Positions 1 through 64,000 of a DNA stretch of 64,000 bases are shown piece after piece; position 1 is the first letter of the stretch, and each line of letters opens with the position of its first letter. The translations under genes and the position numbers were made by a program. The notes under the pieces were generated by a model. It did not search any database, was not told the DNA's origin, and saw only the letters and a list, made by a program, of their open reading frames with translations. The stretch comes from Natronomonas gomsonensis (lineage in GTDB: Archaea > Halobacteriota > Halobacteria > Halobacteriales > Haloarculaceae). The DNA lies in contig NZ_CP101323.1 in NCBI RefSeq assembly GCF_024300825.1, forward strand, positions 1,488,001 through 1,552,000, given 5' to 3'.

Positions 1-719
1 ACGACGGCCGAATCCGGGAGGAGCCACACCAACATCCGCCCCGTCGTTTCGAGGTTGCCGGCAACGCCGACGAAGAACGCTCCCAATCCCGCCGCGAGCC
101 GACGTGGAGCGTCGTGGTTCGCCGCGATAGCCCCGGCCAGCCCGTAGGCGCCGGTGACGAGCGACGCGTAAAACCCCGCCAACGCGAGGTTGTAGGCGAA
201 CCGGGGCGCGGTTCCGGTGAACAGCGTCAACAGCGCGGCGAGCATGTGGCCGCCGTAGTAATATCGCACCGACTCGCCGGCGAACCACATGTCCTCCGGT
301 GGGAGCGTCCCGGCCTGAAGGAGCGTCCGGAGCAGTCCAAAATCGAGGAACTTCTCGCCGGTCGACAGCGGCAGCGGTGCGATGGCCGGTGACACCGACC
401 GAATCGCGACGACGAAACAGAACGCGACCGCGAACACGGCGGCGGCCTCGGCGAACGCGCGCTCGTCTATGTCGGCGTAGTCCCGAAGTGCGGCGCTTGC
501 GAGAACGAGAACCGCGAGAGCCACAAGAAGCGCGGGCCAGCCGAAAGCGACGTGTCCGACGAGATAGCCGACGACGGCGACGGTCGCGAGACCGACCGGA
601 ATCGCGAACGCGGCACCGCCGTCGTGAAACCGTGAAAACAACGCCCCGGACAGCGGCAGGGCGGCGAGACCGACGGCGAGATACATCACGAGCCAGAGCG
701 CGACGAGCCCGTATTCCAT
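1..719 (-). CDS. YYY-domain (DUF2298) polytopic membrane protein, 3' part cut by window edge
   Basis: About 239 codons are visible, read leftward from the ATG at 717-719 and still open at base 1. The product is a run of hydrophobic segments. Near residue 157 it carries RYYYGGHML, the tyrosine triplet that names the YYY/DUF2298 family of large archaeal and chloroflexal membrane proteins, which are thought to act on surface polysaccharide or glycoprotein. It diverges from a glycosyltransferase/GtrA pair, which fits a cell-surface glycan role. That role is inference from family and context. The rest of the gene lies outside the window. Confidence 0.85.
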   Translation of the reverse strand, partial: MEYGLVALWLVMYLAVGLAALPLSGALFSRFHDGGAAFAIPVGLATVAVVGYLVGHVAFGWPALLVALAVLVLASAALRDYADIDERAFAEAAAVFAVAFCFVVAIRSVSPAIAPLPLSTGEKFLDFGLLRTLLQAGTLPPEDMWFAGESVRYYYGGHMLAALLTLFTGTAPRFAYNLALAGFYASLVTGAYGLAGAIAANHDAPRRLAAGLGAFFVGVAGNLETTGRMLVWLLPDSAV

Positions 720-814
720 CATCCGTACGGCGGACGTGAGCCCCTATACCTCTTGTGGAGTCCGGATTCGAACGAGCCGAACGGTTTTTCATCGCCCGGG
801 CGCGAGAGAGGGGT

Positions 815-1603
815 ATGTCAACGCTCGGGGTCGTCGTCCCCGCCTTCCGCCCCGACCGCCGCCGCCTCGAAGCGTACCTCCGTGCGGTTGCCGAGGAACT
901 CCAGCCGGACGTGCTGCGAGTCGAAATCGACGATCCACGACCGGCCGTGTTAGAGGACATCGCCGGGTTCGGTATTCCAATCGTCGAAACCAACGCGGTG
1001 CCGTACCGACGCGGCAAGGGCGCCGCCATCACCGCCGGGTTCGAGGCGCTCGAAACCGACCGCCTCGCATTCGCGGACGCCGACGGAAGCACCGCCGCTA
1101 CCGAACTGCGCCGCATCGTCGGCGCACTCGACGATGCGGACGTGGCTGCGGGGTCACGCCGCCACCCCGATGCGACGGTCACCAGCCACCAGACCCTCGC
1201 CCGGCGCTATCTCGGCGACGGTTTCGCGTGGCTGGCCCGCCGATTGCTCGATGCCGACCTTTATGACTACCAATGTGGCGCGAAAGCCATCACCGCAGAG
1301 GCGTGGGAGACGGTTCGCAGCCACCTGTATGAACCCGGCTTCGCGTGGGACGTAGAACTGCTCGCGATGGCCGCCGCGCTCGGATTAGACGTCGAAGAGG
1401 TCCCAATCGAGTGGGAGGATAAACCGGGGTCGACTGTCGACCCGCTCTCGACGGCCGTCGACCTCGGGGCCGCGCTGTTGACCGCACGCCACCGCTCGAA
1501 ACGGATTCAGGACAGTAGATTTCACGACGCAATCGCCGCGACACGGGACGAGACGGCGCTCGTCGACCGTCCCAACGAGGGTCGAGGAGGACACGGCCAG
1601 TGA
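815..1603 (+). CDS. GT2-family glycosyltransferase, dolichyl-phosphate sugar synthase type
   Basis: 262 residues. I chose the ATG at 815 because MSTLGVVVPAFRPD is the usual GT-A N-terminus; the longer reading to 755 adds only an arginine-rich tail. The nucleotide-sugar and metal-binding region is seen as YRRGKGAAITAGF and then FADADGS, a DxD-type motif, with DYQCGAKAI further on. This matches soluble polyprenyl-phosphate glucose/mannose synthases such as the AglJ type, which load a sugar onto dolichyl phosphate. The stop overlaps the start of a GtrA-like membrane protein by one base, so the two are probably translationally coupled and work together. The exact donor sugar cannot be read from sequence. 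Confidence 0.88.
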   Translation: MSTLGVVVPAFRPDRRRLEAYLRAVAEELQPDVLRVEIDDPRPAVLEDIAGFGIPIVETNAVPYRRGKGAAITAGFEALETDRLAFADADGSTAATELRRIVGALDDADVAAGSRRHPDATVTSHQTLARRYLGDGFAWLARRLLDADLYDYQCGAKAITAEAWETVRSHLYEPGFAWDVELLAMAAALGLDVEEVPIEWEDKPGSTVDPLSTAVDLGAALLTARHRSKRIQDSRFHDAIAATRDETALVDRPNEGRGGHGQ

Positions 1604-2142
1604 TGACGACAGCGGAGTCTGACACCCCAGACGACGAGCCGAGCACGGCAGACGAAGAGTATGGACTGCTTCAGCGCATCCAGGGCCGACTTCGCGCCCT
1701 CGTCGCCGCCGAGCGAATCGGCCAGTTCGTCTCCGTCGGCGTCGCCGGGGCAGGACTCGAAACCGTCATCGTTGCCCTGTTGACCTCCGGCATCATCGCG
1801 GGACTGACGGCCCCACCGCTGGCCGGCAAGGCGGTCGGCGCCGAGGCATCCATCACCCTGATGTTCCTCCTCAACGACCGCTGGACGTTCGCCGACGAGG
1901 GCGACAGCGGTGTTCGCTCGTTGATACGGCGTTACGCGAAATCTCACGCCGTCCGCCTCGGCGGCCTCTCGGTGGCCTTCGGCGTCCTGTATTTCCTCAC
2001 CTCGTGGACCGACGTTCGACTCGTCGTCGGCGGGATAAACCTCTGGCCGACCGTCGCGAACGTCATCGGCATCGGCGTGGGGATGACGCTGAACTACGTC
2101 GCCGAGAGTCTCATCACCTGGCGGGTCCACGACTCGCGGTAG
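1603..2142 (+). CDS. GtrA-like four-helix membrane protein
   Basis: 179 residues from the ATG at 1603 (TGATG overlap with the glycosyltransferase stop); a GTG three bases earlier is also possible. After an acidic cytoplasmic N-terminus there are four hydrophobic helices. They contain FVSVGVAGAGLET in the first and LLNDRWTF between helices, both typical of the GtrA/DPMS family. GtrA proteins are believed to move or present lipid-linked sugars across the membrane. Coupling to the GT2 gene supports a two-gene module for surface glycosylation. Substrate unknown. Confidence 0.88.
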   Translation: MTTAESDTPDDEPSTADEEYGLLQRIQGRLRALVAAERIGQFVSVGVAGAGLETVIVALLTSGIIAGLTAPPLAGKAVGAEASITLMFLLNDRWTFADEGDSGVRSLIRRYAKSHAVRLGGLSVAFGVLYFLTSWTDVRLVVGGINLWPTVANVIGIGVGMTLNYVAESLITWRVHDSR

Positions 2143-2172
2143 GATTCCACAGACGGCACGCACATCACAACC

Positions 2173-2178
2173 CTTAAT
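2173..2178 (+). promoter_or_regulatory. TATA-like box for the initiator tRNA
   Basis: CTTAAT lies 25-30 bases before the mature tRNA 5' end, the spacing expected of an archaeal TATA box for a transcript starting at or just before the tRNA. Confidence 0.5.
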
Positions 2179-2202
2179 GGTCGGACCCAAGTACGAAGAT
2201 GT

Positions 2203-2277
2203 AGCGGGATGGGATAGCCAGGAGATTCCGCCGGGCTCATAACCCGGAGATCGGTAGTTCAAATCTACCTCCCGCTA
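2203..2277 (+). tRNA. initiator tRNA-Met (CAT)
   Basis: A full cloverleaf folds. Acceptor arm AGCGGGA (2203-2209) pairs with TCCCGCT (2270-2276), with discriminator A and no encoded CCA. The anticodon stem CCGGG/CCCGG encloses a loop with CAT at 2238-2240, and the T arm GGTAGTTCAAATCTACC follows. Initiator identity is shown by the A1-U72 pair and the three consecutive G-C pairs (GGG/CCC) next to the anticodon loop, both hallmarks of archaeal initiator tRNA. No intron is seen. Confidence 0.96.
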
Positions 2278-2284
2278 TCTTCTC

Positions 2285-2500
2285 CGAACGTTTTGCACGA
2301 CGAGCTTTCTGCACGCCGGCAAAATCCATGCGAATCGCCGCTGGCGATTCGCTAGATGACGAGAGTCACCAGAGGCGACTCTCGAACCACTTCGATGAAA
2401 AAGACACGTCAGGCCTTCGGTCCCGCACCTCAGTTCGTTCGGCGCGGTAGAACCGTGAGCGCTCCGCGCTCACCGATACTCGAATTCGGCTGGGGCGGAC
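2285..2500 (+). repeat. dispersed intergenic hairpin element, copy A
   Basis: Non-coding stretch after the tRNA. It has TTTTGCACG (2291-2299) and GGCAAAA (2318-2324) as facing arms, then short inverted repeats such as GCGAATCGCCGCTGGCGATTCG and CGTGAGCGCTCCGCGCTCAC. GATGAAAAAGACACGTCAGG starts at 2394 and nearly matches copy B at 11589. No gene is seen between 2278 and 2545. Function unknown: a mobile or REP-like remnant, or a transcription terminator. Confidence 0.55.
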
Positions 2501-2545
2501 AGATAGTGTGTTAACTTATTATCAGCGAGAGGATAGTACGCCGCC

Positions 2546-2746
2546 ATGGCGGAGGACCTCCGACAGGTAATCAAAGGAAACGCACCGTCCCTATCGCTAT
2601 TCATCATCGGCATGATACTCCTTACGGACCCGATTTTTGGTTTCTCACAAATGTTTCCCGATGGGGTATTTAGCCTGATATTCGGAACCCTGCTTCTCGC
2701 TAGTGGCGTTTTCCTGTACTGGTCTGAAAGGGGCTCAAGCGGTTAG
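2546..2746 (+). CDS. small hypothetical membrane protein
   Basis: 66 residues from an ATG set in a CCGCCATGGCGG palindrome. Two hydrophobic stretches (SLSLFIIGMILL near residues 16-27 and LIFGTLLLASGVFLYW near 43-58) suggest a two-helix membrane protein. The family is not recognised. The gene lies in an AT-richer patch unlike its neighbours, and TTAACTTATTATC about 30 bases upstream could be a TATA box. The reading frame is plausible, but support rests only on length, hydrophobicity and upstream box. Confidence 0.5.
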   Translation: MAEDLRQVIKGNAPSLSLFIIGMILLTDPIFGFSQMFPDGVFSLIFGTLLLASGVFLYWSERGSSG

Positions 2747-3147
2747 TAAGTAGGTTTACTGACCGACTCTTTTAGCGGGTTCTCTCCGAAATCGTCTGTA
2801 ATCGGAGCCTTCCACAAATCGGTCGATACAGGACATCTAACTGCCTTTTTGAGAAGAAAGCATCGTCTATATCCGGAATATTTTTTGCAGCAGCCGAATG
2901 TTTGTCTGCCACGTCTGCCAAGGGCCATAGTTGGAGAACGGTGAACGGGCGTTTCCGGGGGAGGTCGTGACGTGATTTCTGTTCGACAGTCTGGACAAAG
3001 GTAGCGGGAGCACTGGCCACTCGTAACGACATTCCAGTCACCGTCATACTGACTCTGGTGACTGCAGTTCGGACAAAAGAGCTCCCCCTTCGGAGAAGCA
3101 TCCTGCTCGATTCGAGAATCGGTTGTCTGCTTGGGACTACTGACCAT
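2743..3147 (-). CDS. small zinc-ribbon protein, haloarchaeal type, with atypical C-terminal half
   Basis: 134 residues from the ATG at 3147. The first half has a clear two-knuckle zinc ribbon: FCPNCSHQSQYDGDW, then YLCPDCRTEITSR. I recall this pattern from small haloarchaeal zinc-ribbon proteins of about 60-100 residues. From about residue 55 on, the sequence becomes arginine- and cysteine-rich and no longer looks like the family, so the gene may be frameshifted or decaying. A longer start at 3243 exists but adds nothing family-like. The region is AT-richer than the rest of the window. Function unknown; DNA or RNA binding is only a guess. Confidence 0.5.
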   Translation of the reverse strand: MVSSPKQTTDSRIEQDASPKGELFCPNCSHQSQYDGDWNVVTSGQCSRYLCPDCRTEITSRPPPETPVHRSPTMALGRRGRQTFGCCKKYSGYRRCFLLKKAVRCPVSTDLWKAPITDDFGENPLKESVSKPTY

Positions 3148-3419
3148 GTATTTTGGTCGTTTCGTACCGGTATACCTCGCTCGTTTTTTCACCCCCACAA
3201 ATTTGTGAGCAAGTGAGTAACAGAACTCAACAAGACCCTCCATTCGGAGATATATTCACCCGATTCACAGGTCTATTGGCCGCTCTACAGAGGGAGTCGT
3301 TTTCTCCACGTTTTGCCGAATCGAACGGGACTTCTGGTTCCGCTGACCGTGCGAACGGTGACTCCGCCGCCGTGAGCAGAGTGGTTCGCCGAACGCGAAC
3401 CCGGTGAAATAAAAAGTGG
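3148..3419. other. gene-free AT-rich spacer with palindrome and T-tract
   Basis: No convincing gene is seen. It holds the 12-bp perfect palindrome CACAAATTTGTG at 3196-3207, about 50 bases before the zinc-ribbon gene start, a possible operator. It also holds AATAAAAAG at 3410-3418, which reads as a T-tract just past the phosphoribosyltransferase stop on the minus strand and is a likely terminator. Confidence 0.4.
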
Positions 3420-3989
3420 TTAGTAATCGCCGTCTTCGTCGACGATGACGACCTCGCCATCGATGACATCGACGTTGATGAGCGTCTTGGCGGTGTAGGG
3501 AGAGTCTTCGAGTTTGTTCTCGCCGCCGACCTTCTTGATGACGGCGACCACGTCGACGATGTCGGCGCCGATATCTTCGAGGGCGCCGCAGATAGCGGTG
3601 AGGGTGCCACCCGTCGAGAGCACGTCGTCGAGGACGAGAACGTTATCCCCGGCTTCGACATCGTTGATGAACATCTGGTTCTCGGAGTAGCCGGTCTCTT
3701 GGAACAACGGCGTCTCGCCGTCGAGTCCGTACTCCCGCTTTCGGATGACGACGAGCGGGATGTCGGTCATCAGCGAGACGGCCGTCGAGATGTGGATACC
3801 CATCGCGGCGGGCGTGACGATTTTGTCGACGTCTTCGAGTTGGGCCTTGCGGATGATTTTGATGACGATTTCGCGCAGGAGGCTCGGTTCGAGCATTGGG
3901 ACGCCGTCGCTAATGGGGTGGACGAAGTAGTGATACCCCTCCTTCTCGATAATCGGCGCTTCGAGCAACGACTGCCGAAGTTGGTCCAT
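3420..3989 (-). CDS. hpt: hypoxanthine/guanine-type purine phosphoribosyltransferase
   Basis: 189 residues from the ATG at 3989; an upstream extension to 4184 is arginine-rich and not family-like. It joins a purine base to PRPP in purine salvage in the cytoplasm. The PRPP-binding loop [13 protein letters not shown] lies at residues 117-129, and [15 protein letters not shown] near 58-72 fits the type I PRTase fold. Length and N-terminus match the archaeal HGPRTase-like family, some members of which also act as regulators. A TTTTTATTT tract follows the stop. The preferred base (hypoxanthine, guanine or adenine) cannot be settled from sequence. Confidence 0.88.
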
Positions 3990-4033
3990 GTCCGCCGTAC
4001 TGGAAGCGAGCGGTAAAAGTTGACGATAGCGAT

Positions 4034-5806
4034 TTACCCGAACGGGAGTGCGCGTCCACCGACGAAGGCGAAGTGCCACAGTCCTGCGAGAACGAGGAAA
4101 ACGGTACTCGAGGCGGCCGCGAGGCCAAATGCGACGGCACCGACGCGGTCCGCACGGCGGCCGGTGGCGTCGAAGAGTACCCACGTCGCCAGCAGGCCGG
4201 CAGTGCCGAGACCGACGAGGGCGTGAGTCTGGACCGCCTCACCCCGGGTCGCATCGACGACCCACAGGTAGACGACGAGCAGTTGGCCGCCGACGAGGAT
4301 GCCCGAAACGTAGGTGAACCCGAGCAGAACAAGCCGTTCCGAGAGAACGCGCCTGACGGACTCCATCCGCACGAGGGCATAGATAGCGATAGGGAACAGC
4401 GCGATGAGATACCGGACGGTGATGGTCGCATGGAGCGGGAGCCGCGGGAGATAGACCAGCGTCAACGCCATGGCGTAAACGGCGACGAAGGCGTCGACGG
4501 TGCCAATCGCCGAGAGTCGGCGGCGTTCGAGGACCGACCGAAGGCCAGCGCGGAGGTCCGTCCGAACGGCGATGATGGGGACAGCGAGCAACGCCGCCGC
4601 CAGCGGCATCGCTTCGAGAAAGGCGAGTCGAATCGCTTCGCCGGCGTCACGGGCTGCAACGTCGGCGATGTAGCCTCCTCGAACGAAGGTGTGATACAGC
4701 CGTCCGGACTCGCCGACGAGTGTCCGGACGCCCCTGCGGTACAATCCCAGGACGACATCGAGGGCGCCGGCGAAGGCGTCAACGGAGTCGGAACCGGAGC
4801 CTGCCGCCGAGTCACCCCTGCGAGCGAGACTCCCATCCCCGCCGGCGCTGAGCACCCGTGGAGGTTGTGCAGCGTTGCCGCTGATGAGATAGTTCGTCAC
4901 GAACATCGGGACGACGGCGGCGACACACGTCGCCCCGGCGGTCGCGAGCGACCGGAGGTTTCGGCCGGCCGTCGGCACGTCGACCGCGAGAACGGCGAGG
5001 AGGAGAATCATCCCTTCGGCCGCGCTGACCCATGCCGCGACGCCGACCGGTGCGTAGGCGGCGGCGCGAAACCGAACGTCGACGGCGTCGCCCTCGCGAC
5101 TCCGATACAGGAGGTACATCGAAGCGACGACGCACAGCGTGACGAGGACGTGGCGCTTCGGGAACTGTGCCCAGAAGCCGACGGGAGTCGCCAAACTCGC
5201 GGCGAATCCGGCGGCGAAGCCGATTCGACGGTCGTAGGCGCGCGCGAGGAGGCGATAGCAGACGACACCGACGAGTGCGGCAGCGACCATCGTCTGCATC
5301 TGGAGTGCGATGAGGTAGTGGCGGTCGGCGTCGATGGCCGTCGCCCCGACGATGATGATGACAAATCCGGTTAGTGCGAGGACGCTTCCGGCGTAGTTAG
5401 CGTGTTTCGGATACGCCAGTTCCTGCCCGACCAAGCGAGCGAGGCCGACGACGAGGAGTGCCCAGATGCCCGCCAGCGCGACCCGGAGATCGGCGACGGC
5501 GGCCATCGCCTCGACGAACAACAGGAACGGCACGGCGAGAAACACCTGCCCGTAGTTGCGGCCATACAGCCGTCCGTCGACCGTCCCGGTTCCAGGCGTT
5601 TCGAGACCAGCCCCGTAGACGGCCTCGTCGAGATATAGATGCCCGTCAGCGACCGCAACGAGGGCGTTCGCGACTGTGTAGCTGTCCGTGATGACGATGC
5701 CGATTCGCCAGTAAACGGCGTACACCGAAAGCGTCGCGAGGAGGAGGATAACACCGTATCGGTCGCCAAGGACGGCACGGCCGAACCGTCGGAGCCGTCG
5801 TTTCAC
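4034..5806 (-). CDS. large polytopic membrane protein of unknown function
   Basis: 590 residues, GTG start at 5806. Roughly a dozen hydrophobic helices are spread along the length, with a charged N-terminus and a polar loop near residues 315-345. An early acidic lumenal-type motif (YLDEAVYG near residue 58) and the layout recall GT-C type membrane glycosyltransferases or their relatives, but I see no decisive motif. The start overlaps the stop of the preceding exported-protein gene (GTGA), so the two are probably co-translated. Function not assigned. Confidence 0.75.
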
Positions 5807-6285
5807 CGTTTCACCTCGATAGTGACGTTACGCTCGACGAGCAGTCGGTCGCTCCGCTCGTCGTAGACGTAGACCCGAACCATCCCGTCGTATCGCGTTT
5901 CGTCGACTCGGTCCGGCGCTATCGTGGAGGGCGAAAAGGCGAGGTCATAGCGGCCTTCGTAGCCATCGTCGAGGAACGTGACGCTCGTTCGGGAGTGGTT
6001 CAAACCCTCAACAGCGAGTTCGTAGGCGATTGTGGGTTGGCCGGACACCGTCGAGACGCGAATCCGAGCGGGGTCGAGACGGAGGGTGTAGGGACCGGAG
6101 CCGTAGTTCGACTGCGTGAGCGTCGCGGTGTCGGGAACCGTCTCGACGGTGACGTTCGCGGTTCCGGACCCCGGAGCGAACGACTGCTCGTCGGTCAGCG
6201 AGAGACCGACGAGTGGTCCCGACGCCACGGACACGCCGATGACGACGGCGATAGTGGCTGCGACGACGGCTCGGTCCGAGCGCAT
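5803..6285 (-). CDS. secreted or membrane-anchored hypothetical protein
   Basis: 160 residues from the ATG at 6285; a TTG four codons earlier is less likely. One N-terminal hydrophobic segment (AVVAATIAVVIGVSVASG) acts as signal or anchor. It is followed by a beta-rich, Thr- and Asp-rich domain with N-glycosylation-type sites (NVT, NHS). It overlaps the start of the large membrane protein by three bases, suggesting a joint role at the envelope. No family recognised with certainty. Confidence 0.7.
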   Translation of the reverse strand: MRSDRAVVAATIAVVIGVSVASGPLVGLSLTDEQSFAPGSGTANVTVETVPDTATLTQSNYGSGPYTLRLDPARIRVSTVSGQPTIAYELAVEGLNHSRTSVTFLDDGYEGRYDLAFSPSTIAPDRVDETRYDGMVRVYVYDERSDRLLVERNVTIEVKR

Positions 6286-6328
6286 CGATACCCCCAAGCG
6301 GTCCTGCCGGTATAAAAACTCCGAGCGA

Positions 6329-6739
6329 CTACGAACTCGACCCGTCCCACCGACCGATGACGTAGGTCCGTTCGCCGGCGCCCGCTACCCAGACGATGCG
6401 AACGCTCGCACCGCGTTCGACCCCGTTGACGGTGATAGAATCTCCCGAACTGATTGTTCCGGTGCCACCCCACGCCCGGGTGCCGGTGACGCTCCCGTTG
6501 GCGTCGCGGACGAGGACGAACACCTCATCGGCGGCGAAGGAGTCCCCAGTGTCGTGGGTAATCGTGAGTTCCCCGGCCACCTCGTCGTGGATGTAATCGA
6601 AGGCGACCTTCGGAACGTCGTCGCCGGGCGTCGTGAAGTTCTGGAAGACGACGAACCCGAAGAACAGCGACAGAATGACCGCTAAGCCGACGATGACGAC
6701 CATTCCGGTCACCTCGTTTTGTGCGCGGTCGTCGAACAC
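6329..6739 (-). CDS. type IV pilin-like protein with class III-type N-terminus
   Basis: 137 residues from the GTG at 6739, which places MFDDRAQNEVTG directly before the helix MVVIVGLAVILSLFFGFVV. That is the arrangement of archaeal type IV pilins and pilin-like proteins. A GTG at 6784 would add 15 residues. After the helix comes a small beta domain with HDTGDSFAADEVFVLV, seen in haloarchaeal pilin-like proteins. Probably inserted in the membrane and perhaps processed by PibD-type prepilin peptidase. It starts 48 bases after the coaBC stop on the same strand, so it may be cotranscribed. No assembly ATPase is nearby. Confidence 0.75.
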   Translation of the reverse strand: MFDDRAQNEVTGMVVIVGLAVILSLFFGFVVFQNFTTPGDDVPKVAFDYIHDEVAGELTITHDTGDSFAADEVFVLVRDANGSVTGTRAWGGTGTISSGDSITVNGVERGASVRIVWVAGAGERTYVIGRWDGSSS

Positions 6740-6787
6740 GCTTGCGCGTTCACCACCGACCAGCAAAAGTCCTCGTTCGAGCACTGC

Positions 6788-7945
6788 TCACTCGGTCAAC
6801 TCGGCCGCGAGCGCATCGGCGATGTGCCCGCCGATTTCGGTCTTGCTGCCTCGGTGGCTGGCGACGGAATCCGGCCGGACCAGCAGGATTCGGCTGGTGT
6901 CGTTGCCCATCACGCTCGCGTCGTTGCCGACGACGAAGGCGAGGTCGGCCCGTTCGAGCGTCTCGCGGGCCTTCTCGACGAGGGCGTCGTCGTCGCCCGA
7001 CGTTTCGACTTTGAACCCGACGATGGGTAGCTCCGGGTAGTCGGCGCGAATCGTATCGATGAGTTTCGGCGTCGGTTCAAGGTCCAGCGACAACTGTTGA
7101 CCCGAGCGTATCTTCTCGGGCGCCGCTTCGACGGTGTAGTCGCTGATTGCGGCCGCCGAGACGAGCGCGTCGGCATCGTCGACGACCGAGCGGACGCCGT
7201 CGAGCATTTCGGCAGCGCTTTCGACCTCGATGACGTCGGCGTACGGTAAATCCGGGCCGTCGTGAACGACGGTCACCTCGGCACCGCGGACGTAGCAGGC
7301 CTTCGCGACCGCCCGGCCGGTCCGACCCGACGACCGATTCGACAGCACCCGGACCGGGTCGATGGACTCGCTCGTCGCACCGCTGGTGACGACGACGTGT
7401 TGCCCGGCGAGGGGGTTCTCGCCGGTCGCGCGGGCCACGTCGAGGACGATGGATTCCTCGGTCGCTATCTTCGCTTTCCCCTCTTCGAGTCGCGGGTCGA
7501 CAAAGTCGACGCCCCACGACTCCAGCGTCTCGATGGCATCGAGGACGCCGGGGTGGTCGTACATCGGCGCGTGCATCGCCGGGGCGACGACGACGGGGAG
7601 GTCAGCACCCAGAGCGGTCGTCGCGGTCGTGGTCACGGGCGTGTCGTCGACGGCGCTCGCGACCTTTCCGATGGTGTTGGCCGTCGACGGCGCCAGCAGC
7701 AACACGTCGGCCCACCCGTCGTACCCGCCCAACTCGACGTGTTCGACCGACCCCGTTATTTCGGTGACGACCGGATTGTCGGTGGCGAACTCCAGGGCCC
7801 AGGGGTGGATGATACCGGTCGCCGCGTCGGTCATCACCGCGCGCACGTCGGCGCCCTGCCGTCGGAGTTCGTGGGCCAGTTCGACCGTCTTCACCGCCGC
7901 GATGGAACCCGACACCCCGAGCGCGACGTTGACACCATCGAGCAT
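6788..7945 (-). CDS. coaBC: bifunctional phosphopantothenoylcysteine decarboxylase/phosphopantothenate-cysteine ligase
   Basis: 385 residues. It catalyses two steps of coenzyme A synthesis: joining cysteine to 4-phosphopantothenate, then decarboxylating the product. The flavin-binding CoaC half has LGVSGSIAAVKT at residues 9-20, a histidine at 69 in SVEHVELG, and PAMHAPMYD near 122-130. The CoaB half begins near residue 180 with VVVTSGATSESIDPVRVLSN followed by SSGRTGRAVAK. Length and order are normal for the fused enzyme. A TTTTTATTC box about 26 bases upstream implies a leaderless transcript. Confidence 0.96.
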   Translation of the reverse strand: MLDGVNVALGVSGSIAAVKTVELAHELRRQGADVRAVMTDAATGIIHPWALEFATDNPVVTEITGSVEHVELGGYDGWADVLLLAPSTANTIGKVASAVDDTPVTTTATTALGADLPVVVAPAMHAPMYDHPGVLDAIETLESWGVDFVDPRLEEGKAKIATEESIVLDVARATGENPLAGQHVVVTSGATSESIDPVRVLSNRSSGRTGRAVAKACYVRGAEVTVVHDGPDLPYADVIEVESAAEMLDGVRSVVDDADALVSAAAISDYTVEAAPEKIRSGQQLSLDLEPTPKLIDTIRADYPELPIVGFKVETSGDDDALVEKARETLERADLAFVVGNDASVMGNDTSRILLVRPDSVASHRGSKTEIGGHIADALAAELTE

Positions 7946-7966
7946 CGGCGGATGTTCGACGCCCCC

Positions 7967-7975
7967 GAATAAAAA
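7967..7975 (-). promoter_or_regulatory. TATA box of coaBC
   Basis: Minus-strand TTTTTATTC is centred about 26 bases before the ATG at 7945, so transcription should start at or next to the start codon. Confidence 0.6.
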
Positions 7976-8092
7976 CCATCGTGCCGTCCTCGGGCGTCAC
8001 GACCCGAATCCTGACACGTTCACCCACGGGGCTTAAACCCACGCCGCATGCACGGGAGAACAGCCAATCCGTTGTGGAGTTCCACGACATGT

Positions 8093-8524
8093 ATGGCGAT
8101 TCAGTTCCCAAGCGACGGAGACGCCTGGATTTCAGAGTACGGCGAGTTGCTCAACGACAACGACGACTACGACAACGCCAGCGAGGGCTGGGGCGACGGC
8201 TTCAACGGTGATTTCCTCTTCGTCGTCGAACCGGACGACGCCTACGACGGCGAGGAGGTGTACTTCTTCCTCGGATTGGTGAACGGCGAGTGTACGGACG
8301 CCTACGAGGTCGAAGACCCCGAAGAGGAGGACTACGGCTTCGTCTTCCGTGGCCCCTACTCCAACTGGGTTCGACTGTTCGAGGGCGAACTCGGCCCCGT
8401 CGACGGGATGATGTCCGGGGAGTTCGAAATCGAGGGCGACATGCAGAAAGTACTGCAGTACAGCGAGGCCGCCGTCGAGATGACCGAAACGGGCCGGGAC
8501 ATCGACACCGACTTCGAGTACTGA
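8093..8524 (+). CDS. SCP2-type sterol/lipid-carrier domain protein
   Basis: 143 residues from the ATG at 8093 (MAIQFPSDGDAWISEYGELL). A GCTTAAACC box at about 8029-8037 sits upstream. The acidic chain, with WGDGFNGDFLFVVEPD in the middle and a C-terminal DMQKVLQYSEAAVEMTETGR, fits the SCP2 fold, a hydrophobic pocket used to carry or bind lipids or acyl-CoAs. The ligand in haloarchaea is not known. The gene is convergent with the flavoprotein gene that ends five bases past its stop. Confidence 0.75.
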   Translation: MAIQFPSDGDAWISEYGELLNDNDDYDNASEGWGDGFNGDFLFVVEPDDAYDGEEVYFFLGLVNGECTDAYEVEDPEEEDYGFVFRGPYSNWVRLFEGELGPVDGMMSGEFEIEGDMQKVLQYSEAAVEMTETGRDIDTDFEY

Positions 8525-8529
8525 GTTCG

Positions 8530-9294
8530 TTACTCCCCTTCTTCGCGGCGCTTCTCGACGACGCTCGGATGCATCGTCGGTTCGTCGGGGTGGTGGTCTT
8601 CGAACGCCTCGACCATCACTTCCATCGACTCCCGCTCGCGGCGGCGGCGCTCTTCTTCGTCGATTTCCTCACACCCCGGCGGCACCTCCCGGCCGCGTTC
8701 GGTGAAGTACCCCTCCGGGGCGACCCAGTCGTGGTAGTAGGGCACTTCGGAGTCGTCGACGAGCGTCAGCGCCACGTCGGCGCCGTGGCCCGCACAGACG
8801 ACCGTCTGGTGGGCTTTTTCGGCGATGCGGCCGGCCGCGTACAGGCCGTCGACGCCCGTCCGGCCGTCGTCGTCGATGTCGACGTAGGTCTTCGAGCCGC
8901 GTTTGGTGAGGCCGACGCCGTCGATGGCCTCGAGGTAGTCCGTGTCGGCCCACGACGCCACGAGGACGTAGTCGGCCCGGAGGTCGAACTCCTCGTCGCC
9001 CTCGACGCGGAGTTGAAACCCCTCCTCGCCCAGTTCGAGGTTCGTCACGAGTCCCTGTTCGAACAGACAGCCGTTGCGGCCCGCCTGGGCTTCGAGTAAC
9101 TCGATGAACAGCCGGGAGTTGACGCCGGCCGGAAACCCGGGGACGTTTTCGAGGTGGGCGTTCCGACGGAGCAGGGATTCGCCGTGGTCGACGACGACGG
9201 TGTCGAATCCAGCTCGTGCGAGGAACGTTCCTGCTGTCAGTCCGGTGACGCCGCCGCCGACGACGGCGACGCGGGGAGATTCGGCTTCGCTCAT
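8530..9294 (-). CDS. FAD-dependent oxidoreductase, truncated thioredoxin-reductase-like
   Basis: 254 residues. The N-terminus is a dinucleotide-binding fold with GGGVTG at residues 13-18, and the FAD-contacting segment GVDGLYAAGRIAE lies in the second half, as in thioredoxin reductases. Compared with a true thioredoxin reductase (about 310-330 residues) it lacks the separate NADPH domain and any CxxC redox pair. It ends in a charged helical tail (EEIDEEERRRRERESMEVM). It is probably a flavoprotein with a different electron path. It diverges from the ArsA-type ATPase gene across an 84-base gap. Substrate unknown. Confidence 0.78.
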   Translation of the reverse strand: MSEAESPRVAVVGGGVTGLTAGTFLARAGFDTVVVDHGESLLRRNAHLENVPGFPAGVNSRLFIELLEAQAGRNGCLFEQGLVTNLELGEEGFQLRVEGDEEFDLRADYVLVASWADTDYLEAIDGVGLTKRGSKTYVDIDDDGRTGVDGLYAAGRIAEKAHQTVVCAGHGADVALTLVDDSEVPYYHDWVAPEGYFTERGREVPPGCEEIDEEERRRRERESMEVMVEAFEDHHPDEPTMHPSVVEKRREEGE

Positions 9295-9348
9295 ACCCGG
9301 CCGTTTTCATCCACCCCCTACAAACGCCCCGGTTCGGACCGGGGGACG

Positions 9349-9356
9349 GTTTAAGC
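9349..9356 (+). promoter_or_regulatory. TATA box of the ArsA-type ATPase gene
   Basis: GTTTAAGC is centred about 27 bases before the GTG start at 9379, a spacing that indicates a leaderless mRNA and supports that start. Confidence 0.6.
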
Positions 9357-9378
9357 CGACGGCGCCGTACAAGCGCAC

Positions 9379-10314
9379 GTGACGCAGTACGTACTCTACG
9401 GCGGGAAAGGCGGCGTCGGCAAGACCACCTGTGCGGCCGCGACCGCGTTGAAGTACGCCCGCGAGGGCCACTCGACGCTCGTCGTCTCGACGGACCCCGC
9501 ACACTCGCTTTCGGACGTCTTCGACGCGCCAGTCGGCGACGAACCGACGCGAATCCACGACGATGTCGACCTCTGGGGCGTCGAAATCGACCCCGAGGAC
9601 CGAATCGGCCAGTACCGCGGCCAGGTCGGCGCCGCACTCGAAGAACTCGAAGACCTCGGCATCTCCCTGGACCAAAGCGATGTCGACGACGTTCTCGAAG
9701 CCGGCGTCGCTCCGGGCACCGACGAAGCCGCCGCGTTGGACCTCTTTCTGGACTACATGGACGACCCCCGCTACGAGTACATCGTCTTCGACACCGCACC
9801 GACGGGGCACACCCTTCGGTTGCTCAAACTCCCCGACGTGATGAGTTCGGCGATGGGGAAACTCATCTCCGTCCGTTCGCAGGTGTCGAGTCTCGCCGAC
9901 TCCGTCAGGAGCTTCATGGGGTCGGGGGAGGACGACGAGGACGACGATACGGAGACCGACATCGACCTCGAAGAACTGCAAGACCGCATGGAACGCGTCG
10001 CCAAGGTGTTACGCGACCCCGAGCGGACGGAGTTCCGCGTCGTACTCATCCCCGAGACAATGGCGGTGTTGGAGACCGAGCGCCTGCTCGCGGAGTTAGA
10101 GAGCTACGACATCCCGGCGAGTCGAGCCATCGTCAACAAGGTCATCGAGGACCCAACCCCCGGCTGTGAACTCTGTCAGGACACTCACGGGAGCCAGCAG
10201 AAACGCATCGAGGAGGCCAAAGAGCGCTTCGAGTTGCCGCTGACGCTCGTGCCGCGACTCGGCGGCGAGGTCCACGGCATCGAGGCAGTCGAAACCGTCG
10301 CCGACCGCCTGTAG
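9379..10314 (+). CDS. ArsA/Get3-family ATPase
   Basis: 311 residues, GTG start fixed by the promoter spacing. The deviant Walker A P-loop GGKGGVGKTT lies at residues 8-17, followed by STDPAHSLSDVF (switch I type) and FDTAPTGHTLRLLKLP (switch II type). A CELC pair near residue 260 matches the zinc-binding CxxC of Get3 that joins the dimer. Get3 homologues target tail-anchored membrane proteins; ArsA pumps arsenite. A single ATPase domain plus CxxC and no ars genes nearby favour a Get3-like role. An acidic insert (EDDEDDDTETD) is a halophilic trait. Confidence 0.9.
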   Translation: MTQYVLYGGKGGVGKTTCAAATALKYAREGHSTLVVSTDPAHSLSDVFDAPVGDEPTRIHDDVDLWGVEIDPEDRIGQYRGQVGAALEELEDLGISLDQSDVDDVLEAGVAPGTDEAAALDLFLDYMDDPRYEYIVFDTAPTGHTLRLLKLPDVMSSAMGKLISVRSQVSSLADSVRSFMGSGEDDEDDDTETDIDLEELQDRMERVAKVLRDPERTEFRVVLIPETMAVLETERLLAELESYDIPASRAIVNKVIEDPTPGCELCQDTHGSQQKRIEEAKERFELPLTLVPRLGGEVHGIEAVETVADRL

Positions 10315-10354
10315 TCGGGCCAACGCTTACCACATCGCCGCCCTAACGAGGGGT

Positions 10355-10855
10355 GTGGACACCGTCGAGGTCACGACCGTCGTCTATCTCCCGCCGGAAG
10401 AGGTCTACGAGTTCCTGCTCGGCTTCCAAAGCTACGCGGAGTACTCCGAACATCTCACCGGAGTCAGGCAGTTCGGGGACGGTGAACCGGGGACCGAGTA
10501 CGAACTCGACTTCTCGTGGTGGAAACTCACCTACACCGCACGCTCCCGCGTCACCGACGTCGACCCGCCGAACCGCATCGACTGGCACATCATCAAGGAC
10601 ATCGACGCCGTCGGCCAGTGGCTCGTCGAACCCCACGCAAGCGGGGAGGGAACGGAGGTGACGATGCGCATCAGATACGCGCCGGATTCCGCCAACGGAA
10701 ACGCGTTGAACCTGCCGCGGTTCGTCTCGCTGGACTGGGTCGTCGACAAGATAACGCCGAAGGTGAAGTCGGAGGCCGAACGCGTCGTCCGACGCATCGT
10801 CGCCGACCTCGAAGGCGATCACCGGAACGTGGAACTAGAAATCGAAACGTCCTGA
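10355..10855 (+). CDS. SRPBCC/START-like lipid or ligand-binding protein
   Basis: 166 residues, GTG start at 10355. The pattern VEVTTVVYLPPEEVYEFLL at the N-terminus and a long C-terminal helix (VKSEAERVVRRIVADL) are typical of the SRPBCC fold (polyketide cyclase/CoxG-like), a deep hydrophobic pocket with a closing helix. Such proteins bind small hydrophobic ligands or help assemble oxidoreductases. It follows the ATPase gene by 40 bases on the same strand and has its own weak CGCTTACC box. The ligand cannot be inferred. Confidence 0.82.
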   Translation: MDTVEVTTVVYLPPEEVYEFLLGFQSYAEYSEHLTGVRQFGDGEPGTEYELDFSWWKLTYTARSRVTDVDPPNRIDWHIIKDIDAVGQWLVEPHASGEGTEVTMRIRYAPDSANGNALNLPRFVSLDWVVDKITPKVKSEAERVVRRIVADLEGDHRNVELEIETS

Positions 10856-10880
10856 AGACACCACCGTTCGCTCGCGGTGG

Positions 10881-11498
10881 TTATTCCTCGTAGTCTCCTC
10901 CATATTTCATGAAGAAGTAGCCGAGTCCGAGCGTCGTCGCCAGCCCGATGAACGTCGCGACAGTCAGCGCCAACGCGCTGTCGGGAATGATGATGGCTGG
11001 CCCTTCGCTGCCGCCGACCTCGATGGTCGAGACATCGTCACCGACGGCGATGCCACCTCGCATGCCTTGCGGTTCGTGAGGAATACAGCGGTACTCCGTG
11101 ATACCAGCGTCCTCTTCGGTGAACTCGTACTCGTAGGTCGCCCCTTCCTCGTCGACGGGGTCCCCGCTGTCGAGTGTGGCCGCTCCCTCGTTGGTGTTGA
11201 CGTTGTGGGCGCCGCCTTCGCCGGTCCACTCCCACGTTATCGTCGTTCCGGGCGAAATCCACACCGTCGCGGGGTCGAACGCCAGTCCGTTGTCGCCCGC
11301 GCCGACGCTAATCGTCAGTTCCTCCTGTCCGCGGGCGTCCTGAACGCCGTCCTCCGAGTAGAGGTTCGCTTCGCTGAGATACCCGCTGAACTCGGGAACC
11401 TCCGTCTGTGCGGCAGCCGTCCCCGCGGCGGCAGCAACGGAGGCCGTCCCCGCCGCTGCCGTCATGAACCCACGACGGCTCATGTCGTTCGTGCTCAT
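10881..11498 (-). CDS. halocyanin (blue copper protein) with C-terminal membrane anchor
   Basis: 205 residues from the ATG at 11498; an upstream start at 11537 would bury the signal. A Tat signal (SRRGFMTAAAG) exports the folded protein. The cupredoxin domain shows all four type 1 copper ligands: His98 in GGAHNVN, Cys138 and His141 in YRCIPHEPQG, and Met146. A single C-terminal helix (ALALTVATFIGLATTLGLGYFF) anchors it outside the membrane. It should carry electrons between respiratory complexes. It is a close paralogue of the halocyanin of the bc operon at 18924-19589 but stands alone here. Confidence 0.93.
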   Translation of the reverse strand: MSTNDMSRRGFMTAAAGTASVAAAAGTAAAQTEVPEFSGYLSEANLYSEDGVQDARGQEELTISVGAGDNGLAFDPATVWISPGTTITWEWTGEGGAHNVNTNEGAATLDSGDPVDEEGATYEYEFTEEDAGITEYRCIPHEPQGMRGGIAVGDDVSTIEVGGSEGPAIIIPDSALALTVATFIGLATTLGLGYFFMKYGGDYEE

Positions 11499-11539
11499 AC
11501 CGACCTTTTGCCACCACCCCGTACTGAATCTGTTCATTC

Positions 11540-11690
11540 GCGCCGACCTTTTTGCACGGACCGGCAGAGCCGGTCCGGCAAAAACGTCGACGAAAAAGAC
11601 ACATCGGGCCTCCTTACAGTCGGCCCTCGGTCCTGCGCGCCAAAGGCGCGCAGTGAACCGCTCGCTCCCTACGGTCGCTCTCGGATGCTA
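11540..11690 (+). repeat. dispersed intergenic hairpin element, copy B
   Basis: TTTTTGCACG (11549-11558) and GGCAAAAACGT (11577-11587) flank a perfect GGACCGGC-AGA-GCCGGTCC hairpin. Next comes GACGAAAAAGACACATCGGG from 11589, matching copy A at 2394. The 35 bases at 11655-11689 recur in reverse orientation inside copy C (28841-28875) with one mismatch. Other hairpins include GCGCGCCAAAGGCGCGC. No gene is seen between 11499 and 11748. Confidence 0.65.
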
Positions 11691-11748
11691 CACTAAACCA
11701 ATCAAAGACCGGGACTCTTGTGGTCCGGGATAGCTTCAGCTCAGTCGG

Positions 11749-12798
11749 CTACAGCGTGTAGTCGTGACTCCCGTCCTCGCTATCGAGGAACGCGACGAGG
11801 AGGTCGACGACCGCATCCACGTCGTCGACGTGGACGCTTTCGGTCGGCGTGTGGAGGTACCGCGTCGGCACTGAGATGGCTCCTGCCGGCGTCGCCCCGG
11901 AGGTCCGCTGGAGGCCACCGGTGTCGGTACCGCCGGCCGGTAATACCTCGAACTGGTGGTCGATGTCGCCGTCTTCGGCGACCGAACGGAGCCGACGGTG
12001 GACCTTGTGGTTCGTGATGACGCTGCCGTCTTTGAGTTTGATGCCGGCCCCCTCGCCGAGTCGCGTCACCTGCTCGCCCGGTTCGAAGCCGGGCACGTCG
12101 TTTGCGACGGTCGTATCGAGGGCGACGACGAGGTCCGGGTCAAGGTCGACGCCGAGCGCCTCCGCGCCCCGGAGGCCGACTTCCTCCTGTGTCGTCGCCG
12201 CGAAGTGGACGGTCACATCGGGGGCTTCGAGACGGCGGGCAGCCTCCAGCATCGCGAACACGGACACGCGGTTGTCAAGCGCCTTGCCGGTGACGAACTC
12301 GCCGACGCGTTCGGTGGTCTGGTCGATGGTCACGAGGTCGCCGACGGAGACGCGCTCGGAGACGGCCTCGGCGTCAAGGCCCAAATCGACGTGGATGTCG
12401 TCGACATCGGGCTGTTTCTCGCGCTCCTCATCGGACAGCGTGTGTGGCGGCACCGATCCGATGAGGCCCGGAACGTCGCCGTCGTCGGTGTGGACGGTGA
12501 CGCGCTGGGCGCGGAGGATTCTGGGGTCCCACCCACCGAGAGCGTCGAGTTCGAGGAAGCCGTCGTCGTCGACGTGACGAACCATGAAGCCGATTTCGTC
12601 CATGTGGGCCGCCACGACCACGTCGTACTCTCCCGACCCGACACTGCCGACGAGGTTGCCCATCGCATCGGAGCGAATCCGGTCGACGTGCGGTTCGAGT
12701 TCCTCGCGAACGAGCGCGCGCACGCGGTCCTCGTATCCCGGGACGCCGCGCGCTTCGGTAAGTGCGACGAGCAGGTCGTCGTCGAAATCGTCCGTCAT
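11749..12798 (-). CDS. M42-family zinc aminopeptidase (TET/endoglucanase-type)
   Basis: 349 residues from the ATG at 12798; the longer reading to 13020 overlaps the next gene and has an arginine-rich extension. Metal-binding and catalytic motifs of the M42 family are present: AAHMDEIGF (His and bridging Asp region), a TTQEEVG pair of glutamates, and PAGGTDTGGLQ near the C-terminus. M42 enzymes form large tetrahedral complexes that trim peptides in the cytoplasm. A CGCTTAAATC box about 27 bases upstream indicates a leaderless transcript. Genomes often label this family cellulase or endoglucanase, which is misleading. Confidence 0.92.
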   Translation of the reverse strand: MTDDFDDDLLVALTEARGVPGYEDRVRALVREELEPHVDRIRSDAMGNLVGSVGSGEYDVVVAAHMDEIGFMVRHVDDDGFLELDALGGWDPRILRAQRVTVHTDDGDVPGLIGSVPPHTLSDEEREKQPDVDDIHVDLGLDAEAVSERVSVGDLVTIDQTTERVGEFVTGKALDNRVSVFAMLEAARRLEAPDVTVHFAATTQEEVGLRGAEALGVDLDPDLVVALDTTVANDVPGFEPGEQVTRLGEGAGIKLKDGSVITNHKVHRRLRSVAEDGDIDHQFEVLPAGGTDTGGLQRTSGATPAGAISVPTRYLHTPTESVHVDDVDAVVDLLVAFLDSEDGSHDYTL

Positions 12799-12820
12799 GC
12801 CTTCGAATCGGGGCGCGAGC

Positions 12821-12830
12821 GATTTAAGCG
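12821..12830 (-). promoter_or_regulatory. TATA box of the M42 peptidase gene
   Basis: Minus-strand GATTTAAGCG/CGCTTAAATC is centred about 27 bases before the ATG at 12798 and supports the short start. Confidence 0.55.
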
Positions 12831-12845
12831 GCCAGATTCCGCCGT

Positions 12846-13562
12846 TCAAAAGAACCGCGCCGATTCGGATACGACCACCGTCTCGAAGGCGTCGGTCGTC
12901 GACAGCGTGACGGGTTCGCCGGCGGCGACGGTGCGCTCGGTTCGGCCGTCTGCCAGCAGTTCGACTGGCGTCTCGTCGCGCTCGACGGAGAGGGTCACCT
13001 CTTCCAGCGGCAACACCCACTGATCGGCGTCAGTCGCGAAGGGCGCGAGCGGAACGACGGACACCACGTCGGTTCCGGTCGCGACCACCGGCCCGCCCGC
13101 GGCGCTGTTGTAGCCGACGCTTCCGGCGGGCGTCGAGGCGACGACGCCGTCGGCCCGGAACCTGGCGACGCTCTCGCCACCACACCGAACCGAGAACTCC
13201 GAAATTCGGGCCGGTTCGGCGGCTACGAGCGTCACGTCGAACAGCGCGCGGACGCCGTCGAAGGCGCGCTGGGCGGAGACGACCGGATGGCGTTCGGTTC
13301 GATAGGCACCGTCGAGGACGCGTTCGAGCGCCGGTTCGAGGTCCGACGAGGGAACCGAGCGAACGCCACTACCCGCCTCGACCGGGAGGACGGGAACGCC
13401 GACCTCCGCTCGCAGCAGGTCGACGACCGCGGCTTCGCCGTCCGCGACCACCACCTCGATTCCGTCGAGGTCACTCGCCGCCCCGACGACCGGGTCGCCG
13501 CCGGCTGCTTCGACGGCCGCCGCGAACGTCTCGTCACCGACGACACCGACGCGCTGACTCAT
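12846..13562 (-). CDS. NAD kinase-like protein with altered catalytic loop
   Basis: 238 residues. The second half has ADGVVASTPAGSVGYNSAAG, equivalent to the NAD-binding segment of ATP-NAD kinases (GVLVSTPTGSTAY type). The N-terminal nucleotide loop, normally GGDGT, reads VADGEA at residues 39-44, so the aspartate is kept but the glycines and threonine are lost. It is also shorter than standard NAD kinases (about 270-300). It may be a divergent NAD kinase or a non-catalytic relative. It lies upstream of the M42 gene on the same strand. Confidence 0.75.
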   Translation of the reverse strand: MSQRVGVVGDETFAAAVEAAGGDPVVGAASDLDGIEVVVADGEAAVVDLLRAEVGVPVLPVEAGSGVRSVPSSDLEPALERVLDGAYRTERHPVVSAQRAFDGVRALFDVTLVAAEPARISEFSVRCGGESVARFRADGVVASTPAGSVGYNSAAGGPVVATGTDVVSVVPLAPFATDADQWVLPLEEVTLSVERDETPVELLADGRTERTVAAGEPVTLSTTDAFETVVVSESARFF

Positions 13563-13654
13563 CTGCCCGAAGGGACGGCCGGGGAGGGCAAAAAGGCCCC
13601 GTCCGCGACCGGCGCACGGGAGGGTTTTTGTCCCGCCACCGCAACGGGGGAGAT

Positions 13655-14716
13655 ATGCGTAGCGTACTCGACGAGTGGCGGCCGATAGTCGACGAGACCA
13701 TCGAGTCGCTGCTTCCCCGCGAGGTCGACGAGGCGTACCTCACGGATTTCTTCGGCGCGGCGAGTTTCGCTTACGACCCGACGGCGATACAGAACGCCCT
13801 CGCCGACCCCATCTGGGATTTGCTGGACCGCGGCGGCAAGCGCTGGCGGGCCGTCCTCTTTCTGCTGTTCGTCGATGCATTCGGCGAGGACCCCGAGGCA
13901 TTCCTCGAGTACGCCACGATCCCCGAAGTGTTGCACAACGGGACTATCATCGTCGACGATGTCGAGGACGGTGCGACCCACCGCCGGGGCAGTCCCGCAC
14001 TCCACCACACCCACGGGACTGACGTGGCGCTCAACGCCGGCAATGCGATGTACTTCCTGCCGCTGAAGGTCATCACGCGCGACCCGGCGAACCTGTCCCC
14101 CGAAACCCGACTGGCCGCCTACGAGATGCTGACGTTCGAACTCAATCGGACGCATCTCGGCCAGGGAATGGACATCTGCTGGCACAACGAAAAGGAGGTC
14201 CGCATCACCGAACCCGAGTATCTCGAAATGTGTGCCTGCAAGACCGGCTGTCTCGGGCGCATCGTCGCTCGGTTGGCCGCCATCGTCACCGAAAACCCCG
14301 ACGCCGAGGACGCCGCCGCGAACTACGCCGAGGACATGGCTGTCGCTTTCCAAATCGCCGACGACGTACTCGACGTCGAACACGCGATGGAAGAAGGCGG
14401 CTCCTTCGGGAAGGGCGTCGGCAACGACATCCGCGAAGGGAAGAAGACCCTGATGGTCATCCACGCCGCCGACAACGCGTCCCCGGAAGACGTGGCGCGC
14501 CTCGAGGAACTGCTGTGGGCCGAAGAGAACACCGACGAGGAAGTCATGGAAGCCATCGACATCCTCGAATCCGCCGGCAGCGTCGACTACGCACGCGGTG
14601 TCGCCGAAGACCTCTCGGCGGAGTCGAAAGCCCACCTCGACGGTGTCGACCTCGAAGCCGGGCCGGAACGGAAGCTCCGGTCGTTCGCTGAGTTCGTCGT
14701 CGAGCGGGAACGATAG
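13655..14716 (+). CDS. idsA: trans-polyprenyl diphosphate synthase (geranylgeranyl/farnesylgeranyl type)
   Basis: 353 residues from the ATG at 13655. It makes C20 or C25 prenyl diphosphates for archaeal ether lipids or quinones. The first aspartate-rich motif DDVED is at residues 101-105, preceded by GGKRWR, and the second, DDVLD, at 236-240. The KKTL motif for the second substrate lies shortly after. GGTTTTTGTC about 25-30 bases upstream may be the promoter. Chain length depends on residues before the first motif and cannot be read with certainty here; haloarchaea usually hold several paralogues. Confidence 0.9.
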   Translation: MRSVLDEWRPIVDETIESLLPREVDEAYLTDFFGAASFAYDPTAIQNALADPIWDLLDRGGKRWRAVLFLLFVDAFGEDPEAFLEYATIPEVLHNGTIIVDDVEDGATHRRGSPALHHTHGTDVALNAGNAMYFLPLKVITRDPANLSPETRLAAYEMLTFELNRTHLGQGMDICWHNEKEVRITEPEYLEMCACKTGCLGRIVARLAAIVTENPDAEDAAANYAEDMAVAFQIADDVLDVEHAMEEGGSFGKGVGNDIREGKKTLMVIHAADNASPEDVARLEELLWAEENTDEEVMEAIDILESAGSVDYARGVAEDLSAESKAHLDGVDLEAGPERKLRSFAEFVVERER

Positions 14717-14765
14717 CGCCCCGGATTTGGAAACACATTAATGGGCTCCGTGCCGACGCCAACGT

Positions 14766-15203
14766 ATGGACCCATCGGTTACGCTGTTCGGCCCGGTCGA
14801 TACGTATCTCGCCCCGGTCATCGGGTACGTGTTGCTGGCGCTCATCCTCCTCAACGTTCTCGGCCGGGGAATCGAGTACAAACGAATCGCAAAACAAGCT
14901 CAAGACGGCGCCGAAGCCGTTAGCCGCAACCCGCTCCGCGTCGCGACGAACTTCCTGCTGGTCGCCGGGGCGTTCTACTACCTCACGGTGAACCGCCACG
15001 CCGGCCTCGTCGTCTCGCTGTTCGTCGTCGCGATGGTCGTCGCCGATGTCTTCGAGTTCGAATCCCGAAAGGTCGAAGCACGACAGGAGTGGGACGTCGA
15101 ACGGCCGTGGGGCTCCATCGCCGCCTCCGGATTCGCGCTCGCGTACATCGCCTACCAGACGCTGTTCTTCCTCATTCAGCCGTTCTGGAGCGCTATCGTC
15201 TAA
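14766..15203 (+). CDS. conserved haloarchaeal membrane protein (DUF7313-type)
   Basis: 145 residues with four predicted helices: APVIGYVLLALILLNVLG, a pair around residues 60-92, and ASGFALAYIAYQTLFFL. An amphipathic charged loop (EYKRIAKQAQDGAEAVSRN) lies after the first helix. A CATTAATGG box sits about 27 bases before the ATG. It converges on the bc-complex operon. I recall this DUF as a regular neighbour of that operon in haloarchaea, which makes an accessory or assembly role plausible but unproven. Confidence 0.75.
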   Translation: MDPSVTLFGPVDTYLAPVIGYVLLALILLNVLGRGIEYKRIAKQAQDGAEAVSRNPLRVATNFLLVAGAFYYLTVNRHAGLVVSLFVVAMVVADVFEFESRKVEARQEWDVERPWGSIAASGFALAYIAYQTLFFLIQPFWSAIV

Positions 15204-15411
15204 CTGGCGGCTCGCGGCTCTCGTCTCTTTTCACGCCGAACCGCATCCACCCGATGGACCCACCGAATTCGGCTTCGATAGCTGTCCGTCGACGCCACGC
15301 GTCGCTTCGAGTGTCGACACCGACTTCCGGAGGGACGTGCCCGCCGCTGTCCGTATCGAACTCCCCTCAGAAGAATCCGTGTTCCGTGCTGCTGTCGAAG
15401 AAGAGTCGACG

Positions 15412-15684
15412 TTACGCCTCGGCGCTTCGCTCGTCGAAGTAGTCGCGCAGTTCGTAGAACGCCGGGATGAGGAACCAGAACGTGATGACTCCGATGATGA
15501 CGAACCCGGCGGTCACGTCACGGAGGAGCAACACCAACTCGGCGTACGTGCCGGGGTCCTCCGGCGGCGCCGCGATGAGCTGTGTCCCTTCGAAGCTCTC
15601 GGTCGTCAGCCACGCGGAGATAGCCATCCAGACGAGCCCTCCGCCCGTGAGGATGGCGAGTCCCTTCGCGAATTCGTCAGCCAT
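15412..15684 (-). CDS. small membrane protein, last gene of the bc-complex operon (DUF7314-type)
   Basis: 90 residues from the ATG at 15684, which overlaps the stop of the previous gene by eight bases. Two helices are visible: GLAILTGGGLVWMAISAWL and LLLRDVTAGFVIIGVITFWFLIP (split here by position only), followed by a charged tail. Tight overlap with the upstream gene places it in the bc operon. Probably a small accessory subunit or assembly protein; no catalytic or cofactor motif is present. Confidence 0.75.
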   Translation of the reverse strand: MADEFAKGLAILTGGGLVWMAISAWLTTESFEGTQLIAAPPEDPGTYAELVLLLRDVTAGFVIIGVITFWFLIPAFYELRDYFDERSAEA

Positions 15685-16051
15685 TATCCGAATCTTCGGC
15701 GGTGTCGTCTTTAGACTTTCCCATTCCCGCCGTCCGGAAGCGAGTCGAGAACGCATACACTGCGCTCCCGCCGACGATGAGCGCGAGCCCGACGGCGACG
15801 AGAAGTAGGTTCACGTCCTCCGGACTCGCCGTCGCACGCTGGGTGCCCCGGTCAAGCAGGACGAACCCCCCGAGAATCGAGACGATGGCGATGAGCGTCG
15901 AGAAGACGGTAACCGTCTTGTACAGCCGCAGTGGAACCACGATGTCCCGACCCGAGGCGCCGACTGCCACCTCCGCATCGGAGACGCGAGGGTCGTCGTC
16001 GGAGGCAGTGCTGTCGCTGTTGTCGTCGTCGGGAGTGTCGTCTGAAACCAT
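15677..16051 (-). CDS. two-helix membrane protein of the bc-complex operon (DUF7315-type)
   Basis: 124 residues. An acidic disordered N-terminus (about 35 residues) is followed by two helices, TVTVFSTLIAIVSILGGFVLL and LLLVAVGLALIVGGSAVYAF, and a charged tail. It lies 27 bases past the cytochrome b subunit IV gene and overlaps the next gene. It binds no visible cofactor. It is likely a structural or assembly subunit specific to haloarchaeal bc complexes; this is inference from operon position. Confidence 0.75.
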   Translation of the reverse strand: MVSDDTPDDDNSDSTASDDDPRVSDAEVAVGASGRDIVVPLRLYKTVTVFSTLIAIVSILGGFVLLDRGTQRATASPEDVNLLLVAVGLALIVGGSAVYAFSTRFRTAGMGKSKDDTAEDSDNG

Positions 16052-16078
16052 GAGAGAACGAAAAGACGGCGAGCCGCG

Positions 16079-16861
16079 TTACTTCGGCGGGCGGAGCCGG
16101 TAGTACCGGCGGTTGAGTTCGAACATGTACCCCTCACGCATCGTCTTCAGCACCGAGTAGGCGACGAAGGCGAACGCGAACGGGAGCATGAACGTCAACA
16201 CGAACAGCTCACCGGACGTCATCGGGAGCAGGTCCGTGATGAGGTTCTGGACTGCGAGCACCGCGATGGTGAACGCGAAGATGACGCCGCCGACGCCGAC
16301 GGCCGCCCAGAACGGCTCCTCGACGGGCCGCCGTGCGCTCCCTTTGTTCAGGAACGGGACGATGGCGATGACGCCGACGACGACGAGGTTCGCGAGCACG
16401 CCGTACGTTCGGTCGGACATCAGTTTCTGCCCGCCGAGCAGCGACAGTTCGGGGTTGATGGGCGTCAGCTTCAGCAGGCCGAACGACCAGTACAGATACC
16501 AGTCCGGCAGGATGACCGCCGGCGTGGAGTTGGGGTCGGCCGGGCCCGGGATGTGCGGCGGAATCGCCGCCGAGATGAAGAACATCGCTCCGAGGAAGAA
16601 CGACGTAATCGCGAGGTTGCGAATCATCTCGTGGGGCCACGTCGGGAACGCGAGCACGTCGCGTTCGACGTAGTCGGAGGCACGACGGAGGTCCTCGTCC
16701 TCTCGTCGGGACCGCTCAAAGTACTCGTAGGTCAGCCGAGCCAGTCCTTGCGTGCGCTCCTTCCGTTCGCTCCACGTCGGAGCCTGGTCGTCCTGCGGGA
16801 CGATGCCGCTTCCGTCCGTCTTCGGTTCGCCGCCGTCGGTTTTGGGTTCGTCGTTGCTCAT
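16079..16861 (-). CDS. cytochrome b C-terminal subunit (subunit IV-like)
   Basis: 260 residues. This corresponds to the C-terminal part of cytochrome b, split off as in b6f complexes. The quinol-oxidation loop motif, PEWY in mitochondria, appears as PDWY at residues 119-122 within VILPDWYLYWSFGLLKL. Four hydrophobic helices follow an unusually long acidic N-terminal extension (about 75 residues). It lies four bases after the cytochrome b stop. The complex takes electrons from menaquinol and passes them through the Rieske protein, probably to halocyanin. Confidence 0.92.
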   Translation of the reverse strand: MSNDEPKTDGGEPKTDGSGIVPQDDQAPTWSERKERTQGLARLTYEYFERSRREDEDLRRASDYVERDVLAFPTWPHEMIRNLAITSFFLGAMFFISAAIPPHIPGPADPNSTPAVILPDWYLYWSFGLLKLTPINPELSLLGGQKLMSDRTYGVLANLVVVGVIAIVPFLNKGSARRPVEEPFWAAVGVGGVIFAFTIAVLAVQNLITDLLPMTSGELFVLTFMLPFAFAFVAYSVLKTMREGYMFELNRRYYRLRPPK

Positions 16862-16865
16862 TGTA

Positions 16866-17675
16866 TCAGTGCGGTTCAGCGATGCCCTGCATCCAGACGA
16901 TGCCGATGTGGATGGCGATGACGAGCGTCACCACGAACGGCAACAGGAACACGTGCAGGATGTACATTCGTTGCAGCGTCGCCTCACCCAACGTGAAGCC
17001 GCCGAAGATGAGCTGTGCGACCCAGTCGCCGATGAGCGGAATCGACAGCGCCATCTCGACGCCAATCTGGCCGGCCCAGTACGACAACTGGCTCCACGGC
17101 AGCAGGTAGCCGGTGTATCCGAACACCATCGTCAGCGAGATGAGGACGATGCCGATAATCCAGTTGAGTTCACGCGGCTCCTTGTAGGCGCCCGTGAAGT
17201 ACACGCGGAGCATGTGCAGGAACACCGCGGCGGTCATCACCTGCGCCGACCAGCGGTGGAGGCTCCGCAGGAACGTCCCGAAGTTCAAATCGCCCATGAT
17301 GAACAGGACGTTCGAGTAAGCGACCGAGGCGGCCGCATCCGCAGACGGCGCGGCCGTCGAGGGGGCATAGTAGAAGCCCAACAGCGCGCCCGTGATGGCG
17401 GCCACCACGTAGGCGATAGTACTGAACGACCCTAACGCGTACAGTGGGTACCAGTACCAGAACTTGTTGTCGAGGTTGTACTGCTCGGTGTGGCTCTTCG
17501 GCATCTGGAGGTTCGTCTTGTAGTACATGTCCTCCAGCAGCTCCAGGTAGTCGACGATGCGGAGCCGTTTGTCGAGCCAGATGAGGGTGGTCAGGTAGAC
17601 CTCCTCGATGGGAGAGAGGTCCTTCGTCTCCATCCACCCTTCGTGGTCGTGTTCGTCTTTTCGTTCTAGGCTCAT
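16866..17675 (-). CDS. petB: cytochrome b (b6-type) of the menaquinol:halocyanin oxidoreductase
   Basis: 269 residues with four core helices. The heme-binding histidine pairs are His140/His154 (RSLHRWSAQVMTAAVFLHML) and His241/His256 (ILHVFLLPFVVTLVIAIHIG). The second pair is 15 apart, the b6-type spacing, rather than 14 as in mitochondrial cytochrome b. An N-terminal extension of about 75 residues precedes the first helix. The gene sits between the Rieske gene (5 bases upstream) and subunit IV, so it is one cistron of the bc operon. Electrons enter from menaquinol, the usual haloarchaeal quinone. Confidence 0.95.
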   Translation of the reverse strand: MSLERKDEHDHEGWMETKDLSPIEEVYLTTLIWLDKRLRIVDYLELLEDMYYKTNLQMPKSHTEQYNLDNKFWYWYPLYALGSFSTIAYVVAAITGALLGFYYAPSTAAPSADAAASVAYSNVLFIMGDLNFGTFLRSLHRWSAQVMTAAVFLHMLRVYFTGAYKEPRELNWIIGIVLISLTMVFGYTGYLLPWSQLSYWAGQIGVEMALSIPLIGDWVAQLIFGGFTLGEATLQRMYILHVFLLPFVVTLVIAIHIGIVWMQGIAEPH

Positions 17676-17680
17676 GGTTG

Positions 17681-18523
17681 TTAGTCAGGTCGTGGAAGTG
17701 CGACGAACGTCCCAAACTCGGGGGTGAAGGGGTCGTACGTCGACTGGTGGCACTGACAGTACACGCCGTTTTCGGCGTCGTACTGGGCTGCACTTCCGCT
17801 TTCTTTGTATCCCGGGACACAGCAGAAGTGCGTACAGACGTTCAGGTACGCGATGATGCCGTTGGTCGAGGCCGCCTCAATCCAGTTGCCAGCCTCGCTG
17901 TCCTCTTGGGCCAACTCTTCGACTCGCTTACTCCGGATGAGTACGACGGGAAGGACGTTATCCGTGCCCTCGGAGCGCCACGTTGCCTGAGCCGGCTTGC
18001 CAACGCCATCGTCGCCGAAGCCGTTGCCCCAGTCCTCGTAGCCCGCAAAATCGTCGACGTGGATTTGGTCGCCCTCGCTGAGTTCCTCCGCCTGCCACTC
18101 GTAATCAGGACTCCCCGCCGAGAGGAAGTAGTTATTCTGGTCTGCAGACGGCTGGACGCCCGGTGCGTTCTGCCGACCGCAGTACTGGTACCACGCCGAG
18201 GAGTACGTCTGTCCGCCCAGTTCCATCTGGGCGACATCGTAGGTGACACCCTCCTCGGTCACCGTCTCGACTTCCGGCCAAACGCCGCGGAGGTAACCCT
18301 CCTCGTCAGTTTCGACGGGGATGTACGGCATCCCACGGGGTGCTGGACCGCCGAGTTGCTGGATGGCGGCGAACTGCGTCGGACCACCGCCACCGCCGGC
18401 CGGTTGGGTGGCGATATCGATTGTCGCAGCGCCCCCGACGCCGACGCCGGAGAGCGCAGCACTCCCGACGACGCCTTTCACGAAGCGACGACGACCGGAT
18501 TCGCTTGGATACTTGTCACTCAT
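17681..18523 (-). CDS. petA: Rieske 2Fe-2S protein of the bc complex
   Basis: 280 residues. A twin-arginine signal/anchor (GRRRFVKGVVGSAAL) opens the protein. The Rieske cluster boxes are C230-T-H232 with C235 (CTHFCC) and C256-x-C258-H259 (CQCHQS): two Cys and two His bind the cluster, and C235/C258 can form the stabilising disulfide. Between anchor and cluster is a long insert of about 150 residues, larger than in bacterial Rieske proteins. It starts three bases after the stop of the small membrane protein upstream. Electrons pass from here to a mobile or anchored copper protein. Confidence 0.95.
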   Translation of the reverse strand: MSDKYPSESGRRRFVKGVVGSAALSGVGVGGAATIDIATQPAGGGGGPTQFAAIQQLGGPAPRGMPYIPVETDEEGYLRGVWPEVETVTEEGVTYDVAQMELGGQTYSSAWYQYCGRQNAPGVQPSADQNNYFLSAGSPDYEWQAEELSEGDQIHVDDFAGYEDWGNGFGDDGVGKPAQATWRSEGTDNVLPVVLIRSKRVEELAQEDSEAGNWIEAASTNGIIAYLNVCTHFCCVPGYKESGSAAQYDAENGVYCQCHQSTYDPFTPEFGTFVALPRPD

Positions 18524-18525
18524 TG

Positions 18526-18921
18526 TTATTTCTTGTAGTATGGGTAGATGGCACGCTTCAGTTTGTCCAGCGTGCCGTCGGTGATTTCCTCACCGTGCAT
18601 GTCCTCTTCGCGGATGTAGAGGTCCTCCCACTTGCGACGGCGCTTCTTGACGACCATCACGTCCGGAAGGAACTCCTTGCGGTACAGCAGCAGGATGAAC
18701 GCGAGGTTGATGAAGATGGCCGCGAGCAGGAGTCCAAGGAGGACGTTACCGGCTTCCGTGCCGGTGGAGGTACCGACGCCCCACCCGGCGGTGAAGCCGT
18801 AGGTGAACACGCCGACGAAGACGATTTGGATGACCGACAGCAACACGATGGTAATCGCGGCGACGGTGCTCTCCCGCGCCGGTTCGTACCGGTGTATTGC
18901 GCCGTAACTGTTGTCGGACAT
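18526..18921 (-). CDS. small membrane protein of the bc operon (DUF7318-type)
   Basis: 131 residues. Two helices are predicted (TVAAITIVLLSVIQIVFVGV and VLLGLLLAAIFINLAFILLL), with a basic cytoplasmic tail (VVKKRRRKWEDLY). It sits between the halocyanin and Rieske genes with gaps of only two bases, so it is certainly part of the transcript. No cofactor ligands are visible. It is probably a haloarchaea-specific subunit that helps dock the halocyanin or Rieske domain; this is inference. Confidence 0.8.
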   Translation of the reverse strand: MSDNSYGAIHRYEPARESTVAAITIVLLSVIQIVFVGVFTYGFTAGWGVGTSTGTEAGNVLLGLLLAAIFINLAFILLLYRKEFLPDVMVVKKRRRKWEDLYIREEDMHGEEITDGTLDKLKRAIYPYYKK

Positions 18922-18923
18922 GG

Positions 18924-19589
18924 TCAGTTACCTCCGCTCGTGTGCGGCGATTCGCCGTACTTGAGCATGAAGAACGTGAACAAAAGCGACACCGTAATCA
19001 TCAGGATGACGCTGACGCCGACCCAGTGTTCGTGGATGTCCACGCCGAAGTGCGAGGGGTCCTTCAGCGACGGCCCGCTCGTGTCGATGGTGGGCACATC
19101 GTCGCCGACGGCAATACCGCCCTTCATGCCGGACGTTTCGTGTGGGTTGCAGTAGTACGTCGTGATACCGGCGTGGTCTTCCGTGAACTCGAACTCGTAT
19201 GTCGCCGAACTGGAGTCGACGGGGTCCCCGCTGTTGAACTCTGCCGGCCCTTCGTTGGCGACGACGTTGTGGGCACCACCCTCGCCGGTCCACTCCCACG
19301 TCACCGTGGTCCCCGGCGAAATCCAAATCGCCGGCGGGTCGAACGCCAGTCCGTCCCCGCCACCGACGGAGATGGTCACTTCGTCTTGGTCACGGAGGTC
19401 CTCGGCCGACTCGTACAGATTAGCATCGTCGAGATAGGCTCCGAAGTCCGGCTCGAGGTTTCCGCCGCCGCCCGAGCCGCCTTCTCCGCCTTCCGCGGAT
19501 GACGCTGCGGCTGGCTGTGCCGCGCCCGCGGCCGCCGTCGCGGCCACCGACGCACCACCGGCAGCACGCATGAAGTCCCGCCTTTTCAT
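18924..19589 (-). CDS. membrane-anchored halocyanin, first gene of the bc-complex operon
   Basis: 221 residues. A Tat signal (KRRDFMRAAGG) is followed by a Gly/Ser/Glu-rich linker and a cupredoxin domain with copper ligands His107 (GGAHNVV), Cys147, His150 (YYCNPHETSG) and Met155. A C-terminal helix (GVSVILMITVSLLFTFFML) anchors it. Placed at the head of the operon for the bc complex, it is the natural electron acceptor in place of cytochrome c. It is a paralogue of the solitary halocyanin at 10881-11498: the two share the WISPGTT-TWEWTGEGGAHNV core. Confidence 0.94.
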   Translation of the reverse strand: MKRRDFMRAAGGASVAATAAAGAAQPAAASSAEGGEGGSGGGGNLEPDFGAYLDDANLYESAEDLRDQDEVTISVGGGDGLAFDPPAIWISPGTTVTWEWTGEGGAHNVVANEGPAEFNSGDPVDSSSATYEFEFTEDHAGITTYYCNPHETSGMKGGIAVGDDVPTIDTSGPSLKDPSHFGVDIHEHWVGVSVILMITVSLLFTFFMLKYGESPHTSGGN

Positions 19590-19615
19590 ACACCTGTTGG
19601 TCAGGACTGTTTGTG

Positions 19616-19621
19616 CTTAAA
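19616..19621 (-). promoter_or_regulatory. TATA box of the bc-complex operon
   Basis: Minus-strand GGGTTTAAGC is centred about 29 bases before the halocyanin ATG. No other strong box is seen until the end of the operon at 15412, so it probably drives seven genes. Confidence 0.55.
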
Positions 19622-19709
19622 CCCACCGATGGCGCCTTCGTGAGAGGCCCCTGTAGCGGCGTCTAAACGCCTGTCTCTGCGTTCTCCTCTCCTCGCAAAG
19701 CACACACTC

Positions 19710-20645
19710 CTATCGGTCCCCCGACTGAATCTCGCTCGGGTCGTCGGCCTCCTCGATGGCCTCTCGGTGGATTCGCTCCATCGCCGTCTCGAGTTTCCGG
19801 CCGCCGGCCTCGAAGGCCTCGTCCGGCAGAAACGACGGCCGCTCGTCGGAGCCGGCGCCGACCGCACGCAACCGGTCTCTGTACTGCTCGGAGCGCATCC
19901 GGTCGGAGAGTCGCGCGTTCGCCACCGTCAAAAAGAGGAAAAAGCCGATGGCGAGGAAGAACAGCCCGAGCGTTACGATGATGGCGCCGCCGAAGCCGAT
20001 GTCGAGCAAGCCGACGACCCCGGCCAGCCACACGAGGAGGAACAGGACTCCCGACAGCGTCGTCGCGCCCGCGACGACCTGCAACATTCGATTGCCGAAA
20101 TCGCCGCTTCCCTCCGGGACCGTATCGGGGTGCGGTAGGCCGGCGTCGTCGTCGACCTCCGGGACGTCGTACTCTTCCATCGCACACAGCGCAATCATCG
20201 GCTCGACGTCGCGGAGAATCGTCCCGGTACCCTGAATCGACCCGTCCGGGCGGACGATGACGTACCCCTCGTCGGAGTACGCGACCACCCGGTCGTCGTC
20301 GCCCTCGCCGACGCGCTCGACGACGGCGAACACCTCCCGACGCTCGACGTTCGCCCGGAGTTCGTCCTCGACGCGGTCGAGCAGTTCCGACCCCGTTATC
20401 CACGAATCGGAGTCGAAGACGGCCTCCCACTCGTCGGCGGACATCTCCGCCATCTCCGCGGGGCCGAAGTCGTCGAAGTCGTACTGTGCTTCGACCTGCT
20501 GGCGCAGTTCCTCCGTCGAGAGGGTTTCCGTCTCGCCGGCGCCCTCACCCGGCTCTGCGCCGCCGGATTCGGTTGCGTCGGTGTCCCTCGACGCCGAATC
20601 CGTGGCGTCCGCTGCCTCCTCGGTTGGGTCCCGCGAGTCGGCCAT
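19710..20645 (-). CDS. haloarchaeal membrane protein upstream of the bc operon (DUF7319-type)
   Basis: 311 residues from the ATG at 20645; the longer reading to 20720 crosses the divergent promoter. An acidic disordered N-terminus of about 45 residues and a soluble alpha/beta part (to about 165) precede two to three helices (MLQVVAGATTLSGVLFLLVWL, then IIVTLGLFFLAIGFFLFL), with a charged C-terminal tail. It lies 120 bases upstream of the halocyanin gene on the same strand. I recall it as a steady neighbour of this operon. Role unknown. Confidence 0.78.
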   Translation of the reverse strand: MADSRDPTEEAADATDSASRDTDATESGGAEPGEGAGETETLSTEELRQQVEAQYDFDDFGPAEMAEMSADEWEAVFDSDSWITGSELLDRVEDELRANVERREVFAVVERVGEGDDDRVVAYSDEGYVIVRPDGSIQGTGTILRDVEPMIALCAMEEYDVPEVDDDAGLPHPDTVPEGSGDFGNRMLQVVAGATTLSGVLFLLVWLAGVVGLLDIGFGGAIIVTLGLFFLAIGFFLFLTVANARLSDRMRSEQYRDRLRAVGAGSDERPSFLPDEAFEAGGRKLETAMERIHREAIEEADDPSEIQSGDR

Positions 20646-20732
20646 TGGCGGATGTTGGGCCGTCGAAGGCTTACGCTTTCCGACCGCGGACGACACGGCA
20701 CACTCAAACCCTCGCCGCACCTACCGCCGACA

Positions 20733-21215
20733 ATGGCCACGGACGCACAAATCGCGACCCTCGTCGTCGTCTCCGTCGCCGCCAGTTTCCCCTGTTTTCT
20801 GTACGGCGCGTGGATAATGATAGACAACGAGAAGATTACGTGGGGGATTCTCACCTATCATCTGAAGTTCATCCTCACCGGCCTGACGCTGACGACGGTG
20901 CCGCTTCTGTTCTGGATGCTCCCGCGCCTGCTCGAACAGTTCGGCGGGTTCGCCGCCGCCCACGCCTTCTTCGGCCTGCAGGCGTACGCGTTCCTCGCGT
21001 TCGGCTTCACCGGCATCGTCCGCATCTTCCGGGCGAAGTACGAACACGACCTCTACAGCGAGTACGACGAGGACGTGCTGCTCGACGAAATCGGCGGCGA
21101 CAACATGGAGTTTTGGCGCCGACGCCTCCGCATCGGCGTCTTCGGCTACGTCGGCTGTTGGCTCATCGCCTTCCTGACCGGCTTTACGCGGTACCTCGGC
21201 GCGTACGTGTTCTGA
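20733..21215 (+). CDS. four-helix haloarchaeal membrane protein (DUF7321-type)
   Basis: 160 residues from the ATG at 20733. Helices: IATLVVVSVAASFPCFLYGAW, FILTGLTLTTVPLLFWML, AFFGLQAYAFLAFGFTGIV, and a last one near FGYVGCWLIAFLTGFTRYL, with an acidic cytoplasmic loop (EYDEDVLLDEIGGD). A His and an Arg in the membrane-facing parts are not in a heme pattern. It diverges from the DUF7319-type gene across an 87-base gap. The stop is one base from the nth stop on the other strand. Function unknown. Confidence 0.76.
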   Translation: MATDAQIATLVVVSVAASFPCFLYGAWIMIDNEKITWGILTYHLKFILTGLTLTTVPLLFWMLPRLLEQFGGFAAAHAFFGLQAYAFLAFGFTGIVRIFRAKYEHDLYSEYDEDVLLDEIGGDNMEFWRRRLRIGVFGYVGCWLIAFLTGFTRYLGAYVF

Positions 21216-21216
21216 C

Positions 21217-21900
21217 TCACCACTCGCTGCCGTCCGCCAAGTCGACGGCGCTGTCACCCTTCTCCGAAGGGCAGATATCCGCCAACACGCAGTCGTCACA
21301 GTCCGGGTTCCGGGCAGTGCAGGTATCCCGTCCGTGACTGATGAGCAAGTGGGTGTACTCCTTCCAGTCGTCTTCGGGGACGATACCCATCAAATCCTCC
21401 TCGATGTTCTCCGGGGACTGTTCGTCAGTGAGGCCGAGTCGTCGCGAGATGCGCTGGACGTGGGTGTCGACGACGATGCCCTCGGTGAGGTCGTGGCCGT
21501 GCTGGAGAACGACGTTGGCCGTCTTCCGGCCGACGCCGGCGAGGTCGGTCAGCGCCGACATCGTGTCGGGGACCTCACCGCCGTGTTTCTCGACGATGTC
21601 TTCACACGCCGAGCGGATGTACTTCGCCTTGTTGTTGTAGTAGGTAATCGAGTTGATGTCCTCGGCGAGTTCCTCCTGGTCGGCCGCGGCGTAGGCCTCA
21701 GGCCCGTCGTACTTCTCGAAGAGTTCCGCGGTGACCTTGTTGACGCGTTCGTCGGTACACTGCGCAGACAGCATCACCGCGATGAGCAACTCCAGTCGGT
21801 TCGAGAAATCGAGTGAAATCTCGGGGTCGGGGTACTGCTCGTACAGTCGGTCGAGCACCTCGATTGCCTGTCCCTCGCGTGACTCCAGCGGCGTTCCCAT
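21217..21900 (-). CDS. nth: endonuclease III, DNA glycosylase/AP lyase
   Basis: 227 residues. It removes oxidised pyrimidines and cuts the abasic site in base excision repair. The helix-hairpin-helix has LAGVGRKTANVVL with catalytic Lys126, and the catalytic Asp145 follows in VVDTHVQR. A 4Fe-4S cluster is bound by Cys194, Cys201, Cys204 and Cys210 (C-x6-C-x2-C-x5-C), the classic Nth spacing. Length is normal. It lies convergent with the membrane protein gene before it. Confidence 0.96.
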   Translation of the reverse strand: MGTPLESREGQAIEVLDRLYEQYPDPEISLDFSNRLELLIAVMLSAQCTDERVNKVTAELFEKYDGPEAYAAADQEELAEDINSITYYNNKAKYIRSACEDIVEKHGGEVPDTMSALTDLAGVGRKTANVVLQHGHDLTEGIVVDTHVQRISRRLGLTDEQSPENIEEDLMGIVPEDDWKEYTHLLISHGRDTCTARNPDCDDCVLADICPSEKGDSAVDLADGSEW

Positions 21901-22010
21901 ACCCGATGGGTGGGTGGCTCCCCCTTTTCGCTATCGGGTTGACGACGTTGTGTGCCATACTGTAACATACTCCCGGTGGTTTCAATTCACTCTCCGCCCA
22001 CGGGGAGAGT

Positions 22011-22535
22011 ATGCCCGGTCCAGCCTTCCTCCGTGGCGATTCGGTCGACCTCCACACGGTCGAGGAAGACGACCTGCCGTTCCTCCATCGGCTCGTCAAC
22101 GACCCACGCGTCTGGCGGTCGCTGTTCAACGCCGACCCACAGACGATGGCCGACGAGCAGGCGTTCTACGAGAACGTCGTCACCGCCGACGGCGAGGTCC
22201 ACCTGCTCATCTGTGCCGACGGCGACCCCGTTGGCATCATTGGCCTCAACGGCATCGACCCGAGTTGGGGCATCGCCGAGGTCGGCTACTACGTCGACCC
22301 CGACGCCCACGGGCAGGGGTATGCGACCGCTGCAGTCGCGTTACTCGCCGAGTACGCCTTCGACCAGCGACGCCTAGAAAAACTGAACGCCGACGCCCTC
22401 GCGACCAACGAGGCGAGTCAGCGCGTCCTCGAGAAGAACGGCTTCGTCGAGGAGGGTCGCTTCCGGGAACACGGCTACGTCGACGGCGAGCGCGTCGACG
22501 TGATTCGGTACGGATTGTTGGCCTCGGACCGCTAG
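22011..22535 (+). CDS. GNAT-family N-acetyltransferase (RimJ/RimL type)
   Basis: 174 residues. The acetyl-CoA pyrophosphate-binding motif A is seen as YVDPDAHGQGYATAAV near residues 89-104, followed by LNADALATNEASQRVLEKNG and GFVEEGRFREHGYVDGE. These are typical of the RimJ/RimL subgroup, which acetylates protein N-termini or small amines. The target is not predictable. It overlaps the end of the convergent NUDIX-like gene by four bases. Confidence 0.87.
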   Translation: MPGPAFLRGDSVDLHTVEEDDLPFLHRLVNDPRVWRSLFNADPQTMADEQAFYENVVTADGEVHLLICADGDPVGIIGLNGIDPSWGIAEVGYYVDPDAHGQGYATAAVALLAEYAFDQRRLEKLNADALATNEASQRVLEKNGFVEEGRFREHGYVDGERVDVIRYGLLASDR

Positions 22536-23002
22536 AACGCGGCCGACGACTCCGAGACGCTCTGGCGCCACGAAGCACCCTCGACGGGCGTCGGGGTTTC
22601 GGCGTCGCCGTCGGCGCTCGCCTCGAACAGCGCCGAGAGTTGCCACACCTTTCTCCCGGAGTCGTCACACTGCAGACAGACCAACGAGACGCGGTCGAGC
22701 GCCTCGATTCGGCAGTCGACGCCGGTCTGTCGTTCGACGAGTTCGCTTGCCGCCGCCGGCAGTGACTCGCTCTCGACGACGCCGCCGGGAGTCACCCACT
22801 CGTCGTCGCCGCTGACGGCCAAAACGCCGTCGGCGCCTTCGACGCGAACCCGAACCTCTGCGATGTTACCGCGGCCCTCGATTGATTCGAACTCCTCCCT
22901 GTCGACGGACACCGTCGTCTGCTGTACGTCGAATCCTTCGTATCGCTCGTAGAGCGCATCCAGATACGCGGAGACGCCGCCGGAGATATCGGGAGAACTC
23001 AT
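22532..23002 (-). CDS. NUDIX-fold protein with a degenerate catalytic box
   Basis: 156 residues from the ATG at 23002. The NUDIX box region reads GGVVESESLPAAASELVERQ then TGV. The leading Gly, the first Glu and the closing Gly-Val are in register, but the REUxEE metal-binding core is altered and needs a one-residue insertion to align. It may bind nucleotides without hydrolysing them, or work with changed metal ligands. It lies about 50 bases upstream of the G1P dehydrogenase stop side on the same strand. Function unknown. Confidence 0.65.
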   Translation of the reverse strand: MSSPDISGGVSAYLDALYERYEGFDVQQTTVSVDREEFESIEGRGNIAEVRVRVEGADGVLAVSGDDEWVTPGGVVESESLPAAASELVERQTGVDCRIEALDRVSLVCLQCDDSGRKVWQLSALFEASADGDAETPTPVEGASWRQSVSESSAAF

Positions 23003-23050
23003 TGACGCGTCGACGTTCGGGAGCCACATAAACCCGTCCAATCCGGAATC

Positions 23051-24109
23051 TCACAGGACGCCGGTAACCGTCGCCGCCTCGATGGCGGCGTCTTCTTCGA
23101 TGCCGTCACCCAAGATGGTGTAGCGGTCCCGTATCTCGTGGGCCGTCGTCGTCGCTTCGATGAACTGCTCGGGGTCGATGCCGAGGTCCTCGGCGGTCGT
23201 CGGCGCGTCGATGCCGGCCAGGGCATCCCTGACGCGGTGCCACTCGCCGCCCTCGCCGCTGTGGAGGTACTCCGTGACGATGGAGGCGACGCCGACCTGA
23301 TGGCCGTGCAGCGCCGCGCCGGGGGCGATGCGGTCCAACTGATGGGAAATGAGGTGTTCGGCACCCGAAGCGGGCCGCGAGGAGCCCGCAATCGACATCG
23401 CCACACCCGAAGACACCAGCGCCTTCACGACCACCCATGCCGATTCCTCTAAGCCGCGTTTGATGGACTCCGACTGTTCGACGAGCATCTCGGCGGTCAT
23501 CTGTGAGAGCGCGCCGGCGTACTCGCTGTACTCGACGTTCTTCAGCCGGTGGGCCAACTGCCAGTCTTTCACCGCCGTGTAGTTGGAGATGATGTCGGCA
23601 CAGCCGGCGGTCGTCAGCCGCCACGGCGCCTCCGCGATGAGTTCCGTGTCGGCGATGACCGCAAGCGGCGGGTCGGCGGCGACGGAGTGGCGACTGTCGC
23701 CGTCGGGCACCGACCCCCGACCGGAGACGATGCCGTCGTGGCTGGCCGCCGTCGGCACCGAGACGAACCCACACCCGCGCTCGTCGGCCGCCATCTTCGC
23801 GATGTCGATGGGCTTGCCACCCCCCAACCCGATGAGGAAACCGGCATCGACCGCTTCGGCTGTCTCCAGAACATCCTCGACGGCGGAGAAGGTGGCTTCC
23901 TCGACGATGGCGGTCGCGGGGTCGAAGCCGGCGGCCTCGAAGGCCTCAATGAGGCGGTCTGCGGCCAACTCCTCCGGCGTCGGCGAAGTGACGATGAGCG
24001 GCCGCCCGGTGAGATACAACTCGTCGATGACCTCGACGGCGCTGTCGAGGACGCCGTGACCGACGACGACGCTTCGCGGCAGGCGAATCCACGACGACTT
24101 CTCGAACAT
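23051..24109 (-). CDS. egsA: sn-glycerol-1-phosphate dehydrogenase
   Basis: 352 residues from the ATG at 24109. It reduces dihydroxyacetone phosphate to sn-glycerol-1-phosphate, setting the archaeal stereochemistry of membrane lipids. The NAD(P)-binding loop GLGGGKPIDIAK lies near residues 94-105. Metal ligands are Asp172 (TAGCADIIS), His252 (GAEHLISHQ) and His268 (ALHGHQVG), as in the iron/zinc alcohol-dehydrogenase superfamily. The longer open frame to 24496 lies inside the neighbouring gene and is not used. A GTAAAAACC promoter box is present. Confidence 0.95.
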   Translation of the reverse strand: MFEKSSWIRLPRSVVVGHGVLDSAVEVIDELYLTGRPLIVTSPTPEELAADRLIEAFEAAGFDPATAIVEEATFSAVEDVLETAEAVDAGFLIGLGGGKPIDIAKMAADERGCGFVSVPTAASHDGIVSGRGSVPDGDSRHSVAADPPLAVIADTELIAEAPWRLTTAGCADIISNYTAVKDWQLAHRLKNVEYSEYAGALSQMTAEMLVEQSESIKRGLEESAWVVVKALVSSGVAMSIAGSSRPASGAEHLISHQLDRIAPGAALHGHQVGVASIVTEYLHSGEGGEWHRVRDALAGIDAPTTAEDLGIDPEQFIEATTTAHEIRDRYTILGDGIEEDAAIEAATVTGVL

Positions 24110-24130
24110 AGCGGACGTGTGCGAGGACGG

Positions 24131-24138
24131 GTAAAAAC
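24131..24138 (-). promoter_or_regulatory. TATA box of egsA
   Basis: Minus-strand GGTTTTTAC is centred about 26 bases before the ATG at 24109. This fits a leaderless mRNA and confirms the short start. Confidence 0.55.
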
Positions 24139-24146
24139 CGTTCCCC

Positions 24147-25142
24147 CTACTGGACCGTCTCCAGTACGTCGAGTAGGCGCGCTTCCGTCTCGCGGTCCGG
24201 GCCGTTGTCCTGCCCCGTCCGGTCGGAGTTGCGGTAGTCCTCGACCGTCTCCGCCAACGCCGTCTCGTGGGGCGTCGACTCCCAGCCCAGCGCCCGGAGT
24301 TTGCTCGTCTCCAACAGATGCGGGTAGCCGCGATAGATGGGGAAATCGCCCAGCGACAGTCCGACCGCGCCGAGTTCCCGCTCGCTTGCGTGAACCGTCT
24401 CGACATCGGTGTCGCAGGCGTCGGCGAGGGACTCGACCCACTCGCCGAGGACGGGCGCGTGGCCGTCGCCGACGTTGTACGCCTCGCCGGCCGCACCCTC
24501 CTCGGCGACGGTTCGAAGCGCCGAGGCCACGTCCTTCACGTAGACGAGGTGCCGGAGATTCGTCCCGTCGCCGGGGACGACGATGCGGTCGTGGCTCTCG
24601 ACGCGGTCTATCCAGTAGTTGAACCGTTCGGTGTAGTCGTAGGGGCCGTAGACGACCGGTGGCCGGACGCTCATCGCGTTCACACCACGGTCGGCGGCGG
24701 CGAAGACGGCACGGTCGCCTTCTGCCTTCCGGGGGCCATAGGAGTCCATCGAGTCGTCGACTGCCTGCTCGGTCGAACAGTCACACAGTGCCGTTTCCCC
24801 CTCGCGTTTCGGAACCCGCTCGTCGCCGTAGGCCGCCCCCGAGGAGATGTAGACGTAGGCGTCGACATCGCTGAAGATATCGGTCGCCGTGTGGACATCG
24901 CGTGGGTAGTAGGCGACACAGTCGACGACCATGTCGGGGTCGATATCGAGTCCCGCCCGGCGGAGTTCGGCCTCGTTGGTCCGGTCGCCGGAGACGTGGG
25001 AAACCCGGTCGTCGGCGGCGAAGGGATCGTCGTGGTTGCCGCGGTTGAACATCGTCACGTCGTAGCCGGCATCGAGGAACTCCTCGACGGTGTGTCGGCC
25101 GATGAATCGCGTGCCGCCGATGACGAGTGCGTGGTCTGTCAT
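24147..25142 (-). CDS. NAD-dependent epimerase/dehydratase-like SDR protein
   Basis: 331 residues. The extended SDR Rossmann motif is VIGGTRFIG at residues 7-15, with VYISSGAAYG and the catalytic pair in SYGPRKAEGD (YxxxK). Substrate-region motifs (RPPVVYGPYDYTERFNYW, then NLRHLVYVKDVASAL) match the subgroup related to CSP41/UDP-sugar epimerases. It may act on a nucleotide sugar or have a non-sugar role; the substrate cannot be read. It ends 37 bases upstream of the egsA ATG, so the egsA promoter lies in the gap. Confidence 0.85.
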   Translation of the reverse strand: MTDHALVIGGTRFIGRHTVEEFLDAGYDVTMFNRGNHDDPFAADDRVSHVSGDRTNEAELRRAGLDIDPDMVVDCVAYYPRDVHTATDIFSDVDAYVYISSGAAYGDERVPKREGETALCDCSTEQAVDDSMDSYGPRKAEGDRAVFAAADRGVNAMSVRPPVVYGPYDYTERFNYWIDRVESHDRIVVPGDGTNLRHLVYVKDVASALRTVAEEGAAGEAYNVGDGHAPVLGEWVESLADACDTDVETVHASERELGAVGLSLGDFPIYRGYPHLLETSKLRALGWESTPHETALAETVEDYRNSDRTGQDNGPDRETEARLLDVLETVQ

Positions 25143-25193
25143 ACCGGTGGCTGGTCCCGCGCGGCGAAAAAGGGTGTGGACGGCGAGCGAAGC

Positions 25194-28100
25194 CTACAGA
25201 GAGACGCCGACCGCGACGACGTTCGCCGCCGGCGCGAAGGTTGCAGAGTGCTCCTCGCCGTCGATCATCGCCAGCACTTCGGCGGGGCCGACCTCGTAGG
25301 CGTTGGTGTCCTGGGGACTGTCGGGTGATTCGATGAAGTAGGTGAACGTCTTCGAGTCGCCGTCGCCGTCCGGCAAGTCCTCGGCGTCGAAGGTGCCGAA
25401 GGAGACGACGCCGTCGCCGTCTTTCTCGCCATCACCGAACGATTCGAGCAGTTCCCACTCCGGCGGGAACGAATCCCGGATTTCGACCGACTCGGCGTCG
25501 GCGTCGACCGAATCGACGGTGACGGTGACGCGGTTTGCGCGTCCGCCGGGCGTCACCGACGCATCCACGTTCCGACTCCCGGACGCGGCGAGAGTCGCAC
25601 CGACGCCGCCGGGCTCGACGCTCCAGTCGTCGACACGGCCGTACTCGCGTTTCGTCTCGCCCGTCTCACGAATCTGTTTAAACCCGAGTGCCGAGGTGAA
25701 CACGATGTTCCCGAGGAAGGTCACCGCGTAGTTCTGCAGGCCGAAGGGATGGAGGTTCGCCTGCGTCGCCGGCGGGAGCAGCGAAGAGATGTAGTGGATT
25801 CCGCGGCCGCTGTCTGTGCTCTCGGTGACCGAGCCGGTCGCTACCAGCCCGTTGGTTCGCGCTGCGACGGAGGCGACACCCTGGTTGGCCGCCGAGAGGA
25901 AGGCAGACTCATCGAGGAGGTCCATCGGTGCCGAACCGCTAACTTGGTAGCCGAGCGGCTGGACCTTCCAGAGTTGGTCCTGGATGGGTCGGACGCTGTC
26001 GTCGAACAGCGGATGGTCGAGGTTCTTGTCGCTGTACTCGGCGACGTTGAGGAACTGCCGCTGGACGTTCGACTCGCCGATGGCAGACCCATCGAACAGG
26101 TCGTTGTCGAGTTCCGGCAGGACGTAGGTTCCCGTGTCGGTGACGACGAGGTTGCCACCCGAGTCGACGAAGTCGTCGAGGGCGCCGGTGTAGGTGTCGT
26201 CGGTGACGCCCTCGGCGATGTCGGCGTTCGCGTTGACGTTCCCCGAGACGCCCTCGGAGATGCGGTCGGTCGGCGAGACGTAGTCGTGGATGAGGACCGC
26301 GTGGTCGTACTCGGCGAGTGCTCCCTGTTTTACCTCCTCGACGGTGACCGGATCGACGGTACCATCGTCGATGAACGTCCGCAGGGTTCCGCGCTTCTCG
26401 GCGGACTGGTAGTCCTCGAAGAACTGGAACGGCGTCACGTCGTAGGCAATCTGTTCGTATCCCTCGTTGCCCCAGTTGTCGACACTCTTGGGGTCGGGGT
26501 TGCCCTGAGCGGCCAGCGTCCACCGCTGCATCTCGACGAGTTGGCCGGCCTCCTGGTAGTTGGCGATGCGGAGCGTCCACGTGCCGGGTTCGGGGTCGCT
26601 GACGGTGAACTCCGGTAAGCCACAGCACTTGCCGCCGACACGCTCGTCGGTGACGCCCTCGAACTCGTACACCGTCTCGCCGGACGGCGAGAGGAGTTCG
26701 AGGTCCGCGATGACGTCCTGTCCGTGGAGGTGGACGCCCATGCTGTTGAGGTTCGTCTCCGTCACGTCGAAGGTCAACTCGGTTCGGTCGGCCGCGAGTT
26801 CGGTCTCCTCGGTCGTATCGTAGAACTGGGTTTCGGGGTCGAAACTGAGTTGACTCTCCGTCCGTCGCAGGGCGTCGTCGGCACTGCCCGGTTCGCCCGT
26901 CGTGATGTAGGCAACCGACTCGCCGCCGGTCTCGGTTTCGGTGCTGAACTGCTCTTCGGTCGTCGGCGTGTCGGTGTTGTTGACCGCGAACTGCGTGATG
27001 GTTCGGATGGCTGCCCGGTAGCCAGTGACCTCCATCTCGAACAACTCGGGGTTGTAGACGTTGCCACCGAGCATGTGGTTGAACGACATCTCGAAGTCCA
27101 GCGTCGTCATGTCCAGCCCGATGGGTTCGGGGTGAGCCATCCAATCGAGGAACGCCCCCGAGACCGTGTAATCGAGGGTGTCGTAGATGGTGGCGTAGTC
27201 GAATGCGCTCTCCGGGACGACGCCGAACAACACCGGAGATATCTGTTCGTCGCCGATGAGGTCGACACGGGCCTGTCCGACGGTCTCCCAGGTGTCGAGG
27301 GCCTCCGCCAGCGTGTCGTTGATGTTGAGACACATCTCGTAGACCTCATGCAGTTCACGGGTGTTGAACTGGTCTTGGCTGATGAGCCCCAACACGAAGT
27401 TGTTGAACACGGGGCCGCCGTGGAGGTCCGCGCCGTAGTTGAGGTTCTCGTAGCCCTGGAAGTAGTCGACGAGCGCCTTCGCGTCCGGAACCTTCTCGTT
27501 GACGAAGGTGGGTTCCTCGCCCTCGTAGTTGGCGGGTGCCGCCGGGTAGTGTGAGGGGTTGATGTAACCGACGGCCGGATACTGTCGGTTCGTGTCGAAC
27601 ACCTCGGCGTTGCCGCGTTCGTACAGCGGTGCGGCCGGTGCCCGTGGAAGTCCCGTCCCCGGACCGCCGACCTGCCATCCGGAGTCGTACTGGGGGTTCC
27701 GAACCGCCCAGCCGTCGGGGTTGACGAAACCGATGATGACGACCACATCGTCGAGTAGCGGTTCGAGTTTCGCGTCGCTTCCGGGCACGTCCGGCTCGGA
27801 GCCGCGGGCGGCGTTCTCCAACACCCGAGCGCCAGTCTCGCGGCCCGCCATCTCCAGCCCGTGCAGCGAACACGAGAAGAACACCTTCTCTTTGTCCTCG
27901 AAGTCCGTCGTCGAATCGAAGTTCGTCAACTCGACGACGTACATCCCCTTCGGGTCGGGGCGGTCGGTGATGGTGTTGGTGTGGCCCGGCGACTGACCGA
28001 CGTTCTTCACTCGGATTCGGTCGGGGTAGCGCTCTTCGAGCACGCCGAGGCCGTCTTTCAGTTGCTCGAAACCGATGTAGTCGACCGACCGCCGCGGTTC

Positions 28101-28505
28101 CGGAAAGACGCCGAGCGGGTAGTAACCAATTCGCCAGAAGGGGTTCGACCCCGGCGCGAACTGGAACTCCGATGCCGACGGCAACTCCGCGAGCGTCGAG
28201 GCCTGTGTCGTCGTCAACTGGGCGTAGCCGGCCGGCTCCGGCGACGTGATGGTCTCCGTCTCGACATCGAGGAGCCCCTCCATCGCTGTCGGGCCGCTGG
28301 CGTCCGAAAACCGGACCAGCGTCGGTACCTCGTAGTCCTCGGGCGTGTGGTTCAGTACGTACTGATACTCCGTCGAGAACGCCGAGGCGCTTGCGTCGGC
28401 CGTCGCGTTCCCGGGAAGCGTCAGGGCGGCACCGGTCGCCGCCGACAGTTGCATGAACCGCCGGCGCGACACCGGCGAACCGTCGAATGGGTCGTCGTTG
28501 CTCAT
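25194..28505 (-). CDS. large secreted M14-family zinc carboxypeptidase with beta-rich C-terminal regions
   Basis: 1103 residues. A Tat signal (VSRRRFMQLSAATGA) exports it. The M14 catalytic domain spans roughly residues 140-560. Its features are zinc ligands HGLE at 215-218 and His362 (ADLHGGP), DTNRQYP with the substrate-binding Asn-Arg near 306-307, and GFVNPDGW before it. After about residue 600 come a PPC/P-domain-like beta region (with GKCCGLPEF), a long segment resembling a glutamine-amidotransferase-like fold, and a C-terminal immunoglobulin-like part. The protein is about three times the size of a normal carboxypeptidase. It should digest peptides outside the cell. Confidence 0.88.
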   Translation of the reverse strand: MSNDDPFDGSPVSRRRFMQLSAATGAALTLPGNATADASASAFSTEYQYVLNHTPEDYEVPTLVRFSDASGPTAMEGLLDVETETITSPEPAGYAQLTTTQASTLAELPSASEFQFAPGSNPFWRIGYYPLGVFPEPRRSVDYIGFEQLKDGLGVLEERYPDRIRVKNVGQSPGHTNTITDRPDPKGMYVVELTNFDSTTDFEDKEKVFFSCSLHGLEMAGRETGARVLENAARGSEPDVPGSDAKLEPLLDDVVVIIGFVNPDGWAVRNPQYDSGWQVGGPGTGLPRAPAAPLYERGNAEVFDTNRQYPAVGYINPSHYPAAPANYEGEEPTFVNEKVPDAKALVDYFQGYENLNYGADLHGGPVFNNFVLGLISQDQFNTRELHEVYEMCLNINDTLAEALDTWETVGQARVDLIGDEQISPVLFGVVPESAFDYATIYDTLDYTVSGAFLDWMAHPEPIGLDMTTLDFEMSFNHMLGGNVYNPELFEMEVTGYRAAIRTITQFAVNNTDTPTTEEQFSTETETGGESVAYITTGEPGSADDALRRTESQLSFDPETQFYDTTEETELAADRTELTFDVTETNLNSMGVHLHGQDVIADLELLSPSGETVYEFEGVTDERVGGKCCGLPEFTVSDPEPGTWTLRIANYQEAGQLVEMQRWTLAAQGNPDPKSVDNWGNEGYEQIAYDVTPFQFFEDYQSAEKRGTLRTFIDDGTVDPVTVEEVKQGALAEYDHAVLIHDYVSPTDRISEGVSGNVNANADIAEGVTDDTYTGALDDFVDSGGNLVVTDTGTYVLPELDNDLFDGSAIGESNVQRQFLNVAEYSDKNLDHPLFDDSVRPIQDQLWKVQPLGYQVSGSAPMDLLDESAFLSAANQGVASVAARTNGLVATGSVTESTDSGRGIHYISSLLPPATQANLHPFGLQNYAVTFLGNIVFTSALGFKQIRETGETKREYGRVDDWSVEPGGVGATLAASGSRNVDASVTPGGRANRVTVTVDSVDADAESVEIRDSFPPEWELLESFGDGEKDGDGVVSFGTFDAEDLPDGDGDSKTFTYFIESPDSPQDTNAYEVGPAEVLAMIDGEEHSATFAPAANVVAVGVSL

Positions 28506-28992
28506 GGGTCTCTCACACGAGCAGACCCACTATCACTTACAAAACGTTGTGACAAACCTATCCAAACAAACCCACTTTTTGCACGAGAACCGGTGTCGCG
28601 CGCCGTCCGGCGCGCGACCCGCGTTCTCGGCAAAAACGTGGGGAAAATAGCGCGTACTCCTTCTGCTCGCTTCGCTCGCGCCAGTCCGTGCGCGCTACCG
28701 ATGCCGAACGCCGAAGGCGTGAGGCATCGGGGAAACGCCTCGTGGTTCGAAAGACGCCGCAGGCGTCTTTCGTCATCACGAGAGAGCTGCGCTCTCTCGA
28801 ACGACTTCGCTCGGCGTACATCACCATCCGTTGTATGTCCAGCATCCGCGAGCGACCGTAGGGAGCGAGCGGTTCGCCGGCGACGAGGCCGAAGGCCGAG
28901 TCGCCGGATAGTTTTTCCCCAAGTTTTTGCGAGGTGGGGTTCCCGCAGCGAGCGAAGCGAGCGAGGAAACCCCACCTCGTAAAAAGTGGGTG
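28506..28992. repeat. dispersed intergenic hairpin element, copy C, filling a 487-base gene-free gap
   Basis: No gene is seen here. TTTTTGCACG (28576-28585) and GGCAAAAACGT (28629-28639) flank a long GC hairpin, as in copy B. Inside are GAAAGACGCC-GCA-GGCGTCTTTC, GAGAGAG-CTGCG-CTCTCTC and the 35-base block 28841-28875, an inverted match to copy B. GAGGTGGGGTT pairs with AACCCCACCTC (about 28931-28978) around a GCGAGCGAAGCGAGCGAG core. A TTTTTAC tract read on the minus strand just past the gltB stop may terminate gltB. Confidence 0.6.
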
Positions 28993-31900
28993 TTAGTCGT
29001 CGCTCGCCACGTGACCCGTCTGGTCGGCGGCGGCGTCGGGCGTCGCCGAATCCGGCAGGGAGTTCCGCACGTCGGCCTCCTCGCGCTCTTCGATGATGTC
29101 GGCGTAGGCGTCGGGCAGCACCTTCACGAACTTCGGCAGTTCCTCCTCCCAGTTGTCGAGGATGTACTCGGCGCGGTCCGAGTCGGTGTAGGCGACGTGG
29201 TTCTCCAGCAGGCGCCGGAGCATCTCACGGTCCTTCGCGTCGAGTTCGTCCATCGTCGACACCATGCCGTAGTTGACCTTCTCCTCGAAGTCGCCCTCGC
29301 GGTCGAGGACGTAGGCGACACCGCCGGACATCCCGGCGGCGAAGTTCTTGCCCGTCTGGCCGAGGCAGGCGACGACGCCGCCGGTCATGTACTCACAGCC
29401 GTGGTCGCCGACCGATTCGACGACGGCCTTCACGCCGGAGTTGCGGACGCCGAAGCGCTCGCCGGCCATCCCGTTGATGTAGGCCTCACCCTGCGTGGCG
29501 CCGTACAGCGCGACGTTGCCGATGAGGATGTTCTTTTCGGGTTCGTAGGGGGCGTCGTTGGGCGTGTTGACGACGAGTTTGCCGCCGGAGAGCCCCTTGC
29601 CGACGTAGTCGTTTGCGGTGCCGGTCAACTGCATCGTCACGCCGTCTTGCAGGAACGCGCCGAAACTCTGTCCGGCGGTGCCGCCGAAGTCGACGGTGAT
29701 GGTGTCGTCCGGCAAGCCCTCGGTGCCGTAGGCCTTCGAGATGTGGTTCGACAGCGTCGCGCCGACCGCCCGGTTGACGTTCGAGATGTCGCTGTCGATG
29801 TGGACCGGTTCGCCGGTTTCGATTGCGTCCTCGGCCTCCTCGATGAGGTCCCAGTCGAGGGCCTCGTCGATTTCGTGGGCCTGGGGGTCCGTCTTCGTCC
29901 GCTGGTCGCCCGCGGGTTCGGCGAGAACCGCCGAGAGGTCGAGTTTCTTGGCCTTCTCCTGTTCGACATCGTCGCGCTGTCGAAGCGTATCGACCTGTCC
30001 GACCATCTCCTCGACGGTCTCGAAGCCGAGGTCGGCCATGATTTCTCGCAGTTCCTGAGCGATGAACGTCATGTAGTTGACGACGTGCTGTGGTTCGCCG
30101 GGGAACCGCTGGCGGAGTTCTTCGCGCTGGGTCGCGACGCCGACCGGACAGGTGTTCTCGTGGCACTGTCGGGCCATCACACAGCCGGAGGTCACGAGCG
30201 GTGCGGTGCCGAAGACGTACTCCTCGGCGCCGAGTAAGGCGCCGACGGCCACGTCGTAGCCGGTCTTCATCCCGCCGTCGACGGTGACGCGGATGCGCGA
30301 GCGCAGGTCCGTCGAACAGAGCATCTGGTTGGCCTCCGCGAGGCCGAGTTCCCACGGCAGGCCGGCATTTTTAATCGAGGTTTTCGGTGAGGCGCCGGTC
30401 CCCCCGGAGTGTCCCGAGATGTGGACCACATCAGCGTTGGCCTTCGCAACCCCCGCCGCAATCGTGCCGATACCGGCCTCCGAGACCAGTTTGACGTTGA
30501 TGTCGGCCTCGGGGTTTGCGGCCTTGAGGTCGTGGATGAGTTGCTTGAGGTCCTCGATGGAGTAGATATCGTGCAGCGGCGGCGGCGAGATGAGACCGAC
30601 GCCCGGCGTCGAGTACCGGACGTGGGCAATCATCTCGTTGACCTTCCGGCCGGGAAGGTGGCCGCCTTCACCGGGTTTCGAACCCTGTGCCATCTTGATT
30701 TGAATCTCGTCGGCGTTGGTGAGGTAATCAGAGGTGACGCCGAAGCGGCCGGAGGCGACCTGTTTGACGCTGCATTCCTTTTCAGTGTTGAACCGCTCGG
30801 GCGGTTCGCCACCCTCGCCGGTGTTGGATTTGCCGCCGAGGCGGTTCATCGCGATTGAGTTGTTCTCGTGGGCCTCCGGCGAGAGGCTGCCGAGGCTCAT
30901 CGCGGCCGTCGAGAACCGCTTGACGATGTCTTCGACGGGTTCGACCTCGTCGATGTCGACGGGGTCGCGGTCGGAATCGAACTCCAGCAGGCCGCGGAGC
31001 GTCTGGAGGTTCTCCGTCTGGTCGTTCATCAGTTCGGCGAACTCCCGGTACTGCTCGTAGTCGCCCTGTCGGACCGCCTTCTGGAGCGTGCCGACCGACT
31101 CGGGGTTCCACTCGTGGAACATCCCCGAAGACCGGTGTTCGTACTCGCCTTGGTGTTCGAGGTCGGGGTCCTCGCCGAAGGCGACCTCGTAGCGCTTCCG
31201 GAGGTCCGACTCGATGTCCTCGATATCGACGCCTTCCGTCCGGGCCGTCGTTCCTTCGAAGTACTCGGCGACGAAGTCGGAATCGAGACCGACCGCCTCG
31301 AAAATCTGGGCGCCCTGATAGGATTCGACCGTCGAGATGCCCATCTTCGCCATCGTCTTGAGCAAGCCGTCCTCGACGGCCTTGATGTAGGCCTCGATGG
31401 CCTTCTCCTCGTCGGCGCCGTCGGGGCCGGCGACGAGGTCCGTGATGGACTGATAGGCGAGGTAGGGGTTCACCGCACCGGCACCGTAGCCGATACACGT
31501 CGCGACGTGGTGAACCGCACGCGGGTCGCCGGATTCCAGCACGATACCGACGTGGTTTCGGAGGCCGTTGCGGACGAGGTGGTGGTGGACGCCGCCGGTC
31601 GCCAACAGCGCGGGAATCGGAAGCGCCTCGGGGCCGGCCTCGCGGTCCGACAGCACGATGATGTCGTTGTCCCGTGCGGCCTCGGTGGCTTCCTCGCGGA
31701 TGGCCTCGACGGCCGCTTCGAGGTCGCCGTCGGGGTCGTAGGTGATGTCGAGGACGTACGTCGAGAGTTCGCCGTCATCGCCTGCGAGGTTCTTGATGGA
31801 CGCCGTCTTCGCGTCGGTCAGGACTGGCGAGTCGACGACGAGCTGTCGGGCGTGGGCTGGCGTCTCGTCCAGTAGATTCCGCTGGTAGCCGAGACGCGAC

Positions 31901-33525
31901 TCCAGTGAGGTGACGAGTTCCTCCCGGATGTAGTCCAGCGGCGGGTTCGTCACCTGTGCGAACAGCTGTTTGAAGTAGGTGAAAAGCGGGCGGTTGAACT
32001 GCGAGAGAACGCTGAGCGGCGTGTCGTCGCCCATCGAGCCGACGGGGTCCTTCCCGTCTCGGGCCATGGGCTCCAAGAGGTGGTTCATCTCGTCGTGAGT
32101 GTAGCCGTACAGCGCCTGATGGGCGCGGAGGCTCGACACGTCGTCTCGCGGCAGCGCGTCGTCGGATTGGGCGATGTCGTCGATGGTGACCTGCTCGTCG
32201 TCGACCCATTCGGCGTACTTGTCGTCGACGAGGTCGTCGAATATTTCCTCGTCGGGGATGACACGGCCCTCCTCTGGGTCGGCGAGGAACAACTGGCCGG
32301 GCTGGAGGCGGTCCCGTCGCACGATATCACCGAAGTCGTGTTCGAGGGCACCGGCCTCGCTGGCCATCACGAGCGTGTTGTCGCTGGTCACGTCGTACCG
32401 GCAGGGGCGGAGGCCGTTGCGGTCGAGGACGGCACCGACGCGTTCGCCATCGGTCGCGGCGACGAGGGCGGGCCCGTCCCACGGTTCGACCAGCGAAGCG
32501 TGGTAGTCGTACCACTCTTGGCGCTCCTCGGGGACGCGGTTGGCCTCCCCACGCCACGCCTCGGGGATTAGCATCCGGAGGGCGTGTGGCATGTCGCGGC
32601 CGCCCTGCATCAGGAGTTCGAGGGCGTTGTCGACGGAAGCGGTGTCCGATTGGTTCGGGTCGTTGATGATGGGTCGCAGCGTCTCGATGTCGTCGCCGAA
32701 GGCCTCGTCTTCGAGGTCGTCCTCGCGGGCGCGCATCCAGTTGATGTTGCCTTGGATGGTGTTGAACTCGCCGTTGTGGATGATGTTGCGGTAGGGATGG
32801 GCGAGGTGCCACGCGCCGAGGGTGTTCGTCGAGAACCGGGCGTGGACCATCGCGAAGACCGATTTCACGCGCTCGTCTCCGAGTTCGGGATAGTAGGCGG
32901 GGAGTTGCTCGGCGGTCAGAAGTCCCTTGTAGACGACGGTGTCGCGGTCCAGAGAGCAGACGTAGAAGCGACCGGAGCCGTCGGGGCGACGCTCTTCGAT
33001 GGTGTTTTCGAGGTCGCGGCGGCCGACATACAGCGCGCGGTCGAAGGCGTCGCCGTCGAGGTCGGAGCGGACGAAACACTGAACGACGGCGGGTTCGGAC
33101 TCCGTCGCGGTTTCGCCCAACTCGCTGTTGTCCGTCGGCACCTCGCGCCAAGCGAACACGTCGAGTCCGTGGTCCGAAAGGACGGATTCGACGAGGTCCT
33201 GTAGATGTGCGGCCTCGTCGGTGTCCTGCGGCATGAACAGCGAACCGACGGCGTACTCGCCGGGCTCGGGGAGGTCGTCGATTTCGTCGGCGAAGAAGTC
33301 GTGGGGCGTCTGGAGCATGATGCCAGCGCCGTCGCCGGTGCCTTCGTCGGCACCCGTCGTTCCGCGGTGTTCGAGGTTTTCGAGCAGTTCGATACCGTCC
33401 GCGACCGTTCCGTGGGTGACACCGCCGTCGAGGTCCATGACGACGCCGACCCCACAGTTGGCGCGGTAGTCGTCGGAGTCTACGAGTCCGGCCGAACCCG
33501 TAGAGGAGTCGATTCGCTCAGGCAT
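28993..33525 (-). CDS. gltB: glutamate synthase, large (GOGAT) subunit
   Basis: 1510 residues from the ATG at 33525; a 14-residue longer start is less likely given the promoter. It makes glutamate from glutamine and 2-oxoglutarate. Cys24 (ANCGVGVVM), exposed after removal of a short propeptide, is the glutaminase nucleophile. A central domain follows, then the FMN-binding synthase domain with ISGHSGGTGASPKTS and a 3Fe-4S site in CHENTCPVGVAT, and last the GXGXG beta-helix. No small NADPH subunit lies beside it, so ferredoxin is the likely electron donor; this is inference. Confidence 0.96.
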   Translation of the reverse strand: MPERIDSSTGSAGLVDSDDYRANCGVGVVMDLDGGVTHGTVADGIELLENLEHRGTTGADEGTGDGAGIMLQTPHDFFADEIDDLPEPGEYAVGSLFMPQDTDEAAHLQDLVESVLSDHGLDVFAWREVPTDNSELGETATESEPAVVQCFVRSDLDGDAFDRALYVGRRDLENTIEERRPDGSGRFYVCSLDRDTVVYKGLLTAEQLPAYYPELGDERVKSVFAMVHARFSTNTLGAWHLAHPYRNIIHNGEFNTIQGNINWMRAREDDLEDEAFGDDIETLRPIINDPNQSDTASVDNALELLMQGGRDMPHALRMLIPEAWRGEANRVPEERQEWYDYHASLVEPWDGPALVAATDGERVGAVLDRNGLRPCRYDVTSDNTLVMASEAGALEHDFGDIVRRDRLQPGQLFLADPEEGRVIPDEEIFDDLVDDKYAEWVDDEQVTIDDIAQSDDALPRDDVSSLRAHQALYGYTHDEMNHLLEPMARDGKDPVGSMGDDTPLSVLSQFNRPLFTYFKQLFAQVTNPPLDYIREELVTSLESRLGYQRNLLDETPAHARQLVVDSPVLTDAKTASIKNLAGDDGELSTYVLDITYDPDGDLEAAVEAIREEATEAARDNDIIVLSDREAGPEALPIPALLATGGVHHHLVRNGLRNHVGIVLESGDPRAVHHVATCIGYGAGAVNPYLAYQSITDLVAGPDGADEEKAIEAYIKAVEDGLLKTMAKMGISTVESYQGAQIFEAVGLDSDFVAEYFEGTTARTEGVDIEDIESDLRKRYEVAFGEDPDLEHQGEYEHRSSGMFHEWNPESVGTLQKAVRQGDYEQYREFAELMNDQTENLQTLRGLLEFDSDRDPVDIDEVEPVEDIVKRFSTAAMSLGSLSPEAHENNSIAMNRLGGKSNTGEGGEPPERFNTEKECSVKQVASGRFGVTSDYLTNADEIQIKMAQGSKPGEGGHLPGRKVNEMIAHVRYSTPGVGLISPPPLHDIYSIEDLKQLIHDLKAANPEADINVKLVSEAGIGTIAAGVAKANADVVHISGHSGGTGASPKTSIKNAGLPWELGLAEANQMLCSTDLRSRIRVTVDGGMKTGYDVAVGALLGAEEYVFGTAPLVTSGCVMARQCHENTCPVGVATQREELRQRFPGEPQHVVNYMTFIAQELREIMADLGFETVEEMVGQVDTLRQRDDVEQEKAKKLDLSAVLAEPAGDQRTKTDPQAHEIDEALDWDLIEEAEDAIETGEPVHIDSDISNVNRAVGATLSNHISKAYGTEGLPDDTITVDFGGTAGQSFGAFLQDGVTMQLTGTANDYVGKGLSGGKLVVNTPNDAPYEPEKNILIGNVALYGATQGEAYINGMAGERFGVRNSGVKAVVESVGDHGCEYMTGGVVACLGQTGKNFAAGMSGGVAYVLDREGDFEEKVNYGMVSTMDELDAKDREMLRRLLENHVAYTDSDRAEYILDNWEEELPKFVKVLPDAYADIIEEREEADVRNSLPDSATPDAAADQTGHVASDD

Positions 33526-33546
33526 ACCACACAGTGACGGACACCT

Positions 33547-33553
33547 CAATAAG
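33547..33553 (-). promoter_or_regulatory. TATA box of gltB
   Basis: Minus-strand CTTATTG is centred about 25 bases before the ATG at 33525. An AT-rich tract (about 33575-33628, with AGTTTA at 33580 and TAAACT at 33621) lies just upstream and may hold regulator sites. Confidence 0.5.
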
Positions 33554-33647
33554 AGGCTTCCCCTCAAAGACTAAAGGTTAGTTTACCCCATATAAGGCAA
33601 TATAATGTCATATTTTTGAATAAACTCAGGCTCGACGGATGGACGGC

Positions 33648-34313
33648 TCAATCGTCACCGGTGGCCGAATCGGCCATCTCCCGAGACTCCGGCGGCGGGA
33701 CGATTTCCTCGACGGGGTCGTCGTTGCCGCCGAGTCGTGAGCGGCCGTCACGGACCGTGTGATACGCCGCGATACCCGACACCGTGAGCGCGATACACAG
33801 CGCGTATCCGAACCCTGGGACCGAATCGAACGGCGGAACGCCGAGCGCCGCGACGGTGACGAGGGCGGTAAACACGGCGCCGAGGCCGAGGTAGAACTGA
33901 TTCCACGGGAGGTCGTTCGACGGCACGATGTCGAGGTAGATGTCGAGTTGGCTGACGCGGGGGGTCATCCCGACGACACCGCGGTCGCTGTCGTACTCAA
34001 CGACGTCCAGTTTCGACATCTTCGGGAGATGGGTCTGATGGAGCGCCGTGTACACGCGTTTGCGCAGTTTCGGCGTCACCGCCTCGCGGTCGATGCCGTT
34101 CTCCCACGCCGCGACCTGTTCGGAGAGGTCCCGAACCGTCACCGGTTCCTGTCGCTGTTTGAGGTAGTGAAGTGTGTACCGCCGACGCTGACTACTCAGC
34201 GTCTCGAACACCGCTTCCGTCGAGAGCGACTCCGGCACGGAACCGTCTGTGCCGTCTGCGCCGTCGGGGTCGCTCCCCCCAATCCCCCTCTCGTCTGCGG
34301 CCATTGCTACCAT
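33648..34313 (-). CDS. membrane-anchored winged-helix regulator (DUF7344-type), copy 1
   Basis: 221 residues from the ATG at 34313 (another ATG three codons in). The N-terminal half is a winged helix (VFETLSSQRRRYTLHYLKQ, then VYTALHQTHLPKMSKLDVVE), and two hydrophobic helices follow (FYLGLGAVFTALVTVAALGV and FGYALCIALTVSGIAAYHTV). DNA binding with a membrane anchor is the reading. It is related to the next gene and lies upstream of, and opposite to, the surface-protein cluster at 35241-43468. A palindrome beside its own TATA box suggests autoregulation. Confidence 0.82.
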   Translation of the reverse strand: MVAMAADERGIGGSDPDGADGTDGSVPESLSTEAVFETLSSQRRRYTLHYLKQRQEPVTVRDLSEQVAAWENGIDREAVTPKLRKRVYTALHQTHLPKMSKLDVVEYDSDRGVVGMTPRVSQLDIYLDIVPSNDLPWNQFYLGLGAVFTALVTVAALGVPPFDSVPGFGYALCIALTVSGIAAYHTVRDGRSRLGGNDDPVEEIVPPPESREMADSATGDD

Positions 34314-34348
34314 GTAACTATTCCCCTGTTCGAACCAAACGCGTCCAT

Positions 34349-34364
34349 GTGGTATATACACCAC
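34349..34364. promoter_or_regulatory. inverted repeat, possible operator of the regulator gene
   Basis: GTGGTATATACACCAC has GTGGT and ACCAC arms around six bases. It sits just downstream of the TATA box of the gene at 33648-34313, where a bound protein would block transcription. Confidence 0.4.
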
Positions 34365-34372
34365 TTATAAAT
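34365..34372 (-). promoter_or_regulatory. TATA box of the first DUF7344-type regulator
   Basis: Minus-strand ATTTATAA is a near-ideal haloarchaeal TATA box. Transcription would begin near 34343, giving a leader of about 30 bases before the ATG at 34313. Confidence 0.6.
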
Positions 34373-34397
34373 GGTTGCCATATCAGGTGTGAGCGGG

Positions 34398-34955
34398 TTA
34401 CGGCCCCCCGGGTTCGGTGAGCGAACGCAGGCTACGTCGGTCCGCGAGCAGGTGACACAGCGAAGTCCCCGCGAGAAACGCCAGTGCCGCGCTGGCCCAC
34501 AACAACGGGTCCAGAAACGATACCACCGGAATGCCCGCCAGTGCGCCGACGACGAGACAGAGGCCGACGATGCCGATGCCACGATACAGTTCCGACCACG
34601 AGATGCCGAACAGCGCGACGGGCGTGGCGTAGTGTCGAACCGACCGGGCCGCGGCGAGCACCCGAACCTCCCGTCTGTCGGCGTCGTAGGACACCAACCC
34701 GAGGTCGGCCAACCGCGGGACGTGGGTCTGTCGCAGCGAGTTGTACACGCTCTCACGAAGCGGCGACGGGGGCTGGTCACAGCCCGCTTCGGCCGCCGCG
34801 ACTGCGTCAGCGAGTCGCGAAACCGACATCGTCCCCTCATGGCTGAGCAGCCGAAGCGCCGTTGCCCGGCGCGGACTGCTCAGTACGCGGTGTACGGTCG
34901 TCTCCGAAATACGGTGCTCGGGGTAGCGCCCTGCTACCGTGTCCCCACTCGACAT
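34398..34955 (-). CDS. membrane-anchored winged-helix regulator (DUF7344-type), copy 2
   Basis: 185 residues from the ATG at 34955. It has the same layout as copy 1: a winged helix (VHRVLSSPRRATALRLLSHE, then VYNSLRQTHVPRLADLGLVS) and two C-terminal helices (GIGIVGLCLVVGALAGIPVV and LWASAALAFLAGTSLCHLL). GGTTATTACC about 25 bases upstream is a likely promoter. The pair probably arose by duplication. Their position facing the surface-protein cluster suggests they control it, but no binding site is proven. Confidence 0.8.
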   Translation of the reverse strand: MSSGDTVAGRYPEHRISETTVHRVLSSPRRATALRLLSHEGTMSVSRLADAVAAAEAGCDQPPSPLRESVYNSLRQTHVPRLADLGLVSYDADRREVRVLAAARSVRHYATPVALFGISWSELYRGIGIVGLCLVVGALAGIPVVSFLDPLLWASAALAFLAGTSLCHLLADRRSLRSLTEPGGP

Positions 34956-35240
34956 GCACCAACAGAGGCCCACGGGGTAATAACCATGGGGAGCATACCG
35001 GTTTCGACCGGTCGGTTTCGCCAGACGGAGAGCCGCCGGAACGGTGACCATACCGGGACGAAAACCGAGCGTTTAGCCGGGTAGGGCCATCGTACCGCTT
35101 CGACGAACGGGGCGTTCAGCCGGTCTCAACGCCGCGTTCCGTGCATGGTCCGCTGTCTTTACCTATGCCCCCTCCCCCCAGAGGGAAACCTATCCCGAGG
35201 CGTCAGGGAACGACCCACGACCCGCGGGGAGTGAACCAAC
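34956..35240 (+). promoter_or_regulatory. divergent control region between regulator and surface-protein cluster
   Basis: No gene is seen in these 285 bases. A minus-strand TTATTACC box (about 34977-34985) serves the regulator. CTTTACCTATGCC near 35156-35168, about 75 bases before the first cluster ATG, could be the cluster promoter; a similar ACCTATGC occurs at about 39372-39379 in the gap before the gene at 39439. GGGGAGTGA just before the ATG at 35241 resembles a ribosome-binding site. Confidence 0.4.
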
Positions 35241-36131
35241 ATGACCGACGACAACAAACCCACGACGTACAGCCTCTCGCGCCGCAAGACACTCGCCGGA
35301 CTCGGGGCCATCGGCCTCGCCTCCGCCGGCGCCGGGCTCGGCACCTCCGCGTTCTTCAGCGACACCGAGACCTTCGAGAACAACACCCTCACGGCCGGCA
35401 CGCTCGACATGAACGTCACCGCGACCATCGAGGCAGCCAGCGAATACTTCGAAGACGCAGTCGGGATGAGCCTCACGGCGGACGACAGCGAGGCCGTCGC
35501 CGGTCTCGTCGTCGATGACATCAAGCCCGGCGACTGGGCGGTCATCTGCTTCGACATCGAAGTTGGCGACAACCCCGGCTACGTGATGGTCTCGACGGAG
35601 AACTTCTCGGAAGACGGCGGCGAGAACCCCGAACCCGAACAGGAAGCCGAAGGCGATACTGACAACGACGCTGACCTCGGCGAATTCCTCCTGACCACGG
35701 TCTGGCAGAACTTCCCGGGGTCCGGCAGTTCCAAGGGCGACCTCGCGAACCTCGACCCTGTCTTCAACAACAGTTCGAGCGACGTGGAGCTGTCGGGCGG
35801 CTACCAGCCACCCACCGACCTCGACGGCGTCGTCGACGGCGACGTGCACTACACCACCGCACGCGAGGCCAACGACGCACTCGAGAACTACATCATCAAG
35901 GACACAAACGGCGACCCGCTTCCAGTCAATGACACCGAAAGCGAAGGTGTCTACTCGTTCTGTCTCCTGCTCGAACTTCCCTTCGAGGTCGGCAACGTCA
36001 TCCAAGGCGACAGCCTCGGCTTCGACCTCGTCTTCGAGACCGAACAGGTCCGGAACAACGACGATCCGTTCAACAACAGCGTCAGTACGCCGACGCCCAC
36101 TCCGACCCCCACGCCGACTGGACCCCAATAA
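35241..36131 (+). CDS. SipW-class (TasA/camelysin-like) exported protein with Pro-Thr tail
   Basis: 296 residues. The N-terminus SLSRRKTLAGLGAIGLASAG then AFFSDTETFENNTLTAGTLD matches the SipW-cognate signal class used by TasA-type fibre proteins; a double Arg precedes the helix. The rest is acidic and beta-rich. Near the C-terminus is LELPFEVGNVIQGDSLGFDL, a motif shared with its downstream neighbours, followed by a threonine/proline tail (TPTPTPTPTPTGPQ), likely glycosylated or wall-spanning. First gene of a same-strand run ending in a signal peptidase and stalk protein. Probable surface fibre or matrix subunit. Confidence 0.85.
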   Translation: MTDDNKPTTYSLSRRKTLAGLGAIGLASAGAGLGTSAFFSDTETFENNTLTAGTLDMNVTATIEAASEYFEDAVGMSLTADDSEAVAGLVVDDIKPGDWAVICFDIEVGDNPGYVMVSTENFSEDGGENPEPEQEAEGDTDNDADLGEFLLTTVWQNFPGSGSSKGDLANLDPVFNNSSSDVELSGGYQPPTDLDGVVDGDVHYTTAREANDALENYIIKDTNGDPLPVNDTESEGVYSFCLLLELPFEVGNVIQGDSLGFDLVFETEQVRNNDDPFNNSVSTPTPTPTPTPTGPQ

Positions 36132-36157
36132 TCCACCATTAGCATAAACAGACTATC

Positions 36158-37879
36158 ATGACTCAAGACCCAGAACCGAAACTGTACGACCTCTCTCGCC
36201 GCAAGATGCTCGCGGGCATCGGCGCGGTCGGCCTCGCTTCGGCGGGTGCCGGCTTCGGCACCTCGGCGCTGTTCAACGACACCGAGACCTTCGAGGAGAA
36301 CTCCCTCACAGCGGGGGAACTCGACTTGCTCGTCGACTGGCAGCAGACCTACAGCTACTCGATGGGGGGTGAGGAAATCACTACGTTCGTCAACGCACAC
36401 CCCGACCACGACGGCGACGGTGAACAGTCCATCATCGACCCCCAGACCGAGGAGGTCTCTCGATACACCGACGAGTCCCGCAACCTCGCGGGGCTGAACT
36501 GCGAGAACATCCCGCCGCTGTCGGAGGCCGACTTCGGCACGGACCCCATCACCGAAGAACCGATGGAGACGCTCATGCAGTTTAGCGACATCAAGCCCGG
36601 CGACGAGGGCGAGGTAACGTTCTCGCTGCACCTCTGTGACAACCCCGGCTACGTCTGGATGCAGGCCTCCGATGTCTCCGAGAGCGGGGGGGACCACCCC
36701 GACCCGGAGATGGCCGTCGACGCCGACAACCTCCCGGACCTCGCGGAGGAAATCGCCGTCCGTCTGTGGTACGACGCCGACTGCGACAACGTCTACGACG
36801 AGGCCGAACCGGCCGATATCATACTGACGCTGGATTTCTCCGGGTCGATGCTGTACGACCAGTTCGGCGGCGTCGTCAACGAGGAGGAAATCGAGGTCGA
36901 CGGAGACACCTACGACGAGACGACGAAAATCGATCTCGTCGAGTTGGGCGTCAAGCAGTTCATCGAATACCTCGACGAGTCGAACGCCGACGTGGAGGTG
37001 GGCGTCGCCTACTTCGACGGCGAAGGCGCCGACAACGTCGGGCCCCGAGTGGGCCTCCTGGAGGGACTCACCAACGACCTCAGCGCCGTCGACACCGCCG
37101 TCTCCGGTCTCCGGCAGAAACTCGCCAACGTCGTCTCCGGCGCGAATAACGACCCGTTCATCAACGACGGCAACGCCGACCCCTCCGCTGGCGGCGGTAT
37201 CGCCACCGGTACCTACATCGGGGAAGGCGTCAACGAAGCGCAAGTCGAACTCCGTGACAACGGTCGTTCCGGCGTCGAGTACGTGAACATCGTTCTCTCG
37301 GACGGCGAGTCGTTCAACGGGCAGGGACCGACGCAGTTCTCTGACCCGACGGAAGCCGCGGACAACGCCCGTGACCCGCAGGGGTCACCGACCCACGGCA
37401 GTCCGACGCCGGCCTCGCCCGCGACGAACCTCTACACCATCTCCGTCGGGAGCGCAAACGACAGCGTCCTCCAGTCGATGGCTGGACCCGCCGGCGGCGC
37501 GGGCGGTGCGACCGCCTACTTCTTCGACGTGAACGACCCGACCAATATTCCGACCGTCTTCGGCATCCTCTCGAACGCCGTCGGTCCGGAGTCGGAGATA
37601 TTCAACGGGTCGCTGGCGGATGCACTCGCCGTCCTAGAGAGCGGAAACGGACTCCCGCTCGACGGCAACGTTTCGACGCCGTTCGATGAGTTCGTTGAAT
37701 CGGCGACCGACGACGACCGTGAACCGTTCGCCGGCGGACAGATGTACTGTCTTGGATTCTCGTGGGAACTGCCCTTCGAGGCCGGCAACGAGGTGCAGGG
37801 CGATACGCTGGGTTTCAACCTCGGCTTCTACACCGAACAGGCGCGGTACAACGACGGAAGCGGGTCGGCACAGGCCTGA
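36158..37879 (+). CDS. SipW-class exported protein with inserted VWA domain
   Basis: 573 residues. It has the same signal region as its upstream neighbour (LSRRKMLAGIGAVGLASAGA, ALFNDTETFEENSLTAGELD) and the same C-terminal motif (WELPFEAGNEVQGDTLGFNL). Between them, from about residue 218 to 465, is a von Willebrand A domain with the metal site D226-x-S228-x-S230 (TLDFSGSM) and a TLYTISVGS-like late strand. VWA domains bind protein partners through a metal ion, so this may cross-link or cap a fibre. It starts 26 bases after the previous stop. Confidence 0.88.
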   Translation: MTQDPEPKLYDLSRRKMLAGIGAVGLASAGAGFGTSALFNDTETFEENSLTAGELDLLVDWQQTYSYSMGGEEITTFVNAHPDHDGDGEQSIIDPQTEEVSRYTDESRNLAGLNCENIPPLSEADFGTDPITEEPMETLMQFSDIKPGDEGEVTFSLHLCDNPGYVWMQASDVSESGGDHPDPEMAVDADNLPDLAEEIAVRLWYDADCDNVYDEAEPADIILTLDFSGSMLYDQFGGVVNEEEIEVDGDTYDETTKIDLVELGVKQFIEYLDESNADVEVGVAYFDGEGADNVGPRVGLLEGLTNDLSAVDTAVSGLRQKLANVVSGANNDPFINDGNADPSAGGGIATGTYIGEGVNEAQVELRDNGRSGVEYVNIVLSDGESFNGQGPTQFSDPTEAADNARDPQGSPTHGSPTPASPATNLYTISVGSANDSVLQSMAGPAGGAGGATAYFFDVNDPTNIPTVFGILSNAVGPESEIFNGSLADALAVLESGNGLPLDGNVSTPFDEFVESATDDDREPFAGGQMYCLGFSWELPFEAGNEVQGDTLGFNLGFYTEQARYNDGSGSAQA

Positions 37880-37967
37880 CCCAACGGCACACATCCTACT
37901 ACCTTCCCACGCTGGCGTACGGGGGTTCGACTCCTCCGGTGGGCATCTCCGCACGCGGAGAACACCT

Positions 37968-39299
37968 ATGACACGAGACAACCAACTGTACGATCTAACC
38001 CGGAGAAAGCTACTCGTGGGTGCCGGTGCCGTCGGCCTCGCTTCGGCGGGTGCTGGGCTCGGTACCTCCGCGTTCTTCAGCGACACCGAGAGTTTTGAGG
38101 GCAACACCATCACGGCCGGTACGCTCGATTTACTCGTCGGTTACGAGTCGACGTACAACGGCGCTCCAGCCGAGAACCTCGCTCAGATGCCGTCGGGAAC
38201 GGCCGACGGCCCCGCGGGACTGTTCTACACGCTTGACGACGTGAAACCCGGCGACTCCGGGTCGTTTCAGTTCTGTTTCGAGTTGAACACCAACCCAGCC
38301 TATCTCTGGCTGTGCACCGAGGGGACGGAAGACGCCGAAAACGGACAGAACGGCCCCGAAATCACTGCAGAGGGTGTCGACACCGACGGACTCGGTGAAC
38401 TCGACGACAGCATCCTCGTCGACGCCGCTTACTGCGATTCTGACGGTACGCCGCTCGAGGGGGGCGAAATCGCCTCGGGCGTGACGTTCGCGGGACTCCT
38501 CGCGGCGTTCGAATCCGGTACGCCCCTGAACGGCGACGGCGTCGACGCCACCCCGGGTGAGCAGTCGCCGTACCCGGCCAGCAGCGAGCGCGGCGCAACC
38601 ACCGGACCATGTGTCTGTTTCGAGTGGGAACTCCCCTTCGAGGTTGGCAACGAGGTGCAAAGCGATTCCTTGGCGTTCAACGTCGAATTCCACGCGGTGC
38701 AGGCGCGCAACACCAACGGGACGCAGAACCCTTGTGGTGAGGACATCGAAGCGCCGGCCGACGAGCCCCCGAATACGGACTTCGAGGACGGACAGGACAG
38801 CGGCTGGCAGCTCTTCGGAGACGCCACGACTTCCGAAGCACAGGTCGTGAGCACCGGCGGTAATCTCGGGGCATACCTCGAGGGAGTCGACACGGCTACC
38901 GGCGGTATCTGGTACTTCGATGCCCCGGAATCGTTCCTCGGTGACCAATCCGCGTTCGCCGGCGGAAGTCTAGCCTACGACCTCACACAATCTCCGGCGG
39001 GGTCGTTGGTTCGCGACGACATAGTCCTCGTCGGCGGTGGAACGACGCTGACGTACCGCTACGACTCTTCGGCGGATTTCCCAGCGCTAACACCCGCCTG
39101 GTCCGAGTACGAGATTCCGCTCGATACGAGTGCAGGCTGGCGAATCGGTACCAGCGGGTCGTACGGGAGCCGAACACCGGCGACATCAACACAAATCGCC
39201 GCCGTTCTCGGCGATTTGACGGCGCTCAGGATTCGCGGCGAGTTCGTTAACGGGAACGACACTGGCGGGCTGGATAACCCCCAATTCGTCGCACCGTAG
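37968..39299 (+). CDS. SipW-class exported protein with C-terminal laminin-B-like domain
   Basis: 443 residues from the ATG at 37968; the longer open frame to 37686 runs inside the previous gene. Signal region: LTRRKLLVGAGAVGLASAGA, AFFSDTESFEGNTITAGTLD. The shared motif WELPFEVGNEVQSDSLAF is at 220-237. From about residue 270 a second domain begins with IWYFDAPESFLGDQSAFAGG, LAYDLTQSP, DDIVLVGGGTTLTYRYD and ends LDNPQFVAP. This pattern resembles the laminin IV (laminin B) domain seen in secreted adhesins. It is likely a matrix or adhesion component. Cysteines are unusually frequent for a haloarchaeal protein. Confidence 0.85.
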   Translation: MTRDNQLYDLTRRKLLVGAGAVGLASAGAGLGTSAFFSDTESFEGNTITAGTLDLLVGYESTYNGAPAENLAQMPSGTADGPAGLFYTLDDVKPGDSGSFQFCFELNTNPAYLWLCTEGTEDAENGQNGPEITAEGVDTDGLGELDDSILVDAAYCDSDGTPLEGGEIASGVTFAGLLAAFESGTPLNGDGVDATPGEQSPYPASSERGATTGPCVCFEWELPFEVGNEVQSDSLAFNVEFHAVQARNTNGTQNPCGEDIEAPADEPPNTDFEDGQDSGWQLFGDATTSEAQVVSTGGNLGAYLEGVDTATGGIWYFDAPESFLGDQSAFAGGSLAYDLTQSPAGSLVRDDIVLVGGGTTLTYRYDSSADFPALTPAWSEYEIPLDTSAGWRIGTSGSYGSRTPATSTQIAAVLGDLTALRIRGEFVNGNDTGGLDNPQFVAP

Positions 39300-39438
39300 G
39301 ACGATTTACAGCCGACTTCAACACCGGTACGGATACCCTACCGCTCGCCGACGGAGCGACACTCGACCCATACCTATGCGATATCCTCCCCAGTGGGAGA
39401 GCAACACGAGCGGCCGACTGCGGCCGGAGACTGATGAA

Positions 39439-40224
39439 ATGCAATTCACACGACGACAACTGCTGGCAGGAATCGGAGGGGGGACGCTCGCAGCCGGCGG
39501 CATCGCCGCGGCTCGGCCAGCCGACCCTACGTTCACGAGATACACCTACGCGGCACCGGATACCGACGACCGCCGGCTCCGCGTCGCGTGGTACGAGCGA
39601 TACAACGGCGCGTTCCTCGAACACCAAAACGGGACCGAGGCGGTGACGCTCACCGACGCCCTCGACCCGGCGATGGACCCCGAATACGTCGTCGAAGCCA
39701 ACGGCCCGGTCGTCTCGCTTTCGAACGTCGTCCCCGGGGATAGCGGTACCTTGGTCGTCGGACTCGAAGTCGTCGACGAAGCGGGCGCAGAGGCACTCGA
39801 TGTCTACGTGCGCGCGGCGCTGACGGAGAATGCGGAAAACCGCGTCAACGGACCCGAACTCGCGGCCGGGGACGACCCCGACAGTGGCGAGGGAGAACTC
39901 GGTGCCACGACCGAAGTCGTCCTCTGGCGCGACGACGTGCCGGGTGGCAGTTGTGACGGCCAGTTCCAACCGATGGCCGGCTTCGGCGAGACCGCCATCG
40001 CCAAGGGGTCGATGAAGGCGGCGTTCGCGGGGGAGTTGGCAAACGATGGCAAACTCGCAATCGACTGTCTGTCCGTTGGGTCGACCCGGTGTCTCTCGCT
40101 GTCGTGGCAGGTCCCACTCGAGGTGGGAAACGTCGTCCAGACCGACAGCATCGGCTTCGACGTCGCCTTCGCCGGTGTCGCCTGTGGCGGCGAGAACCCA
40201 TTTAGCATGGAGGTGGCCGAATGA
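39439..40224 (+). CDS. exported protein related to the SipW-class family, divergent signal region
   Basis: 261 residues from the ATG at 39439 (MQFTRRQLLAGIGGGTLAAG), a Tat-type signal; a start at 39376 is possible. The FFSDTE-like motif of its neighbours is missing: it reads ADPTFTRYTYAAPD instead. Yet the C-terminal signature is kept (CLSLSWQVPLEVGNVVQTDS then IGFDV). So it seems to be a family member exported by another route or with a modified cleavage region. It overlaps the next gene by four bases (ATGA), showing shared translation. Confidence 0.8.
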   Translation: MQFTRRQLLAGIGGGTLAAGGIAAARPADPTFTRYTYAAPDTDDRRLRVAWYERYNGAFLEHQNGTEAVTLTDALDPAMDPEYVVEANGPVVSLSNVVPGDSGTLVVGLEVVDEAGAEALDVYVRAALTENAENRVNGPELAAGDDPDSGEGELGATTEVVLWRDDVPGGSCDGQFQPMAGFGETAIAKGSMKAAFAGELANDGKLAIDCLSVGSTRCLSLSWQVPLEVGNVVQTDSIGFDVAFAGVACGGENPFSMEVAE

Positions 40225-41288
40225 CGCTCAGCAGACGCCGCGTGTTGGCGGCGCTCGCGACCGCCGGCGGCGCGGGCGTTGTCACCGGTGGCGGGACGGC
40301 CGCCCTGTTGAACGACGGCGAACGTCTCACGGGTGCCGTCGGCGCCGGTGCCGTCGACCTCGCAGTCGGCTACGAGGTGTTGGCCGGACCGAACGCGGGA
40401 ACCACCGGGCGTGACAACGGACCGACGCTCGAACTGCCCGTCGCCGGACTCACCGCGAGCGACGACAGCGGGACGGCACTCGTCAGCGTCTCCCTTCCGG
40501 ACCTCCCACAGAGCGTCAACAATCCGGCGGCTATCTGGCTTCGGTTGGACTGTGCGGCGGCGTCGGCGCTGTCGGAACACCTCTCGGTTCGGCTCTCGTA
40601 TGCCGACTGTGAGACGGGTGCTCGCGGCGCTACCATCGCCGACGGCTCGCTTCGCTCCGTCGCCGACGGACTACGGAACGGTGAACTCCTCGACGCCGAC
40701 ACCTCGACGGGGTCGGTCGACTGTCTGACCGACGAACTGTGTTTCCTCGTCGAGTACTGGCTGGACGATGAGTACGTCGGAACCGACGCCACCGCGCTGT
40801 CGTTCGACGTCTACGGCGTCCAGTGTCGCAACGACGAGACGAGAGCGAACCCGTTCCCACGGCGGCCGAGTTGTGACACCTACGACCCCTGTGTGTGCTG
40901 TGACCGGCTCGGAAAGCTGGAGTTCGAGGACGGAGAGGCCCCGGGAATCGGCGATAGCTACATCGAACCGGGTGTCTACGCGTTCAGCGAAGGGGGCGAC
41001 GGCTACGAAATCGAGATATACGACACTGTAGAGAAAGACGGTAGCGCCGAAACCACGGCGGTCGCGTTCCGCCTCCGCCGAACCGACGGTGGAACGCCCC
41101 CAGCCCTGTGTGAGGTGGGAATCAAGGCGGGCCCCGGTGACCCACGGCTCTACGCCGCCGGGAGCCAGCCGACCAACGACACGGCGTCGCTCGAAGACGG
41201 CGGCCTGCTGTACGCCGACGACGACAGGGGAATCAGCCACGTCACCGTCGCCGTCTGCTCGACCGACTGTGAGGAGGAGAACCAATGA
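40221..41288 (+). CDS. SipW-class-like exported protein, cysteine-rich
   Basis: 355 residues. The N-terminus MTLSRRRVLAALATAGGAGV carries three arginines then GGTAALLNDGERLTGAVGAG, a weakened form of the cluster's cleavage motif. A cysteine-rich middle (RPSCDTYDPCVCCDRLGKLE, residues about 214-233) may bind metal or form disulfides. The last part (EIEIYDTVEKDG and later) is a separate beta domain. It overlaps the genes on both sides by four bases (ATGA), tying it to the signal peptidase downstream. Probable minor subunit. Confidence 0.8.
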   Translation: MTLSRRRVLAALATAGGAGVVTGGGTAALLNDGERLTGAVGAGAVDLAVGYEVLAGPNAGTTGRDNGPTLELPVAGLTASDDSGTALVSVSLPDLPQSVNNPAAIWLRLDCAAASALSEHLSVRLSYADCETGARGATIADGSLRSVADGLRNGELLDADTSTGSVDCLTDELCFLVEYWLDDEYVGTDATALSFDVYGVQCRNDETRANPFPRRPSCDTYDPCVCCDRLGKLEFEDGEAPGIGDSYIEPGVYAFSEGGDGYEIEIYDTVEKDGSAETTAVAFRLRRTDGGTPPALCEVGIKAGPGDPRLYAAGSQPTNDTASLEDGGLLYADDDRGISHVTVAVCSTDCEEENQ

Positions 41289-42241
41289 CCGACGGAACCA
41301 CCGCAACCGAGGAGGCGACGATGAGCGACACCCAACCGGAACGGGAATCGGCACCGGAGGAGTCCAGACCGGCCACCAGCGGTCGGGTACGCCGTATCGC
41401 GGCCGTTCTCGGGTTCGTCCTCATCGTGGCGCTCGTCGTCCCCTTCGTGGTGTTCGCGGTGCCCCAGACCATCGGCGCCGACCACGGGTTCGTCGTCCTC
41501 TCGGGCAGTATGGAACCGGCCATCTCGCCCGGTGACGTCGTCATCGTCGCTAGCGGCCCGGTCGCGGTCGGCGACGTCATCACCTACCGGATGGGCAACG
41601 AGGTGCCGACGACCCACCGAATCGTCGAGGAAGTCGACGGCGCCTACCGGACGAAAGGCGACGCCAACGAGAACGTCGACGCCGGACTCGTCGACCCCTC
41701 GCAGGTCCTCGGGAACGTCGTCGTCGTCATCCCGCTCATCGGCTACGTCATCCTGTGGGCGAACACGACCGTCGGGTTCGCGCTGTTGGTCGTGGTGCCG
41801 CTGGTCCTTCTCGGTGGCATGGAGGCGTACCGCTTTCTCCGTGACCCGGAGGAAGAACACGCCACCGCGACCGCGGCGACGGACGGTGGAGCGGGCGCCC
41901 CGGACGGAAGTGTGCCTGCCGAGGTGGCTGTGACCGAAACTGAAGACAGCCCCTCTGAAACGTCACCACAGAAGACCGTCGAGGTCGCTGGACTCGACCT
42001 GTCGCTGACGCTCTGGGTGCTGTTGGCCTTCGCCGCGTACGCCGGCTACGTGCTCTTCACGGAAGTGAGCCGAACCGGCGTCCCGAGCGCCGTCGGCGTC
42101 GGCGTGTTCACCGGCGCACTCGTCGGATTCATGCTGGTCGCCGCGTTGGTGGGCCGAGAGCGTCTCCGCACTCGCCGGCAGGACGCCGAACCGGTTGCCA
42201 TGACGGACCCGGACGCCGACGGAACCCCCGGAGGTGACTGA
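41285..42241 (+). CDS. signal peptidase I, SipW/ER (Ser-His) type, with extra C-terminal membrane domain
   Basis: 318 residues. After one N-terminal helix come the catalytic Ser75 in VLSGSMEPAISPGD, His111 in TTHRIVEEVDG and Asp126 in TKGDANEN. His rather than Lys marks the archaeal/ER/SipW group. A third helix follows. Unlike usual enzymes of about 200 residues it has a disordered acidic linker and two more helices (TLWVLLAFAAYAGYVLF and VGVFTGALVGFMLVAALV). Overlap with the gene before it, and its place among SipW-class substrates, make it the likely dedicated processing enzyme of this cluster. Confidence 0.93.
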   Translation: MTDGTTATEEATMSDTQPERESAPEESRPATSGRVRRIAAVLGFVLIVALVVPFVVFAVPQTIGADHGFVVLSGSMEPAISPGDVVIVASGPVAVGDVITYRMGNEVPTTHRIVEEVDGAYRTKGDANENVDAGLVDPSQVLGNVVVVIPLIGYVILWANTTVGFALLVVVPLVLLGGMEAYRFLRDPEEEHATATAATDGGAGAPDGSVPAEVAVTETEDSPSETSPQKTVEVAGLDLSLTLWVLLAFAAYAGYVLFTEVSRTGVPSAVGVGVFTGALVGFMLVAALVGRERLRTRRQDAEPVAMTDPDADGTPGGD

Positions 42242-42242
42242 G

Positions 42243-43331
42243 ATGGCAAACGACATCGCCGTCGTCGTCGCCGTCGTGGCGGTGTTCGTCGCCGCGACGG
42301 TCGGTTCCGCCGGCGGAACGGCTTCGCTGCTGTCCGACCAGGAATCGGTGACCGTTCCCGTCAGTGCCGACGTGGCGCCGCCAATCCAGCCAGTCGAGGA
42401 CGACAATGACACAGGCCCTTCGGCCGAAGGGTTCTCGCCGCCGTCAGCCGGTCCACCCGGAGGACCGACCGCGTTCGCACGCGGAGGTGGCCCCGGTGGC
42501 GACAGCCTCGATAGCGATACCAGCGCCCCGACGACGGTATCGGCCGACGACGAACAGCCGGACGGCGAGCAGCCACCCACCGAACAGGCTGACGACTCAC
42601 CGACGGTCGAAAACGGCTCCAGCGACGGAACGGCCCCGGACGGAGAACCCACCGAGGAACCGGGCGAAAACACGCCCGAGTCGAACGACGAGGAAGACGG
42701 TTCGACGACCGAGGACGAATCGGATGCCGGTTCACAATCCACTGACGGGTCCGGTGATGCCGAACCCGAGGGCGAGACGTCGGAAGACGCCGGCGAGGCG
42801 GACGCTGACGGTGCCGACGCCGACAGTGCCGACGATACCACGGACGACGAGGACGCCGGTACCGACGCCGAGACCGAAGAGCAGACCGACGACGGTGCTG
42901 ACTCGACCGACGGTGACACGGAGACGCCAGAAGCCGACGAACAGTCCACCGACGATGGCGAGCAGTCTCCCGACGATGGACAAGCCACCGACGAGCAAGC
43001 GGACGACTCGACGGAGGACGATGTCGAAACCGAGTCGACCGACTCCGACGACGAATCCGCGAACGACACCTCATCCACCGACGGTAGCGACACTGACGGG
43101 GCAGTCACCGACGATGAGACGGCAGATGAGGATACGACAGACGGCGGGACGGAAGACGACGGGACGACCGACGGCGACACTTCGACCGACGGGACGACTG
43201 ATGGAGAGACCTCCGGAGCGACCGCCGACGAAACGGACGCCTCGACGAGCGACGCCGAAAGCGAGTCCACGGACGAAGACACCGACGAGTCAGACGCCGC
43301 CGCTGACACAACCGTGTCCGGCGAGTCCTGA
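42243..43331 (+). CDS. long acidic Asp/Glu/Ser/Thr stalk protein with SipW-like signal region
   Basis: 362 residues from the ATG at 42243; a GTG at 42234 would overlap the peptidase gene. The N-terminal helix (VVVAVVAVFVAATVGSAGG) is followed by TASLLSDQESVTVPVSAD, a recognisable relative of the FFSDTE motif. From about residue 55 to the end nearly every residue is D, E, S, T, G, A or P, in loosely repeated short units (TDDGADSTDGDTET type). Such a chain would be extended, heavily charged and perhaps O-glycosylated. It looks like a surface stalk or matrix polymer. Confidence 0.8.
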   Translation: MANDIAVVVAVVAVFVAATVGSAGGTASLLSDQESVTVPVSADVAPPIQPVEDDNDTGPSAEGFSPPSAGPPGGPTAFARGGGPGGDSLDSDTSAPTTVSADDEQPDGEQPPTEQADDSPTVENGSSDGTAPDGEPTEEPGENTPESNDEEDGSTTEDESDAGSQSTDGSGDAEPEGETSEDAGEADADGADADSADDTTDDEDAGTDAETEEQTDDGADSTDGDTETPEADEQSTDDGEQSPDDGQATDEQADDSTEDDVETESTDSDDESANDTSSTDGSDTDGAVTDDETADEDTTDGGTEDDGTTDGDTSTDGTTDGETSGATADETDASTSDAESESTDEDTDESDAAADTTVSGES

Positions 43332-43468
43332 TGCGTATCCGCGGGGTTCCGACCGTCGGCTTGCTCGTGACGCTCCCGGGGATGCGCCCCGGGGCGAATC
43401 GCCGCAACGCGCTGGTGGCGCTGACGTATCTGTTCGCGCTGCTGCTCGTGATTTCACGGCTGTTGTAG
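43331..43468 (+). CDS. 45-residue single-helix membrane ORF
   Basis: ATG at 43331 shares its first base with the stop of the acidic stalk gene (TGATG), the usual sign of coupled translation. The product starts MRIRGVPTVGLLVTLPGM, has a basic patch (RPGANRR) and ends in one helix (ALVALTYLFALLLVISRLL). No family known. It may anchor or assist the stalk protein, or be the last small subunit of the cluster. The short length makes it easy to miss in annotation. Confidence 0.55.
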   Translation: MRIRGVPTVGLLVTLPGMRPGANRRNALVALTYLFALLLVISRLL

Positions 43469-43496
43469 GTACCGGCCGAAAAATCGAACCGCGCGC

Positions 43497-44948
43497 TCAG
43501 TAACTCTTCGCGAAGTACGCCGTCTCGACGGCTTCCTCCTCACAGATACCGCAGGTGTCGTGGACGGGCCCTTCGTCCTCGTCGAGGGGGAGCATCACGA
43601 TTTCGGCGGCGATTTCGTCCTTGATGGCCGTCTCACAGTCTTCGTCACCACACCAGCCGGTCTTGACGTACCCGCCGTGTTGGCCGATGGTGCCGAGGAT
43701 TTCGCCGCGGCCGTGGGCCTCGCGGATGTTCTCTTCGAGGTTCTCCTCGGCGGCGGCGTACAGTTTGGCGTACACCGTCTCCAGTGCTTCGTCGACCGAC
43801 TCGACGATGCTGTCCGCGTCGGCAACCTCGCTTTCGCCGTCGGGGCGGTGGACGAGCGTTGCTTCGCCGTCTTCGACCTCGTTGGGGCCGATTTCGATGC
43901 GGAGCGGGATGCCGTTGAGTTCGTGTTCGTTGAACTTGAAGCCGGGGTTGCGCTCGTCGCGATCGTCCAACTCCACGCGGAATTGCTCGTCGAGGTCGGC
44001 GGCGAGGCCGGCGGCGTACTCCTTGACCTCGTCTTCGGTGTCGGCTTGCCAGATGGGAACGACGACGACCTGCGTGGGCGCCAGCGCGGGCGGGATGACC
44101 AGTCCCTGGTCGTCGGAGTGGGTCATGATGAGCGCGCCGAGTGCGCGCCACGACAGCCCCCACGAGGTGGTGTGAGCGATGCGTTCTTCCTCGTCTTCGT
44201 CGGTGAAGGTGATATCGAAGGCCTCCGCGAAGGAGGTGCCGAGGTGGTGGGAGGTGCCGGCCTGTACCGACTTGCCGTCGGGCATCAGCGCCTCTATCGT
44301 GGTGGTCGTGTCCGCGCCGGGGAACTTGTCATGTTCGGGCTTGCGGCCGGTCATCCCGGGGATGGCCATGACCTCCTCGTACAGTCGCTCGTACTGGCCG
44401 AGGCGGGTCATCGTCTCCTCCCAGGCGTCCTCGCTGGTGGCGTGGGCGGTGTGGCCCTCCTGCCAGAGGAACTCCTTGGTCCGGAAGAACGGCTTCGTCT
44501 CGGTGGCCTCCCAGCGGACGACGCTACACCACTGATTCAGCCGCAGGGGCAAATCCCGGTAACTGCGGACCCACTCGGCCATGAACGGCGCGATGATGGA
44601 TTCGCTGGTCGGTCGGACGGCGAGTCGCTCTTCGAGTTCGTCGTGGCCGCCGTGAGTCACCCACGCGACTTCGGGGTCGAACCCCTCGACGATGTCCTTC
44701 TCCCGTTCGAGATACGACTCGGGGATGAACATCGGGAAGTAGGCGTTGTCGACGCCTGTCTCCTTGAACCAGCCGTCGAGGTGGTCCTGTAGTCGCTCCC
44801 ACAGCGCGTAGCCGCGGGGACGGGTGACGATGAACCCGCCCATCGGCGCGTAGTCCGCGAGGCCGGCCTTCTGGACGACCTCGGCGTACCACTCGCCGGG
44901 ACTGTGCTCCTTGCTCTCGGTGATGCCGAGTTCCTGCTCGCCGCTCAT
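43497..44948 (-). CDS. proS: prolyl-tRNA synthetase, archaeal/eukaryotic type
   Basis: 483 residues. It charges tRNA-Pro with proline. Class II motifs are visible: RPRGYALWE (motif 1 region), VVRWEATETKPFFRTKEFLW (motif 2) and SWGLSWRALGALIMTHSDDQ (motif 3). The C-terminal zinc domain of the archaeal type is present with GWCGDEDCE and DTCGICEEEA, and the chain ends in a conserved Tyr (AKSY). Promoter box GGTTTAATA about 26 bases upstream gives a leaderless message. Confidence 0.96.
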   Translation of the reverse strand: MSGEQELGITESKEHSPGEWYAEVVQKAGLADYAPMGGFIVTRPRGYALWERLQDHLDGWFKETGVDNAYFPMFIPESYLEREKDIVEGFDPEVAWVTHGGHDELEERLAVRPTSESIIAPFMAEWVRSYRDLPLRLNQWCSVVRWEATETKPFFRTKEFLWQEGHTAHATSEDAWEETMTRLGQYERLYEEVMAIPGMTGRKPEHDKFPGADTTTTIEALMPDGKSVQAGTSHHLGTSFAEAFDITFTDEDEEERIAHTTSWGLSWRALGALIMTHSDDQGLVIPPALAPTQVVVVPIWQADTEDEVKEYAAGLAADLDEQFRVELDDRDERNPGFKFNEHELNGIPLRIEIGPNEVEDGEATLVHRPDGESEVADADSIVESVDEALETVYAKLYAAAEENLEENIREAHGRGEILGTIGQHGGYVKTGWCGDEDCETAIKDEIAAEIVMLPLDEDEGPVHDTCGICEEEAVETAYFAKSY

Positions 44949-44970
44949 ACCTGAACGTCCTGCAGGCTGG

Positions 44971-44977
44971 TATTAAA
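44971..44977 (-). promoter_or_regulatory. TATA box of proS
   Basis: Minus-strand GGGTTTAATA is centred about 26 bases before the ATG at 44948. Confidence 0.55.
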
Positions 44978-45000
44978 CCCGGCGTATCCGTGGGAACGGC

Positions 45001-45222
45001 TCAGATGCCCCACTCGATTCGGTCCCACGCCCGCTCGTAGGCGAAGTACGTCCCCGTCTTGAGGACGTTCGCGACGAGGCCGATGCTGAGCGCCTCGCCG
45101 ACGTTGCCGACGACGAAGAAGGCGACGGTCACGGTGATGACGACCATGAACAACCGGTAGCCGACCGTCTTGACGACCGCCCGCGAGAGTCGCTGGTGTG
45201 GTCGCCGCCGGAGCGCGTCCAT
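45001..45222 (-). CDS. DUF2061 small membrane protein
   Basis: 73 residues with two helices (LFMVVITVTVAFFVVGN and IGLVANVLKTGTYFAYERAW). The motif KTGTYFAYERAWDRIEWG near the C-terminus is characteristic of DUF2061, a widespread small membrane family of unknown role. It starts 75 bases past the azlD stop on the same strand; the gap has GTAACTCTA twice, so it probably has its own regulated promoter. Confidence 0.85.
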   Translation of the reverse strand: MDALRRRPHQRLSRAVVKTVGYRLFMVVITVTVAFFVVGNVGEALSIGLVANVLKTGTYFAYERAWDRIEWGI

Positions 45223-45246
45223 ATGAGGAGTCGTTCCGCCATCTAC

Positions 45247-45295
45247 GTAACTCTAGGGAATTGATTTTCGAGAATTTGTAACTCTATTTGGTTAC
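45247..45295. promoter_or_regulatory. two direct repeats and an inverted repeat upstream of the DUF2061 gene
   Basis: GTAACTCTA occurs at 45247-45255 and 45278-45286, 31 bases apart or about three helical turns. The second copy is also half of an inverted repeat, GTAAC-TCTATTTG-GTTAC (45278-45295). This looks like a regulator-binding site. Confidence 0.4.
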
Positions 45296-45297
45296 GC

Positions 45298-45627
45298 TTA
45301 CAAGAGCATCTGCAATCCGACGAGCACTACCATTCCGACGACGATGGTCGCGAAGATGCTCTCGGTCCGCCAGGCGACGACTGCAGCGACAGTGCCGGCC
45401 AGCAGGCGCTCGTTGCCGAGCGAGACGGACGGAGTGCCATCGACGATGACGAGGGCGGGGAGGACCAGCGCCGCCAACACCGCCGCCGGGACGAACCGAA
45501 GCGCCCGTTCGACGCCGTCAGGAACCTCCGAGAGGTACTCGAAGAGGAAGATAAAGGAGAACCGAATCAGGAAGGTCCCGACGCCCGCCACGGCGATGGC
45601 GAGCCACACCGTCGCGGAGTCAGTCAT
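45298..45627 (-). CDS. azlD: AzlD-type branched-chain amino acid exporter subunit
   Basis: 109 residues from the ATG at 45627, overlapping the azlC stop by four bases. Four short helices and the N-terminal WLAIAVAGVGTFLIRFSFIF, followed by RALRFVPAAVLAALVLPAL, match AzlD. This small partner joins AzlC to export branched-chain or related amino acids. Substrate unknown in archaea. Confidence 0.88.
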   Translation of the reverse strand: MTDSATVWLAIAVAGVGTFLIRFSFIFLFEYLSEVPDGVERALRFVPAAVLAALVLPALVIVDGTPSVSLGNERLLAGTVAAVVAWRTESIFATIVVGMVVLVGLQMLL

Positions 45628-46310
45628 CGAAACCACCCCGTTTCGACGACCAAGCCGGCAACGACGCCGGTGACGGCGCCGGTGATGAGACCGAGATTGA
45701 GGGGGAGGCCGGCCCCGATGACCGCGATGGACCCGCCGACCCCGGCGGCGACCGCACTCGGAGAGTCGGTAATCGTCGGCACCAAGATAGCGAGAAACGT
45801 CAACGGCACGGCGAACTCAAGCGGCAGGGATTCGGGGACGCGGGCGCCCACGACGACGCCGATGACCGTACAGATTTGCCAGACGACCCACAGCGGCACC
45901 GCCGTCCCGAGGTAGTACCACTTCCGGTCGACCGACTCGTCGGCGCGGAACTCCGTCACCGACAGCGCATACGCCTGGTCGGTCAGGACGTACGCCATCC
46001 CAGCGCGCCACCGCGTCGAGAACTCCTGTAGATACGGCGCCAGCGAGGCGCTGTACATCGTCATCCGGAGGTTGATGACGAGAATCGTCACGACGACGAC
46101 TGCTGCGGGTGCGTTCTCACCGAGCAACTCGATTGCGGCCAACTGGGAGGCGCCGGCGAAGACGAGAACGGACAGTCCGACCGCGTGCAACCCGGAGAGG
46201 CCGACCCGGACGGCCGCCGCACCGGCGACGAGACCGAAGGGAACGATGCCGACCATGACCGGCGCGACGGTCCGGGCGCCATCCAGAAACGACGCACGTC
46301 GCGAAGACAT
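45624..46310 (-). CDS. azlC: AzlC-type branched-chain amino acid exporter subunit
   Basis: 228 residues with about six helices. PVMVGIVPFGLVAGAAAVRV near the N-terminus, FAGASQLAAIELLGENAP, and MTMYSASLAPYLQ then YVLTDQAYALS are family signatures of AzlC. With AzlD it forms a two-component exporter in the plasma membrane. The ATGA-type overlap with azlD indicates one transcript. Confidence 0.92.
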   Translation of the reverse strand: MSSRRASFLDGARTVAPVMVGIVPFGLVAGAAAVRVGLSGLHAVGLSVLVFAGASQLAAIELLGENAPAAVVVVTILVINLRMTMYSASLAPYLQEFSTRWRAGMAYVLTDQAYALSVTEFRADESVDRKWYYLGTAVPLWVVWQICTVIGVVVGARVPESLPLEFAVPLTFLAILVPTITDSPSAVAAGVGGSIAVIGAGLPLNLGLITGAVTGVVAGLVVETGWFR

Positions 46311-46373
46311 TACGTCCCGCTACCGGTGGCGGGAATACATGTGTTGTCTTTCGGGGAAAGACAGTCAGTCGGC

Positions 46374-46940
46374 CTACTCTTCGTAGGAGACTTCGGTGCC
46401 GTCGGCGACCGGTTGGAGCACGTAGCCGCCCGACTGGCCCTGCTTGACCGGCGTGAAGTCCGCGGTGAACACCGTTCGGGTGTCCTCCCGAATCTCGAAG
46501 GGTTGGTTGAACTTCAGCGGCGCGTCGCCGGGCGTGCTCACGTCGGCGTCGCTGCCGTCGTCCAGCGTCGCCTCGACGTTCGAGACCGCTATCTTCAGGT
46601 ACTCGTAGTCGCCGGCGTCGAGTTCCTGTTCGTCGACGAGCTGGGTGTTGCCGTCCTGCAGTTCCACGAGGTCGGCCTCGGCGTCATCGACCTCGTAGGT
46701 CTCCTCAGCAGCGTCGTCCGTTCCGTTGCCGTCCGTCTCGTTGCCGTCCTCGCCGTCGTCGGAGGCCGGCTTGATTCGCAGTTCCGTGATGGTGACGACA
46801 CACGACTCGAAATCCGAGATATCGCCGGGTTGGTCGGTGACCTGCGTAGCGAGCGTGCCAGTCGCACTGCCGATACAGCCAGCCAGCGAGGCGCCTGCGG
46901 CAACGCTTCCGGTCGCGATGAGGTATTCCCGTCGTTGCAT
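46374..46940 (-). CDS. DUF4382 lipoprotein
   Basis: 188 residues from the ATG at 46940. A signal peptide ending in a lipobox (ASLAGCIG, cysteine near residue 22) marks a membrane-anchored lipoprotein. The following domain with VTDQPGDISDFESCVVTITE, a threonine/aspartate-rich middle insert (about 25 residues) and LELDAGDYEYLKIAVSN-like strands fits DUF4382, an Ig-like fold. Role at the cell surface unknown. Confidence 0.85.
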   Translation of the reverse strand: MQRREYLIATGSVAAGASLAGCIGSATGTLATQVTDQPGDISDFESCVVTITELRIKPASDDGEDGNETDGNGTDDAAEETYEVDDAEADLVELQDGNTQLVDEQELDAGDYEYLKIAVSNVEATLDDGSDADVSTPGDAPLKFNQPFEIREDTRTVFTADFTPVKQGQSGGYVLQPVADGTEVSYEE

Positions 46941-47007
46941 ATGCGTCAAAAAGGGCCGCATCGAGTGATAGGTCTGCTGGCCGATTCACGGGAAGGTACA
47001 GCAGCAC

Positions 47008-47490
47008 TCAGGCCAGTTGCATCTCGTTGCCGCACTCCTTACAGAAGATGGTGAAGCCGTCGACCGGTTCCTCGACGCCGTGAGGGGTCACCTCGCCGCA
47101 CTCACCGCAGGGCGCGAACGATTCGAGGTCTTCCCAGTTGTGTTGGCTGCCGGGAGCGGCCAACGCGAGGCCGACGACGGTGTCGTCGCTTTTGTTCCGG
47201 CCACACTGGAACTCCCCTGGTTCGAAGTGGATGACTTCGCCGGCTTCGACCTCGGTTTCCTCGCCGTCGGTTCCGTGTTCGAACGTGGCGACGCCATCCA
47301 TGATGTAGAAACACTCCTCTTGGTCGTGGTGGGTGTGGAGGCCCCCCGAGAAGGACTCTCCGGGTTCGAGTTCGTAGTGGACGGCACTCATCTCCTCGGC
47401 GCCGAGGGCGTCGCTGACGTTGCGGCGCTCGCGGTTGACGCCCATCGGGTGCGGTTCCGGGTCGATGTCGTCGATGGTGACACGTTCCAT
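47008..47490 (-). CDS. cupin-domain protein with C-terminal zinc ribbon
   Basis: 160 residues. The cupin metal motif is GGLHTHHDQEECFYIMDG (His, His and Glu ligands, residues about 49-66), and the second motif is HFEPGEFQCGRNKS. The C-terminal part adds a zinc ribbon, CGECGE ... CKECG, unusual for a small cupin. It could bind a metal and a small ligand; the substrate is unknown. Confidence 0.82.
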   Translation of the reverse strand: MERVTIDDIDPEPHPMGVNRERRNVSDALGAEEMSAVHYELEPGESFSGGLHTHHDQEECFYIMDGVATFEHGTDGEETEVEAGEVIHFEPGEFQCGRNKSDDTVVGLALAAPGSQHNWEDLESFAPCGECGEVTPHGVEEPVDGFTIFCKECGNEMQLA

Positions 47491-47520
47491 ACCGCCACCA
47501 GCGAGGGCCCGACCAAAAGC

Positions 47521-48000
47521 CTACTCCACGGCGAACGGGCTGTCGCCCTCGGTCCACTCCCAGCCCGGCAGACGCGTCTGAAAGCCGGCGGCGAGGGCGG
47601 CATCGAGGTCGTCTGCGCCCGCAGCGTCTCCCGCTTCGCCGTGGGTGTGTACGTCCGCAAAGTGAAACGTCGCCTCCGCGAGGGTGGCGTGCGGTTCGCC
47701 GCCGGCGATGGTCGCCGCGAGTTTGCGGCCGAGGAACTCGTCGACGACGAATCCGGGGTAATCGCCATCACAGTCGAGGTCACGGAGGATGCCACAGAGG
47801 GCGGCGACGTTGACCGCGCGGTCACCGTCGGAGAACACCGCGTCGACCTCCCGACGATACTGCTCGGCCGTCACGCGGTCGACCTCGACGCCGAACAGCG
47901 GACCCAGACGGGACCGAACGTCGTTCATCAGCGCCGGAATCGTCTCGTTTTCGCGGACGCGGGCGCGTTCGGCCGCGACGGTTTCGGGTGTAAGCTCCAT
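47521..48000 (-). CDS. conserved haloarchaeal hypothetical protein
   Basis: 159 residues, acidic and mostly helical. No known motif is visible; HFADVHTHGEAGDAAGADDL near residues 112-131 holds three His and could bind metal. A TATAAAAT box about 24 bases upstream of the ATG (48019-48027) shows a real leaderless promoter, which supports the gene. It diverges from the aCPSF1 gene. Confidence 0.65.
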   Translation of the reverse strand: MELTPETVAAERARVRENETIPALMNDVRSRLGPLFGVEVDRVTAEQYRREVDAVFSDGDRAVNVAALCGILRDLDCDGDYPGFVVDEFLGRKLAATIAGGEPHATLAEATFHFADVHTHGEAGDAAGADDLDAALAAGFQTRLPGWEWTEGDSPFAVE

Positions 48001-48018
48001 GTCTTCCGTTTGCGAAGG

Positions 48019-48027
48019 ATTTTATAT
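48019..48027 (-). promoter_or_regulatory. TATA box of the gene at 47521-48000
   Basis: Minus-strand ATATAAAAT is centred about 24 bases before the ATG at 48000. It is one of the most complete TATA boxes in the window. Confidence 0.6.
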
Positions 48028-48211
48028 GAGTGGTGGGTTACGTCCGGGTACGAGCGGGTTTTCCGGTCGTTCCCGCGGTCGAGAGACCACAGTTACCCGT
48101 AGATACGACATCCATGACCTGTTGTCACACCGCACGCCGGTCGGGCCATCGGCCCACACGACAAGCGGTGCACCGCGGCGCCGGAACCCCACAACCGAGG
48201 CTTTCTACATC

Positions 48212-50131
48212 ATGAGTGCAGTAGAGCGGAAACTCGAAGACATCAAGGAAACGATAGTGAGCGAAGTCCCGAACGACATCTCCATCTCCGACGTGAAGTA
48301 CGAGGGGCCGGAGCTCGTCGTCTACACGCGGGACCCCAAGAAGTTCGCCGGCGACGGCGATTTGATTCGGCGGCTGGCGTCGAAACTCCGGAAGCGCATC
48401 ACGGTGCGACCGGACCCCGACGTTCTCTCCCGACCCGAGGAGGCCCGAAAGAAGATACGGGAGGTCGTCCCCGAGGAGGCAGGCATCACGGACCTCGATT
48501 TCCACGCCGACACCGGCGAAGTGGTCATCGAGGCCCAGAAACCCGGGATGGTCATCGGTCGACACGGGTCGACGCTCCGGGAAATCACCCAGCAGGTCGG
48601 CTGGACCCCGGAAGTCGTCCGCACGCCGCCCATCGAATCCGCGACGGTGTCGAACGTCCGAAACTTCCTGAAACAGGAACGCGACGACCGACGAGATATC
48701 CTCGAACGGGTCGGCCGGCAGATTCACCGCGAGGAGATGTCCGACGACGAGTGGGTCCGCATCACCACGCTGGGTTGCTGTCGGGAGGTCGGCCGCGCGG
48801 CGTTCATCCTCAATACCCCCGAAACGCGCGTCCTCATCGACTGTGGCGACAAACCCGGCGCGGAGGGCGAGGTCCCGTACCTGCAGGTGCCGGAGGCGCT
48901 TGGCGCCGGCGCACAGAACATCGACGCCGTCGTCCTCACTCACGCCCACCTCGACCACTCGGCGCTCATCCCGCTTCTGTTCAAGTACGGCTACGACGGC
49001 CCCATCTACTGTACGGAACCAACCCGCGATTTGATGGGACTTTTGACGCTGGACTACCTCGACGTGGCCGCAAAGGAGGGTCGGGCACCGCCGTACGAAT
49101 CCGAGCAGGTCCGAGAGGCCATCAAACACTGTATTCCGCTGGAATACGGCGACGTGACCGACATCGCGCCGGACCTCAAACTCACTTTCCACAACGCCGG
49201 CCACATTCTCGGGTCGGCCGTCTCGCACTTCCACGTCGGCGACGGCCTGTACAACGTCGCCTTCTCCGGTGACATCCACTACGACGATACGCGGCTGTTC
49301 AACGGCGCAGTAAACGAGTTCCCCCGCGTCGAGACGCTCGTCATGGAGTCGACCTACGGCGGCCGCAACGACTTCCAGACCGACCAGGAGGACTCCGAAG
49401 AGGAACTGAAGCGCGTCATCCGCGAGACGACCGAGGAAGGCGGGAAGATACTCATCCCCGCCTTCGCGGTCGGCCGCTCCCAAGAAATCATGCTCGTCCT
49501 CGAAGAGGCGATGCGTAAGGGCGAGATTCCGGAGGTTCCGGTCCACCTCGACGGGATGATTTGGGAGGCCACGGCCATCCACACGACCTACCCCGAGTAC
49601 CTGCGTGACGACCTCCGGGACCGCATCTTCCACGACGACGAGAACCCCTTCCTCTCCGACCAGTTCAACCACATCGACGGCGGCGAGGAAGAACGACAAG
49701 AGGTCGCCGACGGCGGCCCCTGTATCGTGCTGTCGACCTCCGGGATGGTCGAGGGCGGCCCCATCATGTCGTGGCTCAGCCACGTCGGCAGCGAGGAGGA
49801 TTCGACGCTCGTCTTCGTCGGCTATCAGGCACAGGGGACGCTTGGCCGACGCATCCAGAACGGTTGGGACGAGATTCCGATGGACGACCGCTCGAACGGC
49901 CGCGGCACGCTGTCTCTGAACATGAACGTCGAGACGGTCGACGGCTTCTCCGGGCACGCCGACCGACAGGGGTTGATGAACTTCGTCCGGACGATGAACC
50001 CACGGCCCGAGAAGGTGCTGTGTGTCCACGGCGACGAGTCATCGGTACAGGACCTCTCCTCGGCGCTATACCACGAGTTCAACATGCGGACGTTCGCGCC
50101 GAAGAACCTCGAAACGTTCCGGTTCAAGTAA
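48212..50131 (+). CDS. aCPSF1, beta-CASP ribonuclease (transcription termination factor)
   Basis: 639 residues from the ATG at 48212; the open frame extends to 47789 but the upstream part is not family-like. Two N-terminal KH domains (one with GMVIGRHGS at 112-120) lead into the metallo-beta-lactamase fold with THAHLDHSAL (HxHxDH at 244-249) and the beta-CASP region ending in HGDESSVQDLSSALYHEF. In archaea this enzyme cuts nascent RNA at U-tracts and ends transcription genome-wide. The full length and all domains are present. Confidence 0.96.
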   Translation: MSAVERKLEDIKETIVSEVPNDISISDVKYEGPELVVYTRDPKKFAGDGDLIRRLASKLRKRITVRPDPDVLSRPEEARKKIREVVPEEAGITDLDFHADTGEVVIEAQKPGMVIGRHGSTLREITQQVGWTPEVVRTPPIESATVSNVRNFLKQERDDRRDILERVGRQIHREEMSDDEWVRITTLGCCREVGRAAFILNTPETRVLIDCGDKPGAEGEVPYLQVPEALGAGAQNIDAVVLTHAHLDHSALIPLLFKYGYDGPIYCTEPTRDLMGLLTLDYLDVAAKEGRAPPYESEQVREAIKHCIPLEYGDVTDIAPDLKLTFHNAGHILGSAVSHFHVGDGLYNVAFSGDIHYDDTRLFNGAVNEFPRVETLVMESTYGGRNDFQTDQEDSEEELKRVIRETTEEGGKILIPAFAVGRSQEIMLVLEEAMRKGEIPEVPVHLDGMIWEATAIHTTYPEYLRDDLRDRIFHDDENPFLSDQFNHIDGGEEERQEVADGGPCIVLSTSGMVEGGPIMSWLSHVGSEEDSTLVFVGYQAQGTLGRRIQNGWDEIPMDDRSNGRGTLSLNMNVETVDGFSGHADRQGLMNFVRTMNPRPEKVLCVHGDESSVQDLSSALYHEFNMRTFAPKNLETFRFK

Positions 50132-50150
50132 CCACTCGAAGCCGCCACCC

Positions 50151-50777
50151 GTGTCGACTCTCGCCCTCCCCGTCGAGTTGTTCGAGGTCGCCCTGATAGC
50201 CCTCGAAACGTCGTCGCCGCTGGTTTCGGACCTCTCGAAGGAAGTTGCATCTATCGTCACAGCGTTTCTCGATGCGGTAGTACACGCCGTCGAAACCGCA
50301 ACTGGGTGGACGGGACTCGGCATCATCTTCGTCTACTCGTTTCTCATCGCGTTCATCCTTCCGGGGCCGAGCGAAATCGTCCTCGTCGCGCCGCTGGAAC
50401 TGGGGCTTTCGGGGGCGGCGACGCTCGCGCTCATCGTGTTGGTGAGTGCGGTCGGCAAGACCGTCGGCAGCGTCGTCGCCTTCCGGGTCGGACAGGGAGT
50501 GAAACACTCCGACCCGGTGGTACAGCGACTCCGGCGTTCGCGGTTCAACGTCATCGAGTGGTCGGAGAAACAGACGGTCAGAATCGCCCGCAGGTGGGGG
50601 TACGCCGGCCTCGCCGTCGCGCTCTCGGTGCCCTTCTTCCCGGATACGGTATCGATATACGCCTTCGCCGTCCTCGAAGAGGACGACCTGAAGTTCGCGC
50701 TGGCGACGTTTGCGGGGAGTCTCGGCCGGTTCCTCGTCGTCCTCGCGCTCGTCGGCGGCCCGGCGACCCTGCTGTGA
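50151..50777 (+). CDS. VTT/DedA-like membrane protein (YqaA type)
   Basis: 208 residues from the GTG at 50151; the upstream open frame overlaps the aCPSF1 gene. Helices include GLGIIFVYSFLIAFILPGPS, with EIVLVAPLELGLSGAATLAL next and SAVGKTVGSVVAFRVGQGV further on. The conserved reentrant loop and glycine pattern fit the VTT (SNARE-associated Golgi) family, thought to scramble lipids or transport polyprenyl carriers. It follows aCPSF1 by 19 bases on the same strand. Confidence 0.8.
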   Translation: MSTLALPVELFEVALIALETSSPLVSDLSKEVASIVTAFLDAVVHAVETATGWTGLGIIFVYSFLIAFILPGPSEIVLVAPLELGLSGAATLALIVLVSAVGKTVGSVVAFRVGQGVKHSDPVVQRLRRSRFNVIEWSEKQTVRIARRWGYAGLAVALSVPFFPDTVSIYAFAVLEEDDLKFALATFAGSLGRFLVVLALVGGPATLL

Positions 50778-50897
50778 GCGGTGGCGAGGAACCGAGGCGG
50801 TTCGGGACTGACTCGGTCAGCCGACAGGCCAGTGGACGTTGGCGCTGACCGAAGGCGTCATCTGTATCGTGTTGTATCTCCCGTCGTTTTTCATCGG

Positions 50898-52673
50898 CTA
50901 GGTGCGGTCGTCGAGCCACAGGATGCCGGCGCCAATCATCCCGAGGGCTATAACGACCGTGCCGCCGGCGACCGCGAACAACCCTAATTGCTGTTCGAAG
51001 AGGTACAGCACACCACCGAACAGGACGAGAACACCCCCGGAAAGCCCCGTACCGAGAACCAACTGCACCGTACCGTTATCGGTGGTCCGGTCGGTTCGGG
51101 ACAACAGGTCCGGCATAAAAAACATGACAACGCCACCGACGGCGACGGCCACGAACTCGGCCGTCGGAAGCAGTGGTTGGTCCAAGGCGTCGAACAGTAC
51201 TTGAACCCACAGGAGTTGGAGGAGGTACGCCCCCGGGAGCGCGTAGGTCTCCGTCCACGGCGGTTGGGGGTCCGCTCGAAGCGTCCAGCGAACGGCCCAC
51301 ACCGTGAGGCCGAGTGCGAGCGGCCACGCGACTGCGAACGCCGCATTCGGCAGGAACGGCACCGTCTCTTGGCGGCCTATCCAGAAGAAAACCGGAAACA
51401 GCGAAACGAACGCCGTCGGTACGAGCAACACGCCCGGCGGTCTGGTCGCTGGAGCGGGAAGCGATTCCTCCGCCACGCTCGCTGTTCCGGGACGGCGTCG
51501 CTCCCAGTCCTGTAGAAACTGCGGGACGCGTTCGGTCTCTCGGACCCAAAACCAGAGGCTGAACAGGCCGGGGACGGTGGCACACAGCAGATACCCAGCA
51601 ATGTTCCACCGGGTGAGAACCGAGATGCGCGCAGAGAGGAACACGTCGGGCCGGTAGATAGCGATGAACACGAACAGTGCAATCGCCACGAATGAGAGTA
51701 GCGTAAGAAGCATCGAAAGCAGCGTTCCAACGACGAAAAACGGCGCCACCATCATCCCTTTTCGACTGGTTGAGGTGTATTTCAACACCCGGTAGAATCG
51801 CATCTCGATGTCGACTGCTCGGTTTCGGATTCCGGTGCCACTCGAGATGACGCCGTCGGGCAATCGCTTGCCAACCGCGGGCGCCGCCACACCGACCAAC
51901 ACGACGACCTGCGGTAGCGGGAACAGGATACCGATGAACCCAACGATGAAAGAGAGGAACAGACAGACCGCGACGAGGATGAGGGCACAGGAGGCGACCC
52001 CCAGGCCGTTGCTCACGGGGGCGACCCAGTTATCCCGCGAGAGGTCTTCGCGCATGCTCTCTTTCTGTTCGTCGGTCGGAGACCCGGGGCGAATCTGGTC
52101 CATGAACGCGACACGTTCATCGATGGTGGCCTCGCGCCACCACCAGCGGTGGATGTAGAGGCCGATGAGCGTGCTGCTTGCGAGAATCCATCCGACGAGG
52201 ACAGAAACGAAGACATCCGATTGATTCACCACCGATGTGACCACCGACGGGAGCACCGACCGGCTGAACGCACCCGGCATCTGGTCGGCAATGGGGATGG
52301 CGAACACACAGACGAGAACGGTGGTCAGCAGACGGAACCGCCGGCGCCCGACGACCGAGGCCGCTGGGTCGGCATCCGAGAACAACCGCGGAAGGAGTTG
52401 ATACACGAGATAGCCCAACAACAGCCAGTCGAACCCGGCACCGACGAGACGGAGTTCCTCCCCCCGAACAGCCAGTACAGCGAGGACAAAGGGAATCAGG
52501 GCGGTGTCGGCGAAGGAATCGGCGACTCTGCCGATAGTCGGGAGGAGCGCGTCGGGAACGACCCGAAAGAGCAGACTGTTGCCCGCCAGCGTCGCCAGAG
52601 CGCGTCGCGGCGTCGCGACGGCCGCCGTGAGCGCGCCCGTGACGGCCGTCGCCGAGACGTTCCACCGTCCCAT
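50898..52673 (-). CDS. polytopic membrane protein of unknown function
   Basis: 591 residues with about 12 or more hydrophobic segments spread over the chain. A charged cytoplasmic loop (ATIDERVAFMDQIRPGSPTD near residue 182) and another (RETERVPQFLQDWERRRPG) are the only polar parts of note. No known transporter or enzyme motif is visible. It stands alone between convergent and divergent neighbours. Function not assigned. Confidence 0.7.
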   Translation of the reverse strand: MGRWNVSATAVTGALTAAVATPRRALATLAGNSLLFRVVPDALLPTIGRVADSFADTALIPFVLAVLAVRGEELRLVGAGFDWLLLGYLVYQLLPRLFSDADPAASVVGRRRFRLLTTVLVCVFAIPIADQMPGAFSRSVLPSVVTSVVNQSDVFVSVLVGWILASSTLIGLYIHRWWWREATIDERVAFMDQIRPGSPTDEQKESMREDLSRDNWVAPVSNGLGVASCALILVAVCLFLSFIVGFIGILFPLPQVVVLVGVAAPAVGKRLPDGVISSGTGIRNRAVDIEMRFYRVLKYTSTSRKGMMVAPFFVVGTLLSMLLTLLSFVAIALFVFIAIYRPDVFLSARISVLTRWNIAGYLLCATVPGLFSLWFWVRETERVPQFLQDWERRRPGTASVAEESLPAPATRPPGVLLVPTAFVSLFPVFFWIGRQETVPFLPNAAFAVAWPLALGLTVWAVRWTLRADPQPPWTETYALPGAYLLQLLWVQVLFDALDQPLLPTAEFVAVAVGGVVMFFMPDLLSRTDRTTDNGTVQLVLGTGLSGGVLVLFGGVLYLFEQQLGLFAVAGGTVVIALGMIGAGILWLDDRT

Positions 52674-52735
52674 CGGATGTGACTCACAGCACCAACAGCA
52701 AAAGCCTACGGGACGTTCCGTGCCGTGAACGTCCG

Positions 52736-54082
52736 TCAGCGCCGCCGTCTCGCCACGCGCTCTTCGGCCGTCTCACTCGTGACGACCTCGTACAGCAGAG
52801 CGCGTCCCCCATCCTCCTTCGGTCGGAGAACCCGGCCGAGACGCTGGGTGAACTCCCGTTCGCTACCGGACCCCGACAGCACGACGGCGACGTTGGCGTC
52901 GGGCACGTCGACACCCTCGTCTAAGACGTTCGCGGCGACGACGCGGGAGTACTCGCCCCGGCGAAAGCGCTCCAGAATTTCGCGTCGTTCCTCCGCGCCG
53001 GTTTCGTTGGTAATCGGCGGGATGAGAAACCGCTCGGCGAGGTCGTAGACGAGGTCGGTGAAGGCGGTGAAGACGATGACGCGGTCCTCGCGGTGGCGGT
53101 CGAGGATGTCGGCCAATTTCTCGACCTTCCGGTCGGCGTTCATCATCACCTCGCGAGCGCGCTGTTTGGCGAGCAGCGCCTCACGGGCCCGGGGGTCGGT
53201 TCCCGACCGCTTGACGAGTTCCTGATAGTCGCTACCGCTTCGGAGTTGAATGTTCGACTGCTTGAGATAGTCGGTGAAGGTACCCTGGTGTTCCTCGTAG
53301 CGTTCTCGCTCCTCGACGGTGAGTTCGACCTCGATACGGCGGATATCGTAGTCAGCGAGGTGCTCGCCGGCGAGGTCATCGGCCGAGCGGCGGTAAACCA
53401 CCGAACCGACCAATTCCTCGATTGCCTCGTGGGCGCCGTCGGGGCGTTCGAAGGTCGCCGTGAGGCCGAGGCGGGCCGGAGCCGCCATCAGGCGCGCGAT
53501 ATCCCGATACCCCTCGCCGCCGAGGTGATGGACCTCGTCGAAGACGAGTAGGCCGAAGCGGTCGCCCAACTCGTCGGCACGAAGGTACGCCGAGTCGTAG
53601 GTCGCGACGGTGACGGCCTCGACGCGCTGTTTTCCGCCGCCCAACTGACCGATGGGGCAGTCGAACTCCGCACGGAGTTCGCTCCGCCACTGTTCGAGCA
53701 AGTCGATGGTTGGCACGACGACCAGCGTCGCGGTGTCGAGGGCAGCCATCGCGGCGATGGCGACGACGGTCTTGCCGCTGCCGGTCGGGAGTTCCAACAC
53801 GCCGCGGTCGTTGGCCTCGCGCCAGGCGTCGAGGGCTTCCTGCTGATAGGACCGGAGTTCGTACGTCGTCGAGAGGTCATCCACGTCGGGCACATCGAGA
53901 GCGCGGTCCTCGACGGCGAAGCCGCGATTGTGACACGTCGACAGCAGGAACGGATACCGGAAGGCAGGGGCGCGGCGGCTCTTCGAGCGCTCGTCGACCT
54001 CGACGAACGACAGGCCATCGAGTGCCTCGCCGTCCGACCCGTCGACGCGTATCGTCCCCTCGTCGTAACGCAGCGTGACCAC
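52736..54082 (-). CDS. XPB/Rad25-like superfamily 2 DNA helicase
   Basis: 448 residues, GTG start at 54082. Helicase motifs: LPTGSGKT (Walker A, 98-105), FDEVHHLG (motif II, DEVH, near 181-188), GLTATFERPDG (motif III plus RED-like element), and FTQRLGRVLRPKEDG (motif VI) at the C-terminus. An N-terminal damage-recognition-type domain precedes the helicase, as in archaeal XPB. It probably unwinds DNA in repair. The gene is not next to a Bax1 nuclease gene, its common archaeal partner. Confidence 0.9.
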   Translation of the reverse strand: MVTLRYDEGTIRVDGSDGEALDGLSFVEVDERSKSRRAPAFRYPFLLSTCHNRGFAVEDRALDVPDVDDLSTTYELRSYQQEALDAWREANDRGVLELPTGSGKTVVAIAAMAALDTATLVVVPTIDLLEQWRSELRAEFDCPIGQLGGGKQRVEAVTVATYDSAYLRADELGDRFGLLVFDEVHHLGGEGYRDIARLMAAPARLGLTATFERPDGAHEAIEELVGSVVYRRSADDLAGEHLADYDIRRIEVELTVEERERYEEHQGTFTDYLKQSNIQLRSGSDYQELVKRSGTDPRAREALLAKQRAREVMMNADRKVEKLADILDRHREDRVIVFTAFTDLVYDLAERFLIPPITNETGAEERREILERFRRGEYSRVVAANVLDEGVDVPDANVAVVLSGSGSEREFTQRLGRVLRPKEDGGRALLYEVVTSETAEERVARRRR

Positions 54083-54181
54083 ACCGGCGTTCGGCGACCG
54101 GCCGGCTTAATTCCACGGTTCACCGACTGCGGTGCGACCGCTTTCTCAACCCTTATTGCCGGCCGAGAACACGTTCGGAGT

Positions 54182-54811
54182 ATGAGCGATACGGAGCGCG
54201 AGGAGTCCGCCGACGGTGACGGGCAGGCACTCGACGCCGAGGAGCCAACGGCCGAGGCCGACGCCGCCGAATTCGTCGACGAGGAGACGGCCGATGTCGA
54301 CGCCATCGCCGAGCGCATCGCCGACACCGACACCGAGGAAATCGCCGAGGAAATCGCCGCGCTGCGGGAGCGAAACGACGAACTCGAACTCGAGCGCGAC
54401 GACCTCGAATCCCGGCTGAAGCGCAAGCAGGCGGAGTTCCAAAACTACAAGAAACGACAGGAGAAGCGCCGCGAGCAGGAACGCGCCCGCGCGACCGAGG
54501 ACCTCGTGACGCGACTGCTGGAGGTCCGGGACAACCTCAAGCGCGCACTCGAGCAGGACGACGACGCCGACATCCGCGAGGGCGTCGAGGCCACCTTCCG
54601 GCAACTCGACGAGACGCTCGCGTCCGAGAACGTCGACCCCATCGAACCCGACCCGGGTTCGGAGGTCGACCCACAGCGCCACGAGGTGCTCCTGAAGGTC
54701 GGAAGCGACCAACCGGCCGGCACCGTTGATTCCGTTCAACGGCCCGGCTACGAGATGGCGGGGAAGGTGCTTCGGGCCGCGCAGGTGACCGTCGCCGAGG
54801 AAGGCGAATAG
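54182..54811 (+). CDS. grpE: GrpE nucleotide-exchange factor
   Basis: 209 residues from the ATG at 54182, after a CCTTATTGCC box about 30 bases upstream. An acidic N-terminus leads into a long coiled coil ([20 protein letters not shown]), then the conserved [13 protein letters not shown] and a C-terminal beta domain with [13 protein letters not shown] and [16 protein letters not shown]. It releases ADP from DnaK. First gene of the chaperone set. Confidence 0.95.
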
Positions 54812-54909
54812 CGCTTCTGTTTATATTTCTCGGTCGCCAATACCGGAGGTTCGGAAAACCGCCAGAAGGAGCCACGACGGTAGCGAGCGTGAGTCACCGT
54901 ATCTAGCAA

Positions 54910-54917
54910 CTTTTAAC
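54910..54917 (+). promoter_or_regulatory. TATA box of dnaK
   Basis: CTTTTAAC is centred about 31 bases before the dnaK ATG, in the 133-base gap after grpE. So dnaK has its own promoter. Confidence 0.55.
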
Positions 54918-54944
54918 CGATTCAGACCGATAGGTACGGCCAAC

Positions 54945-56891
54945 ATGGCGAGCAACAAGATTCTCGGTATCGACCTCGGTACCACCAACTCGGCGTTTGC
55001 GGTGATGGAGGGTGGGGACCCCGAAATCATCGTCAACGGCGAGGGTGAGCGGACGACGCCATCCGTCGTCGCCTTCACCGACGACGGCGAGCGACTGGTC
55101 GGCAAGCCCGCGAAGAACCAGGCCGTCCAGAACCCCGAGCGGACCATCCAGTCCATCAAGCGGCACATGGGCGAAGACGACTACACCGTCGAAATCGAAG
55201 GCGACGACTACTCGCCGGAGCAGATTTCGGCGATGATTCTGCAGAAAATCAAACGCGACGCCGAGGAGTACCTCGGCGACGACATCGAGAAGGCCGTCAT
55301 CACGGTGCCGGCGTACTTCAACGACAAACAGCGACAGGCCACGAAGGACGCCGGCGAAATCGCCGGCTTCGAGGTCGACCGCATCGTCAACGAGCCGACC
55401 GCAGCCGCGATGGCCTACGGCCTCGACGACGAGTCCGACCAGACCGTCCTCGTGTACGACCTCGGGGGCGGCACCTTCGACGTGTCCATCCTCGATTTGG
55501 GCGGCGGCGTCTACGAGGTCGTCGCCACGAACGGCGACAACGACCTCGGCGGCGACGACTGGGACGAGGCCATCATCGACTACCTCGCTGACTCCTTCGA
55601 GGAGGAGAACGGCATCGACCTCCGAGAGGACCGACAGGCACTCCAACGGCTGAAGGACGCCGCCGAGGAGGCCAAAATCGAACTCTCCTCGCGGAAGGAG
55701 ACCACCATCAACCTTCCCTTCATCGCCGCGACCGACGAGGGGCCGCTCAACCTCGAAGAGAAGATGACGCGCGCGAAGTTCGAGTCGCTGACGAGCGACC
55801 TCGTCGAACGGACCGTCGGCCCGACCGAGCAGGCGCTCTCCGACGCCGGCTACTCGAAGGGCGACATCGACGAGGTCATCCTCGTCGGTGGGTCCACGCG
55901 GATGCCGCAGGTCCAAGAGAAGGTCGAGGAGATGACCGGCCAAGAGCCGAAGAAGAACGTCAACCCCGACGAGGCCGTCGCGCTGGGTGCGGCGATTCAG
56001 GGTGGCGTCCTCTCCGGCGACGTCGACGACATCGTCCTGCTGGACGTGACGCCGCTTTCGCTCGGTATCGAGGTCAAGGGCGGCCTCTTCGAGCGCCTCA
56101 TCGACAAGAACACGACCATCCCGACCGAGGAGTCAAAAATCTTCACGACCGCGGCGGACAACCAGACCTCCGTCAACGTCCGGGTCTTCCAGGGTGAGCG
56201 TGAAATCGCCGAGGAGAACGAACTGCTCGGCGCCTTCCAGTTGACCGGCATCCCGCCGGCCCCCGCCGGAACGCCGCAAATCGAGGTGTCGTTCAACATC
56301 GACGAAAACGGCATCGTCAACGTCTCCGCGGAGGATCAGGGCTCCGGCAACTCCGAGGAAATCACCATCGAGGGCGGCGTCGGCCTCTCCGACGAGGAAA
56401 TCGAGGAGATGCAGGAGGAAGCCGAGGCTCACGCCGAGGAAGACCAGCAGCGACGGGCGTTCGTCGAGGCACGCAACGAGGCCGAATCGTCCATCCAGCG
56501 CGCCGAGACGCTGCTAGAGGAGAACGACGAGGAACTCGACGACGACCTCCAGTCCGACATCGAAGCCGAAATCGAACGCGTCGAGGAAGCCCTCGAGGAG
56601 TACACCGAGGTCGACAGCGACGAACTCGACGAGGCCTCCGAGGCGCTTGAATCCGCCACCGAGAGCCTCTCGGAGCAACTGCAGGAAATCGGCAAGCAGA
56701 TGTACGAACAACAGGCCGCAGGCGGTGCTGCAGGCGCTGGCGGCCCCGGCGGCGCGGCGGGCGCCGGCGGCATGGGCGGCATGGGCGGTGCCGGCCCCGG
56801 TGCGGGTGCTGGTCCCGGTGGCGCCGGCGATGCCGACGGCGAGGAGTACGTCGACGCCGACTTCGAGGACGTCGACGAAGACGAGGAGTAA
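54945..56891 (+). CDS. dnaK: DnaK/Hsp70 chaperone
   Basis: 648 residues. The ATPase domain opens [20 protein letters not shown] and keeps [18 protein letters not shown] and [14 protein letters not shown]; the substrate-binding domain starts near 380 with [16 protein letters not shown]. It ends with a Gly/Ala/Met-rich linker (about residues 585-630) and an acidic tail ([10 protein letters not shown]). Length is normal. GrpE lies upstream, but DnaJ is separated from it by 5.5 kb of unrelated genes. Confidence 0.97.
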
Positions 56892-56931
56892 GGCGAGTCC
56901 GAGTCGTCGGCTCTGAAGACGACCCGATTTT

Positions 56932-56976
56932 TGCGACGACTGTCTCAGTAGCGGTGCCCGTCCGCAAAAAGGACCT
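56932..56976. terminator. possible bidirectional terminator after dnaK
   Basis: TTTTTGCG (about 56932-56939) and CGCAAAAA (about 56963-56970) form facing arms about 40 bases apart in the gap between the convergent dnaK and the small antitoxin-like gene. Both strands then have a T-tract. It resembles the TTTTTGCACG/GGCAAAAA arms of the dispersed repeats. Confidence 0.4.
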
Positions 56977-56985
56977 CCAGTTACG

Positions 56986-57207
56986 CTACTCGCCGACGTG
57001 GTCGCCGGCGTGTGACAGCGTCAACTCTTCGGCCTCGTAGATGTTGATGAGTTCGGTGATGAGTTCGTCGTAGGATTCGTCCTCGATGCGGAGGTTGTCG
57101 AGGCGCTCGAGCGTCTCCCGGTCGAGACGTACTTCAGGTATACCTGTCGGTTCGCGGCACGGCTTGAAAAGTTCCGGGGACGGGGGCACCTCGTCCTGTA
57201 GACTCAC
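56986..57207 (-). CDS. small antitoxin-like or DNA-binding protein (DUF7557-type)
   Basis: 73 residues from the GTG at 57207, which has AGAGGA just before it; a longer start at 57306 overlaps the divergent gene. The core RLDRETLERLDNLRIEDESY followed by ELITELINIYEAEELTL matches a haloarchaeal family of about 50-residue proteins that I recall as DUF7557, reminiscent of VapB/RelB antitoxins. No toxin gene lies beside it. The N-terminal 20 residues may not be translated. Confidence 0.65.
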   Translation of the reverse strand: MSLQDEVPPSPELFKPCREPTGIPEVRLDRETLERLDNLRIEDESYDELITELINIYEAEELTLSHAGDHVGE

Positions 57208-57281
57208 TCCTCTTGGTGGGAGCGCGTCAGCGGACGGTTGCCAAAGAACTAAATCTCCTCCGTGTCGGGTGAATACTGTCC

Positions 57282-57962
57282 ATGACACGACTGTACGGAG
57301 ACGCAAAGCGGGTTGCCGTTGTGGTTGTCGTCGCGACTCTGTTCTCCTCTGTCTTCGCTGGGGTGGCCGCCGCCGACATCGAAGTCAGCGGCGAGTTCGA
57401 CGGAACCCTCGCCGGCTACGGCGAAGACGCCGAGACGCCGAACGAGATAACCGTCGACGGGCAGTTCACCGTCGAGGGCGAAACCGCGGTCGACCCCGAA
57501 ATCGTCATCGAAGGGACGGACGCGGCCGTCCTCGACACCGACTCGATAGAGGTGTTCGTCGAGGGGAGCCAGTCCATTTCATTCGACCGCCAGTACCGCG
57601 CCGGCGAGGTTCGGTTGACGCCTGCAGAGGGCGAAATCCCCGCCGGGACGACCATCCGCGTTGAGTTCGCCACCTACTTCACCGGCGGCACCACCGCCGA
57701 CACCATCGACGCCGGAACGGCGACGGTGAGCTACGAGACCGCGGGCGGCACGCCCGGCGAATCGTCGTTCACCGCCCAAGCCAACGCGTCGAACAGCCCC
57801 GACAACCGAATCGAGTCCCTTCAGTCAGAGATAGCGGACGGAACCCGGACCAGCCTCGTCATGCAGGTACTCGCCGGTATCGGCGCTTTGGCCATCGTCG
57901 TCGCCGTCATCGGCGGCGCCGTCGTCATCTATCGTCGACGCAACTCCGGCCCCGACTGGTAG
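57282..57962 (+). CDS. signal-peptide protein with single C-terminal membrane anchor
   Basis: 226 residues. A signal peptide (VAVVVVVATLFSSVFAGVAA) is followed by a beta-rich extracellular domain with repeated short strands (EVSGEFDGTLAGYGEDAE, VDGQFTVEGETAVDPE), then a C-terminal helix (VLAGIGALAIVVAVIGGAVVIY) and a basic stop (RRRNS). So it is anchored with its domain outside. It converges on the tubulin-like gene, ending nine bases from that stop. A GAACTAAATC box lies upstream. No family recognised. Confidence 0.7.
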   Translation: MTRLYGDAKRVAVVVVVATLFSSVFAGVAAADIEVSGEFDGTLAGYGEDAETPNEITVDGQFTVEGETAVDPEIVIEGTDAAVLDTDSIEVFVEGSQSISFDRQYRAGEVRLTPAEGEIPAGTTIRVEFATYFTGGTTADTIDAGTATVSYETAGGTPGESSFTAQANASNSPDNRIESLQSEIADGTRTSLVMQVLAGIGALAIVVAVIGGAVVIYRRRNSGPDW

Positions 57963-57971
57963 TCGAGCGGT

Positions 57972-60683
57972 TCAGTCCGCGGTCGCTTCCTCGTCGACGA
58001 ACTCTATTTTGATTCCCTCGCGGTCCTCGAACTCGCGGGCGTACTCCTCGAGCAGTTCCTCCCAGGAGACGTTGCCGGCGAGCCACTGGCGCTTCTTCTC
58101 GGAGGCGGGCGAGAGTTCCTGGACGGCGTTCCAGCCGAGTTGGACCCCATCGAGTGCTTGCTTCCACCCGCGGAACCCGATGGCACCGTCTTCGTAGTTA
58201 TCCCAGAGGACGCCCTGATAGAGGTAGCTGACGACGCCGTCGCGGCTGATGAACTCGTGTTTCAGTTCGCCCTCGTCGGCGGCGCCGGTTTCGAGTTGGA
58301 CGTACTCCAGTTTCGGTTCCGGCGGCATCGGCAACTGAATGGTCTTGTCGGTCCCGAACACCGACCGAACATCGCGGCCGTACCACTCGGGATAGGCGAA
58401 CGCCAGTCGGTAGTCGTCCCAGTGTTGGGCGACGAGGTCGTCGAGGCCGCCGTCGTCGGCGTAGGAGTCCAGTTCCTGATACAGTCGCAACACGTCGACT
58501 GGACCGGTTCGGACGTAGGCGACGAACTTGACGCGATGGGAGTCGTAGCTGTCGTCCGTGTAGCGGTTGTACCCCGAACTCGCCGTCGAAACACGCTCGA
58601 AGGAGATGGCATCCTCGTTGTCGTCGTCGTAGACGATGTACATGTCCGTCTCTATCATCCCGAGACTCTGGAAGTAATTGAGAGCGTCGTCGGGCGCGTC
58701 GTCCTCGTCGACGTCGAGAACGAGTCGCGGTTCCTTCTGGAAACACCGCTCGTAGCGCCGGGCGATAGCCTCGAGGAAGTCGTCGCGGTCGACGTATCCC
58801 TCGTCGAGATACGACTCGATATCCGTGAGGTCCGTCTCCAGTTTTTCGAGCGTCACCTCCTCGAGGGCCTCGGGTTCGAGGGGCATCCGTGCGATGCGAA
58901 GCCCCGATTGGTCGGGGTCGGTGAGTTCACGACGAAGCGACTTGAGGTCGTCTCGGGCGTCGCCGAGTTCGCGTTTCTTGTGTTTGAGTCGACTCTCGAT
59001 TTCGGCACGCTGGTCGACGATGCCGTCGCTGAGGTCGTTGAGTCCGTCGTAGTCGTCCTCGACCTCTCGGAGCCGTTCGAGTGCCTCCTTCAGGTTCGAC
59101 AGTCGACTGTTGAGTTTCTCCTCGCGGCCTTTGATCCCGGGCTTGCCGTCCCAGAAGGACTCCTCGACCTCCTCGAGTTCGACCTTGGTGTCCTCGATTC
59201 GGCCCCGGAGGAAGTCGAAGAGGTTTCGCGCCTTCTGGTTGACCCGAGAAACGTCGCCGAACTCGGGGTGTGAGGAGAGTTCGAAGTGTTTCCACATCTC
59301 CGAAACCGTCTCCTCGCGTTTCTCGCGAACTTTCGGCTCTTGCTCGTCGAGTGCGGACTCGATTTCGTCGAGCGCGAAGGGGACGAACCGCAGGTCGTGT
59401 TCGGCCTCGACTTGGTCGAGCACCGACGCGATGTCCTCGCGGGTCCGGTTGACCATGTTGACGCCGCCGCCGAGGCTGTTGTCGATTATCTCACGGACTT
59501 CGCGTTTGGTCTCGCTCGCCTCCTCGGGGTCCAGTTGCTCGAAGACCACATCCGAGTTCCGCACGAGGTGTTCGATGGCGTCGAGGTCCGAGTCCGTCGC
59601 TTCCAGCGAGGAGCGACCCGCATACAGCAGGCTCTCCAGCGCCTCGATTTCGGATTTCGTCTCACAGTAGATTCGGAGCGTCTCGTGGGGAATCTCGACT
59701 TCCGTTTCGACGACGGTTCCGACCCGGGGGTCGGTGTCGGAGACGCCGGAGACGTTCTCCATGTCGTCGCCGTGTTTCGCCATCGTGTAGATGGATTCGG
59801 CGACGGTGTTGTCTATCATCTGGTCGTAGCGTTCGAGGCCGGCGGAGGACTGTTCACCCTCGATTTTGTCCTCGTTGACGCCGACGAGGAAGTAGTCGTT
59901 GAACGGCTGGGTGTCGAACTCGAAGGCGTTCTCCTCGAGGGCGGCGTCGATAGCGTCGCTCGTCGAGGTGTCCCCGTCGGGGTCGTGTCGAGAGTGAATC
60001 GGGAGCCGGAGGCTGTCGTTGGCGTCGGCGTTGAGCAGGTGTTCGAGGTCACGCAGTGCGGCGTAACTGTTGGCGTAGTACCGCCCGTCGTCGCCCGGGA
60101 GCTGTTTGATGTCCCGACCGAACTCGAACTCGGGGACGACGCCGAACCCGCCGAGGTAGGCGAACATGTTGTTCCGGTTGCGGATGTTCTCGGCGAGGTG
60201 GTGGAGAATGCCGGTCAGAATCGGGAACGTCCCGCTTCCGGTCCCCCCGCCGAGGGAGTTCACAAGCAGGATGTTGATGTGTTTGTTCGAAGACGTGAGC
60301 GCGGTCTGGTGGTCCTGTCGGAACCGGTTGACGTTACGCTGAATCGTCTTGAACACGTCGGAGAAACTCGGCTCCTCGGGATTGTCGAACTTGTACCGAC
60401 CGACGGGGCGTTGGCGCTCCGCGCCCTTCGCTCCGAACCGCATGCTGTTGGTCAGAAACGGGAACTCCTCGCGGTGCGTTCCGACCAGCGTGTCGGGGGT
60501 CTTCAGATAGAGGTTCTTCTCTATCGAGGAGCTGTTGAGCTCGCTCATGTTGGAGTCGACAATCAGATAGTCGAAGTACGCCGACTCCTCTTCCGGGACG
60601 TGTCGTTTGAGGGTTTCGAGAACCTCGATTCCGGCCTGTCCCACCCCGATGAGAAACGTCGGTGACGGCTCTTTGCCAGCCAT
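57972..60683 (-). CDS. long tubulin/FtsZ-superfamily protein (Tubulin_2-like) with central coiled coil
   Basis: 903 residues. The N-terminal GTPase fold has LIGVGQAGIEVLET (residues 11-24), VDSNMSEL, and the tubulin signature LGGGTGSG at 144-151, then YLGGFGVVPEF and YANSYAALRDLEHLL. From about residue 480 to 600 there is a long charged coiled coil (LNSRLSNLKEALERLREVED and more), and a C-terminal part of about 300 residues without recognisable motifs. This differs from FtsZ and CetZ (about 350-400 residues). It should bind GTP and perhaps polymerise. An ATTAAATAA box 26 bases upstream gives a leaderless mRNA. Confidence 0.88.
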   Translation of the reverse strand: MAGKEPSPTFLIGVGQAGIEVLETLKRHVPEEESAYFDYLIVDSNMSELNSSSIEKNLYLKTPDTLVGTHREEFPFLTNSMRFGAKGAERQRPVGRYKFDNPEEPSFSDVFKTIQRNVNRFRQDHQTALTSSNKHINILLVNSLGGGTGSGTFPILTGILHHLAENIRNRNNMFAYLGGFGVVPEFEFGRDIKQLPGDDGRYYANSYAALRDLEHLLNADANDSLRLPIHSRHDPDGDTSTSDAIDAALEENAFEFDTQPFNDYFLVGVNEDKIEGEQSSAGLERYDQMIDNTVAESIYTMAKHGDDMENVSGVSDTDPRVGTVVETEVEIPHETLRIYCETKSEIEALESLLYAGRSSLEATDSDLDAIEHLVRNSDVVFEQLDPEEASETKREVREIIDNSLGGGVNMVNRTREDIASVLDQVEAEHDLRFVPFALDEIESALDEQEPKVREKREETVSEMWKHFELSSHPEFGDVSRVNQKARNLFDFLRGRIEDTKVELEEVEESFWDGKPGIKGREEKLNSRLSNLKEALERLREVEDDYDGLNDLSDGIVDQRAEIESRLKHKKRELGDARDDLKSLRRELTDPDQSGLRIARMPLEPEALEEVTLEKLETDLTDIESYLDEGYVDRDDFLEAIARRYERCFQKEPRLVLDVDEDDAPDDALNYFQSLGMIETDMYIVYDDDNEDAISFERVSTASSGYNRYTDDSYDSHRVKFVAYVRTGPVDVLRLYQELDSYADDGGLDDLVAQHWDDYRLAFAYPEWYGRDVRSVFGTDKTIQLPMPPEPKLEYVQLETGAADEGELKHEFISRDGVVSYLYQGVLWDNYEDGAIGFRGWKQALDGVQLGWNAVQELSPASEKKRQWLAGNVSWEELLEEYAREFEDREGIKIEFVDEEATAD

Positions 60684-60704
60684 ATTAGGCTAAACAGAAA
60701 TCAG

Positions 60705-60713
60705 TTATTTAAT
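60705..60713 (-). promoter_or_regulatory. TATA box of the tubulin-like gene
   Basis: Minus-strand ATTAAATAA is centred about 26 bases before the ATG at 60683. It lies in the 152-base gap shared with the divergent metallopeptidase-like gene. Confidence 0.6.
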
Positions 60714-60806
60714 CCCTTGGGTCACCTCAAAACCGAGCGACGGAGTCCGACTGGACGCGTCGGGTCGACCACCAAGTGACCGAACGGCCGGCCCGCCGGC
60801 GAGACG

Positions 60807-60814
60807 TTTTTATT
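60807..60814 (+). promoter_or_regulatory. TATA box of the metallopeptidase-like gene
   Basis: TTTTTATT is centred about 25 bases before the GTG at 60836, which fixes that start and implies a leaderless mRNA. Confidence 0.6.
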
Positions 60815-60835
60815 GCTGGCCGAATCAGTCGGCGT

Positions 60836-62386
60836 GTGAACCGACGCGGGGAACAGGGTGCGACGAATCGAAACGCCGCGGACATCGTCCAGGCGACGAT
60901 GGTTCGTCTCGATACCGCCACGGAGGGCACCGTCGAACTCGACATCGAGTACGACTTCGCCGACCGGCTGACGGGCTGTAGCGTCGCCATCCCCTCGACG
61001 CTCGCCGTCGACGGCACCCGAGGCTTTCGGACGAACGGACGCCAGTACGACTGGGACGGGGCGACGAACCCCGCGCGGTTGAGCGGGAGTCTCTCGGCCG
61101 ACACCGGCGGACCGGGAACCTACCGGTACGTCGACGCCGGCGATTGGGCCATCGTACAGCGCCCACAACTGAGCATCGCCTACCAGTACCGAGGTGCCGA
61201 GCCGGCGTTGCAGCGACGCTACGACGTCGACGGTGAGGGCGTCACCAGTTCCGACGGTTCGGTGATGTACCTCGGCCCCCACGACGAGTACACCGACACC
61301 ACCGCTGGCCAGCGGTTCCGGCTCGTCGTTCCCGAGGCGGCGGCGCTCCGCCCGTCGGTCGACGCCGTGCTGTCGGCGCTGGGCGACGCCGCCGCCCGTC
61401 TCGATGTCGGCGGTCGAAACGACGAAGTCCTCGCCATCGCCGCCCCGACCGGCGTCGGATGGGGCTCTCTCGGCGTCCAAAGCGGCGCCAACGGCTTTTG
61501 GACACAGGACGACTGTCGACTCGACAACGTCAACAACACGTGGATTCACGAGTACGTCCACACGCGACAGGAGTGGGACCGCTCGGCGTCGACGAAGTGG
61601 CTCGTCGAGGCGACGACGGAGTACTACGCGTCTCTTTTCACCTACCGTCGCGGTCAGGCACCGTTCTCGGCGTTCCACGACTACGTCTCGACGAACCGGG
61701 ATTCGGGGTCGGTGCTGGTCGACCCAAAGCAGTGGACCAGCAGTCAGGCTTACTACACGAAGGGTCGTCGCGTTCTCGCCGCCCTGGACCTCGAAATCCG
61801 CGAGGCGACCGGCGGCGAGTCGACGTTCCAGGACGTGTTCCGTCGCATCAATGCCTACAACCGGCCACTCACCCACACCGCCTTCGTCGATATCGTCGCC
61901 GAGGTGGCCGGTCGACGACTCGACGACTGGCTGGACCGCTACGTCTGTGGCTCCGCTTCCCCCGAAATTCCCGACGACGAAGGCGCCTTCAAGTCGCCAT
62001 CGTCGATGTCGGGAAGCGGCGGACCGACGCCGGAACCCGAACCAGAAACTGAACCAGAACCCGAACCAGAAACTGAACCAGAACCCGAACCAGAAACTGA
62101 ACCAGAACCCGAACCAGAAACTGAACCAGAACCCGAACCAGAAACTGAACCAGCGACGATTCCGTGTCCGGTCTGTTCGACCGAGGTTTCGGAGGACCGC
62201 CAGTACTGTCCGGCCTGTGGGCAGTCACTCCACGAGCAGTGTCCGGTGTGTGGGACTGGCGTCGAAGGGGAGGTGTACTGTCCGGAGTGTGGCAGCCGCC
62301 TCGAAGAGGCCTGCCCGGTCTGTGATGCGACCCGGGTCGACGACGAGCGATTCTGTGAGCGATGCGGGCACGACTTCGAGGCGTGA
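60836..62386 (+). CDS. HExxH metallopeptidase-like protein with Pro-Glu repeat linker and three zinc ribbons
   Basis: 516 residues, GTG start chosen from promoter spacing; no signal peptide, so probably cytoplasmic. The middle has HEYVH at 238-242 and [10 protein letters not shown] from 255 with a third-ligand Glu258, the gluzincin pattern, though with 15 rather than 18 residues between. Residues 399-438 are five perfect copies of PEPEPETE. The C-terminus has six CxxC knuckles (CPVC/CPAC, CPVC/CPEC, CPVC/CERC), enough for three zinc ribbons. It diverges from the tubulin-like gene and may act with it. Substrate unknown. Confidence 0.85.
62030..62149 (+). repeat. tandem repeat, 5 x 24 bp, inside the metallopeptidase-like gene
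   Basis: A 24-bp unit (GAACCAGAAACTGAACCAGA and four more bases) is repeated five times with almost no change and encodes PEPEPETE each time. CCA and ACT codons, rare in this genome, show recent slippage expansion. Copy number may vary among strains. Confidence 0.9.
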
Positions 62387-62429
62387 CCCGTTCTTTTGAA
62401 GTGTCTCAACCGATTACCCCCTACAACGA

Positions 62430-63575
62430 ATGAGCGAGGACTTCTACTCGGTGCTGGGCGTCGACCGCGACGCCAGCGAAGACGAAATCAAGAGCGCATT
62501 CAGGGAGAAAGCCTCGGAGTACCATCCGGACGTTTCGGACGACCCGAACGCCGAGGAGAAGTTCAAGAAAGCCAAGAAGGCAAAGGAGGTGCTGTTGGAC
62601 GACGAGAAGCGCCAGATGTACGACCAGATGGGCCACGAGCGCTTCGAGCAGGCCGACAAGCGCGGCGCGACGGATTCGGGCGCCGGCGGCATGGGCGGTA
62701 TGGGTGGCCCGTTCGGTGGCGGCGGTGGCGGAGCAGGCGGGATGAACGACATCTTCGAGCAGTTCTTCGGCGGTGGCGGCTCTCAGTCCGGCCCCCGACA
62801 GGGTGCGGACCTGAAGACGCGGCTCACCGTCGAACTGGCGGAGGCCTACGAGGGCGTCACGAAGCAACTCACCATCACGCGCCCGGAGACGTGTCCGGAC
62901 TGTGACGGCGCGGGCCACCCGCCGGACGCCGACGCTCGCACCTGTTCGGCGTGTAACGGCCAGGGCCAGCGGACGACGGTCCGCCAGACGCCCCTGGGAC
63001 GAGTTCAGCAGACTCAGACCTGCCAGCAGTGCGACGGCGAGGGGACGATTTATTCCGAGACGTGTTCGACCTGCCGCGGCGAGGGGCAAATCCGAAACGA
63101 GACGACCCTACAGGTCGAAGTGCCCGCGGGCATCCGAAGCGGCCAGACGCTCCGGATGGAGCGGGAGGGCGCCCCCGGAGAGAACGGCGGGCCGAAGGGC
63201 GACCTGCTCGTCGAAATCGAAGTCGAGGAAGGCGAGGAGTTCGAACGCGACGGCGACGACCTCCGGTATCGACACCCCATCTCCTTCCCGCAGGCCGTCT
63301 TCGGCGACACCGTCGAAGTGCCAACGATGGACGGCACCGTCGAGATGGACGTTCCGGCCGGCACCCAAAGCGGCGAGACGTTCCGCCTACGCGATAAGGG
63401 GATGCCGCGACTCCAGCGCCGTGGCCACGGCGACCTCTACGTGAAGGTGCAAATCGTCACGCCCGACAACCTCAACGACGAACAGCGGGAGGCTCTGGAG
63501 GCCTTCGCCGAGGCTGGTGGCGAGGAGATAGACGTAGAACAGGGCTTCTTCGAGAAGTTGAAGAACTCTTTCTAG
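62430..63575 (+). CDS. dnaJ: DnaJ/Hsp40 co-chaperone
   Basis: 381 residues. The J domain has EYHPDVSDD with HPD at 32-34. A Gly/Met/Phe-rich linker ([19 protein letters not shown]) follows. Four CxxCxGxG zinc repeats (CPDCDGAGH, CSACNGQGQ, CQQCDGEG, CSTCRGEG) and the C-terminal client-binding domains come next. It stimulates DnaK. It sits 43 bases past the metallopeptidase-like gene, separated from dnaK. Confidence 0.97.
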   Translation: MSEDFYSVLGVDRDASEDEIKSAFREKASEYHPDVSDDPNAEEKFKKAKKAKEVLLDDEKRQMYDQMGHERFEQADKRGATDSGAGGMGGMGGPFGGGGGGAGGMNDIFEQFFGGGGSQSGPRQGADLKTRLTVELAEAYEGVTKQLTITRPETCPDCDGAGHPPDADARTCSACNGQGQRTTVRQTPLGRVQQTQTCQQCDGEGTIYSETCSTCRGEGQIRNETTLQVEVPAGIRSGQTLRMEREGAPGENGGPKGDLLVEIEVEEGEEFERDGDDLRYRHPISFPQAVFGDTVEVPTMDGTVEMDVPAGTQSGETFRLRDKGMPRLQRRGHGDLYVKVQIVTPDNLNDEQREALEAFAEAGGEEIDVEQGFFEKLKNSF

Positions 63576-64000
63576 TCGTCGCCGGACCTCGGACGAACGA
63601 GGTCCGCGAGCGTAACCGTACAGCCGAGCAACCACCCCAGCGGCGTGGCGATGCCGACCCACATCAACACGACCCCGATGCCTTCGAGACTGTAGTTGTT
63701 CCGGAGGAACTCGTTGAGACCACCGACGAACAGAATGTTGTCCAGCAGGTAGATGGCGAGTTCCTCGCTGCCTTCGAGGACGCCGCTCAGCGAGGGGTCG
63801 TACAGCGCCGCGACGACCGGCGGCAGGAAGATGGCGTTCATCGCGAAGGGGTAGGCGAAGACGACGGTCGTCCCGCGGCCACCGAGGCGAGTGAATCCGG
63901 CCGCCAAACCGGCAGAGACGACAGCGACGACGCTGGCGGCGCCGACGGCGACGAAGCCGTCGAAGGAGAGCCGTACGCGGGCGAGTGCGGTCAGCAGTCC
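63572..64000 (-). CDS. hypothetical membrane protein, 5' part cut by window edge
   Basis: The frame stays open to base 64000, giving 142 visible codons (a TTG at 63907 is not needed as start). Four hydrophobic stretches are seen: VAVGAASVVAVVSAGLAAG, VVFAYPFAMNAIFLPPVVAA, a weak one near LAIYLLDNILFVGGL, and IGVVLMWVGIATPLGWLLG. The stop overlaps the dnaJ stop by three bases on the opposite strand. No family recognised. Confidence 0.7.
   Translation of the reverse strand, partial: GLLTALARVRLSFDGFVAVGAASVVAVVSAGLAAGFTRLGGRGTTVVFAYPFAMNAIFLPPVVAALYDPSLSGVLEGSEELAIYLLDNILFVGGLNEFLRNNYSLEGIGVVLMWVGIATPLGWLLGCTVTLADLVRPRSGDD

Follow-up and report, generated by a model that had tools for sequence, protein, structure and literature searches.

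The chaperone genes dnaK and dnaJ of Natronomonas gomsonensis are separated by a stretch of DNA that holds four ORFs, and the locus raises the question of which of these genes belong together and what kind of system they might form. The first-pass annotation had placed a four-gene insert of 5.4 kb at this position, with an antitoxin-like gene, an anchored surface-type protein, a 903-residue protein of the tubulin superfamily and a divergent HExxH/zinc-ribbon protein, and had read the last two as a pair that would constitute a new cytoskeletal or defence-type module. The ORFs of this cluster were confirmed in the window (the whole 64,000-nucleotide stretch analyzed here, GCF_024300825.1 NZ_CP101323.1:1488001-1552000), and they are arranged as follows.

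54945-56891: dnaK, left flank of the cassette interval (ORF and family search)
56986..57150, minus strand: DUF7557 gene (PF24434), outside the cassette, a decaying ancestral flank
57220..62386: insert of three genes (the cassette), bordered by ancestral genes on the dnaK side and by the upstream region of dnaJ on the other
57282..57962, plus strand: F1, 226 residues, with a signal peptide, a beta-rich ectodomain, a C-terminal transmembrane segment and a short cytosolic tail
57972..60683, minus strand: 903-residue Tubulin_2 (FtsZ-like) protein (PF13809)
60684..60835: divergent region of 152 bp shared by the tubulin and peptidase genes
60836..62386, plus strand: predicted 516-residue cytosolic M61-like gluzincin with a Pro/Glu linker and three C-terminal zinc ribbons
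62430-63575: dnaJ, right flank of the cassette interval (ORF and family search)

Three of the four ORFs belong together, namely F1, the Tubulin_2 gene and the gene of the HExxH/zinc-ribbon protein. The right junction of the cassette is exact, because homology to three relatives with an empty site restarts at the peptidase stop codon, 44 bp 5' of dnaJ, leaving the short dnaJ upstream region intact; on the left, homology to N. gomsonensis YCN60 starts at about 57220, and no terminal repeats were seen when the junctions were inspected by eye. The same locus is present in N. gomsonensis YCN60 and in Natronomonas sp. CBA1123, whose tubulins are 95-96% identical to the window copy. The empty site of genomes G288 and G353 reads dnaK, DUF7557, a Rieske-type protein of 579-597 residues (named from a sequence motif, not from a family search) and dnaJ, that of G393 is similar, and in G036 and G037 dnaJ follows within about 0.6 kb past dnaK. 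In strain YCN60 the cassette is placed between the Rieske gene and dnaJ, and a whole-genome search with the YCN60 copy of that gene found nothing in the window genome.

The supposed antitoxin gene had to be removed from the inserted group. Relatives without the cassette also have the DUF7557 gene behind dnaK, intact in G288, G393 and G353, and the gene forms no part of the cassettes in other genomes. In the window its start codon has changed from ATG to ATA, in CBA1123 the gene is frameshifted and in YCN60 it is missing; it is a relic of the older flank that decays in parallel across the cassette strains, as compared at 56986-57150 of the window, L005 4784-5142 and L095. With its start lost and no toxin gene adjacent, it stands alone and does not make a toxin-antitoxin module. 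Since DUF7557 predates the insertion and decays, the inserted unit comprises three genes and about 5.2 kb, so that the insert between dnaK and dnaJ stood, but not its gene count or its length.

To what extent the chaperone setting matters can be judged from other genomes. The dnaK-dnaJ interval of Natronomonas is variable in content (a Rieske-type protein, DUF7557 and, in G393, a protein of 354 residues), and in other genera the cassette is located elsewhere, so the setting is the insertion site of the Natronomonas lineage. A functional link to DnaK/DnaJ was rejected on this ground: HSP70/GrpE neighbours occur at two distant Tubulin_2 loci (G239 and G030) and at none of the cassettes of other genera. 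A virus or plasmid origin was likewise rejected, as relatives of the peptidase were found on none of the viral contigs scanned and the plasmid records hold distant tubulin relatives only.

The recurrence of the cassette was analyzed in an even draw of 392 Halobacteria genomes from 86 genera, with genes outside the window called by a simple script. A tubulin relative at E<=1e-10 was found in 20 genomes, in seven of them at more than 200 bits, and it is in the same seven that the peptidase scored above 400 bits, the values elsewhere being at most 263 bits. Close homologues of both proteins therefore occur in identical sets of 7/392 genomes and are linked in 7/7, which upholds the pairing claimed in the annotation and passes the refuting condition set there; what had gone unnoticed is that the anchored protein F1 is a third and, as described below, more ancient partner. 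The seven carriers span five genera of two families; in each, a stretch of about 12 kb holds F1, the peptidase and one or more long tubulins, and several also have a second, shorter tubulin of another branch. The five genera shared by tubulin and peptidase among the 86 give a hypergeometric p of about 3e-8 at the genus level. When both cytosolic types of the peptidase are counted, 9/10 genomes that have a cytosolic form also have a Tubulin_2 relative vs 11/382 of the others (Fisher p 3e-12), and the genus-level value is p 6e-8, shared ancestry being handled by the genus count only.

The long tubulins of the carriers form one clade (support 100/99), and so do their peptidases (98/97). The two trees agree: in each, G270, a member of the window's own family, groups with G090, G173 and G245, which belong to another family, and the Natronomonas pair branches outside this group. 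Both trees contradict the taxonomy in the same way, and therefore the cassette has been inherited as a unit; the same pattern points to horizontal movement between distant species. All three genes are under purifying selection, with dN/dS values of 0.135 for the tubulin, 0.156 for F1 and 0.075 for the peptidase. Taken together, these results make the parts and the linkage of the three-gene cassette well supported.

The tubulin-superfamily assignment of the 903-residue protein held up, as PF13809 (Tubulin_2) matched residues 11-343 with an E of 1.8e-24 and 87.1 bits vs a cut-off of 27, and the score against PF00091 was 26.9 bits, below its cut-off of 33. The protein is organized in the following regions, all on the minus strand.

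59655..60683: FtsZ/tubulin-like GTPase domain, residues 1-343, with T1 GVGQAG and T4 GGGTGSG
58920..59393: long helical/coiled-coil region, residues 431-588 (predicted helices, SMC-like matches)
57975..58400: cassette-specific C-terminal extension, residues 762-903 (profile A4)

The GGGTGSG motif lies at residues 145-151, and the T1 and T4 glycines together with Asn205 were invariant columns in an alignment of 26 haloarchaeal Tubulin_2 proteins. Judging from this alignment and from predicted secondary structure, Asn205 would be the guanine-contacting T6 asparagine and a helix at residues 286-308 would stand in place of H7, which suggests that the Tubulin_2 branch of the window protein keeps T6-H7. 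The nucleotide-binding motifs of FtsZ and tubulin are kept, and the protein may bind GTP and possibly form filaments. The AlphaFold2 model was built from a shallow alignment and is moderately confident (pLDDT 78.9); its best PDB match was CetZ2 of Haloferax volcanii (4b45, E 2.4e-8), followed by FtsZ. Helices are predicted at residues 431-466, 481-512 and 517-588, and past this coiled coil the C-terminal part is predicted to mix helices and strands. Most other Tubulin_2 proteins stop soon past an (F)AYPE motif, whereas the long tubulins of the cassettes run about 130 residues further. This extension equals the remainder of the protein in conservation, being 38-40% identical to the window copy, and its profile A4 matched 7/392 genomes only, those with the zinc-ribbon peptidase; a search for profile similarity between the extension and the peptidase itself gave none.

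Tubulin_2 genes are also found in other surroundings. At L086 of G239 (6519-14070) and L065 of G030 (4383-11819) they are accompanied by genes for a shortened HSP70 paralogue, a GrpE-like protein and a vWA protein, and these loci resemble the bacterial systems of PMC7159879. A separate branch of Tubulin_2-like proteins of 1050-1190 residues, hardly similar to the window tubulin and probably the original FtsZl1, occurs at L158, L159, L160 and similar places in methanogens, the L158 gene adjoining a protein kinase. A third branch, of about 900 residues, occurs widely within one family (L122-L129, f16 genomes and relatives) and has its own conserved transmembrane neighbours; one neighbour of about 300 residues has a GxGxxG motif at its start, and it may bind nucleotides as a second protein of the locus.

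The anchored surface-type protein predicted earlier corresponds to F1, in which hydrophobic segments were indeed found near both ends (residues 8-33 and 189-219). F1 matched no Pfam family, and it is homologous (hhalign probability 98.1%) to the F3 proteins that adjoin other haloarchaeal Tubulin_2 genes. With a joint profile, an F1/F3 member was detected at 20/22 haloarchaeal Tubulin_2 loci and at five loci outside Halobacteria that hold related tubulins (E 3e-29 to 7e-37); the joint profile had no match at the loci of the third, ~900-residue branch, where other transmembrane genes are found. From this distribution F1 is the ancestral neighbour of the Tubulin_2 branch to which the window tubulin belongs, and the Tubulin_2 and F1/F3 pair is old, the peptidase having been added later. 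At L080 of G090 (about 10787-13095) the F1 gene ends after 135 residues, interrupted by an apparent IS200/IS605-type transposon that carries TnpA-like and TnpB-like ORFs, and the cassette may tolerate the loss of F1 in that genome.

The description of the third gene product as an HExxH/zinc-ribbon protein was also correct, since its ORF (60776/60836-62386) encodes a single HExxH, in the form HEYVH, and three zinc ribbons.

61547..61609, plus strand: HEYVH (residues 238-242) and the third zinc ligand, Glu258
62165..62365, plus strand: three CxxC-CxxC zinc ribbons, residues 444-510 (DZR, E 4e-14)

His238, Glu239, His242 and Glu258 were invariant in 29/29 aligned family members. No Pfam peptidase model matched the window protein, PF05299 (M61 proper) included, which gave 13.5 bits vs a cut-off of 22 for one secreted paralogue. 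A structure model, with pLDDT >90 for most of residues 21-380, matched in Foldseek the M61 structures 7xyo (E 1e-14) and 8j9c and a Deinococcus M1 enzyme, so that the protein is, by its modelled fold, a clan MA gluzincin of M61/M1-like type and a predicted enzyme. Its family is present in 293/392 Halobacteria genomes, and most members are predicted to be secreted; CARDB domains are frequent among these, and their GF...TM...RR end is of the kind typical for PGF-CTERM. The cassette peptidase has neither a signal peptide nor a transmembrane segment: it lacks the export signal and the anchor that most relatives carry, and zinc ribbons stand at the end. A second type predicted to be cytosolic occurs in G234, seven kb from a tubulin among kinases and a vWA gene, and also in G350 and G217 with no tubulin adjacent; no degraded tubulin was found beside the unlinked genes of the latter two. 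The cytosolic HExxH genes of G350 and G217 lie at L106 and L107, and the same spot in the congener G276 (L087) holds F3 and Tubulin_2. At L072 (8671-10647) and other loci we observed the very common secreted M61-like family (CARDB, PGF-CTERM-like end); no Pfam model reaches its cut-off for the catalytic domain of this family. Elsewhere in the window, 25194-28505 on the minus strand encodes a 1103-residue zinc carboxypeptidase (Peptidase_M14) with a Tat signal.

Both TATA boxes that had been noted in the 152-base region between the tubulin and peptidase genes were found there, and they are conserved in the window and in two other Natronomonas strains.

60705-60712, minus strand: TATA-like box TTAAATAA; the tubulin ATG follows about 26 nt downstream
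60807-60812, plus strand: TATA-like box TTTTTA, about 26 nt upstream of the GTG at 60836

An in-frame alternative ATG at 60899 is not conserved in the two other strains, and since the TTTTTA box is conserved and this ATG is not, the GTG at 60836 is the likely start of the peptidase. All complete cassettes that were examined have the peptidase gene in divergent orientation to a tubulin or F1 gene, with 126-155 bp between the two.

What might these three proteins do together? A reading that we hold about as strongly as we doubt it is that the mobile cassette encodes a membrane-tethered assembly of a tubulin-like GTPase with its own regulatory peptidase. The GTPase would assemble, probably as filaments, at the cytoplasmic face of the membrane, and F1 would tether the assembly, report the state of the surface, or both. 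The peptidase would dock on it, most likely via its zinc ribbons, the C-terminal extension of the tubulin or both, and would cleave a component or client; the target may be the tubulin C-terminus, F1 at its cytosolic tail, or some bound protein. Cleavage would in this way switch or disassemble a structure that remodels the membrane or envelope. We infer polymerization and substrate, contact from co-occurrence and cleavage from contact. Most loci with Tubulin_2 and F1 have no such peptidase, and it is therefore regarded as an accessory.

The alternative that survives best, although we consider it rather improbable, is that the tubulin is a membrane-remodelling scaffold of the FtsZl1 kind and that the peptidase serves in quality control or maturation as an ancillary enzyme, without regulating the GTPase. 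FtsZl1 was indeed proposed to lie at the centre of machines that remodel membranes and whose partners vary from lineage to lineage (PMC2875224), F1 is here the constant partner and the peptidase the variable one, and distant haloarchaeal loci carry vWA, kinase or HSP70/GrpE genes instead. Nevertheless, extension and peptidase occur strictly together, and this one-to-one match suggests that tubulin and peptidase interact directly, which argues against the alternative.

That the cassette is a conflict or defence module, with the F1 ectodomain or the GTPase as the sensor of infection, oligomerization of the GTPase, and the peptidase as effector, seems distinctly unlikely. Its patchy distribution and its transfer as a unit would fit, and the predicted GTPase-centred conflict systems of bacteria hold tubulin, HSP70/GrpE, vWA, kinases and zinc ribbons (PMC7159879), a repertoire that is echoed at some haloarchaeal Tubulin_2 loci. 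However, PADLOC gave coiled-coil-level matches only (LmuB/PbeC/JetC), with no match over a functional domain for the cassette genes and none beyond coiled-coil similarity for the sampled neighbours; the cassette has no TRAFAC GTPase or GAP1-like gene, it lies in Natronomonas in a chaperone locus and not in a defence island, and all three genes are under strong purifying selection. The defence-type label given at first thus finds no support. The reading as fortuitous neighbours, accessory genes gathered at an insertion hot spot, would suit the variable content of the Natronomonas interval, but it is extremely improbable and already contradicted by the linkage of the three families, which is seen in five genera from two families and at loci unrelated to one another, by the congruent trees and by the genome-level Fisher test.

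Returning to the regulated assembly, a more specific version of it is doubtful as a whole and joins three statements: that the peptidase processes the tubulin-like protein or its assembly, as a dedicated processing enzyme of a prokaryotic tubulin homologue; that a surface-protease family would have been brought into the cytosol for this, with zinc ribbons added; and that the result would be an independently evolved analogue of the eukaryotic metallopeptidases that trim tubulin tails. If the peptidase does act on the GTPase assembly, it would represent proteolytic control of a tubulin-family structure outside eukaryotes. The papers found report no experimental function of Tubulin_2/FtsZ-like proteins, and the locus offers three handles on it, namely a constant F1/F3 partner across Halobacteriota, a dedicated cytosolic peptidase and an extension that tracks the peptidase, in carriers that include named Natronomonas strains.

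The Tubulin_2/FtsZl1 family was described in 2010 by Makarova and Koonin, who found the T6-H7 elements of FtsZl1 proteins not recognizable, questioned their polymerization and favoured membrane remodelling (PMC2875224). The window protein is like them in its N-terminal FtsZ/tubulin-like domain with GGGTGSG, its long coiled coil and further C-terminal domain, its membrane-protein partner and its patchy distribution, so that the cassette represents a variant of a described family and not a wholly new cytoskeleton. It differs in belonging to a 700-950-residue branch with an F1/F3 partner, with barely detectable similarity to the 1050-1190-residue haloarchaeal and methanogen type (the size of the original Huta_2051), and in having no vWA, kinase or P-loop GTPase gene in the cassette but a new M61-like partner and the extension. 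A vWA protein was in the operon at the majority of FtsZl1 loci in the 2010 survey (PMC2875224); none is found in the cassette or among its neighbours, and vWA genes occur at some distant haloarchaeal loci. Among solved structures, the GTPase domain comes closest in fold to CetZ and FtsZ (CetZ2, 4b45), but the window tubulin falls below the PF00091 cut-off, carries a coiled coil and extra domains and has an accessory distribution.

The 2020 survey by Kaur et al. places bacterial tubulin proteins in predicted conflict systems (PMC7159879), whose tubulin-bearing kind was described from actinobacteria and firmicutes. Coiled-coil tubulin proteins, zinc ribbons and membrane components recur in these systems as they do in the cassette. 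In contrast, these systems are defined by a TRAFAC DO-GTPase and GAP1, which the cassette lacks, and none of its three genes encodes a P-loop GTPase by Pfam. As for the peptidase, M61 glycyl aminopeptidases and M1 aminopeptidases are its best structural matches and share the HExxH and a downstream Glu, but the cassette spacing is HExxH-x15-E and zinc ribbons replace the other C-terminal domains. The secreted haloarchaeal paralogues, mostly of 600-1000 residues, have the same peptidase domain (~35-44% identity), but with their own signal peptide, often CARDB, and a GF...TM...RR anchor, none of which is present in the cassette form. Eukaryotic MATCAP/TMCP (PMC10499314, PMC13269789) would resemble the cassette peptidase as a metallopeptidase dedicated to a tubulin-family protein, by analogy only and with no homology claimed. 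A literature search that combined tubulin with peptidase-neighbour terms, and whose reach stopped short of the supplementary tables of PMC2875224, found no such combination. In summary, the tubulin itself belongs to the known Tubulin_2/FtsZ-like group, and it is its peptidase partner and its C-terminal extension that look new.

Follow-up and report, generated by a model that had tools for sequence, protein, structure and literature searches.

A predicted split tubulin fold with a helical arm in an FtsZl1 protein of Natronomonas gomsonensis and its paired membrane protein

Introduction

How is a tubulin-like protein built when it is more than twice as long as FtsZ and contains a long coiled coil, and which partner does it have? 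This question is raised by a locus of Natronomonas gomsonensis, found in a stretch of 64,000 nucleotides of contig NZ_CP101323.1 (hereafter 'the window'). Proteins of this kind were grouped in 2010 as FtsZl1, defined from a 1051-residue Halorhabdus protein in which an FtsZ-like N-terminus is followed by an extended coiled coil and then by a C-terminal domain made up mostly of helices (PMC2875224). In the portions of that paper available to us, T6-H7 was not confidently identified, the secondary structure did not fully agree with S6-T7, and the C-terminal domain was seen to have no likeness to FtsZ or tubulin. It was also noted there that essential elements of the FtsZ fold had not been found, and that filaments, if FtsZl1 forms them at all, might arise in a new way. 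As far as its available text goes, a 2023 paper set the group aside as divergent (PMC9871819).

Results

The reading frame at 57972..60683 (minus strand) encodes a product of 903 residues and is retained by a codon-usage gene call, in keeping with the initial annotation. The protein is a member of the FtsZl1 (Pfam Tubulin_2) family: PF13809 matches residues 11-343 above the curated cut-off (E 1.8e-24, 87.1 bits, cut-off 27), while PF00091 (FtsZ) stays below its own (26.9 bits, cut-off 33). It is the one protein of the genome clearly above the Tubulin_2 cut-off, an ordinary CetZ frame being barely at it. Five ordinary homologues, two FtsZ and three CetZ, are encoded elsewhere in the genome; at 389-418 residues they confirm that the FtsZl1 protein exceeds twice the usual length. 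It also has the other FtsZl1 traits, a GGGTG(S/T)G loop within an FtsZ-like N-terminal region, the extended coiled coil and the mostly helical C-terminal part. Since this layout is that of the available 2010 description, the architecture is not new (PMC2875224). Proteins of Natronomonas sp. CBA1123 (96% identity) and N. gomsonensis YCN60 (95%) are near-identical to it, and in a phylogenetic tree of 28 rows the protein falls within a clade of seven (support 100/99). Two or three tandem FtsZl1 genes occur in the genomes G245, G212, G270, G090 and G173. A sequence search of the PDB returned weak matches only, at E 0.36 and worse, all in the helical region. Two other identities were rejected as coiled-coil noise, namely SMC/Rad50 from NCBIfam, far below the cut-offs, and a defence family from PADLOC.

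The GTP-binding signature is complete, as the initial annotation had it. Family comparison and sequence place the T1 phosphate loop GVGQAG at residues 13-18 (60630..60647; this and all further features of the protein are on the minus strand) and the T4 signature GGGTGSG at residues 145-151 (60231..60251), and T3 reads GAERQRPVGR. Within T4, residues G146, G147, T148 and G151 are invariant in all 28 family members. Alignment of an N-terminal profile with the profile of the FtsZ/CetZ proteins of the same genome (hhalign, residues 9-216, probability 97.9) pairs YYANSYAAL with IYNRNAARSF of CetZ, which identifies T5/H5 at residues 201-217 (60033..60083), including N205, present in 28/28 members. 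Our first labels, with helix 201-217 as H7 and an insert between H10 and S9, were abandoned because this alignment sets N205 at T5/H5.

The rest of the fold was followed in AlphaFold models of the 903-residue protein (15-row alignment, pLDDT 75.9, pTM 0.63) and of a Methanospirillum relative of 733 residues (13-row alignment, pLDDT 80.0, pTM 0.70). As most alignment rows are common to both, the two models are not independent. In the former model, strands S1 (residues 9-14), S2 (37-43), S3 (57-59), S4 (135-143) and S5 (174-185) and helix 201-217 are followed by a strand (263-270), a helix (286-308), a strand (320-330), a helix (333-354) and a helical region up to about residue 588. Behind the coiled coil come three more strands (678-685, 705-709 and 717-725), then a helix (733-743). 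Structure comparison, the output of which consists of aligned ranges rather than residue-by-residue alignments, gives CetZ1 (4b46) as the best match of both models, with Z 24.7, rmsd 3.9 and 311/330 residues over 7..749 for the 903-residue protein, and Z 24.8, rmsd 3.6 and 317/330 residues over 13..697 for the Methanospirillum protein. The next matches of the former are CetZ 3zid (Z 24.6) and CetZ2 4b45 (Z 23.5). FtsZ chains end at 726-740 on this model, mostly at 727-728, where strand 717-725 finishes, whereas CetZ chains end at 749-756; on the Methanospirillum model, FtsZ chains mostly end at 674-676, the end of S10.

In FtsZ, S7 is followed by H9, S8, H10, S9 and S10, and the S8-H10-S9-S10 part amounts to about 60 residues. 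The FtsZ chain 6y1v has 282 of its 304 residues matched on the 903-residue model, whereas about 244 would be the limit for the part ahead of the insert taken by itself. Such matches need the part behind the insert, as the stretch before it is without those 60 residues or so. Because a nearly whole CetZ chain is aligned on both sides of the coiled coil in both models, our analysis suggests that the coiled coil has been inserted into the activation domain, between H9 and S8, and that the C-terminal part does not form a domain of its own. The reading of this part as a separate domain was dropped on account of the CetZ and FtsZ chains that span both sides. The predicted tubulin fold would thus start with residues 7-354 (S1 to S7 and the start of H9; 59622..60665; model, structure match and hhalign) and be completed by residues 678-743 (S8, S9, S10 and the following helix; 58455..58652; model and ends of the FtsZ/CetZ chains). 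That the N-terminal half is tubulin-like, as first proposed, is borne out by the Tubulin_2 match and by the fold that it takes in the model.

With this frame, T5-H5, S6, H7, T7 and S7 of FtsZl1, not found in 2010, can be placed in the model. By order of elements, S6 is strand 263-270, the H7 core helix is 286-308 (59760..59828), T7 is 309-319 (59727..59759) and S7 is strand 320-330; the labels H7 and T7 are based on this order and on a low-confidence global hhalign alignment. In the model, pLDDT is low near residues 232-245 and at the margin of T7 (308-317), and H8 was not seen. The initial annotation had been unable to place the T7-loop catalytic acid with certainty by eye; with this assignment, the loop itself has a place. 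The loop starts with E309-N310; the E309 column holds D or E in 16/25 short-type members, and the N310 column N in 15/25. The FtsZ-type NxDxxD motif, present in the two FtsZ of the genome, is absent from residues 300-323 of the 903-residue protein and from the T7 position of all 25 short-type members. The pattern does occur twice, in L051 and L072, at other places of the stretch. In the tandem copies L040_6618, L047_10159 and L048_4993, the loop is even shorter. The catalytic acid of FtsZ is therefore not conserved; judging from the sequence, E309 is at most a candidate substitute.

As for the coiled coil, a heptad test over residues 481-590 gave a contrast of 0.556 against a shuffle mean of 0.238, a value that none of 2000 shuffles attained. 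The model has two long helices, 481-512 and 517-588, joined by a four-residue turn (513-516), which suggests an intramolecular antiparallel hairpin. The predicted helical insert covers residues 355-632 (58788..59621; model, structure match and heptad test), its long helices, a probable hairpin arm, residues 431-588 (58920..59393; model and heptad test). The initial annotation described a coiled coil of about 120 residues that divides the GTPase half from a C-terminal domain of 300 residues. The coiled coil itself stands; in the models the dividing role does not, with S8-S10 and a helix behind it, and the helical region is longer, at about residues 355-632. That a coiled coil could allow dimerisation or partner binding is possible. 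Further on, residues 597-903 comprise about 136 helix and 43 strand residues in the model (hand count), and the strands complete the tubulin fold. A FAYPE motif at residues 762-766 (58386..58400) is conserved in the family alignment (A in 23, Y in 24, P in 24 and E in 22 of the 25 short-type members). It is followed by an extension belonging to this clade, residues 780-903 (57975..58346), much of which has low pLDDT in the model.

The gene at 57282..57962 (plus strand) is convergent with the FtsZl1 gene and 10 nt away from it. Its product of 226 residues has a signal peptide, a beta-type ectodomain, one C-terminal transmembrane segment (TM) and a short tail, features read from its sequence, with hydropathy run on relatives. 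A profile of 13 such proteins was searched against 292 haloarchaeal genomes, yielding matches in 60 genomes at E <= 0.001, 19 of them at E <= 1e-25. The other 41 were dropped; their E values are 4.3e-6 or worse, and most of them cover only part of the protein, at its signal-peptide or its TM end. Every one of the 19 strong matches neighbours an FtsZl1 gene: the distance is at most 352 nt in 17 of them and 1795 nt in G212 and G270, where the partner lies between two FtsZl1 copies. The profile rows come from 11 of the 19 genomes; G252, G270 and G204 are near copies of rows, and G090, G040, G247, G155 and G202 are not in the profile. In G202, the FtsZl1 neighbour is a 228-residue remnant. The partner is present in all 18 fetched genomes with an intact FtsZl1 gene of 750-960 codons; a second FtsZl1 copy of G276 (L046) is without it. 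In a sample of 294 genomes of the phylum, which overlaps the former set, 12 matches were obtained; six weaker ones were dropped, and the six strong ones (E <= 2.7e-52) are all beside such FtsZl1 genes. The partner also adjoins FtsZl1 in Methanospirillum (L073), Methanomicrobiales (L071), Halobellus (L072) and L070. This membrane protein is thus paired with an FtsZl1 subfamily. It is not universal, since FtsZl1 relatives with other neighbours exist. In a more distant type of about 900 residues, a different protein with a signal peptide and a TM is adjacent in the four loci inspected (L090-L093). Our literature search, with most subscription journals outside its coverage, returned no earlier account of the split fold or of the partner; the partner may be listed among families A1-A2 and B1-B9 in the supplements of the 2010 paper (PMC2875224).

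Several of these loci have features of their own. In the G202 contig (L075, G202:C2:20000-39900), positions 9442-12282 hold the broken FtsZl1 gene, of which a 228-residue C-terminal piece and a 366-residue piece match the family profile. L070 is labelled as a Thermotogae bacterium metagenome-assembled genome; its FtsZl1 groups with Methanomicrobiales (100/100) and has the same partner gene, as in a mis-binned contig or a transfer. On a Halolamina pelagica contig (L066/L047), the partner frame is shortened and interrupted by a stop, and an IS200/IS605-like pair (130 and 421 residues, by first residues) separates tandem FtsZl1 copies. Near the FtsZl1 genes of the 900-residue type, L090, L091 and L093 encode a protein of about 300 residues starting with a T1-like GIGxAG and one of about 420 residues with two N-terminal TM.

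On the other side, a divergent gene at 60836..62386 (plus strand) encodes an M61-like metallopeptidase of 516 residues (536 from an upstream GTG at 60776) with an HEYVHTRQ...E motif and C-terminal zinc ribbons, according to the motif and a homologue search. Pfam M61 stays below cut-off in those peptidase relatives where it appears. A proline/glutamate repeat linker ahead of the zinc ribbons (62021-62156) differs in length in near relatives. The wider peptidase family is found in 220/292 haloarchaeal genomes, and linkage was counted in only the nine genomes with E <= 1.2e-123: among the matches listed, eight of these closest homologues are at FtsZl1 loci, and the 19 kb retrieved for the ninth (G217) contain no FtsZl1 frame. 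The clade of seven rows and its near copies (G252, G270) represent seven genomes, all with the peptidase at the locus.

The module of three genes is flanked by grpE-dnaK and dnaJ; its genes are in mixed orientation and hence do not form one operon. N. gomsonensis YCN60 (L065) has the same gene order and one additional gene of 578 codons. A gene of about this length is located between dnaK and dnaJ in L065 (11550-13286) and L081 (6693-8432) and is absent from the window. Six other Natronomonas genomes, without the module, have no such insert: dnaJ is near dnaK in three (L082, L086, and L081 with a 579-residue gene product between) and was not called in the fetched stretch of L083, L084 and L085. 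From this arrangement, the module looks like an accessory insertion. HSP70-type genes are also present at two other FtsZl1 loci, L042 (by first residues) and L049; even so, the case for a functional link of the module to DnaK/DnaJ at this locus is weak. The flanks of the window gene, namely the membrane protein, the peptidase, dnaK and dnaJ, include no vWA or kinase gene. Clusters of the latter kind, usual for FtsZl1 though not a defining trait, occur at the FtsZl1 loci of L044 and L072 and are a feature of relatives, not of the window gene. Elsewhere in the window, 35241-39299 encodes three successive secreted proteins with a common start, with further related genes up to 43331; this start presumably resembles that of TasA/camelysin-type SipW substrates.

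Discussion

We propose that the FtsZl1 protein is a membrane-tethered cytoplasmic GTPase of complete tubulin fold, in which a lateral helical arm (residues 355-632 or so) splits the activation domain between H9 and S8, a reading to which we give a probability of roughly 60%. GTP would bind at T1-T6 as in FtsZ and might drive head-to-tail contacts at the membrane. The arm would project sideways and join neighbouring subunits or filaments, or meet the membrane partner, while the latter would tether the assembly and couple it to something outside the cell. As T7 is short and without the FtsZ acids, GTP is probably hydrolysed slowly or by a different catalytic mechanism; the protein would then behave less like a treadmilling ring and more like a stable polymer or a switch. 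A probable further member of the pathway, within this clade, is the zinc-ribbon metallopeptidase.

Could the split fold be a modelling artefact, with the C-terminal part docked onto an incomplete FtsZ domain and in truth a separate domain, as assumed in the initial annotation and in the available 2010 text? A profile of residues 600-770 alone gave no match to the CetZ/FtsZ profile of the genome (hhalign, probability 0.1), and both model alignments are shallow. Nevertheless, two proteins of about 20% identity yield the same order, S7-H9-insert-S8-S9-S10-helix, with Z above 24 and nearly the whole CetZ chain aligned, and we hold an artefact to be quite unlikely. The protein might also be a non-polymerising, GTP-regulated dimer, a switch with an arm that bridges partners. 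The long coiled coil would suit such a device, and T7 and H8, which complete the active site of the next subunit, are reduced and devoid of NxDxxD; yet the fold is otherwise that of the filament formers CetZ, FtsZ and TubZ, and in the available sections of their paper the 2010 authors thought filaments likely (PMC2875224). This makes a dimeric switch rather doubtful in our opinion.

A role in an NTP-dependent conflict system, in which a sensed threat makes the tubulin-fold protein assemble and switch on an effector, at a threshold set by HSP70, vWA, kinase, phosphatase or peptidase partners, appears comparably unlikely. The available text on GTPase-centred (GAP1-N2) systems lists tubulin with a C-terminal coiled coil, vWA, HSP70+GrpE, kinase+zinc ribbon and PP2C (Kaur et al. 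2020, PMC7159879), and similar neighbours are found in relatives: vWA, PK+FHA, PP2C and zinc ribbon+FHA at L044, vWA and PK+FHA at L072, and HSP70+vWA at L049. The patchy distribution among the matches listed and the insertion between dnaK and dnaJ also fit an accessory system. However, those systems have a DO-GTPase and GAP1, neither of which was recognised beside the window gene, nor did a scan without their own profiles find a P-loop GTPase in the two flanking genes. No effector domain was seen at the locus, PADLOC matches only the coiled coil, and the strongest partner is a constant rather than a variable gene. A plasmid or phage partition protein of the TubZ/PhuZ kind is hardly credible: TubZ chains do align (4xcq, Z 21.8), but the gene is chromosomal and beside dnaK/dnaJ, no partition-type neighbour was noticed, plasmid matches are only three and weak (22-24% identity), and two viral-contig scans revealed no relative. 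The BFVD search gave five matches at E <= 0.001, the named ones being phage FtsZ, tubulin or cell-division proteins.

Compared with known systems, the tethered, arm-bearing GTPase that we favour is nearest in structure to CetZ of Haloferax, an uninterrupted fold of about 350-400 residues without the insert. With the FtsZl1 family, as far as the available 2010 text describes it, it shares the GTP signature, the coiled coil, the mostly helical C-terminal part, linked membrane proteins and separation from the FtsZ/CetZ of the cell; it differs from that description in that the models place both T6-H7 and the C-terminal part, with S8-S10 behind the coiled coil (PMC2875224). The only Tubulin_2 phenotype that we found is that of a Synechocystis sll0445 mutant, with impaired phototaxis and altered photosystem fluorescence. 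Sll0445 has the same domain and is likened here by description; in the accessible text, it has pilus-protein partners and an interruption phenotype, and its gene neighbours differ from those in the window (PMC9880817).

It is tempting to go further and to regard FtsZl1, tentatively and with less than even confidence, as a further structural class of the tubulin-fold cytoskeleton: complete tubulins with a coiled-coil arm built into the activation domain, every one of them having a single-pass membrane receptor as its dedicated partner, so that their GTP-driven assembly inside the cell would be reported to the cell surface or controlled from there. The 903-residue protein adds one more member to a family already known, and the domain division first given to it was wrong in an informative way. 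The membrane protein encoded at 57282-57962 is a specific partner candidate for this FtsZl1 subfamily. If the split fold is true, the family would consist of entire tubulins that carry an arm, a simple answer to the puzzle of 2010. Defined constructs could then be used to test for the formation of filaments, GTP hydrolysis and tethering to the membrane.
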